Assembly: GCA_021371965.1 (NCBI GenBank)
Contig: JAJFVE010000029.1
Location: 1-32,345, forward strand
Direction: 5' to 3'
DNA from: Planctomycetaceae bacterium
GTDB lineage: Bacteria > Planctomycetota > Phycisphaerae > SM23-33
Length of the DNA stretch: 32,345 nucleotides
Position 1 is the stretch's first letter; each line of letters begins with the position of its first letter. Position numbers and translations under genes: made by a program. The notes beneath the pieces were generated by a model, which did not search any database, was not told the origin of the DNA, and was given only the letters and a program-made list of their open reading frames with translations. This document shows positions 1-32,345 of this stretch, piece after piece.

Positions 1-1373
1 TCGTAGAAATCGTAAATGATCTCCGACAGCGGGAACTCGTAGCTGAGGATCACGCGGTCGGCGCGGAGGTACTCGGTCTTGAGGTAGGTCGCCCGGCGTT
101 CCTCGGCCAGTTTCATCACGTTGCCGATCGAGTCGGCGGGCATGATGAGGTTGACCTTCACGATCGGCTCGCGGATCTCCTCGACGTAGTTGGGGTCGGG
201 CAGCTCGCCGGCCGAGTCGACCTCGACCACCTCGCCGTCCTTCTTGAGGACCTGGTAGGGCACGGTCGGGGCGGTCTGCACCACCTCGATATTGTGCTCG
301 CGCTCGAGGCGCTCCTGCACGATCTCCATGTGCAGCAGGCCCAGGAACCCGCAGCGGAACCCGAAGCCCAGCGCCTCGGAGTTGATCGGCGCGAACGTCA
401 GCGAGCCGTCGTTGAGTTGCAGCTTCTCTAGGGCGTCGCGCAGTTCCGGGAACTGCGTGCTGGGCCCGGGGTAGAAGTCCGAGAACACCATCTGCTGCGG
501 CGGGCGATAGCCCGGCAGGGCGTGCTCGGCCGGGCGGGCGGTCAGCGTGATCGTGTCGCCGACGTGGACGGACGAGACCGTGCGGATGTTGGCCACCACG
601 AAGCCGGTCTCGCCGGCGCCCAGCGACTGCACGGCCACGGCCTGGGGGCGGAGCTTGCCCATCTCGGTGATCTGGTAGCTCTCGCCGGTGCCCATCATGG
701 TGATCTTGTCGCCGATCTTGAGCTGGCCGTCGAAGATCCGCACGTACACCACGACGCCGCGGTATTCGTTGTAGGTGCTGTCGAAGATCAGGGCCTTGGT
801 CGGCGCCTCCGGATCGCCATTGGGCGGGGGGAGCTGCTCGACGATCGCCTGGAGCATCTCCTCGATGCCCGCGCCCGTCTTGGCCGAAGTGAAGATGCAG
901 TCCTCGGCTGGTTGGGCGAGCAAATGCTCGATCTCCATGGCCGTATCTTCCGGCCGCGCGGCGGGCAGGTCGATCTTGTTGACCACGGGCACGAGCTTGA
1001 GGTTGGTTCGCTGGGCCAGCAGCGTGTTGGCCACGGTCTGAGCCTCGACGCCCTGCCCGGCGTCAACCACCAGCAGCGCGCCCTCGCAGGCCGTCAGCGA
1101 GCGGCTGACTTCATAGTGAAAGTCCACATGCCCGGGCGTGTCGATCATGTTGAGCATGTACTTCTGGCCGTTGTATTCGTAATCGATGGTGACGGCAGAG
1201 GCCTTGATCGTGATGCCGCGTTCGCGTTCGAGGTCCATGTCGTCGAGAATCTGCTCGTGGAACTCGCGCTGCGTGATGGCCCCGGCGCGCAGGAGCATCC
1301 GGTCGGCCAACGAACTCTTGCCGTGGTCAATGTGGGCAATGATGCTGAAGTTGCGAATGTACTGCTGATCCAT
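1..1373 (-). CDS. lepA: Elongation factor 4 (LepA), N-terminal 457 codons, cut by window edge
   Basis: Ribosome-associated translational GTPase that back-translocates or remodels stalled ribosomes; it acts in the cytoplasm at the membrane. The translation begins MDQQYIRNFSIIAHIDHGKS, with the P-loop AHIDHGKSS near residues 13-21, a switch II DTPGH near residue 80 and the guanine-specificity NKID. Domain II and the LepA-specific stretch that follows (GFGFRCGFLGLLHMEIVQER) are present, which separates it from EF-G. The family is about 600 residues, so roughly 140 C-terminal residues lie beyond base 1. The ATG at 1371-1373 was chosen because it gives the standard LepA N-terminus; no strong Shine-Dalgarno precedes it. 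No in-frame stop is seen. Identity is very secure. Confidence 0.97.
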   Translation of the reverse strand, partial: MDQQYIRNFSIIAHIDHGKSSLADRMLLRAGAITQREFHEQILDDMDLERERGITIKASAVTIDYEYNGQKYMLNMIDTPGHVDFHYEVSRSLTACEGALLVVDAGQGVEAQTVANTLLAQRTNLKLVPVVNKIDLPAARPEDTAMEIEHLLAQPAEDCIFTSAKTGAGIEEMLQAIVEQLPPPNGDPEAPTKALIFDSTYNEYRGVVVYVRIFDGQLKIGDKITMMGTGESYQITEMGKLRPQAVAVQSLGAGETGFVVANIRTVSSVHVGDTITLTARPAEHALPGYRPPQQMVFSDFYPGPSTQFPELRDALEKLQLNDGSLTFAPINSEALGFGFRCGFLGLLHMEIVQERLEREHNIEVVQTAPTVPYQVLKKDGEVVEVDSAGELPDPNYVEEIREPIVKVNLIMPADSIGNVMKLAEERRATYLKTEYLRADRVILSYEFPLSEIIYDFY

Positions 1374-1400
1374 TTCGTCAATTCTACCTTAACAACCGCA

Positions 1401-1442
1401 ATCAGTAACCTGTAATCAGTAATCCGTAATCAGTAAAGAATA
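1401..1442. repeat. Three 14-bp tandem units (ATCAGTAAtccgta) upstream of lepA
   Basis: The lepA to rhamnosidase gap carries three consecutive 14-base units beginning ATCAGTAA: ATCAGTAACCTGTA, ATCAGTAATCCGTA and ATCAGTAAAGAATA. A reverse-complement relic, CACCGATTACTG, lies at 1500-1511 and includes the stop codon of the neighbouring rhamnosidase gene. The rest of this 132-base gap shows no gene. The layout resembles the other inverted short-motif arrays of this window, but the right arm is short and may be chance. Confidence 0.7.
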
Positions 1443-1505
1443 ATCGACGCCACGTCGTCATGGGCATGCAGCCACCCCCGATTTCGTATTGCCTGGTTTC
1501 ACCGA

Positions 1506-4235
1506 TTACTGTTTTACCGGCGTCATCCCAAACGCGTACCATCCGCCGCCGAGGCGCAGGGCGATGCGGCTGCCTTCGTCGGTGGCGCTCAGCACGCCCT
1601 CGACGCCCGGGACGAAGTCGCCATTTTTATAGATCACTCGGTTGCTCTCGGTGATCTGGAAATCTTCGTCCAGCTTGGGCAGGCTGAATGTCCCGCAGGT
1701 GCCTGCGGGAATCTCGATATTGTAGTAGCGGCTGGTGCCCCATTTGAACCACTCGCTGCCGACGCGGCCATGCACGGTCTGCATCGTCGCGCGGACGTTG
1801 TCGAGGCCCTCGGGCATCAGCGGCTCGATGCGCACGTCGGTAAACGCACGCGGGTGGTACGTCGGCCCGTAATACGATGGCGCTTTGATCCCGGCCAGGT
1901 CATTGTAGAAGAACTGGTCGATTGTCGCCCACATGATCATGCTCTCGACGTTACCGCACTGGGCGCTGAGGCTCCAGCTCTCCCAGATCGTCGTGGCGCC
2001 CTGGGCGACCATGTACCCCCAGCCGGGGTACGTCTTGTCGTTGAGCAGCTTGTACAGCAGCTCGCCTTGCCCGGCGGCCGTCAACGTGTCGATCAGGCAC
2101 GTCGTGCCGGTGTTGCCCGCGTGCAGGTGCCCGCCGTGCTTGGCGATGTTGGCCACGATGGCGTCGATCACGCTTTGCCGCGCGCCTTGGGGAACGATAT
2201 CCAGCACCAAGGCGAAGGCGTTGGCCGTCTGCACGCCGCTGCAGTAGCAGCCGGCGTCCTTATCGAACCACTTGTCGTTGATCGCCTCGGCGATGTCGGC
2301 CGCGAGCATGCCGTAGCGGTCGCAGTCGGCCGCGTTGCCGAGTTCTTCGGCGGCCTGTGCGACGACCAGCGCTGCGCGATAGTAGTAGCCGGTCCAGACC
2401 ATCTCGGGCGGCGTTTCGGAGGAGATGAACTCTTCCTTTCCGGGCGCATCGCCGGGCATCATGTGGTCGCCGAACTGGCCTTTGACGACGATGTGGTCTT
2501 GCGAGACGGAGGTCAGGTAGTCCACGCAGCGTTTCATGGCATCGTAATGGTCGGCCAGGATTCGCTCGTCGCTGTAGTACTGGTGCAGGTACCACACCAG
2601 CAGCGGGTAGTTGCCGCCCCAGGCCGGGTCGGAGGCGTCGCCGCGGTAGTTGGGGCAGACGTTGGGCACGGCCCCGTCGGCCCGCTGAGCGTCGCGGATG
2701 TCCTCGAGCCACTTGGTCCAGAACTGCGGCATGCACTTGCGGGGGTACAACGAGCCGGTGATGGTGGCCGGGTCGGTCCACGCCCAGTGTTCGCGGTAGA
2801 GGCAGTCCAGCGGCAGGCCCAGAAGGTCGTTGGTCAGCGTCCAGACCACGTTGTTGTGAATCTTCGTGACCACCGGATTGCTGCACGAGAACTCGCCGGC
2901 CATGTCGATCGCCGAGTGCACCACGCGGCCGTCAACGTCGCGGATCGTCATCTCCTGCGGGCAGCCCTCGACCGAGACGTACTGCACGCCGTGATTGGTG
3001 AAACGCGGCTCGTACTCCTCGCCGGCGGCGTCGCCCTTCATGATGTAGCAATCAGTCGCCGCATCCGGTCCCCCAGGCGACTGGGGCAGGCCGGTTTCTT
3101 CGTCCAGCCGCGCGCCGTAGCGGATGATGATCTTCGTGCCGGCAGGGCCTTTCACGCGGATGCGCGCCCAACCGCCGAACAGTTGGCCCATGTCGTAGAC
3201 ATAGACGCCTTCGCGGGCGATGGTGAAGCGCGCCGGCCGCAGCGTCTGCGTGACTTTGATCGGCGGCATCGTCTGGCTGACGAGCCTGCCGCCGGGGCCG
3301 CTCACGACCTGCGCCGCCGCCCAGGCGCGGTCATCATACCCGGCGGCGGTCCAGCCGCTCTGCTCGGCGCGGGCGTCGTAGATTTCGCCTTCCCAGAAAT
3401 TGTTCCGCGTGACGGGCCCGGGCGAGACCTTCCACGAACCGTCCGAGCTGACGCGCACCCTGCTGCCGTCAGCCAGTTCGATATTAAGCTGGAACATCAG
3501 CACCGGGCGGGCCCCGTCCCAGGCCCGCGTGAAGCCCGGCGTGCCGTACGTCTCGTGGTGGATGCAGACCTGCGTTTCCCAGTCCGGTTCGCTGAACCAT
3601 CCGTTGCCCAGCATCACGCCGACGGCGTTGGAACCCGCGGCCAGCAGGTCCGTCACGTCATGCGTGACGTAATACGCCCGCTTGTGGTACTCGCTGGTCG
3701 CCGGGTCGAGCACGTTGTCGCCGACGCGGCAGCCGTTGATGTACAGTTCGTTCCAGCCCAGGCCGCAGACGTACGCCCGAGCCCGCACGATCTGCCCCTT
3801 GAGGGCGAACTCGCGCCGCAGCAGCGGGGAACTGATGCCAGCCTCGGCGGCGATCCACTTGCCCTGCCAGTCACTGGCGCTGAGCAAGCCCATCTCGAAC
3901 CAGGCCGGTTCGCTCCAGGTTCCCTCGACTGCGCTCGGGATGGTCTCGCCCGCGTCGTCGCAGACGCACACCTTCCACCAGCAACGCTGGCCGCTCGTTA
4001 GCGCAGTGCCGGCATAAGGGATATTTACGAACTGGTCGGACTCGACGCGCCCGCTGTCCCACAGGTCGCCTTCGTCGGCGTCAAGCTTCGCTGCCGTCGA
4101 GGCCGCCAGGATGCGATACGCCTTCTGCATCGCCCCGCGCGTGGCGGATTTGAGCTGCCAGCCAAGCCGCGGCTGCGGGGTTTCGACGCCAAGTGGGTTG
4201 ATCGTATATTCACACGTCAGGTTGCAGGGCTTCAT
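1506..4235 (-). CDS. GH78 family alpha-L-rhamnosidase (909 aa)
   Basis: Predicted inverting glycoside hydrolase removing terminal alpha-L-rhamnose. The order matches the family: N-terminal Fn3-like and beta-sandwich carbohydrate-binding regions (about 1-345, including WWKV, GLGWNELYING, LGNGWF), an (alpha/alpha)6 catalytic barrel (about 445-790) and a C-terminal beta domain. The catalytic region has PLDCLYREHWAWTD at 475-488, matching the DCPxRE-type motif (D477, R481, E482), and TTIWESW at 748-754 with E752 at the usual general-base site. The Pro usually after DC is Leu. No signal peptide is visible, so it is probably cytoplasmic and acts on imported oligosaccharides. Its ATG overlaps the stop of the upstream deacetylase (TAATG), implying coupled translation. 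The class is secure; the substrate is unknown. Confidence 0.92.
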   Translation of the reverse strand: MKPCNLTCEYTINPLGVETPQPRLGWQLKSATRGAMQKAYRILAASTAAKLDADEGDLWDSGRVESDQFVNIPYAGTALTSGQRCWWKVCVCDDAGETIPSAVEGTWSEPAWFEMGLLSASDWQGKWIAAEAGISSPLLRREFALKGQIVRARAYVCGLGWNELYINGCRVGDNVLDPATSEYHKRAYYVTHDVTDLLAAGSNAVGVMLGNGWFSEPDWETQVCIHHETYGTPGFTRAWDGARPVLMFQLNIELADGSRVRVSSDGSWKVSPGPVTRNNFWEGEIYDARAEQSGWTAAGYDDRAWAAAQVVSGPGGRLVSQTMPPIKVTQTLRPARFTIAREGVYVYDMGQLFGGWARIRVKGPAGTKIIIRYGARLDEETGLPQSPGGPDAATDCYIMKGDAAGEEYEPRFTNHGVQYVSVEGCPQEMTIRDVDGRVVHSAIDMAGEFSCSNPVVTKIHNNVVWTLTNDLLGLPLDCLYREHWAWTDPATITGSLYPRKCMPQFWTKWLEDIRDAQRADGAVPNVCPNYRGDASDPAWGGNYPLLVWYLHQYYSDERILADHYDAMKRCVDYLTSVSQDHIVVKGQFGDHMMPGDAPGKEEFISSETPPEMVWTGYYYRAALVVAQAAEELGNAADCDRYGMLAADIAEAINDKWFDKDAGCYCSGVQTANAFALVLDIVPQGARQSVIDAIVANIAKHGGHLHAGNTGTTCLIDTLTAAGQGELLYKLLNDKTYPGWGYMVAQGATTIWESWSLSAQCGNVESMIMWATIDQFFYNDLAGIKAPSYYGPTYHPRAFTDVRIEPLMPEGLDNVRATMQTVHGRVGSEWFKWGTSRYYNIEIPAGTCGTFSLPKLDEDFQITESNRVIYKNGDFVPGVEGVLSATDEGSRIALRLGGGWYAFGMTPVKQ

Positions 4236-5008
4236 TAAAGGGCCTTTTCCAGCTTGGCGTTGGGGTCGTCCGGCACGTTGGAGGCGTCAACATAGTCGCC
4301 CAAGGCGCGCATGGCAATGACCGTGCAGCCGCTGTCGCGCAGAAAATCCATGTACGTCTTGAACACGCCCGGGTCGGTATGCACCCACGAGTGCTCGACA
4401 TCCGGTACGCCGTGGAAGCACAGCACGGCGACCCTGCCTCCCCGCGTCTGTTCAACCGCCCACTTCAGATCGTCCATGCCCCAGTTGGGCCCGGAGAACC
4501 CAGTCGTGGGCACCAGCAGCGGGTCATGGACGGCGGGGTCGTACGCCGGCCCGCGGCAGCCTTCGCCGTGGTAGGGCATCTCCGGGAACCCGCCGCGGCG
4601 CGCGAACTGATACCCGCGCGATCGCAGCACGCGAACCGCCGCGCCGCTGAAGTGGAACCCGGGATAGCAGAACGTAGTGGGGCGGTCGATGCCATTCTCG
4701 CTGCAGCGCTGCTCGATCTGCTCGAGCTCGGCGATCAGCGCCTCGTCCGAGAGTCCGCACACGCTCGGATGGCGGGCGGTGTGGTTGCCGATCTCGAATC
4801 CCATCTCGTGCAGCCGCCGGATCTGCGCCCAGTTGGTATAGTTCTCCGACTTCCACCCCGAAACCGCGCCGTTGTGGTCGTTGACATAGAACGTCGCCCC
4901 GAACCCGTAAGTCTTGAGCAGCGGGGCAACGACCTCGATGTCCGATTTGCACCCGTCGTCAAACGTCAGCACAACCAACCGGTCCGGAATCGCCTTGAGA
5001 GTCTTCAT
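4235..5008 (-). CDS. Polysaccharide deacetylase, NodB/CE4 fold (257 aa)
   Basis: Predicted metal-dependent deacetylase acting on N- or O-acetylated sugars. The NodB signatures are present: TFDDG at 15-19 supplying the catalytic and metal-binding Asp pair (D17, D18), the metal-binding HTARHP at 76-81 (H76, H80), and CFHG at 197-200 for the late catalytic His motif. The motif-3 region is CYPGFHF rather than the classical RxP(F/Y), seen in divergent members of the superfamily. No signal peptide or lipobox is seen, unlike most cell-wall deacetylases. The start has GAGGA about six bases upstream. The stop shares one base with the rhamnosidase start (TAATG), so the two are one operon and probably act on the same substrate. 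It follows a terminator by about 70 bases and likely has its own promoter. Confidence 0.88.
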   Translation of the reverse strand: MKTLKAIPDRLVVLTFDDGCKSDIEVVAPLLKTYGFGATFYVNDHNGAVSGWKSENYTNWAQIRRLHEMGFEIGNHTARHPSVCGLSDEALIAELEQIEQRCSENGIDRPTTFCYPGFHFSGAAVRVLRSRGYQFARRGGFPEMPYHGEGCRGPAYDPAVHDPLLVPTTGFSGPNWGMDDLKWAVEQTRGGRVAVLCFHGVPDVEHSWVHTDPGVFKTYMDFLRDSGCTVIAMRALGDYVDASNVPDDPNAKLEKAL

Positions 5009-5080
5009 GTCGTCCTCATGAAAAGGGGGGATGATCGCGAATGACGGATATTAACCATTATCTGAATGGTTCGCTCCCGC

Positions 5081-5119
5081 AAAAAAACGCCGCACTGCAA
5101 TCGCTTGCGGCGCGGCGTT
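5081..5119 (-). terminator. Rho-independent terminator downstream of the second rhamnosidase
   Basis: Read on the minus strand, the 8-bp stem AACGCCGC/GCGGCGTT (arms 5112-5119 and 5086-5093) is followed by seven T (plus-strand A run 5081-5087). An inner GCAA-TCGC-TTGC stem stacks in the loop. It lies just after the stop at 5142 and separates that gene from the deacetylase operon. Confidence 0.88.
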
Positions 5120-5141
5120 CGTTAATTCTCATCGCTCTTCT

Positions 5142-7856
5142 TCAAACCACGCGGGTCAGCTCAAAGGTGTACGTTCCCGATCCGACGTCGAAGGTCACGT
5201 CGCTCTCACCGATTCGTCCGGCGGCGATTCCGTCGGCGCCGGGCGAGAACGTGCGACCGGTCCAGAGAGTGCGACCGCTTTCGGCGATCTGGAACTTGCG
5301 CAGGTCCAGTGTCGGCACGGTCACCGTGGCGGTGGTGTTGGCGGGGATGGTGACGGCGATCTTCAGCGTGGGTTGTCCCTCGCCGGCGTCTTCGTCCTTG
5401 TGCCACTCGACGCAGGCAGGTCCAAAGGCGGTGCGATACGACCCCTTCGCCCACGCCAGATGAGCGGCGACTTTCGGCGCGATGTCGATCTTCTTCCACC
5501 CCGGCGACGCGGGGGACAGGCCGGCGACATCCTTGTGCAAAAACTTCTCGACGCTGCCGAGCATCTTCATGCTCAGGCTGTGGTACGTGCTGCACTCGAA
5601 GTCTTCGCAGATGGTCGTCATCCCGTTGACCACGCCGAAGCCCCAGCTCGGGAACGCCGTCTGCTGCGCCAGCAGGAGCATCACGTCCGCGCGGCCGTGC
5701 TTGGGCAGCGACTGCTCCAGCGCGTCGGTGCCGATGATGCCCGTCGAGAGGCGGTTGCCGCGGCCCTTGATGTCGGCGACCAGGTTTGCCAGCACGTCCT
5801 TCTCGCGGCCGCCGGGCACGAGGTCCAGGTGCAGCGCCAGGGCGTTTGCGGTCTGGCTGCCGGTGGCGTACTGGTTGGTCTCGAAGTTGAAGAACTCGCG
5901 ATTGAAGGCGTCCTTGATGGTCTCAGCCAGGCGGCTGTATGCCTTGGCGTCGTCGCGGTTGCCCAGGATTCGTGCGGCCTCGGACACGATCTGCGCGCAG
6001 CGGAAGTAATACGCGGTGGCCGTCAGGGCCGCGGGGGTTCGGTTGGGGCAGAAGCTGCTGGTGCCGTCGTCGCGCGGTTCCATGTGGTCGCCCAGCACGT
6101 CGGCGAGGATGCCGCCCTTGACCAGGCTGCGGAAATGCTCGACCTGTTTGCGCAGGCCTTCGTAGTGCTTTTCGAGCACGCGGACGTCGTTGTTGTACTG
6201 GTAAACGAACCACGTGAAGAGGCTGTACGAGCATTCCCAGCACGGCCAGTCGCGATACGAGTGGGCGCCCCAGTTGGGCGGGGCGATGTAGGGCACCGTG
6301 CCGTCGGACTTCTGGGCGTCGGCGATGTCGTCGAGCCACTTGCTCCAGAACCGCACGTCGCGGAAGTTGACCATGTAGTCCTCGGCCACGAAGCCCGGGT
6401 CGCCCAGCCACGCCACGCGCTCGGCGCGGTCGCTGGCGTCCTGCGGAATCCCCTGGAAGCTGCCGTGGAACGTCCACCAGACGTTGTGGTGAACGCGGTT
6501 GAGCATGTCGTCGGAGCACTCGAACTGCCCGGCCGGCTCGATGTCGTTGTTCACGGCGCAGCCGGTGAGGTCATCGCACGTCGGCACGCCCGGCCAGCCG
6601 GTCACCTCGACGTAGCGGAAGCCGTGGATCGTGAATCGCGGGTGCCAGGTCTCCAAGCCATTGCCCCGCAGCGTGTAGGAATCCTTCTGCGGCGAGGGGT
6701 GCCAGGCGATCTGATTGCGCGTGTCGAGCTTGCCGGTGTCGTAGTTCACGCGTCCGGCGTGCTCGAGCGTCACGACGGTTCCGGCCGGGCCTTGCACGCG
6801 GATCTCCGTCCAGCCCGAGACGTACTGGCCCATGTCGAAGATGTACGCGTTTTTAGCATCGTCGCTCTTGAGCACGCGCTTGGGCGTCAGCCGTGCGGTG
6901 ATGCGCGAGGGCTCCAGGGGCATCGCGACGAGCTTTCCGCTGGGCGCCTTGGCGGCCACGGCCGCGACCCACTTGGCGTCGTCGAAACCCGCCGCCGCCC
7001 AGCCGTCCTGCTCAAGGCGGGCGTCGTAATGCTCGCCGGCGCAGAGTTCGTTGGACAAGATCGGGCTGGGGGTGACTTGCCATGAGGTGTCGCTGGCGAC
7101 GCTGACGCTCTGTCCGTCCGCCAGTTCGATGTTCGCCTGCAGCAGCAGCACCGGCCGCTCGGCGAAGGGCGTGCGGCCGGAGGGCTTGCCGTCGTCGCTG
7201 CTGTACCAGCCGTGGCCCAACAGAACGCCGATGGCGTTCTCGCCGGCCACGAGCAGATCGGTCACGTCGTGCGTGACATACAGCACGCGGCTGCCCGTGG
7301 CTTGCTCGGGCAGGATGTTGTCGTACCACGTCGGCGCCGGGTCCATCAGGCGGTCGCTCACGCGGCGGCCGTTGACGTACAGCTCGTGACAGCCCAGGCC
7401 GCAGATATAGACCCGCCCGCGCGCGGGGGCCGCCGCCAGCGTGAAGGTCTTGCGCAGCAGCGGCGCCGAGACACTCTTGGCGGCCGCAATCCACTTGCCC
7501 TTCCAGTCGCGCGGGCTCAGCAGCCCCATCTCGAACGTCGCGGGCTCTGACCACGCTCCGGCCGCGGCGTTGGTGGGATCCCACACGCGCACTTTCCACC
7601 AGCACTTCTCGCCGCTGGTCAGCGCCGAGCCGCCGTAGGGAAGATTGATCGACTGGTCGGAGGCGACGCGCCCGCTGTCCCACTTGTCGCCCTGGTCGGC
7701 GGCGAGCGTCTCGGCGCTGGCGGCCACGAGCACCTGGTAGGCAGCCTGCACGGCGCAGCGCGCGTCAGACTGGATCACCCATGAGAACCGCGGGGCGGGC
7801 ATGTCCAGACCCAGCGGATCGATCGCGTATTCGCACGTCGGTTGCACAGCGTTCAT
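5142..7856 (-). CDS. GH78 family alpha-L-rhamnosidase, second paralogue (904 aa)
   Basis: A second predicted alpha-L-rhamnosidase, clearly paralogous to the one at 1506 (shared N-terminal TCEYxIxPLG, SGRVxSDQ, CWWKV, GLGxxELYxNGxRV, VTHDVTDLL). It carries the other common catalytic motif version, PQDASDRAERVAWLGD (471-486), with D473, R477, E479 and D486 in place, and TTICEDF with E751 as candidate general base. The Cys that usually follows the first Asp is Ala. There is no signal peptide. I choose the ATG at 7854-7856 instead of an in-frame ATG 33 bases upstream, because AAGGAG lies six bases before it and family homology begins there. A strong terminator follows. It could act on a different linkage than its neighbour. 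Confidence 0.92.
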   Translation of the reverse strand: MNAVQPTCEYAIDPLGLDMPAPRFSWVIQSDARCAVQAAYQVLVAASAETLAADQGDKWDSGRVASDQSINLPYGGSALTSGEKCWWKVRVWDPTNAAAGAWSEPATFEMGLLSPRDWKGKWIAAAKSVSAPLLRKTFTLAAAPARGRVYICGLGCHELYVNGRRVSDRLMDPAPTWYDNILPEQATGSRVLYVTHDVTDLLVAGENAIGVLLGHGWYSSDDGKPSGRTPFAERPVLLLQANIELADGQSVSVASDTSWQVTPSPILSNELCAGEHYDARLEQDGWAAAGFDDAKWVAAVAAKAPSGKLVAMPLEPSRITARLTPKRVLKSDDAKNAYIFDMGQYVSGWTEIRVQGPAGTVVTLEHAGRVNYDTGKLDTRNQIAWHPSPQKDSYTLRGNGLETWHPRFTIHGFRYVEVTGWPGVPTCDDLTGCAVNNDIEPAGQFECSDDMLNRVHHNVWWTFHGSFQGIPQDASDRAERVAWLGDPGFVAEDYMVNFRDVRFWSKWLDDIADAQKSDGTVPYIAPPNWGAHSYRDWPCWECSYSLFTWFVYQYNNDVRVLEKHYEGLRKQVEHFRSLVKGGILADVLGDHMEPRDDGTSSFCPNRTPAALTATAYYFRCAQIVSEAARILGNRDDAKAYSRLAETIKDAFNREFFNFETNQYATGSQTANALALHLDLVPGGREKDVLANLVADIKGRGNRLSTGIIGTDALEQSLPKHGRADVMLLLAQQTAFPSWGFGVVNGMTTICEDFECSTYHSLSMKMLGSVEKFLHKDVAGLSPASPGWKKIDIAPKVAAHLAWAKGSYRTAFGPACVEWHKDEDAGEGQPTLKIAVTIPANTTATVTVPTLDLRKFQIAESGRTLWTGRTFSPGADGIAAGRIGESDVTFDVGSGTYTFELTRVV

Positions 7857-7862
7857 GATCGG

Positions 7863-7868
7863 CTCCTT
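7863..7868 (-). promoter_or_regulatory. Shine-Dalgarno AAGGAG fixing the rhamnosidase start
   Basis: AAGGAG on the minus strand sits six bases before the ATG at 7856. It rules out the upstream in-frame ATG at 7889, which would place this site inside the coding sequence. Confidence 0.85.
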
Positions 7869-7952
7869 GCGGGGATCGTAAGCTATCATCTATAACTGCG
7901 GCCTAATCAAAAGGGACCGGAATCGTTTATCGGGGGCGAACTGTACTGCGAC

Positions 7953-8492
7953 TCACCTCACGCCGTAGGAGTCGAAGCTGAAGATTTCACCGTCGCTCTT
8001 GCGGCGGCCGTCTTCCAGCGGGTGGATCAGCTCTTCCGTGGCGGGGTAGCCCAGCGGCGTGAGGACGATGATCTTCACGCGCGGGGGAACGTTGACCAGT
8101 CGCTTGACGACGGTCTCGTCGAAGGCCCCGACCCAGCAGGTGCCCAGCCCCTCGGCCACTGCCGCCAGCGTCAGGTGGTCGACGGCGATGGCCACGTCGA
8201 TGTCGGCGCTGTTGCCGTATCCGCCCATGCGTTTGTAGGCGAACTCGGCCATGCCGCACGCCACGACGATGATCGGCGCCTCGGCCATCCAGATCTGCCC
8301 GTTGCTTGCGCGGGCGACCGATTCCCGCGTCGCCTTGTCGTGGATGAAGATGAAGTGCCAGGGCTGAAAGTTCGAGGCCGACGGAGCGGCGCGCATCGCG
8401 TCATGCAGCCGCTGCACCACGTCGGGTGAGATCGGCTTGGGCAGATACTTGCGCACGCTGCGACGATTAAAGATAGCGGTCATGACATCCAT
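7953..8492 (-). CDS. Nitroreductase-family FMN flavoprotein (179 aa)
   Basis: Predicted FMN-dependent NAD(P)H oxidoreductase of the nitroreductase fold, cytoplasmic, usually dimeric. Supporting motifs are the FMN-phosphate-binding RRSVRKY at 10-16, APSASNFQPWHF near 36-47, and the GLGTCWVGAF segment that packs on the flavin. The length is typical for the short class (about 170-200 residues). The start at 8492 (MDVMTAIFNRRS) has no obvious Shine-Dalgarno; a second ATG three codons on at 8483 is equally possible. The physiological electron acceptor cannot be told from sequence. It is divergent from ispE and is not obviously part of the rhamnosidase operon, since 96 bases separate it from that start. 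Confidence 0.9.
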   Translation of the reverse strand: MDVMTAIFNRRSVRKYLPKPISPDVVQRLHDAMRAAPSASNFQPWHFIFIHDKATRESVARASNGQIWMAEAPIIVVACGMAEFAYKRMGGYGNSADIDVAIAVDHLTLAAVAEGLGTCWVGAFDETVVKRLVNVPPRVKIIVLTPLGYPATEELIHPLEDGRRKSDGEIFSFDSYGVR

Positions 8493-8538
8493 ATGACCAG
8501 TTTATCGTCCACGCGGCGTCCGAAGGCTGAGAAGAAAG

Positions 8539-8640
8539 AATCGCGACGCTCGCCACGCCGCAGCCTCCGGCGAAGGCGGGAGGACGAGGACGACGACGAG
8601 GACGATGCCCCGGCACTTCCGTTTGCGCGGCGTCGCGATT
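8539..8640. repeat. 102-bp intergenic element with 11-bp perfect terminal inverted repeats
   Basis: AATCGCGACGC (8539-8549) is mirrored exactly by GCGTCGCGATT (8630-8640). Inside, bases 8547-8580 match the reverse complement of 12496-12529 at 30 of 34 positions, and a GACGAGGACGAC-type purine run follows. It lies between the divergent nitroreductase and ispE genes. It has no coding potential and looks like a small non-autonomous element or REP-type repeat. Confidence 0.75.
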
Positions 8641-8654
8641 AAGCTGTCGAGCAC

Positions 8655-9536
8655 ATGAATCCTGCATCACAGTTTGAGTCTTTGCCGGGCGGCGGCCTGC
8701 GCGTGTGGGCGCCGGCGAAGATCAATCTCAACTTGCTCGTGGGCCCGCGTCGCGGCGATGGGTTCCACGGCGTCGATTCGATCGTTGCCAAGGTCACCCT
8801 GTTCGATCGCGTAGAGCTGCACACTCGCGGCGATGGGGAAGTTCTCCTTCGCTGCGACGGGTTCGACTGCGGGCCGGCCGAGGCGAATCTGGCTGTTCGG
8901 GCGGCGCGGCTGTTGATGCACGAGGCCGGTTCTGGCGGAGTAGACATTACTTTAGCCAAATCGATCCCGCCGGGCATGGGGCTAGGTGGCGGTTCGTCCG
9001 ACGCCGCGGCCGTGCTTGCGGGCATGAACGCGCTGTTGCAACTGGGCGTCGCGTCGGAGCGTCTTGCCGAACTGGGTGCAAGTCTGGGTAGCGACATACC
9101 GTTGTTCCTGGGCCCGCCCGCCCAGCGAATGACCGGGCGGGGCGAAGTTCTCGAGCCCATTGCTCTGTCGGACCTTGCGGCCGCGATTATCCTGCCCACG
9201 TTCGGCTGCCCGACGGCGGCTGTCTACAATGCTTTTGACCGCCGCCCCGAGCCGATGGGGCCGCAACTGCCGCCTGAGACGCTGCGGCAAAAGCCCTCGC
9301 AGTGGCGCGGGCGGCTGAAGAACCAGCTTACCGCTGCGGCCCAGGACGTCTGCCCGCCGTTGGGTCTGCTGCGGCAGACGGTTGAGTCGCGAGTGGCCGC
9401 CCCGGTTTGCATGACCGGCAGCGGCAGCGCGATGTTCGTGCTCTGCGACAGCGCCGCCGAGGCCGCGGACATCGCCGCGGCGCTCCAGCCGCTGGAGGAG
9501 GCGAGCGTCGCGGTGGCCCTTTTGACTGCCTGGTGA
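8655..9536 (+). CDS. ispE: 4-diphosphocytidyl-2-C-methyl-D-erythritol kinase (IspE), 293 aa
   Basis: GHMP-fold kinase of the MEP isoprenoid pathway that phosphorylates the 2-hydroxyl of CDP-methylerythritol using ATP; cytoplasmic. Clear IspE signatures are the N-terminal APAKINLNL (K22), the ATP-binding glycine loop PPGMGLGGGSSDAAA at 105-119, LGSDIPLF with D147 as the catalytic Asp, and the C-terminal TGSGSAMF glycine motif near 254-261. The length is normal. Only a weak Shine-Dalgarno precedes the ATG, but the N-terminal AKINL spacing supports this start. It stands alone, followed 102 bases later by a tRNA gene. Identity is secure. Confidence 0.96.
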   Translation: MNPASQFESLPGGGLRVWAPAKINLNLLVGPRRGDGFHGVDSIVAKVTLFDRVELHTRGDGEVLLRCDGFDCGPAEANLAVRAARLLMHEAGSGGVDITLAKSIPPGMGLGGGSSDAAAVLAGMNALLQLGVASERLAELGASLGSDIPLFLGPPAQRMTGRGEVLEPIALSDLAAAIILPTFGCPTAAVYNAFDRRPEPMGPQLPPETLRQKPSQWRGRLKNQLTAAAQDVCPPLGLLRQTVESRVAAPVCMTGSGSAMFVLCDSAAEAADIAAALQPLEEASVAVALLTAW

Positions 9537-9638
9537 CTTTTTCCGCAATTTCACCAGCGGCCTTGACCGATACACTGGGGGATGGTAAAAAGAATGGACG
9601 GCGCCAAGGCTATCGACAACCGCGGTGCCGCGAGGTTC

Positions 9639-9711
9639 GGGGCTGTGGCGCAGTTGGAAGCGCGTCTGCATGGCATGCAGAAGGTCATGGGTTCAAGTCC
9701 CATCAGCTCCA
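9639..9711 (+). tRNA. tRNA-Ala, anticodon GGC
   Basis: A complete cloverleaf can be drawn: acceptor GGGGCTG/CAGCTCC, D-stem GCGC/GCGC with loop AGTTGGAA, anticodon stem TCTGC/GCAGA with loop ATGGCAT giving anticodon GGC at 9672-9674 (reads GCC), variable AGGTC, T-stem ATGGG/CCCAT with loop TTCAAGT, discriminator A at 9711. The acceptor has one G-T pair. The 3' CCA is not encoded, so it must be added. Confidence 0.96.
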
Positions 9712-9714
9712 GTC

Positions 9715-9740
9715 TTCGTTCGCCGCCGGCGGCGAACGAA
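9715..9740. terminator. 26-bp perfect palindrome just after the tRNA, possible processing or termination hairpin
   Basis: TTCGTTCGCCGCC (9715-9727) is followed directly by its exact reverse complement (9728-9740), three bases after the tRNA 3' end. No T-run follows on the plus strand, so intrinsic termination is doubtful; it may instead protect the 3' end or belong to the neighbouring repeat DNA. Confidence 0.5.
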
Positions 9741-9764
9741 AACTGCCACGGCGAAGCGGAGCTT

Positions 9765-9874
9765 TTCCGCAAAGCCCGGCTCCCGCATCAATCACGGCAG
9801 CGGCGAACTACGCCTTGGCAAGCCATCCTCTTCCGCGAAGCCGGGCTCCCTATCTATCCTGACTGCGGCGAACT
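9765..9874. repeat. Two imperfect direct repeats of about 45 bp
   Basis: Unit A (9765-9809) and unit B (9831-9874) both begin TTCCGC-AAGCC and end GCGGCGAACT, with a more variable middle. Several overlapping reading frames cross here, but none looks like a gene. Confidence 0.65.
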
Positions 9875-9989
9875 CCCGACTGAAAGCGCAAGGGGTGCCA
9901 TGGCGGCCCTTTCTCAGCCGCCATGCCGATAACGCCCGAGACCGTACTCCTCTGCGATCTCAGCCAATGTAAGGGTGAATCATCTTGGC

Positions 9990-10250
9990 CACAGAGACAC
10001 AGAGAAATGCGAGAAGATGGGTATAAGAAACCACCACCTTTGGCTTCTCCTATTCCGTGAGGTTTGTGATGAGGATTATTCATAATCATCCTACGTGAGT
10101 TTTGGCCCCAGAGGGGCCTTCGTGCGTAGCCCAGGGCGCGGGGCGAGCGAAGTGAGCCCAAGCCCTGGGAATGATGCGTGGATTCAATGAGCCCCGGAGG
10201 GGCGGCCGTGACGATGGCAGACAATCACGTCCGCCCCGCCGGGGCTAGAT
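9990..10250. repeat. Gene-free stretch with REP-like GCCCC/GGGGC hairpins
   Basis: The 9741-10400 stretch holds no gene that I can support. It contains CCACAGAGACACAGAGAA (from 9991), a relative of the motif at 11866. It also holds a perfect GGCCCC-aga-GGGGCC hairpin (10104-10118), the long-range pair CCCAGGGC/GCCCTGGG (10130-10137 and 10162-10169), and GCCCC-gga-GGGGC (10191-10203), followed near 10231-10245 by CCGCCCCGCCGGGGC. Such GCCCCGGAGGGGC blocks are a common kind of dispersed intergenic repeat in planctomycetes (from memory, not searched). Confidence 0.6.
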
Positions 10251-10400
10251 GCGGAGGGGACTTGGACCCAAGGCTTGGCCCGAAGTCTGCTGTCGCAGCC
10301 TTCAGCCCTGCGCCCTGGGCCAAGAACGCTCTGCCTCTATGGGGCAAGGCAGCCCTGCTGACGCTATAATCATGGGATCTGTCCACCTATCTCGTGAGTC

Positions 10401-11078
10401 TCACGGCCCGCAAACCTCTCCACCCCTTACCCTCACGGTCTTGGGCAGGGCGCAGGTGAGGGTTTCAACGGCATCACATCCTCGTTTGAGGAACACCGCG
10501 ACCAATATGAACCGGATGATATAGGCAGCAGATCCAAGCAAGATCAGGATTAGAGCGATGTGATAGAAAATAGCTCCGACGTCGTGCGTTACGACGTTGA
10601 GAGCGAGGGTTATGAGGGTGATTGCGGAAACGATGCATGCAAGGCCACAGAGGCCGCTGATCATTCCTGCACGAATCATACTCCGTGAAGCGATTCTCCC
10701 GGCAAGGCCGCGGCGGACCAACAGATTATTGTACCATTGGCACCACTCAACATGTGCGGGGAAGGTCCAATAGCTGTTGAATAGCGGAAGCAACATTAGC
10801 CCGACCGCCTGTTGAGGCTTGATCCTGGCCGGTTGGACGGCTTCCCACATCCGGTAAAGAATGCTCATGTGTGCCAGCTTCATCATTATCCAAGCAATGA
10901 AAGCCAGCGATAGAAGCGATAGGGCTGTCAGGAAGTGAGTGAGAGGGAATCCGCCCTTGGGAATATGCACAAGCATGAAGAGGCCCGATGGCACGAGCAG
11001 GAACGAGATGCAACCTCGGATTACGAAGGCTCGATAATATCTGGGGGGCAGTTTTCCAATTGAGGTCTGCGGAGGCAT
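10401..11078 (-). CDS. DUF4328-like multi-pass membrane protein (225 aa)
   Basis: An integral membrane protein of unknown function. Hydrophobic spans lie near residues 20-40, 48-70, 92-110, 140-165 and 175-205. The segment YRMWEAVQPARIKPQQAVGL followed by PLFNSYWTFPAHVEWCQWYN matches the hallmark of a membrane family frequent in Planctomycetota, with a MW-A-Q core, P-AVG-PF-N-YW and then a soluble helix; the DUF4328 link is from memory. GAAAGG lies six bases before the ATG. The last 18 residues (TCALPKTVRVRGGEVCGP) are encoded by a dispersed repeat also found at 11197, so the original C-terminus was probably replaced. It stands alone in repeat-rich DNA. Confidence 0.75.
   Translation of the reverse strand: MPPQTSIGKLPPRYYRAFVIRGCISFLLVPSGLFMLVHIPKGGFPLTHFLTALSLLSLAFIAWIMMKLAHMSILYRMWEAVQPARIKPQQAVGLMLLPLFNSYWTFPAHVEWCQWYNNLLVRRGLAGRIASRSMIRAGMISGLCGLACIVSAITLITLALNVVTHDVGAIFYHIALILILLGSAAYIIRFILVAVFLKRGCDAVETLTCALPKTVRVRGGEVCGP
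10402..10452. repeat. Dispersed repeat, copy A (overlaps membrane-protein 3' end)
   Basis: This 51-base block (core ACCTCTCC-CCCTT-CCCTCACGGTCT) matches 11197-11248 at about 44 of 52 aligned positions in the same orientation. The two copies bracket the membrane-protein gene. Confidence 0.75.
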
Positions 11079-11196
11079 TCAGAACCTTTCAAATCGGGCA
11101 GCTCAGTATACGTCTTCCGGCTATTTCGGCAAGCGTTCAAGGCCGCAATGGTATTCGTCGGGAGTCGGGGCAACCTCGGCGAGGCCGCTTGGCGGT

Positions 11197-11248
11197 GACG
11201 GCCCCGCAGACCTCTCCGGCCCTTGCCCTCACGGTCTGGGGCGGGGCG
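11197..11248. repeat. Dispersed repeat, copy B
   Basis: Direct-repeat partner of 10402-10452. The copies are about 800 bases apart. The surrounding 11079-11413 gap otherwise contains no gene. Confidence 0.75.
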
Positions 11249-11304
11249 GCGATGGGGGCGGACTCGAACTGACCGTGATTATTCGAGGCCTGGACAACGG
11301 CCGG

Positions 11305-11377
11305 CATGGCACCGATCCATCCATCCATCCGCTTCACCGCCCATGGCGACCCGCTTGGCGTGTCGCCATGCCACCCT
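11305..11377 (-). repeat. Dispersed hairpin repeat CATGGCGAC...GTCGCCATG, copy 1
   Basis: A perfect 9-bp inverted repeat, CATGGCGAC (11342-11350) and GTCGCCATG (11362-11370), with an 11-base loop, plus a CCATCCATCCATCC run. Bases 11342-11375 match the reverse complement of 25530-25563 at 30 of 34 positions, and a GGATG-type run follows in both copies. Confidence 0.8.
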
Positions 11378-11413
11378 CTCTGTCGCTTACGGACTTACAA
11401 TCCACTGCGACGG

Positions 11414-11812
11414 TTACGCAGAAACGCGCGGGGCAAGCTCTGCTGCTGACGGATCCGCCTTGGCGGAGTCGGCTAAGAGTTTGTCGAGCATGTCGGCGGG
11501 GGTGTCGTCCCGCGTCAGGAGGCGGTCGAGGATGAACTCGCGGCACTTGCGGGCGGTTTCGCCGCCGCGGGCGAGGCCTTCCTCGATGTGCATTCTCATC
11601 AGCGTGGTGGCCTTCTTGGCGGCAAGGTCGTGGACGGCCTGGCGGCGGGCCTCGCGGATGTCGAGGAGCTGCTGGTGTATTTCGGGGCGGGTGCGCCCCT
11701 GGGCGATCTTGGCGACCATCGAGCGGCTGATGCCGATCTCCTGGGCGACCTGTTCATAAGCGACGCCGTCGGCGAGCAGGTCCAGCAATTTCATTTCGTC
11801 GTACTGTGCCAT
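11414..11812 (-). CDS. Small helix-turn-helix protein (132 aa), function unknown
   Basis: An N-terminal homeodomain-like HTH is visible at about residues 8-45 (LLADGVAYEQVAQEIGISRS, then MVAKIAQGRTRPE), followed by a helical charged region (REARRQAVHDLAAKKATTLM) and a polar tail. The HTH form (DGxxYxQVAxEIGIS) resembles those of phage terminase small subunits and Trp-repressor-like proteins. No phage genes lie nearby, so a solitary DNA-binding protein or domesticated phage relic is the cautious reading. GGGAG lies about seven bases before the ATG, supporting the start. Its promoter region is occupied by the inverted-repeat element at 11852-12053. Being a real gene is likely; its role is unknown. 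Confidence 0.72.
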   Translation of the reverse strand: MAQYDEMKLLDLLADGVAYEQVAQEIGISRSMVAKIAQGRTRPEIHQQLLDIREARRQAVHDLAAKKATTLMRMHIEEGLARGGETARKCREFILDRLLTRDDTPADMLDKLLADSAKADPSAAELAPRVSA

Positions 11813-11851
11813 GGAAGACTCCCTTTGGTTAGAGGCAAGGTTGTTTCGCGA

Positions 11852-12053
11852 CTAGCCCGGATATTTCACCGCAGAGATCGCAGAGACCGCAGAGGTGTCT
11901 TGAATCAAAAGACTTACAGAAACTTTACGGAGTGGGCCTCATGGAGGTTTCTTCAGATTAGCGCCACTCGCGCCGTTAGATGGTCTTGTTTTAAGCCAAT
12001 CTTTTTCTCTGCGTACTTTGCGGTCTCTGCGGTTCACGCAGTTTTCGGGCTAG
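11852..12053. repeat. 202-bp MITE-like element with nested inverted repeats (GCAGAGATCGCAGAGACCGCAGAG)
   Basis: The ends are CTAGCCCG (11852-11859) and CGGGCTAG (12046-12053), exact reverse complements. Inside them the left arm, TTTCACCGCAGAGATCGCAG onward (to 11895), mirrors the right arm (12005-12037) closely. The arms are themselves short near-tandem GCAGAG units. It is non-coding and lies 40-240 bases upstream of the HTH gene. No target-site duplication could be recognised with confidence. Confidence 0.75.
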
Positions 12054-12060
12054 ACAAAAG

Positions 12061-12099
12061 CCAAGGCCCAAGGGCGCACAGCGGCGCCTTGGGCCTCGG
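12061..12099 (-). terminator. Strong hairpin, weak candidate terminator for minus-strand transcription
   Basis: AGGCCCAAGG (12064-12073) pairs with CCTTGGGCCT (12087-12096), extended inward by CGC/GCG across one bulged G, with a six-base loop. On the minus strand it is followed by CTTTTG. No gene lies directly upstream of it on that strand, except the exported protein ending at 12549. Confidence 0.4.
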
Positions 12100-12548
12100 C
12101 GGAGGTAGTGATCTTCACGTGGTGCTCTTACCCCTATTATAGTCACTGGACAGGCGGCGGCGACAAAATGGAAACGCTTTTGGCGAAAAGGCCGGGGAAA
12201 ACCGAGGTCGAAAAAATAAAATCCATTTCAGGGACACGTGGTTTCTGCAACTTTCGAGGGATTCCAGTGCGCGGTGGATTCCATATCCCCCGGGCGGGCA
12301 GGCATTGTCCGGGCGAGCGAAGAAACTGCGGCCGATGGTTGGTAAACCATTTATTAACAAGAAGAGACGAAACACGTAGTTTTGCAGCATCGCCGAAAAC
12401 AGACAAGAAAAGACAATGAAGGGACAATGGCCGTCATGGCAGGCATCCCTGCCCGGCCGCCCGTACCCGAACGCTCATCGGATGGGAACAACCGACCCGC
12501 CTCCGCCGCAGGCTACGGCGTGGCAAGCGACGAGGACGAGATTCGCGA
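12100..12548. other. Gene-free intergenic stretch, locally AT-richer, with a repeat near its right end
   Basis: No convincing gene was found. Bases 12330-12420 are clearly AT-richer than the flanks (GGTAAACCATTTATTAAC). Bases 12496-12529 are a copy of the CGCTTGCCACGCCG-type repeat also found inside 8547-8580. Short frames here have no recognisable protein character. Confidence 0.5.
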
Positions 12549-14294
12549 TCACTCCATCTTCTCTTGCTTGATCGCGTAAACAATGAAGCATTTGCCTTCG
12601 GCGGGTTCTGGCTTGATCTTGCGCTGCAAGCGGGCGTATCCCAGCGTGGGATTGAACGTGCCGCTGGAGCGTTTGGCCCGGGCCAGCACCGGGGCGATGG
12701 CCGAGGCGGGCAGCAGCGTTGACGGCCCGCCGTCGCTCAGGGCGGCGTCGAGGCGGCCTAGCATGAAGCCCTCCAGCGTGTCGCCGCCGGCGATGATGGG
12801 GGCGGCCGCTTCGCCGGGGGCGAGGCGGAAGGTGACTTCCGCCACCTTGTCGGCATCGGGTGCGGCGATATGTCCGGAAATGATTCGCGGGGTGGCGCCC
12901 ATCGCCGGCCAGTATCCCAGGCCGTATGCCAGCAGGCTGCGGCCTTGCGCGGACGGTGCTGTCGGCGGGGCAGGCTTTGCCGGCCGCGTCGCGGCTGCGC
13001 CCGGGCGGGCCGGCGCCGGCGGCTCGGGCACCGTCAGGGGCGTGAACTGCGCGTCCTCGACGTGCAGCATCGCCACGCCCAGGGGTTTCTCGCGAGAGGA
13101 ATAGCTCACGCGCAGCAGCGACGCCGGCGCCAGTCGGCCCTCGCCGAGGCGCACGACGATTTCGGCGGCGCCGGCGGTGAGGGTCTCGTCCACCATCAGC
13201 GTGTGCTGTCCGATGGGCACGGCCGGGGCCTGCACGATCACCAGTCGGTCGCAGGCCGGGATCGGCAGCGTCTTGTCGCGATCCTGCCAGGGGCGGGCGT
13301 CGGGCATGAGCCACTCGATAGTCGTCGTGGCGGCCGCCTGCGAGCCAATCGCCTTCTCGTATGCGTTGACAGCCGCCGACGCCCGGACGTAGATCGGGCT
13401 CTGGACGTCGGCGCCGGAGGTGGCCTTCATCGCCTCGCGAACGAGGTTCAGCGCCGTTTGCGAATGCGGCCTCAATTGCAGCACGATTGAGGCTTGCTCC
13501 AGGGCCTCGAGCGGGCGGTTGAGCTTGAGCAAGGCCATGGCGCAGCCCTGGTGATAGGCGGCGATCTGCGGCGCTTCATCAATGAGCTTGCGAAAGATGC
13601 CATCGGCGACACCCGGATTGTCGCTGTGGTATTCGGCCACGCCCAGCAGGAAACGGCGGATCTGGGCATCGCCCCAGGTGCCGGCGAGGTCTCGCAGGGC
13701 CTTGGCGTATCGGGTGGAGAGATTCTTCTGGTTGGACTGGTCCTGTGCGGTCCTGATCCGCAGCCGGGCCATGCGGCGGGCGAGATCCTGACAGTTCTTG
13801 TATTCCTTGTTGAACGCCTCGCGGTGCGTGACGAAATAGGACGGCGTTACCCACTTGCCGTCGACCTTGCGATGGCGGTCGTGCACGGCGATACGCCACT
13901 GACGCAGTTGCTCGGCCAGGTCCTCCGGCGCGGCGCCGGCGGCCGCGATGCGCCGCATCAGCGTGAAGGCGATCGGCTCGGGGTTGCCCGTGGCGGCAAT
14001 GTCGATGCCGCCCTCGTCCTCGCTGCCTGGGGCCGCGCCGCCGGATGGAAACGCCGTGGCCGGGGCGGTCGCCGCTGCGGCAGGGGGTTTGCCGCCGGCT
14101 GGCGCGTCGGTGCGAATGTGCAGTACCTCCGAGGCCTTGACCGTGATGACGCCCACGCCGATGTCGATCTTGACGTCGTCGCCTTTTTGTGTGATTTTGC
14201 CGTCGAAGGTGCGCCCGTCGCGTAGAAAGATAGTGTCGCCAGAGGCCGGAAGGGCCATCACGGCCGCCACGCCCAGCAAGAGCAGTTTCTTCAT
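12549..14294 (-). CDS. Exported protein with N-terminal beta domain and TPR-like segment (581 aa)
   Basis: Unknown function. The chosen ATG at 14292-14294 has GAGG seven bases upstream and begins with a clean signal peptide (MKKLLLLGVAAVMALPASG), while an in-frame ATG 21 bases upstream would spoil it. A short beta-rich domain follows (DTIFLRDGRTFDGKI, then VGVITVKASEVLHI, about 20-62), a form I associate with planctomycete exported proteins. After a low-complexity Ala/Gly/Pro linker, a helical region includes a tetratricopeptide-like stretch (AYHQGCAMALLKLNRPLEAL). The C-terminal half is beta-rich with a Pro/Ala linker near its middle. It is probably periplasmic, perhaps a scaffold. It is divergent from the DsbD gene, 125 bases away. 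Confidence 0.8.
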   Translation of the reverse strand: MKKLLLLGVAAVMALPASGDTIFLRDGRTFDGKITQKGDDVKIDIGVGVITVKASEVLHIRTDAPAGGKPPAAAATAPATAFPSGGAAPGSEDEGGIDIAATGNPEPIAFTLMRRIAAAGAAPEDLAEQLRQWRIAVHDRHRKVDGKWVTPSYFVTHREAFNKEYKNCQDLARRMARLRIRTAQDQSNQKNLSTRYAKALRDLAGTWGDAQIRRFLLGVAEYHSDNPGVADGIFRKLIDEAPQIAAYHQGCAMALLKLNRPLEALEQASIVLQLRPHSQTALNLVREAMKATSGADVQSPIYVRASAAVNAYEKAIGSQAAATTTIEWLMPDARPWQDRDKTLPIPACDRLVIVQAPAVPIGQHTLMVDETLTAGAAEIVVRLGEGRLAPASLLRVSYSSREKPLGVAMLHVEDAQFTPLTVPEPPAPARPGAAATRPAKPAPPTAPSAQGRSLLAYGLGYWPAMGATPRIISGHIAAPDADKVAEVTFRLAPGEAAAPIIAGGDTLEGFMLGRLDAALSDGGPSTLLPASAIAPVLARAKRSSGTFNPTLGYARLQRKIKPEPAEGKCFIVYAIKQEKME

Positions 14295-14419
14295 GGAACA
14301 ACCTCGCTCCAACACTCGTTAAGTGTAACGGACGAAGTGGCCGGCGTGTTGTGCGAATTCCTTTTGCTCCCGGCGGCCGATACAATGAATGTAGCTTCAG
14401 CCAAGCTAGAGGGCTCTTG

Positions 14420-16309
14420 ATGAGACTGCCGATCACGCTGTTGTTCATCGCTCTGGCCGCTCCCATTGCGGCGGGGCAGGGGGTTTTCGATGCGCCCGTT
14501 GCGGAGATCGCGGCCTCGGCCGTGGCGGACCACGCCCGCGTGGCGCCGGGGCAATCGCTCACCGTGGCGGTGATTCTGACCATCAGTCCCAAGTGGGTCT
14601 TCTACGGTCCCGATCCGGGCGACTACGCCCAGGCCGGGAACATCGTCGCCCAGGCAGGCGACCTGAAGGCCTCGCCGGTGCTGTGGCCGCCGACGCATGA
14701 AAAGAAGACCCGGACGGGTAATTTGTGGATCGTCAACAATGTGTACGAGGGCCGGGCGGTCGCGTACGTTCCGCTGGAAGTGCCCGATGACGCCAAGGAA
14801 GGCCCGCGGACGATCCGCGTGAATGTCCGGGGGCAGATCTGCCAGGCCGACGGGGTGTGCGTTCCGTTCGAGAACGTCCATGCGGAAACCTCGGTCGCTG
14901 TCGCACGTGAAGCGCAGGTGAATCCCGCGTGGGCGACAGACGCGACCCTGGCGGGGGGATTGAAAGACGCCAAGCCGCAAGCGGGAGCGTCCGCGTCGAC
15001 AGCGCCCGCCGCGGCAAGCGAGATGCCAGACATCCCGCCGATGGAGTTCGTCGTCTACGGTCAGCGGCAGGATTATGGTTTGTGGGCGGGGTTGGCGCTG
15101 GCGGTGCTGGCGGGGTTGATCCTCAACATCATGCCCTGCGTGCTGCCGGTGATTCCGCTCAAGGTGATGAGCATCGTCCAGCAGGCCGGGCAGTCGCGAC
15201 GGCGGTTCGTCACCATGGGCCTGGCTTTTGCCGGCGGGATCATGGTCTTCTTCCTGGTGCTGGCGGCGATCAATCCCGTCCTGCACGTCATCAGCCGCAT
15301 CGTGTCCCAACCGGAGGGCGACTGGGTCTTCAACTGGGGCGACCAGTGGAAGTACACCGGCCTGCGGATTGCCATGGCGCTGCTGCTGGTGCTGGTGGCG
15401 GCGAATCTCTTCGGCCTTTTCAACGTGACAGTCTCAGGCAAAGTGGCCGCCCTGGGCGAGGGGCGGCGCGAGGGTCACGGCTCGGCTGTCGGCGCGGGCT
15501 TGCTCACGGGCATCCTGGCGACGCCGTGCAGTTTCGGGATCCTGACGGCCGCGCTGGTCTGGGCGCAGAGCAGGCCGATGTGGGTGGGTGCGCTGTCGAT
15601 GCTGCTGATCGGCGCGGGGATGGCGCTGCCCTATGCGGTGCTGACGGCATTCCCGTCGCTGGTGGCACGCCTGCCGCGACCGGGGCGGTGGATGGAGCTG
15701 TTCAAGCAGTCGATGGGCTTCGTGATGCTGCTGGTGGCGGTGTGGCTGATCGGCACCAGCGGCGGCGACAAGTATCCCTTCTGGGTCATCGGCTTCGCCG
15801 TGGTGCTGAGCTTCTGCCTGTGGATGTGGGGCACGTGGGTCAGCTACGACGCCACGCTGCGGCGCAAGATCGCCGTCCGCGGCGCGGCCGTGCTGCTGGC
15901 CGTCGCGGCGGGGCTATGGATGCTCCGGCCTCCGACGCCGGCCGGGCAGGGCAGCGGCGTCCACCTCCAGCCGTTCGATTGGAGAGCCATCAGCGCCCAG
16001 CGCGAACAGGGCAAGACGGTGATCGTGGACCTGACCGCCTCATGGTGCCTGACGTGCAAGACCGTCGAGGCGATCATCTATGACAACGCCGAGGTGGCCG
16101 CTCAGTTCAAGAAGCTCGACGTGACCGCGTACTACGGCGACGTCACGACCGGCCAACTGCCGGCCAACGCTCTCAAGCGGGCACTGAAGAACGAGGCCGT
16201 GCCCTGCACGGTGGTGCTGGGCTCGCCGGGCAAACCGGCGGTGCTGCTGCGGGGGCTGTTCACGAGGGACGACCTGCTGAGCGCGATCGAAAAGGTTCGC
16301 AAGCAGTAG
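14420..16309 (+). CDS. DsbD-type thiol:disulfide interchange protein (629 aa)
   Basis: Predicted transmembrane reductant conduit passing electrons from cytoplasmic thioredoxin to periplasmic thiols. The three-part architecture is complete: a signal peptide (MRLPITLLFIALAAPIAAG) and N-terminal DsbD-alpha-like domain with cysteine pair C141/C147 (GQICQADGVCVPF); a membrane domain of about eight spans with the two redox Cys in NIMPCVLP (C240) and ATPCSFG (C370); and a C-terminal thioredoxin-like domain with WCLTCK (C543, C546). GAGGG lies about six bases before the ATG at 14420; an upstream in-frame ATG lacks a signal peptide and a ribosome site. It could serve cytochrome c maturation or disulfide isomerisation. 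The gene stands as a single unit, convergent with the DUF3999 gene. Confidence 0.92.
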   Translation: MRLPITLLFIALAAPIAAGQGVFDAPVAEIAASAVADHARVAPGQSLTVAVILTISPKWVFYGPDPGDYAQAGNIVAQAGDLKASPVLWPPTHEKKTRTGNLWIVNNVYEGRAVAYVPLEVPDDAKEGPRTIRVNVRGQICQADGVCVPFENVHAETSVAVAREAQVNPAWATDATLAGGLKDAKPQAGASASTAPAAASEMPDIPPMEFVVYGQRQDYGLWAGLALAVLAGLILNIMPCVLPVIPLKVMSIVQQAGQSRRRFVTMGLAFAGGIMVFFLVLAAINPVLHVISRIVSQPEGDWVFNWGDQWKYTGLRIAMALLLVLVAANLFGLFNVTVSGKVAALGEGRREGHGSAVGAGLLTGILATPCSFGILTAALVWAQSRPMWVGALSMLLIGAGMALPYAVLTAFPSLVARLPRPGRWMELFKQSMGFVMLLVAVWLIGTSGGDKYPFWVIGFAVVLSFCLWMWGTWVSYDATLRRKIAVRGAAVLLAVAAGLWMLRPPTPAGQGSGVHLQPFDWRAISAQREQGKTVIVDLTASWCLTCKTVEAIIYDNAEVAAQFKKLDVTAYYGDVTTGQLPANALKRALKNEAVPCTVVLGSPGKPAVLLRGLFTRDDLLSAIEKVRKQ

Positions 16310-16310
16310 G

Positions 16311-16356
16311 ATGGGCATCTTGCCCATGAGTAGCGCGGGCGTCTCGCCCGTGCTAC
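16311..16356. terminator. Twin hairpins between convergent genes
   Basis: ATGGGCA-tct-TGCCCAT (16311-16327) is followed by GTAGCgCGGGCG-tct-CGCCCGtGCTAC (16330-16356), a 12-bp stem with one G-T pair. They fill the gap after the dsbD stop and reach the DUF3999 stop at 16353. They could be a bidirectional terminator without T-runs, but the GCACGGGCGTCTCGCCCGTG type recurs at 29884, so this is also a dispersed repeat. Confidence 0.55.
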
Positions 16357-17738
16357 TGGGCGTCGTCTTCTGCAGGCGGCAGGGTCTTGAGTTTCCGCAT
16401 AATCGCGATCAGCAACAGCAAACCCACGCCGATCAGCAGGCCCCAGAGCAGCGCCTTGTAGCGTTCCGACCACGGCGCGACGCGCTCCTTCTTGTGGTAC
16501 GTGGGATTGTCCACAAGCGGACCCAGGCGAGCCTCGGTCAGGCCTTCCTTGGCCAGATTGTCGGCATAGTGTTCCAAGTCGTACTTCGGCCAGGATGCCT
16601 GGAGGTTGCCCACGAGCATCTGGTACTTTTGACCGGCCTTGGCCTGGAAGAGCACGAAGCCCTTCGCCCGCTGGACGGTGGCGCCGGTGAAGGTCAGCGG
16701 GGCGTTGTCGCCGTTGGCGATCTCGATGCGAAGATAGCGATACGCCGACTCCGCCGGCGGGGGCGAGAGTTCGAGCGACTGATCGACGTCGCCGGCGGCC
16801 GTGAAGCGGTGGATCGTGCCCGATGCCACGAAGTTCCACTCCGAGGCGATGGTCTTGCGCCGGACGCCGCCGCCTTCGACCTGCTCGACGACCTCCTGGG
16901 TCTGCTGGTTGCGCCCGCGGATGGAGTATGCCCGCGCGAAGTTCTTGTCTTCGAACGCCATCGTGATGCGGGCGATGGGCAGGTTCCGCAGCCCGCAGTC
17001 CAGCAGGATGATCGTCTTCTTGTCCTTGTCATGGGCACTGTCGGGCGGCGCGTTCTCGTCTGTCGGGTTTACAGTCGTCTGCTTGATCAGTACAGCCGCA
17101 AGCTCCGGCTCGATGGTCTTGCCGTGACGCGCGGACACGTCGGTGATGTCGATCTTGCCATTCTCGCTCTGTCCGTTGAAGACGGTGATGCGAAGATAGC
17201 GGAAGTCGTTATCCGGCAGATCCACTCGCCGCTTGTCGAACAGGCCGGGGATGCGGAAGAGCCAGCCGCCCTGGCGGAGCACCTGCCAGCTTTCGCCGTC
17301 GGCGCCGGCCTCGATCTGAACGCGGCGGCGGAAGTTGTCGCCGGAGGTGTTGATGAAGATTTCGTTCTTGAGGATCTTCTTTCCGAAGTCGGCTGTGACC
17401 TGGCTGAGCCCGCGGCCGGGGTCGAATGTCGCGTTGAGCAGGCGGGCGTTCTCCAGCACCGATTCCTCGTGGCTGGCCAGGCGCCCCGATCGCACGAGGC
17501 ACGGCGCGAAGGCGCCGCTGCTGTCGAGCAGCCGCACGTCGGCCAAGTTCGACCGCGATGCGTCGAACACTTCACCCGGAAGGTCGATGCGCGCCAGCCC
17601 GCGATCGGCTGGGCCCTGCAACTCGACCGGGGCGGTCCTCTGCCAGGCGGACGTGTCGGCCGGCGCGGTTGCGGCGGGCTGGGCGAAAGCAGAGGCGGCC
17701 GCAACCAGAACCGTTGCCAGTATCGTGGTCTTGCTCAT
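16353..17738 (-). CDS. DUF3999-like exported membrane protein (461 aa)
   Basis: Function unknown. It has a signal peptide (MSKTTILATVLVAAASAFAQ), a long periplasmic part of beta-sandwich character containing repeated YLRI strands (DFRYLRITVFNG, then AYRYLRIEIANGD), and one C-terminal transmembrane helix (ALLWGLLIGVGLLLLIAIM) ending in a short basic cytoplasmic tail. This matches the DUF3999 family, whose genes are typically adjacent to DUF2339 genes (from memory). Here the start overlaps the stop of the DUF2339 gene by four bases (ATGA), a strong sign of coupled translation and a joint complex. The periplasmic part may bind a ligand or polymer. The pair may work in envelope assembly, but that is conjecture. 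Confidence 0.82.
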   Translation of the reverse strand: MSKTTILATVLVAAASAFAQPAATAPADTSAWQRTAPVELQGPADRGLARIDLPGEVFDASRSNLADVRLLDSSGAFAPCLVRSGRLASHEESVLENARLLNATFDPGRGLSQVTADFGKKILKNEIFINTSGDNFRRRVQIEAGADGESWQVLRQGGWLFRIPGLFDKRRVDLPDNDFRYLRITVFNGQSENGKIDITDVSARHGKTIEPELAAVLIKQTTVNPTDENAPPDSAHDKDKKTIILLDCGLRNLPIARITMAFEDKNFARAYSIRGRNQQTQEVVEQVEGGGVRRKTIASEWNFVASGTIHRFTAAGDVDQSLELSPPPAESAYRYLRIEIANGDNAPLTFTGATVQRAKGFVLFQAKAGQKYQMLVGNLQASWPKYDLEHYADNLAKEGLTEARLGPLVDNPTYHKKERVAPWSERYKALLWGLLIGVGLLLLIAIMRKLKTLPPAEDDAQ

Positions 17739-20050
17739 GGTGCAGGTTCCTCGAGTTTGGGCTGGCTTGGGGCCAGGCGTTTTTCGAGCTTGTGGTAGAG
17801 GTAGGCCGAGCCGATCAACAGCAGGCCCAGACCCATGAACGATAAGATGCGGTAGACGTCCTTGACGTGCATCATGTCGACGAAGACCAGTTTCAGTGCC
17901 GCCAGGGCGAACAGGCCCAAGGCTGCCAGCCGCACCGGCCGCAAACGCCTGGCGAAGCCCGCGTACAGCATCGTCAGGGCGAACAGCCCCCACACCAGCG
18001 TAATGGACATCTGCCCGGCGCGCTCGGCCTTGGCCGAATCGGCAATGCTGTTGAGGCAGTATGCCCACGCCTCGCCCGAAAGCAGGATCAGCAGCCCGGC
18101 CAGGGCAGCCCACAGTATCGCAGCCGCAAACGCTTTGCCCTCGCCACTGGCGCCAAGGGCGATCGTCCGCGCGAACAGCAGTGCCATCGCCACGACCGCC
18201 GCTGCGGCCAGCATCCGCACGTTGACCAGCAGCACGTGCTCGCCGAAACGCGGGAAGGAGTACGCGCCGAAGGTGCAGATCATCGCCACGGCCAGCGCCG
18301 CCAGGCCCACCGCGTAGACGGCCATGTTTCGCGTGCGGGCGCCGGTCAGCAGATAGACCGCCGCCCCGGCTGTCCAGAGGAAGATCGCCCCGAGCGTCGC
18401 ATAGTACTCGGCGTTGGCGGCAGCGCCCTCGCGCACGATGTACTGCCACAACTCCGAGTGCAGCAGCGAGAGGCCCAGGATGCCCGCCGCCAGGGCCACG
18501 ACCAGTTCGACCGCGCGGTCGGCGGCCGTGGCCTTGGCGCGGTAGAGCCGGCCCACCAGCGCGAAGACGCCCATCGCCAGCGGCACCATCGCGGCGCTGA
18601 TGAACTGCTTGTTCCAGAATATCACGAAGAGCCCGTCGTGGTCGGGCCAGTGCTCGCCCAGCAGGGTGACGATGCCCACCGCCAGCACCATCGCCGCCAG
18701 TACGCGCGCCGGCTGATAGCGGTACCGGTACGCCAGGAACAGCAGCACCGGCCCCTCGGCCACCCACGCCAGCATGATCCCGTTGGCCGAGAGGTGCAGC
18801 GGGACGGCCAGCGTCAGGAAGGTGACGGCCATGACGATGCTGGCCAGGAGCGAGCGGGTGTCGGTTTCGACGCGGCGGCGCAGCAGCGCGCCCACCGCCA
18901 GGTACGACGCGGCCATGCCCAGGGCGATGAAACCCAGCGTGTAGTTGTACTGCCCATAGAGCATCGTCCAGGCCATGATCATGTAGAACGTGGCGTTGAC
19001 GATGGCCATGAGGAACCGCTCGACGCCCACGGCCGTGCGCGTCGCCAGGTTGTACGCGAAGGGCTCGATCAGGAAGACGAGGTAGAAGATCGTCAGCCAG
19101 ATCATCGCCGGCGCGAGTTGGGGCAGGTCGTAATGCTGGCCGTACCAGCCGGCGTAGAGAACGATCGTGCCGACCAGTGCCAGCGCGTCCAGGGCCCGGA
19201 AGTTTCGCCACAGCGCCACGGCCAGCACGCCCAGGTCGAGGATCAGCAGGTAGGTGAACAGAGCCTCGCGGCGATTCTCGCCCGTCGAGACCAGCACCGG
19301 TGTGAGCAGCCCGCCCAGCAGCGCCAGAAACGCCAGAGTCAGTGCGTTGTATCGCACGGCCAGCGCCACGCCGATGGCCGTCACGACAACCATGAACGCA
19401 AACGCCACGGCGTTGTCCATCACCTTGGGCTCGTACACCGAACAGGCGCTGTAGAACGTGGCGTACAGCACGCCCAGGCCCAGGCCGATGATTCCCTGGC
19501 CGAGGATGCGCCATTTCTTCTCCAGGCAGAAGATGCCCGCCGCAATGGCGACCATGCCGCCCAGGGCACAGAGGAAGACCTGCGCGGTCGGGCCGATCCA
19601 GTCGTTGTCGAAGGCGTACTTGAGGAAGAAGACCGCCCCCAGCAGCAGCACGACCGCGCCGGCCCAGGTCATCCACTTCTTGCCGATCTGCGACTCCATG
19701 CTCTCGCCCGCCGGCGCTGGCGGGACCGTCGGCTCCGCCCAGACGCGCTGCGGCGCCGGGGCACGCTCAAGTTCAGGGATCGGCGGCGGTGCTTGCGGGG
19801 CCGCAGGCGCCGGCGCCAGAGTGACTGGCGTGGGCGCGGCGGCGGGCGCCGACGCCGGACGCGCCGGTGCGGCCGGCATGGCGCCGGAAGCGATGCGCCG
19901 CTCGATGTTGGCCAACCGTCCCAGCGCCTCGCTGAGGCTTCGCCGCATGCGGCTGAGTTTTACCAGAGCCACGATCGCCAGAATGGCGCCCGTCAGACCC
20001 ACCGGCAGCAGGATGACCAGCAGAACCAGAGCGAAGATAACTTCTTCCAC
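17735..20050 (-). CDS. DUF2339 polytopic membrane protein (771 aa)
   Basis: A very hydrophobic protein with one N-terminal helix, a Pro/Ala-rich linker (about 55-115) and then some twenty transmembrane helices, beginning with IGKKWMTWAGAVVLLLGAVF, the usual opening of the DUF2339 domain. No function is established. I place the start at the GTG at 20048-20050, because GGGGAG sits seven bases upstream (20058-20063); a TTG five codons earlier has no ribosome site. It is translated just before the DUF3999 partner, with four-base overlap. A joint envelope role is likely. No catalytic motif was seen. Confidence 0.85.
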   Translation of the reverse strand: MEEVIFALVLLVILLPVGLTGAILAIVALVKLSRMRRSLSEALGRLANIERRIASGAMPAAPARPASAPAAAPTPVTLAPAPAAPQAPPPIPELERAPAPQRVWAEPTVPPAPAGESMESQIGKKWMTWAGAVVLLLGAVFFLKYAFDNDWIGPTAQVFLCALGGMVAIAAGIFCLEKKWRILGQGIIGLGLGVLYATFYSACSVYEPKVMDNAVAFAFMVVVTAIGVALAVRYNALTLAFLALLGGLLTPVLVSTGENRREALFTYLLILDLGVLAVALWRNFRALDALALVGTIVLYAGWYGQHYDLPQLAPAMIWLTIFYLVFLIEPFAYNLATRTAVGVERFLMAIVNATFYMIMAWTMLYGQYNYTLGFIALGMAASYLAVGALLRRRVETDTRSLLASIVMAVTFLTLAVPLHLSANGIMLAWVAEGPVLLFLAYRYRYQPARVLAAMVLAVGIVTLLGEHWPDHDGLFVIFWNKQFISAAMVPLAMGVFALVGRLYRAKATAADRAVELVVALAAGILGLSLLHSELWQYIVREGAAANAEYYATLGAIFLWTAGAAVYLLTGARTRNMAVYAVGLAALAVAMICTFGAYSFPRFGEHVLLVNVRMLAAAAVVAMALLFARTIALGASGEGKAFAAAILWAALAGLLILLSGEAWAYCLNSIADSAKAERAGQMSITLVWGLFALTMLYAGFARRLRPVRLAALGLFALAALKLVFVDMMHVKDVYRILSFMGLGLLLIGSAYLYHKLEKRLAPSQPKLEEPAP

Positions 20051-20057
20051 TTTGTAT

Positions 20058-20063
20058 CTCCCC
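20058..20063 (-). promoter_or_regulatory. Shine-Dalgarno GGGGAG fixing the DUF2339 GTG start
   Basis: GGGGAG on the minus strand lies seven bases before the GTG at 20050, favouring that codon over the TTG at 20065, which has no upstream site. Confidence 0.75.
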
Positions 20064-20089
20064 AACAGCAGGCGTTGACAAGACTATAA

Positions 20090-20217
20090 CAACAGTAACC
20101 GGTAGCCGGTAGCCCAAAACGGTAGCCGGTGGCCAGTAGCCAGTGGACAGTATTCAAGAGCGATGCAAGCTTGCCGTTATTGTTGTCACCGGCTACTGGC
20201 TACGGGCTACCGGCTAC
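20090..20217. repeat. GTAGCC-type inverted-repeat element, copy 1
   Basis: The left arm holds GTAGCCGGTAGCCC and CGGTAGCCGGTGG (20102-20133). The right arm (20188-20217) reads CCGGCTACTGGCTACGGGCT onward, nearly its reverse complement. The arms flank a loop of about 55 bases. Outside, ACAACAGTAACCGG (left) partly mirrors CCGTTATTGTTGTC (right). Non-coding, between the DUF2339 promoter side and the isomerase-like gene. Confidence 0.8.
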
Positions 20218-20265
20218 TTTTTGCATGGCAAAAGAATCCAAGGGAGGATATCGTCCAACCCGCCC

Positions 20266-20272
20266 AAAGGAG
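20266..20272 (+). promoter_or_regulatory. Shine-Dalgarno AAAGGAG fixing the isomerase-like GTG start
   Basis: AAAGGAG lies eight bases before the GTG at 20281. The longer frame opening at 20143 runs through the inverted-repeat element and is not used. Confidence 0.8.
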
Positions 20273-20280
20273 CGTTCAAC

Positions 20281-21774
20281 GTGGCAGCCAAAAAGAAGAC
20301 CAAGGCAATCGAATCGTTTGAAGTCACCGGCGGCGCCGCCAGCGGCGACCTGCTCACCCAGCGCCGCGGCGACAAACCCCTCGTCGTCGGCGTGTTGGCG
20401 TGCGCGTACTTCGAATACTGGCGCATGTACGCCAACCTGCATGACGAGGTCGCCTCGGACATGCAGACCGTCGCCGACCGCATCGGCCGCCGGCACGAGG
20501 TGGTGTACCCCGGTCTGGTCGACACGCTCGACGCCGCCGACGCGGCTGGGCGCATGTTCAAGGACAAGCAGATCGACGCCCTGGTCATCACCGAGGGCAC
20601 GTACTGCACCGACTACATCGTGCACCAGGCGCTGCTGCACCTGCCTGCCGACATGCCCATCTGCATCTTCGCCTGCCAGGCGCACCCCAAGCTGAACTTC
20701 GAAACCGGCTACGACCAGGCGCTGCGCAACAGCGGGCCGATGGGGCTGGTGCAGCTCACGGCCGGCTTTCGCAAGATGGACCGCTACGCCAACTACGAGG
20801 TGGTCGTCGGCTCCGTCGACGACGAAGAAGCCTACGCCGAGATCGACCGCTTTGTGGCCGTCCGCACGACGATCAGCAACCTGCGCCACTGGAACATCGG
20901 CCTCATCGGACACGTGTTTCGCGGGATGTACGACTTCCAGTACGACAAGACGGCCGTGGCGGGCAAACTTGGGCCCAACGTCATCGATATTGACATCCGC
21001 CACCTGGCGGCGATTTTCGACGAGACCTCGCTCGACGACCCGCGCGTGCGCAAACTCTCTGCCAAGGTACACGCCAGCTACAAGGTCGTCACGCTGACCG
21101 ACGACGAGATCCGCCGCTCGGCGCGGCTGGCCGTGGCCCTGCGCGAACTGGTGGGGCGGTACAAGCTCGACGGGCTGGCACTGCTGGGCCAGCACCATAT
21201 CGAGGCCCGCGCCAACGCCACGTGCTACCTCGGCCTGGCCGAGATGCTCGAGGCCGACCAGGCGCTGGCCGTCACCGAGGGCGACGTGCTGGGTCTGATC
21301 ATGACCAAGGTGCTCAAGGACTTCACCGGCCGCACGCCGTTCTTCGGCGAATGGGAGGAAGTCGATACGTCTCTCAACGCCGTGATGCTGCTGGGCCACG
21401 GGTTCATCGACCCGCGCGAGGCCCGGGCGGACATGCCCGTGCAGGTCCAGCCGGCGTGCGAGAACTGGGGCTTCGAGGGCAACAGCCTGGGCTTCCAGGC
21501 TACCTACGCCGCCGGGCCGGTGACGCTGACGCACGTGATCCAGGACGCCAAAGGCTGGCGGCTGCTGGTCAGCGAGGGCGAGATCCTCGACACGCCGCCG
21601 CTGAAGATTTCCGAGACGAGCATGATCGTCCGAGTCGATCGCCCCGTAAAGCACTACTTCCGCGACCTGCTGAAGATGGGTTTCGCCCACCACGCGATAG
21701 CCGCCCCCGGCCGAGCAGGCGCCCAACTCGAAGCCTTCGCCGAGCAGCTGGGCATCGAGGTCTGCCGACTGTGA
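20281..21774 (+). CDS. L-fucose/L-arabinose-isomerase-like protein (497 aa)
   Basis: Predicted cytoplasmic sugar isomerase-fold protein. It shows the fold's hallmarks: an N-terminal Rossmann-like domain (PLVVGVLACAYFEYW), a HWNIGLIGHVFRGMYDF stretch typical of the fucose/arabinose isomerase group, and a C-terminal domain with candidate metal-binding Glu/His around DGLALLGQHHIE and EGDVLGLIMTKVL. Length (about 470-590 in the family) fits. The start is GTG at 20281 with AAAGGAG eight bases upstream. Substrate is unknown; fucose, arabinose, rhamnose and others are all possible, and many members of this group are uncharacterised. It is followed by a URO-D-like gene and then an AraC regulator, with GTAGCC elements between them, suggesting a sugar-use neighbourhood. 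Confidence is high for the family and low for the substrate. Confidence 0.85.
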   Translation: MAAKKKTKAIESFEVTGGAASGDLLTQRRGDKPLVVGVLACAYFEYWRMYANLHDEVASDMQTVADRIGRRHEVVYPGLVDTLDAADAAGRMFKDKQIDALVITEGTYCTDYIVHQALLHLPADMPICIFACQAHPKLNFETGYDQALRNSGPMGLVQLTAGFRKMDRYANYEVVVGSVDDEEAYAEIDRFVAVRTTISNLRHWNIGLIGHVFRGMYDFQYDKTAVAGKLGPNVIDIDIRHLAAIFDETSLDDPRVRKLSAKVHASYKVVTLTDDEIRRSARLAVALRELVGRYKLDGLALLGQHHIEARANATCYLGLAEMLEADQALAVTEGDVLGLIMTKVLKDFTGRTPFFGEWEEVDTSLNAVMLLGHGFIDPREARADMPVQVQPACENWGFEGNSLGFQATYAAGPVTLTHVIQDAKGWRLLVSEGEILDTPPLKISETSMIVRVDRPVKHYFRDLLKMGFAHHAIAAPGRAGAQLEAFAEQLGIEVCRL

Positions 21775-21780
21775 CAAAGC

Positions 21781-21935
21781 AGTAGCCAGTAGCCGGTAGC
21801 CGGTGGCCGGGAAGACAGCGGTGCCATTGCACCCTGTTGGGCATCGTATGGCGGGACCTTCGAACTTGCCTTAGAATCAAACGTGCGGCACGGCTATCGA
21901 CTACTGGCTACCGGCTACCGATTACGGGCTACTAC
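21781..21935. repeat. GTAGCC-type inverted-repeat element, copy 2
   Basis: Left arm AGTAGCCAGTAGCCGGTAGC (21781 on, to 21810), right arm CTACTGGCTACCGGCTACCG (21901 on, to 21935) with about 80 bases between. It fills the gap between the isomerase stop and the URO-D-like start. The right arm ends three bases before that ATG. Confidence 0.82.
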
Positions 21936-21938
21936 ATT

Positions 21939-23060
21939 ATGAACGACTTGGAACGTTTTCACGCGTGCATGGACTATCAGCCTGCCGACCGGCGGCCGAA
22001 TTGGGAACTCGGCGTTTGGCCGCAGGCGGTTGCGCGGTGGCAGACCGAGGCGCCCGAGGCCGTCAAAGACTTTCGGTGGAACTGGTTTGTCGAGGAACCG
22101 GCGATAGGGCTGGACCGGCGCGAGTTTATTGGCGTGCATTACGGGTTCATGCCCGGTTACCAGTACGAGGTGCTTGAGGAGACCGAGCAGTACATCGTCG
22201 CGCGGAACTGGAACGGGATCGTCACCAAGGCCCTCAAGGAAGGCTCCATCGGCGGGGCGCGGATGTGCATGGACGAGTACATCGGGTTTCCCGTCCGCAC
22301 GCCGGAGGATTGGCCCGATGTAAGGCGGCGACTCGTGGCGGCCGTCAGCGACCGCTACCCCAAAAACCTCGACGAGCAGATCGCCGCGTGGAAGACCCGC
22401 ACCTGCCCGCTGATCCTGGGCGGCAACTGTGCGGCCAACGGGTTCTACTGGCGGGCTCGCGAGTGGATGGGCACCGAGGGGCTGTCTTTCGCGTGGTACG
22501 ATTACCCCAAGATGATGCACGAAATGATGGAGTTCTACGCCGACTTCATCATCGAGACCAGCCGGCCGGTGCTGGAAAAGATTTCGGTCGACTACTTCAC
22601 GCTCAACGAGGACCTGTCGATGAAGTCTGGGCCGCTGCTGGGGCCCGACACGTTCCGCACGTTCATCTTTCCGCACCTCAAGCGGATGGTCGAGTTCTTC
22701 AAGAGTCACGGCGTGAAGTACTTCGCCATCGACACCGACGGCGACCCGACAGTGCTGATACCCCTGTTCATGGACGCCGGCGTGGACTGCGTCTGGCCCA
22801 TCGAGCGGGCCAGCGGCGTCTCGCCCCAGGCCTGGCGCAAGAAGTTCGGCAAGAGCCTGCGCCTCTGGGGCGGCGTCGACAAGCGCGTGCTGGCCACCAC
22901 CAAGCCGGCGATCAAAAAGCACCTGCAGGAGATGGCCCCGCTGATCGAAGAGGGCGGGTTCATCCCCAGCGTCGACCACACCGTTCCCCCGGACGTGTCG
23001 TGGGAGAACCTCATGTACTACTTTGAAGCCAAGCGAGACCTGCTGGCAGGAAGACACTAG
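21939..23060 (+). CDS. Uroporphyrinogen-decarboxylase-like protein (373 aa)
   Basis: A (beta/alpha)8 member of the URO-D superfamily, which also holds cobalamin-dependent methyltransferases; the reaction cannot be assigned. Features are the N-terminal MNDLERFHACMDYQPADRRP (the usual opening of the family's planctomycete members), a central DYFTLNEDLSMKSGPLLGPD with LGPDTFRTFIFPHLKR, DTDGDPTVLIPLFMDAGVD, and the C-terminal LWGGVDKRVL. Such paralogues are abundant in Planctomycetota and are not heme-synthesis enzymes as a rule. The ATG at 21939 has no Shine-Dalgarno because the GTAGCC element ends directly before it, so it may be translated as a leaderless or coupled message. Other starts upstream are inside the element. 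Its neighbours suggest a carbohydrate or one-carbon role. Confidence 0.85.
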   Translation: MNDLERFHACMDYQPADRRPNWELGVWPQAVARWQTEAPEAVKDFRWNWFVEEPAIGLDRREFIGVHYGFMPGYQYEVLEETEQYIVARNWNGIVTKALKEGSIGGARMCMDEYIGFPVRTPEDWPDVRRRLVAAVSDRYPKNLDEQIAAWKTRTCPLILGGNCAANGFYWRAREWMGTEGLSFAWYDYPKMMHEMMEFYADFIIETSRPVLEKISVDYFTLNEDLSMKSGPLLGPDTFRTFIFPHLKRMVEFFKSHGVKYFAIDTDGDPTVLIPLFMDAGVDCVWPIERASGVSPQAWRKKFGKSLRLWGGVDKRVLATTKPAIKKHLQEMAPLIEEGGFIPSVDHTVPPDVSWENLMYYFEAKRDLLAGRH

Positions 23061-23071
23061 CCAGTAGCCGA
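23058..23071. repeat. GTAGCC-type fragment overlapping the URO-D-like stop
   Basis: TAGCCAGTAGCCG starts inside the TAG stop codon of the preceding gene; only one arm remains. The rest of 23072-23349 (about 280 bases) has no gene or repeat that I can support. Confidence 0.6.
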
Positions 23072-23349
23072 CGCTGTACGATGATTTGGCCTTGGTAGGC
23101 GCTCAAGTATGCTCGCTGGGCGGAGGCGCTGCTATCGAACCAGTTCAGGCCGCTCGGCCATGTCGTGCCGGCGTTGGCCACTTTCCATATCCCAAATGAA
23201 CATTAGCCCTGCAGCGGAGTCCAGCCGGAACCATCCATCGGAGACGTAGAATTGCAGTGGAAATAGTCGCTTTGCCAAGTCCATCCCGTTATATTCTTCC
23301 ATGCTTGATCTCGAATATCGTCGGTGTCTTTGTCATTAGGCGAGTTTCC

Positions 23350-24240
23350 ATGACGTCAGCCACTGATCATCCCCAAAGCAGTCCGCAACCGCACGACGGC
23401 CATCTCAGTGCGGCCGGATCGAACGATCGCTTTGTCACCCACAGCGAGCTGCCGCAACTGGACAAAAGGCATATCGCCATGGTCGGCATGTCCACATGGA
23501 CGGCGCAGTCGTACTCGTTCTCGCGCTGCCATGAATTGTCGCAACTGGTGGCCGTCATCAGCGGGCGGTGCGAGTTCTGGGTCAACGGGCAATGGCGCCG
23601 GGCGGGGGCGGGGGACCTGTTCTTGTGCCCGGCCCGCGGTGTCGGCGGGGTGCGGGTGCGGCAGAGGAAGATGCGGTTCGTGGCCGTCCTGTATTCGCAG
23701 GCTGCGGTCGAGTCTTTGATAGCGGCCGAGCCGGTCCTGGCCGAGGCCGATGTGTGGGGGCTGGAGCATGCGGCAGGGGGGCTGCTGCGCGAGTGGGCTG
23801 CCGCGGCGCCGGCCAACGTGCTCGAATGCCTCATCGACCTGGTGGACGTCCAGGCGGTGCGGCTGATGGGACAGGAGCCCGCCCCCGGACGCCTGGCCGA
23901 CTTGTGGGAGACGGTCGAGCAGGATATCGGCTCTGCCTGGGCGCTGGAACGCATGGCCGGCCTGATGGGCCTGTCCGAGCAGCACCTCTCGCGGCTGTGC
24001 CACAGCGAGCACAACGACAGCCCCGTGGCGCACCTGGCCAAGCTGCGGATGCGCCGGGCTGCCCAACTGCTGCAAACGACGGAAACGTCCATCGCCGCCC
24101 TGTCGGCCTTGGTGGGCTACCAGTCGCAGTTCGCCTTCAGCAATGCTTTCAAGCGGCATTTCAAAATCTCGCCGCTGGCCTACCGCAAGGCACACCGGCA
24201 GGGGGAGGCCGAACCGCCCGCACCGGCCAATCCCGCCTGA
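23350..24240 (+). CDS. AraC-family transcriptional regulator (296 aa)
   Basis: Predicted cytoplasmic DNA-binding activator/repressor. An N-terminal cupin-like sensing domain (about 45-130; HELSQLVAVISGRCEFWVNG, GDLFLCPARGVGG) is followed by a linker and a C-terminal double HTH (about 185-283), with LERMAGLMGLSEQHLSRLC as the first helix pair and LSALVGYQSQFAFSNAFKRH as the second, ending with FKISPLAYRK. The ATG at 23350 was chosen because the frame upstream lacks family similarity; AGGCGAG lies about five bases before it, though not ideally spaced. It probably regulates the preceding isomerase and URO-D-like genes or itself; the ligand is unknown. Confidence 0.88.
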   Translation: MTSATDHPQSSPQPHDGHLSAAGSNDRFVTHSELPQLDKRHIAMVGMSTWTAQSYSFSRCHELSQLVAVISGRCEFWVNGQWRRAGAGDLFLCPARGVGGVRVRQRKMRFVAVLYSQAAVESLIAAEPVLAEADVWGLEHAAGGLLREWAAAAPANVLECLIDLVDVQAVRLMGQEPAPGRLADLWETVEQDIGSAWALERMAGLMGLSEQHLSRLCHSEHNDSPVAHLAKLRMRRAAQLLQTTETSIAALSALVGYQSQFAFSNAFKRHFKISPLAYRKAHRQGEAEPPAPANPA

Positions 24241-24248
24241 CAAGAAGA

Positions 24249-24287
24249 GGAGCTATCAGCTCCGCGGGCAATGGGCATAGTTCCCAT
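24249..24287 (+). terminator. Hairpins after the araC-type gene, possible terminator
   Basis: GGAGCT-atc-AGCTCC (24249-24263) starts nine bases after the stop, followed by ATGGG/CCCAT (24271-24275 and 24283-24287). A T-run (TTTTTTT, from 24310) is too far for a classical intrinsic terminator. Confidence 0.45.
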
Positions 24288-24352
24288 GCGTCCTATTGGT
24301 CCCGTAAGTTTTTTTGGATTTCTCTTGAATTGTTGCCGATCTATGGCAAAGT

Positions 24353-24369
24353 ACTTTGTAATACAAAGT
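24353..24369. promoter_or_regulatory. Perfect operator-like dyad ACTTTGTA-A-TACAAAGT
   Basis: A 17-base perfect inverted repeat (8-bp arms, one-base spacer) lies about 70 bases upstream of the membrane-protein gene at 24440. The downstream winged-helix protein at 25215 is the natural candidate to bind it; this pairing is an inference. No second copy was found before 25215 or 25672. Confidence 0.65.
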
Positions 24370-24407
24370 TAATCGGCCGCAGACGCCAACCAGCAAGCTG
24401 CGGCCAC

Positions 24408-24428
24408 GGGCTACAGGCTACGGCTACT
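24408..24428. repeat. GTAGCC-type fragment with the next gene's Shine-Dalgarno
   Basis: GGGCTACAGGCTACGGCTAC (24408 on) is one arm of the GTAGCC family, in right-arm orientation. The GGAG just after it, seven bases before the ATG at 24440, serves as ribosome-binding site. Confidence 0.6.
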
Positions 24429-24439
24429 GGAGAACGACG

Positions 24440-25051
24440 ATGGACACGCAGAAGGCGGCGGACGAGTTGATGGTCATCCGGCAGCTCATGGAGCGGCCGA
24501 TTCGCTATTCCACCATGAGCGGTCTGTCGGGCATCTGGGCCGGGCTGGTTGCCCTGGGCGGCTTGGCGGTCGACGACTGGATTTGCGGACGCCACGGCCC
24601 TCGCACGGCGATGTGGATCAACCTGGCCGTCTGGGCAGGCGTGTTGCTGCTGGCGGCCGGCGGGGTGCTGGTGCTGACGCACATTCGCGAACGGCGCCAG
24701 GGCATGCCAGCCTGGTCGAACGTGAAGAAGCGCATCGCCATGACGATTTTGCCGTGCCTGGCCGGCGGCGTCGGGCTGACGCTGGTGATCATCCGGATCT
24801 GGTACACGCACGAGGGTCCCAACGAGTGGGGGCTTATCCCGGCGATCTGGATGTGCTTCTACGGCGTTGCCTTGTGGCAACTGGGCGAGTTCAGCCCTGT
24901 CGAGGTGCGCGTGCTGGGCGCGGCGTTCATCCTTGGCGGCCTGGTCAGCGCGGGCTGGCTGCAGGTCCAGCCGTACTGGGCCTTGGGCCTGAGCTTCGGC
25001 GCCCTGCACATTCTCTACGGCATCGTCGTGTGGATCCGCTACGGCGGGTGA
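24440..25051 (+). CDS. Small multi-pass membrane protein (203 aa), function unknown
   Basis: About six transmembrane helices (near 28-46, 58-80, 98-120, 130-148, 155-172, 178-200) follow a cytoplasmic N-terminus containing DELMVIRQLMERPIRYSTMS. This layout, an RQLMER N-terminus before a hydrophobic bundle and a following short winged-helix gene, is a recurrent pair in my memory but has no firm function. GGAG lies seven bases before the ATG. The dyad at 24353 and the 25215 regulator suggest a self-regulated unit. Nothing in sequence shows a catalytic site. Confidence 0.8.
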   Translation: MDTQKAADELMVIRQLMERPIRYSTMSGLSGIWAGLVALGGLAVDDWICGRHGPRTAMWINLAVWAGVLLLAAGGVLVLTHIRERRQGMPAWSNVKKRIAMTILPCLAGGVGLTLVIIRIWYTHEGPNEWGLIPAIWMCFYGVALWQLGEFSPVEVRVLGAAFILGGLVSAGWLQVQPYWALGLSFGALHILYGIVVWIRYGG

Positions 25052-25064
25052 GTTCTGGAAACCC

Positions 25065-25200
25065 AAGAGAACACGAATGTCACGAATGCTTCGAATGAAA
25101 CAACAGGGAAACAACCTTGGGAAATACGCCGCTGGCGATCGAGCAATGTATCCCTGTCCGCCTATCTCGTTCCTATTCGTGTCATTCGTGTTCTGCTCTT
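25065..25200. repeat. ACACGAATG-type inverted-repeat element
   Basis: Left arm AAGAGAACACGAATGTCACG (25065 on, to 25088) and right arm (25174-25200), whose reverse complement is AAGAGCAGAACACGAATGAC plus ACGAAT, facing each other across about 85 bases. It fills the gap between the membrane protein and the winged-helix regulator. The right side contains CTGTCCGCCTATCTCGT, seen also near 10379 with one change. Confidence 0.78.
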
Positions 25201-25214
25201 GCTGAAGTAGTCCC

Positions 25215-25517
25215 TTGAACAAAGAACCGCACAACCTGATCGACGAGACGATTCACCAGCGGACGCGCCTGGCGATGATGGCCACGCTGGCAGGCGTGAC
25301 CGCCCTGGAGTTCAACGAACTCAAGACGCAGCTCGGCCTGACCGACGGGAACCTCTCGACGCATGCCGCCGCCCTCGAGCGGGCGGGCTTCGTCAGGATC
25401 GACAAAGAGTTTGTCGCCAGGAAGCCCCTCACCACCATCGCCATCACGCCCAAAGGCCGCAGGGCGCTGGAAAACTACGTCAACCTGCTGCAAGGGATCT
25501 TGAACAAAGTGAAATAG
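25215..25517 (+). CDS. Winged-helix transcriptional regulator, MarR/ArsR-like (100 aa)
   Basis: A compact one-domain winged HTH: the N-terminal helices (IDETIHQRTRLAMMATLAGV) lead to the recognition helix region (FNELKTQLGLTDGNLSTHAA) and wing (GFVRIDKEFVARKPLTTIAI), ending with TPKGRRALENY. This is the family of short regulators found next to small membrane proteins. The start is a TTG at 25215; no strong Shine-Dalgarno is visible, and no ATG or GTG earlier in the domain gives a full fold. It is likely to control the 24440 gene through the perfect dyad at 24353, though this is inferred. Confidence 0.82.
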   Translation: MNKEPHNLIDETIHQRTRLAMMATLAGVTALEFNELKTQLGLTDGNLSTHAAALERAGFVRIDKEFVARKPLTTIAITPKGRRALENYVNLLQGILNKVK

Positions 25518-25528
25518 CACAAACGGCC

Positions 25529-25610
25529 GGGTGGCATGGCGACGCGCGCAGCGGGTCGTCATGAGATGAACGGAAAACGGATGAATGGATGAGTGGATGG
25601 ATGCGAATCT
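25529..25610 (+). repeat. Dispersed hairpin repeat CATGGCGAC...GTCGTCATG, copy 2
   Basis: CATGGCGAC (25535-25543) pairs with GTCGTCATG (25555-25563) with one mismatch. The first 34 bases match the reverse complement of 11342-11375 at 30 positions, then a run of GGATGAATGGATG type follows. CCATC-type complement sits at 25618-25632. Confidence 0.78.
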
Positions 25611-25671
25611 TGTCCAACCATCTAAACCATCCGGATACGCGATCCACTTGGCCTGAGAAAGGAACTTCGCC

Positions 25672-27009
25672 ATGAGCGTCCTGAGATTCTTCGCCGTCGT
25701 CCTGATCTTCGGCTGCGTCAGTGTCGCTTGGGTCGTGTTGGGCGGGGCGATGTGGATCCGCACCGAGGAACTCGGCGAGCGCCTCAGCGGCGAGATGGCG
25801 CGCCTCTGGGGGCCGCGCGAGGTTGTGCAGGCGGCGCCGTTCATCGTGCCGCACCCGGTGTCGGACAAGGATGCTCTCGGCGCCACCGAGCCCGGCAGCA
25901 GCGACGTCGAGGTCGCCCTCGACCACCAGCACCGCTACAAGGGCCTGCTGTGGTACAGCACGTTTACAGCCCGGTTCAAGGGGCGATACAGCGTTCCGGC
26001 CATTCCTCGCCCACCCGTGCCTCCCGCGCCGGCGCAGGCGGGCTGGTTCGCGACCACCGCGCCGCGCCCCGAGCCTCCCAAGCGGATCGACCCGCTGGTG
26101 TTCATGCTTCCGGCCAACATCACCTCGCATGACGCCTTGAACGTGCAGGTGGACGGCGTTGCTCTGTCCATACCCGCACATCAGAAGACCTCGGGGCGCA
26201 TCGAAGTCCCGCTCAACCGAGAGGCGGCCCACGAGGTTGTCGTCGCCTACGTCACGTATGGGCAGGACGTGTGGCAGTACGCTCCGACAGCCGCCGCGGC
26301 CTCCGGCGGCGACAGCCGCGGCGCTGACCAGCGAATGGGCGATCTACGAAACTTCTCCCTCACCCTGACGACCGATTTCGAGGAAATCGACTATCCCAGC
26401 GGAAGTCGCAGCCCCACCCGCCGCGCCGAGGCGGCCGGGACGGGCATGAGTGCCCAGTGGCGCTACGATTCGCTGGTGAGCAATCAGGCCATGGGCATCG
26501 TCATGCCCAAGCGACCCGACGCCGGGCCTATCGTTCACCGCATGAGCCTCTTCGCCCCGGCGAGCCTGTTCTTCTTCTTCACCGTGCTCTTTACCGTGAT
26601 CGTCATCAAGAAGATCGAACTGCACCCGATGCACTACCTGTTCATCGCGGCCGCCTTCTTCGCCTTCCACCTGCTGCTGGCGTACCTGTGCGACCAGGTC
26701 AACATCCACGCGGCGTTCTGGATATCCGCGGCCGTCAGCGTCGTGCTGGTCGTCAGCTACATGCGGCTGGCCGCGGGCGTCAAGTTCGCCGTCACGTACG
26801 TGGCGCTGGCGCAACTGGTGTACCTGGTGGGTTTCTCGTACGCGTTCTTCTATCCCGGCCAGACCGGCCTGGCCATCACGATCGGCGCCATCCTGACGCT
26901 CTTCGTGCTGATGCAGGCCACCGGGCGCGTGAAGTGGTCGCAGGTGTTCGCCCGCCGCGGGCAAGGCGCCACCGTCCCGCCGCTACCGCCGGTGCTGCGC
27001 CCGGCATGA
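25672..27009 (+). CDS. CreD-like inner membrane protein (445 aa)
   Basis: An N-terminal membrane anchor (FFAVVLIFGCVSVAWVVLGG) leads to a periplasmic domain of about 260 residues, then a bundle of five or six helices beginning SLFFFFTVLFTVIVIKKIEL and continuing HPMHYLFIAAAFFAFHLLLA. The last segment and the overall order match the CreD family, whose E. coli member belongs to the CreBC two-component regulon (known for E. coli, not proven here). AAAGGA lies about eight bases before the ATG. It lies 154 bases after the winged-helix gene and could be cotranscribed. The molecular function of the family is not clear. No creBC genes are in the window. Confidence 0.82.
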   Translation: MSVLRFFAVVLIFGCVSVAWVVLGGAMWIRTEELGERLSGEMARLWGPREVVQAAPFIVPHPVSDKDALGATEPGSSDVEVALDHQHRYKGLLWYSTFTARFKGRYSVPAIPRPPVPPAPAQAGWFATTAPRPEPPKRIDPLVFMLPANITSHDALNVQVDGVALSIPAHQKTSGRIEVPLNREAAHEVVVAYVTYGQDVWQYAPTAAAASGGDSRGADQRMGDLRNFSLTLTTDFEEIDYPSGSRSPTRRAEAAGTGMSAQWRYDSLVSNQAMGIVMPKRPDAGPIVHRMSLFAPASLFFFFTVLFTVIVIKKIELHPMHYLFIAAAFFAFHLLLAYLCDQVNIHAAFWISAAVSVVLVVSYMRLAAGVKFAVTYVALAQLVYLVGFSYAFFYPGQTGLAITIGAILTLFVLMQATGRVKWSQVFARRGQGATVPPLPPVLRPA

Positions 27010-27084
27010 CGCCGCCCGCGGCTTGACCAGGGCGACCAGCACCAGCACGTATGCGACAATCTGGATGACATCGCTGGAGAACAT
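26983..27084 (-). pseudogene. kdpA: Truncated start of kdpA (about 25 codons recognisable)
   Basis: The frame opens MFSSDVIQIVAYVLVLVALV and then KP, matching the first transmembrane helix of KdpA, the K+-binding subunit of the Kdp ATPase (usual form: xLQIxLYxxxLxxLxKPLG). After KP the homology ends, and the frame runs into the 3' end of the oppositely oriented CreD-like gene until a stop at 26983. The ATG overlaps the kdpF stop (TGATG), as in intact kdp operons. The other ~530 codons of kdpA and kdpB, kdpC are absent here. It is a remnant of a deletion or rearrangement joined to the creD side. Confidence 0.65.
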
Positions 27085-27173
27085 CAGAACTTCTCCGGCC
27101 AAAGCAAAGCCGCCAGGAGATAGATCAGCAAACCACCCGCCACGATCCCGCTTGCCCAATAAGTCCATGTCAT
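27084..27173 (-). CDS. kdpF: KdpF-like small membrane protein (29 aa)
   Basis: MTWTYWASGIVAGGLLIYLL ending with LLWPEKF is a single-helix peptide almost identical in form to KdpF, the lipid-like stabilising subunit of the KdpFABC potassium pump (typical end: LL-PE-F). The stop TGA overlaps the next ATG, as is usual before kdpA. The start ATG at 27173 gives the canonical MTW beginning. No Shine-Dalgarno is strong. With kdpA truncated, it is probably non-functional or a relic unless kdpABC lies elsewhere. Confidence 0.8.
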   Translation of the reverse strand: MTWTYWASGIVAGGLLIYLLAALLWPEKF

Positions 27174-27246
27174 GTTGATGTACCCGCGTCCACAGTTAAT
27201 GCTAACGACATGGGACCATATCGAGCTGAATGCTCCGTAATACAAA

Positions 27247-27279
27247 CGGGCGGCCGCGCTTTCGCAAGCGGGCCGCCCG
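27247..27279 (-). terminator. Terminator of the first PEP-CTERM gene
   Basis: CGGGCGGCC (27247-27255) pairs with GGCCGCCCG (27271-27279); an inner CGCTT-TCGC-AAGCG stem stacks with one bulged G. On the minus strand TTTGTAT follows. The gene's stop lies at 27314. The arms are the same GGGCGGCC as in the terminator at 30060. Confidence 0.82.
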
Positions 27280-27313
27280 GTGGGCTGCACTCAGTTACAG
27301 TAAAACTATCCGC

Positions 27314-28531
27314 CTATTTGCGACGGCGGATCAGGGCCGCCAGACCCCCCAGGGCCAGCAGGCTCATCGTCGCCGGCTCCGGGATCGTGCCGGCAAAGCT
27401 GACGGTTATACGATCATCGTTGATCATGGTGTTGATGTCGCCCACATGGCTTCCGGCCCAGCGGAAGATCCAGTCGTCGGCCTTGCCGATCACGGTGTAG
27501 CCGCCGGACTCAAAGACGTTGTAGGCAAACGTGTCGTTGTCGAACACCAAGTTCATCGCGCTGCCTGCGGCGATGTCCAAGGCGCTGGTCGTCAGCCCGT
27601 CGGTCTGCCCGACGATCTGGCTGAAGTTGAGGACGCTGGCCGTCTCCTGGCCGATGGTCACCAGCGAAACGGTCACGGCGCCGGTCATGTCCAGCGTGGC
27701 CCCGCCGCTGTAGTCGCCCAGGCTGATGCCCGAGCCGGTCGTGATGGAAACCTTCCCGGCTGTGGGAGTGTTGGCAAAGTCCAGAGCATTCGTCGAGTTG
27801 TTTCGGAATCGCAGGATCGGCGATTCGGTGAAGTTGAGCTGCGAGTCGCCGCTCAGGGTCGCTTTGCCGTAGAAATATTCCTCCCAATTGCCGCCGGCGT
27901 TGACGACCGCCCCGTTGGTAAGGTTGAGCTCGCCGCCGGCCCAGATGGCCAAAACAGAGGTGAAGCCGATGGTCGCGCCGTCAATGTTCAGCACGCCGGT
28001 CCCGCCGCCAAGGTACAAGCCGGCGAAGTCTGTTCCGCTGGAGGCGGAGCCGATGTTCAGCGTGGCATTACTGTCATCGCCGATCTGGAGGTTCGTGCCG
28101 GTCGACGACACCGAAACCTTCCCGCCCGTGGGCGCGTTGGCAAAGGCAAGGGTACTGACCGAGTTGGCGCGGAATACGATTGTCCCTGCCACGTTCACTT
28201 GTGACGTGGCGTCGATGTTCATTGCACCGGTGCTGTAAAGGTACAACGCCTCGCCAGTGGAGTTGAAGTTGACGACCGCGCCGTCAGTGACGTTGAGTAT
28301 ACTGCCATCTAAGCCCACCCCGCCGGCAGAGTCTACCGTGCCAGGGTTACCCCCGACGAGCCCGACATTCACCACGTTCCCCGAGACCCACCCGCCCGGC
28401 GCGCCGCCGGACCAGTCCGCGCCGTTATCCCAATCGCCCGGCGTGACCTGCAGCGTCGTCTCGGCCTCGGCGGCGCTGACCAGCGCCATAATGCATGCGA
28501 TTGCCAATGCGGTCGTCAGTCTGTGTTTCAT
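27314..28531 (-). CDS. PEP-CTERM sorting-domain surface protein, copy 1 (405 aa)
   Basis: A predicted exported protein processed by exosortase and held at the envelope. It has a signal peptide (MKHRLTTALAIACIMALVSA), a passenger of repeated short beta strands typical of autotransporter-like beta-helices (GVLNIDGATIGF, AALDFANTP-type units), and the C-terminal sorting tag IPEPATMSLLALGG with a hydrophobic helix and an RRRK end. No catalytic site. AAAGGAAGAG lies just before the ATG. It is transcribed away from a XylR-type regulator 184 bases off and shares strong similarity with the protein at 30130, including the tail and N-terminal TPGDW-N. The exosortase gene itself is not in the window. 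Ligand or partner unknown. Confidence 0.9.
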   Translation of the reverse strand: MKHRLTTALAIACIMALVSAAEAETTLQVTPGDWDNGADWSGGAPGGWVSGNVVNVGLVGGNPGTVDSAGGVGLDGSILNVTDGAVVNFNSTGEALYLYSTGAMNIDATSQVNVAGTIVFRANSVSTLAFANAPTGGKVSVSSTGTNLQIGDDSNATLNIGSASSGTDFAGLYLGGGTGVLNIDGATIGFTSVLAIWAGGELNLTNGAVVNAGGNWEEYFYGKATLSGDSQLNFTESPILRFRNNSTNALDFANTPTAGKVSITTGSGISLGDYSGGATLDMTGAVTVSLVTIGQETASVLNFSQIVGQTDGLTTSALDIAAGSAMNLVFDNDTFAYNVFESGGYTVIGKADDWIFRWAGSHVGDINTMINDDRITVSFAGTIPEPATMSLLALGGLAALIRRRK

Positions 28532-28640
28532 AATCTCTTCCTTTCTCTCTTGGGGACCTGACTCACTTGCAGCCCATTTCGCGTCATTCGCGTATGTTCA
28601 CTTTACCTCAACATCGTTATTTGTATATAGCTATTATATA

Positions 28641-28669
28641 TTAACCACGTCGACATTTTAGTATATACT
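28641..28669 (+). promoter_or_regulatory. Candidate sigma-70-type promoter for the first XylR-type regulator
   Basis: TTAACC (28641-28646), a 17-base spacer and TATACT (28664-28669), 45 bases before the ATG at 28715. The whole region is AT-rich, with ATAGCTAT and GTATATAC palindromes, and serves both divergent genes. On the minus strand TATAAT is visible but no matching -35 box was seen. Confidence 0.5.
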
Positions 28670-28714
28670 GGAACCAGCGTCGCCGGCCACGCCCGGCGAA
28701 AAGGGAAGCCTGCT

Positions 28715-29875
28715 ATGCGCACAACAGCTCTCTCGCGCCGCATTCTGGTTCTAGGCCTGGGGCCGTACGATCCGGTGGCGATGGCACTGACCGATTGGGC
28801 GCGCCAGAGGGCGTGGGCGATGATCTTCTCGAAGAAGGATGGCCCGTTGGCGGGCATGGTGCGGCAGTGGCAGGCCGACGCCGTGATCGTCGGAGCCAAC
28901 GTCAGCACCCAGGACATGAGAAGGTGGCCGCGCGGACGTGTGCCGATGGTCTGGCTGCACGACCTTGAAGGGCGCCGCTACGGCGCCGGCAGCGTGCTGC
29001 TGGACCATTACGCCGCTGGCAGATTGGCCGCCCGTCATTTCGTTGACATGGCCTTTCGACATCTGGCCTACTGCTGGCTGGGCGATCTGTGGATGCTCAA
29101 CCGCCAATTGGAGGGGTTCCGCCAAGCCGCGCAGGAGGGCGGCTGCACGGTGCACACCCTGGATTGGCCGCGGCAGGCGGCGAAGGGGCTGGGCGCATCG
29201 TACAGCGTCACGTTTCGCCGGTGGCTGGTCAAACAGGTAGCCGCCCTGCCCAAACCACTGGGCCTCATGGTCGAGAGCGACTGGACGGGCCTGGAGGCCT
29301 TGACGGGCTTGCGCGAGACAGGAGTACTCGTGCCCGACGAAGTGGCGATCGTCTCCTGCTACAACATCGCGCCGGTCTGCGAAGGGGCTCTGGTGCCGCT
29401 GACCAGCGTGGACATGAACTGGCCCGAGCAGGGACGCCAGGCCATCGAGATGATGGACCGCCTCTTCCAGGGCGAAGAACCGCCCGCCGAGCCGCTGTGG
29501 GTCGCTCCCCAAGGCGTGGTGCCCCGCCAAAGCAGCGACGTTGTGGCCGTGCCTCACATGGGTGTCGCCAAGGCAATGCACATGATTCGTCGGGACTTCC
29601 GCGACGACAGTCTTACCGTCGGCCGCATGGCCCGAACCATCGGGATTTCCTCCTTCGCGTTGAACTGGGCGTTTCGCAAGTATCTGGGCCGCTCGCCGGG
29701 CGAGCAGTTGCGCCAATGGCGGCTTCGGGAGGCGATGTCGCTGCTGGCGACGACCAAGCGAAAAATCAAGGACATCGCCGCCGCCTGTGGGTACGGTACG
29801 GTCGATCAATTCATCCGATGCGTGCGAGCCGCCACCGGCCAAAGCCCCGCCGCCTGGCGGAAGAAGCAGTTGTGA
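28715..29875 (+). CDS. XylR/AraC-type transcriptional regulator, copy 1 (386 aa)
   Basis: Predicted sugar-responsive regulator. The N-terminal 270 residues resemble a LacI/periplasmic-binding-like ligand domain (RILVLGLGPYDP, LKPLGLMVESDWTGLE, VAIVSCYNIAPVCE, PLTSVDMNWPEQG), as in XylR; the C-terminal 105 residues form the AraC double HTH, with SLTVGRMARTIGISSFAL as the first and IKDIAAACGYGTVDQFIR as the second helix pair, ending TGQSPAAWRKK. A weak GGGAAG lies before the ATG. It is divergent from the PEP-CTERM gene at 28531 and most likely controls it. Its closest relative here is the protein at 31584. The ligand is unknown. Confidence 0.88.
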   Translation: MRTTALSRRILVLGLGPYDPVAMALTDWARQRAWAMIFSKKDGPLAGMVRQWQADAVIVGANVSTQDMRRWPRGRVPMVWLHDLEGRRYGAGSVLLDHYAAGRLAARHFVDMAFRHLAYCWLGDLWMLNRQLEGFRQAAQEGGCTVHTLDWPRQAAKGLGASYSVTFRRWLVKQVAALPKPLGLMVESDWTGLEALTGLRETGVLVPDEVAIVSCYNIAPVCEGALVPLTSVDMNWPEQGRQAIEMMDRLFQGEEPPAEPLWVAPQGVVPRQSSDVVAVPHMGVAKAMHMIRRDFRDDSLTVGRMARTIGISSFALNWAFRKYLGRSPGEQLRQWRLREAMSLLATTKRKIKDIAAACGYGTVDQFIRCVRAATGQSPAAWRKKQL

Positions 29876-29883
29876 GTGGTGCC

Positions 29884-29999
29884 GTAGCACGGGCGTCTCG
29901 CCCGTGAGTCGCATGGGCGTCCCCAAGGGACAGGTCCCGCCCATGCTCTTGCCGTGTGGCATGGGCGTATCCTGAGCCTGTCGAAGGACCCGCCCATGC
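29884..29999. repeat. Three successive hairpins between the modules
   Basis: CACGGGCG-tct-CGCCCGTG (29888-29906), GCATGGGCG/CGCCCATGC (29911-29919 and 29938-29946) and a second GCATGGGCG/CGCCCATGC (29959-29967 and 29991-29999). The last loop holds GAGCCTGTCGAAGGACC, which I recall as a widespread intergenic repeat (not searched). The first hairpin is kin to the one at 16330. Confidence 0.7.
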
Positions 30000-30059
30000 T
30001 CCCCGATCCCCGAAGTCATGGACACGCACAACGGAGTTGCGCCTGGCACCCGCCAAAAC

Positions 30060-30095
30060 AACGGGCGGCCGCGATGTTCAATCTGGCCGCCCGTT
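30060..30095 (-). terminator. Terminator of the second PEP-CTERM gene
   Basis: AACGGGCGGCC (30060-30070) pairs perfectly (11 bp) with GGCCGCCCGTT (30085-30095), loop of 14. On the minus strand GTTTTGG follows. It sits 35 bases past the stop at 30130 and shares the GGGCGGCC arms with the terminator at 27247. Confidence 0.85.
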
Positions 30096-30129
30096 GCGAC
30101 TGCACACGTTACGAGTCACAGATTACGGA

Positions 30130-31419
30130 TTACTGCCTCTTTCTACGAATCAGCGTCGCCAGACCGCCCAGGGTCAGCAGGCTCATCGTTGCCGGCTCGG
30201 GGATGTTCGAGATATACCCGACGTACGTGTAGTTGTCCTCGGCGTTGTAGAAGATGCTCACATCGAGCGGCGCGCCGCTCCAGGTCAGCCGCCCGTCCTC
30301 GGGAGCAGCGTAGGCTTTGAGGGTGGCTTCGTGATCGCCCAACCAGCGCAGGGCCCAGTCCAAGCCGGCCAATTCGGTTCCGTCGAACACGAGATTCAGC
30401 AGGCTTCCGTCCACGATAGAGAACGTCCCGTTAAGCGTCAGGCCATTCTGCTGTCCAGCGACCTGGTTGACATTCGCCTGGCCGCCGATGTCGGCAGAAC
30501 TGTTGAAGGTCACGGCAGCGCCCGTCATATTGATCACACCCGCTTGGCTGTTATCCCATGTGCTCAACACGCCGAACTGGACGCCATCGGACCCGGCATC
30601 CATGTTCAGGGTGGCGGGGCCTTGGTCGCCCACGATGAGCCATGAGTCGGTCGAGACAGAAACCTTTCCATCTGTGGGCGTGTTGGCAAAGTCCACGCTG
30701 TTCACGCCGGCGCGGAAATACATCGATCCCGCTACATTGACCCGCGACGTGCTGTCCAGGTTGAGGGCGTCAGAATTGCCCACGAACAGACTGTAGCCGC
30801 CGCCGAGATTGACGACCGCCCCTGCGGTCAAGTTGAGCTTGCCGCCAAGGCTGGCGCCTTCGGTGAATCCGATGGTCGCCCCGGCGATGTTAATCACGCC
30901 CTGATTCCCGCCATCCCAAGAGCTCAGCGTGTAGAACGATGTTCCGTCGGACCCGGCCCCGATGTTGAGTGTGGCGGGACCTTGGTCGCCCACAACGAGG
31001 GTTGAGGCGGACGACGAAACCGAAACCTTCCCGCCCGCGGGCGCGTTGGCAAAGTCCATGCTGTTCGTGCCGGCGCGGAAGAACATTGACCCGGCCACGT
31101 TGATCTGTGACGTCGGGTCGACGGTGAAAACGTCTGAGGTGTAGACAAACACATAGCTGCCGTTGAAGTTGACGATCCCGCTATTGGCAACGGTCAGGCT
31201 GCCGCCGGTGTCGAAGAAAGGATCGCCGGCCATGTTGGCTGTTCCCACCGACCCGTTGACCGTGACCGTGTCGGTCGGTTGCGGGGCACCATTGGTCCAG
31301 TGGGCGGGATTGGTCCAATCGCCCGGCGAAGTCTGCAGGGCCGTCTCTGCGGCCGTGGCCGCGCCCGCCAGGGCCAACACCGCCGCTAATGCCAGAGTTG
31401 TCAATACTGTGTGTTTCAT
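30130..31419 (-). CDS. PEP-CTERM sorting-domain surface protein, copy 2 (429 aa)
   Basis: An exported surface protein of the same family as the one at 27314. The ATG at 31419 is chosen because AAGGAA lies before it and it begins a clean signal peptide (MKHTVLTTLALAAVLALAGA). The body is beta-helix-like and contains an internal duplication of about 120 residues: INVAGSMFFRAGTNSMDFAN with GPATLNIGAGSDG and VNVAGSMYFRAGVNSVDFAN with GPATLNMDAGSDG. The tail is IPEPATMSLLTLGG with a hydrophobic stretch and RRKRQ end, the exosortase tag. It is transcribed away from the XylR-type gene at 31584, with a promoter and dyad in between. The real function is unknown; exosortase is not in the window. Confidence 0.9.
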   Translation of the reverse strand: MKHTVLTTLALAAVLALAGAATAAETALQTSPGDWTNPAHWTNGAPQPTDTVTVNGSVGTANMAGDPFFDTGGSLTVANSGIVNFNGSYVFVYTSDVFTVDPTSQINVAGSMFFRAGTNSMDFANAPAGGKVSVSSSASTLVVGDQGPATLNIGAGSDGTSFYTLSSWDGGNQGVINIAGATIGFTEGASLGGKLNLTAGAVVNLGGGYSLFVGNSDALNLDSTSRVNVAGSMYFRAGVNSVDFANTPTDGKVSVSTDSWLIVGDQGPATLNMDAGSDGVQFGVLSTWDNSQAGVINMTGAAVTFNSSADIGGQANVNQVAGQQNGLTLNGTFSIVDGSLLNLVFDGTELAGLDWALRWLGDHEATLKAYAAPEDGRLTWSGAPLDVSIFYNAEDNYTYVGYISNIPEPATMSLLTLGGLATLIRRKRQ

Positions 31420-31475
31420 CTCTTGTTCCTTTCTTTGAGAACTGGACCTACCCATGGCCATTTCAGATGCACCGC

Positions 31476-31503
31476 ATTATACCGGAACGCCGGTATTAGT
31501 AAA
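31476..31503 (-). promoter_or_regulatory. Candidate promoter with dyad ATACCGG-aacg-CCGGTAT in the spacer
   Basis: On the minus strand TTTACT (31498-31503), a 16-base spacer and TATAAT (31476-31481), about 57 bases before the ATG. The perfect 7-bp inverted repeat at 31479-31496 covers the -10 and the spacer. It is a plausible operator for the neighbouring regulator. The other module shows no copy of it. Confidence 0.6.
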
Positions 31504-31583
31504 TAGTGATGTTACATTTGCTGATCGATGTTATGGTATAGTGGCTTTTTCGCCCGCGACACGTAGGGCAACGAGGCAGGACT

Positions 31584-32345
31584 ATGTCCGATATCATCCT
31601 ATCGCCGCGAGTTCTGATACTCGACACGGACCTGTTTCACCCTCTCGCCGCCGGGATCACCGATTACGCCCGACAGGCCGGCTGGTCGAGCTCGATCCTG
31701 TTCGCCCAGAGGGGCAATGCGTCGATCGCAAATATGGTGAAGAGTTGGGGGGCCGACGCGGTCATCGTCGGGGGCACCCCGCATGGCGGGGACTATCGAA
31801 GATGGCCTCGAGGGCGCACGCCCATGGTCTTGACGCACGATCGGGGCGGCCTGCAGTACGGCGCCGCCGACGTTGTGCTGGGCTTCCGCGCCGCCGGCGA
31901 GATGGGCGGGCAGCACCTCGTCGATCTGGGCTTGCGCAACCTGGCCTATTGCTGGCTGGGCAACTGGTGGCCGCTGAATGAGCAGTTGGAAGGCTTCCGC
32001 GCCGCCGCCGAGGCGGCCGGAGGCACGGTGCATGTGCTGGACTGGTCCTGGCGAGCGGCAAAGGGAGTGGGGCGATCGTACAGCGCCGCGATACGCCGCT
32101 GGCTGGCCGAGCAGGTTCGACCGCTACCCAAGCCGCTGGGGCTGATGGTCGAGAGCGACTGGACGGCGCTGGAGGCCGAGGCGGCGTTTAGCGAGGCGGG
32201 AATCCGGATCCCGGAGGATGTGGCGATCGTCTCGTGCTACAACCTGGCGCCGCTGTGCGAGGGCGCGATCGTGCCGCTGTCCAGCGTGGACATGGACTAT
32301 CACGAGCAGGGCTACCAGGCCGCCGCGATGCTCGACCGCCTGATC
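31584..32345 (+). CDS. XylR/AraC-type transcriptional regulator, copy 2, 3' part missing
   Basis: The visible 254 codons cover the sugar-binding-like N-terminal domain, closely similar to the protein at 28715: shared YCWLG, LEGFRxAA, AAKGxGxSYS, PKPLGLMVESDWT and VAIVSCYN, CEGAxVPLxSVDM. The C-terminal AraC HTH lies past the window end. The ATG at 31584 has a GGCAGGA a few bases upstream. It is divergent from the PEP-CTERM gene at 31419 and is inferred to control it. The family call rests on the full-length paralogue. Confidence 0.87.
   Translation, partial: MSDIILSPRVLILDTDLFHPLAAGITDYARQAGWSSSILFAQRGNASIANMVKSWGADAVIVGGTPHGGDYRRWPRGRTPMVLTHDRGGLQYGAADVVLGFRAAGEMGGQHLVDLGLRNLAYCWLGNWWPLNEQLEGFRAAAEAAGGTVHVLDWSWRAAKGVGRSYSAAIRRWLAEQVRPLPKPLGLMVESDWTALEAEAAFSEAGIRIPEDVAIVSCYNLAPLCEGAIVPLSSVDMDYHEQGYQAAAMLDRLI

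Follow-up and report, generated by a model that had tools for sequence, protein, structure and literature searches.

Divergent PEP-CTERM/regulator modules form a real and amplified arrangement in this lineage: in a related MAG of 5.2 Mb (here G447), which carries close relatives of the regulators studied, 14 of the 15 members of one specialised clade of XylR-type regulators are transcribed divergently from a PEP-CTERM gene. We propose, with a probability of roughly 60%, that these units are self-contained cassettes, amplified in the lineage, in which a conserved local switch and its promoter box would be coupled to an exchangeable surface-protein output.

Two consecutive units in the window

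The window, i.e. the whole stretch of 32,345 nucleotides that was analysed, contains two consecutive units, each composed of a PEP-CTERM gene on the minus strand, AT-rich divergent intergenic DNA and a regulator gene on the plus strand. The features are as follows:

27247 to 27279, minus strand: GC-rich, terminator-like hairpin behind PEP-A, with a weak T tract (folding against shuffles)
27314 to 28531, minus strand: PEP-A, PEP-CTERM protein of 405 aa (PF07589, 27.1 bits; cut-off 20.7)
28618 to 28675, no strand: Box A, AT-rich candidate operator in the gap between PEP-A and regulator A (58-base alignment with the A promoter of G447)
28715 to 29875, plus strand: regulator A, 386 aa, LacI/GalR-type sensor and AraC-type HTH (Peripla_BP_3, HTH_18)
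29884 to 30052, no strand: intergenic repeat separating the two modules (partial kin at many fetched G447 loci)
30060 to 30095, minus strand: GC-rich, terminator-like hairpin behind PEP-B (folding against shuffles)
30130 to 31419, minus strand: PEP-B, PEP-CTERM protein of 429 aa and paralogue of PEP-A (PF07589, 21.8 bits; cut-off 20.7)
31494 to 31540, no strand: Box B, candidate operator (promoter comparison; core 31494 to 31514)
31584 to 32345, plus strand: sensor part of regulator B, truncated by the window end (Peripla_BP_3)

Both surface proteins score above the PF07589 cut-off for the C-terminal PEP motif, transmembrane helix and basic tail; the start codon of PEP-B was picked by comparison with PEP-A and the protein P0077, the ORF itself extending to 31461. 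Regulator A has the XylR-type architecture, a LacI/GalR-like sensor followed by a C-terminal AraC-type HTH. The same holds for regulator B when the sensor in the window is taken together with the HTH_18 match listed for its complete form, P0002 (395 aa, same 111.8-kb contig), the HTH part of which lies beyond the window. The regulators are 60% identical over their full length (56% over the part inside the window) and the surface proteins 39-41%, which bears out the sequence-only reading of two units with the same parts in the same order and pairwise paralogous products. The bases around the terminators, also noted there as related, are indeed so, with 88% identity over 59 nt of PEP-CTERM tail DNA. 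As to the terminators themselves, the folding stood, since both GGGCGGCC hairpins fold better than their shuffles (z -4.4 and -3.9; 0 of 200 shuffles as good), but a terminator scan, which needs a T tract, reported neither of them. A fresh tandem duplication was considered as the origin of the pair and abandoned, because A and B belong to distinct orthologue lines (97% and 95% in G447) that stand in the opposite order there.

An AlphaFold2 model of PEP-A built from 5 sequences (mean pLDDT 82) predicts a beta-strand-rich body with an N-terminal helix, a signal peptide by inspection, and a C-terminal sorting helix. A structure search against the PDB gave no significant match (best E 0.13); beta-helix proteins were frequent near the top of the results, and a beta-helix-like fold is only suggestive. 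Among 5.8 billion proteins searched, with 7,996 candidates scored, four relatives besides PEP-A itself were found at E 1e-5, namely PEP-B and three PEP-CTERM proteins of Planctomycetaceae MAGs.

Other parts of the window hold two alpha-L-rhamnosidase genes flanking a polysaccharide deacetylase (1506-7889) and a gene with an L-fucose isomerase C-terminal domain (20143-21774). A further AraC-type gene (23374-24240) has a 75%-identical relative in G447 in other surroundings, directly after a clade regulator (L162 6887-7747). Two dispersed repeats, at 10070-10367 and 11852-12052, occur many times in G447, in several cases at the end of a contig, and may break assemblies. Long ORFs occur on both strands at 16311-20089; the gene calls there are doubtful, since dN is about equal to dS against G447 and the two plus-strand ORFs have no Pfam family at E 1e-4.

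Pairing across a related genome

G447 was found in a sample of 397 genomes from the class to which a distant relative belongs. With at most four candidates scored per genome, it was the only member of this sample above 321 bits, and a phylum sample of 392 genomes scored to the same depth gave no match above that value. At E 1e-85 there were no matches in the other 34 genomes of its family or in 37 of its order, a scan of genome contigs returned relatives of at most 34% identity, plasmids gave a single match (25% identity), and no relatives were found on viral contigs. Twelve accepted window genes have counterparts in G447 at 75-95% DNA identity, from which we infer that it is near kin of the window genome; large DNA blocks are shared at 79-89% identity. 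The pairing survey is based on this one related MAG and the window, both genomes being assemblies from environmental samples.

The genome contains 15 clade regulators (E 1e-85 or better, with a clade cut-off of 290 bits that was our own choice), 25 HTH_18 genes, 93 PEP-CTERM matches (E 1 or better) and two exosortase genes (PF09721). The single clade regulator without a divergent PEP-CTERM gene (L160 5155) sits behind another regulator of the same cluster. Among all AraC-type (HTH_18) genes, 18 of 25 are divergent from a PEP-CTERM gene: the 14 clade members, another two genes of XylR type and two AraC-type genes outside the XylR type. About one pair or fewer would be expected (1.15 at a pool of 1000 genes, hypergeometric P 8e-21), the gene pool being an assumed 1000-4000 genes, over which P is 8e-21 or less. 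In naming neighbours, unlabelled ORFs below 105 aa were skipped, which matters for L161, L162 and L164. The AraC-type genes L161 10759-11706 and L177 2407-3414 fall outside the XylR-type model and are also divergent from PEP-CTERM genes.

The regulators of G447 are therefore not equally often found beside unrelated genes, and the repeatable divergent module with a specialised regulator clade that had been proposed from the sequence holds in this genome. The proposal went too far in giving each exosortase-sorted protein a dedicated switch: seen from the PEP-CTERM side (90 of the 93 matches used, the three weakest being dropped; 89 became genes), only 27 of 89 genes, and 18 of 66 transcription-unit leads, lie behind a divergent AraC-type regulator. 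The "sugar-sensing" that it ascribed to the regulators follows only from their LacI/GalR-type domain, which may point to a sugar as ligand class.

A regulator clade and its relatives elsewhere

A tree was calculated from 65 chosen regulators (2 from the window, 18 from G447, 15 relatives including P0002, and 30 from outside G447). The window regulators, the 15 clade genes of G447 and nine of the 15 relatives group together in a branch of 26 rows (SH-aLRT 95, quick search), to which the remaining XylR-type regulators of the tree do not belong, and 16 of the 17 regulators of this branch with known context face a PEP-CTERM gene.

Outside G447 the picture differs, as 95 of 98 XylR-type regulator rows (95 distinct loci, three being listed twice; a few rows are without an upstream ORF) have no divergent PEP-CTERM gene. 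Many of these flanks cover only 1.5 kb, so that the pairing observed there is a lower bound. The three positive cases are L097, L122 and L123, the PEP-CTERM ends of the last two being recognised by eye and not by HMM. Wider flanks at 21 loci gave no further divergent case; at one locus (L248), a PEP-CTERM-like gene lies upstream of the regulator in the same orientation. Elsewhere in the class, the divergent neighbour of L239 and L242 is a type II pseudopilin-like gene, and one lies near L240, L243 and L244; these genes were recognised by eye from FTLVELLVVI-type N-termini. Such neighbours suggest a wider link of XylR-type regulators with secreted proteins.

The scarcity of pairing outside G447 would suit the explanation that these are nutrient regulators of the ordinary kind, with distant targets, beside which PEP-CTERM genes lie incidentally. 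We consider this quite improbable, given that 14 of 15 clade regulators face a PEP-CTERM gene and that exact cores of the promoter box described below occur only at the A and B divergent promoters.

A shared box in the A and B promoters

Pairwise comparison of the A and B promoters from the window and from G447 gave, in all six cases, a better score than 300 of 300 shuffles. The A promoters of both genomes align over 58 bases, and since similarity is poor in the remainder of the A intergenic DNA, the box looks like a footprint. A degenerate core has two exact matches in the entire G447 and two in the window, all of them at A and B promoters, as compared to a mean of 0.01 in window shuffles; the pattern was derived from the same promoters in which it was then found. 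One search for the core was over G447 loci totalling 538,608 bases, some of them overlapping in part, and another over the whole assembly. With two mismatches allowed, three further places appear in G447, against five for a backwards control pattern, so that only exact matches discriminate. At the promoter of regulator C and at the promoters labelled 15137 and 6512, a shared box was sought and none was found, with 8 to 296 of 300 shuffles scoring equally well. In the approximate recognition helices, almost all residues are common to A and B, and those of C differ.

Before PEP-B lies a promoter-like site (31503-31476, 10/12), whose -35-like hexamer (31503-31498, minus strand) falls inside the core of box B. 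Promoter-like sites numbered 3 against 1.0 (sd 1.2) in shuffles, which is weak alone. We propose that the regulator, with its periplasmic-binding-protein-like sensor and AraC-type HTH, would bind the box in the shared divergent promoter and act on the neighbouring gene for an exosortase-sorted surface protein, most likely by activation at the -35 region; it probably regulates itself as well.

One-to-one activation is not the only arrangement that these data could accommodate. The regulators may be repressors that release the surface-protein genes only on sensing a ligand, as the LacI/GalR-type sensor could indicate, or there may be cross-talk between cassettes, for which cross-recognition is likely because the box and most recognition-helix residues are common to A and B. 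Repression or cross-talk appears to us a possible, though less favoured, arrangement: the overlap of the box with the -35-like hexamer before PEP-B fits activation, although it is also compatible with repression, and AraC-type HTH proteins are mostly activators.

Conserved regulators with differing partners

Regulators A and B of the window share 96.6% and 94.9% identity with their G447 orthologues, which both lie on one contig (C2). The orthologue of regulator A faces an unrelated PEP-CTERM protein of 268 aa (E 0.57 against PEP-A), and identity between PEP-B and its counterpart is 42%. Regulators that are almost the same in both genomes thus face different surface proteins, which speaks against strict co-inheritance of the two halves. 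In 60-base bins, identity is 0.92-1.0 within regulator A (28780 to 29860) and 0.33-0.70 outside the border bins. For regulator B the conserved block extends through the promoter into the first part of the PEP gene; in PEP-B it is the middle that diverges, with start, promoter, C-terminus and hairpin region retained. Read in the direction of the regulators, module A precedes module B in the window and follows it in G447. Counterparts of the genes to the left of PEP-A are found elsewhere in G447 (L201, contig C44), beside another PEP-CTERM gene of the PEP-A/B family; no regulator was present there within the 7.3 kb fetched.

Between the window and G447, dS is 0.125 for regulator A and 0.127 for regulator B, and 0.25-0.85 for the 12 accepted window genes, which hints at exchange after the lineages split. 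Some ORFs were set aside from these values: 16311-17798 (dS 0.27) and 17867-20089 (dS 0.14) are probably not read in the true frame, as their dN and dS hardly differ, 21837-23060 is no orthologue (33% identity), and 25672-27009 matches in part only (44%, dS 0.98); 10401-11078 had no match among the fetched G447 loci. The low dS of 17867-20089 counts against the hint. The main alternative to this hint is a possible error in the binning or assembly of contig C2 (24 kb); it would weaken the arguments from low dS and module order and leave the contrast between regulator and partner identity unaffected. Since the comparison between genomes concerns PEP-CTERM genes of modules only, all PEP-CTERM proteins may evolve fast. 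The case for exchange rests on two assemblies, and the process itself is what these comparisons would imply.

Within G447, regulator similarity and lead surface-protein similarity of 14 modules are not correlated (Mantel Spearman -0.21, p 0.97; Pearson 0.06, p 0.24). When the two window modules were added, Pearson became positive (0.26, p 0.007), with Spearman at -0.10 (p 0.90) over the 16 modules. Partners match in six module pairs. L169 and L170 match in both regulator and partner, and two pairs criss-cross, in that the G447 partner of A matches that of L167 and the partner of C matches that of L166, although the closer regulators are A and C on the one hand and L166 and L167 on the other. 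Some units therefore seem to have duplicated whole and others to have swapped partners. The sequence-only reading had named non-matching trees of the two partners as a refutation; judged by these similarities, the outcome went largely against it, and the mismatch argues against strict co-inheritance, not against the module.

That reading amounts to a stable, co-evolving module which duplicates as a unit, the differences between genomes being just fast divergence of the surface proteins. The relatedness of L169/L170 and of the window units A and B in both halves, the positive Pearson value over 16 modules and the preserved ends of PEP-B are in its favour. It appears rather unlikely to us, as the G447 partner of A has no detectable homology to PEP-A, the partner families criss-cross against the closer regulator pairs, and identity changes sharply at the borders of the regulator blocks.

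We therefore prefer exchangeable cassettes to a stable module. The lineage would have amplified the unit to about 15 copies, with regulator and box as the conserved half and the surface protein as the exchangeable half; recombination between cassettes or genomes would replace or remodel the PEP-CTERM gene, the place beside the switch being retained. More tentatively, the cassettes may serve as a surface-variation system, in which switch and box are a fixed socket and surface genes are exchanged between cassettes or related species, so that the signal would stay constant and the display would vary.

Relation to known systems

The closest functional parallel, by analogy, would be an AraC-family regulator beside a sortase-anchored surface antigen, as in the YSIRK-antigen regulators (TIGR04094), where an AraC-type HTH regulator likewise adjoins the gene of a sorted surface protein. 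In excerpts of the respective reports, Spy1337 is divergent from R28 and was proposed to activate both genes (PMC7098570), and deletion of ebrB lowered esp expression (PMC3669262); an amplification to about 15 units or an exchange of partners is absent from these excerpts on Spy1337/R28 and EbrB/Esp. Those systems are of the Gram-positive LPXTG/sortase type, whereas the present one is of the PEP-CTERM/exosortase type. Regulator A falls outside TIGR04094 (18.3 bits against a cut-off of 200, HTH only), and no YSIRK string was seen by eye in PEP-A or PEP-B.

The order of a LacI/GalR-type sensor and an AraC-type HTH is shared with E. coli XylR (PDB 4FE4, 4FE7), which regulator A matches at E 1e-16 over residues 171-382. 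In contrast to other XylR-type regulators, the adjacent divergent genes here are PEP-CTERM genes, and the clade is separate in the tree. A cis-site and regulator dedicated to PEP-CTERM genes are known from PrsK/PrsR, which, in the part of the source consulted, is a single two-component system with a sigma-54 site, reported there for Proteobacteria only (PMC1569441), whereas many local one-component regulators are found here. A Zur-controlled cyanobacterial exoprotein, for which an excerpt mentions PEP-CTERM (PMC10957091), would indicate that other controls of PEP-CTERM proteins exist. In the open-licence literature, we found no paper linking AraC- or XylR-type (or LacI-family, or divergent) regulation to PEP-CTERM genes. 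Local AraC control of sorted surface proteins is thus a known theme, of which we found no description in the divergent PEP-CTERM arrangement.

With 18 of the 25 AraC-type genes of one genome facing single surface-protein loci, the question of what PEP-CTERM proteins respond to becomes testable with one regulator and one promoter. Partner exchange, if confirmed, would be a route to surface diversity in environmental bacteria.
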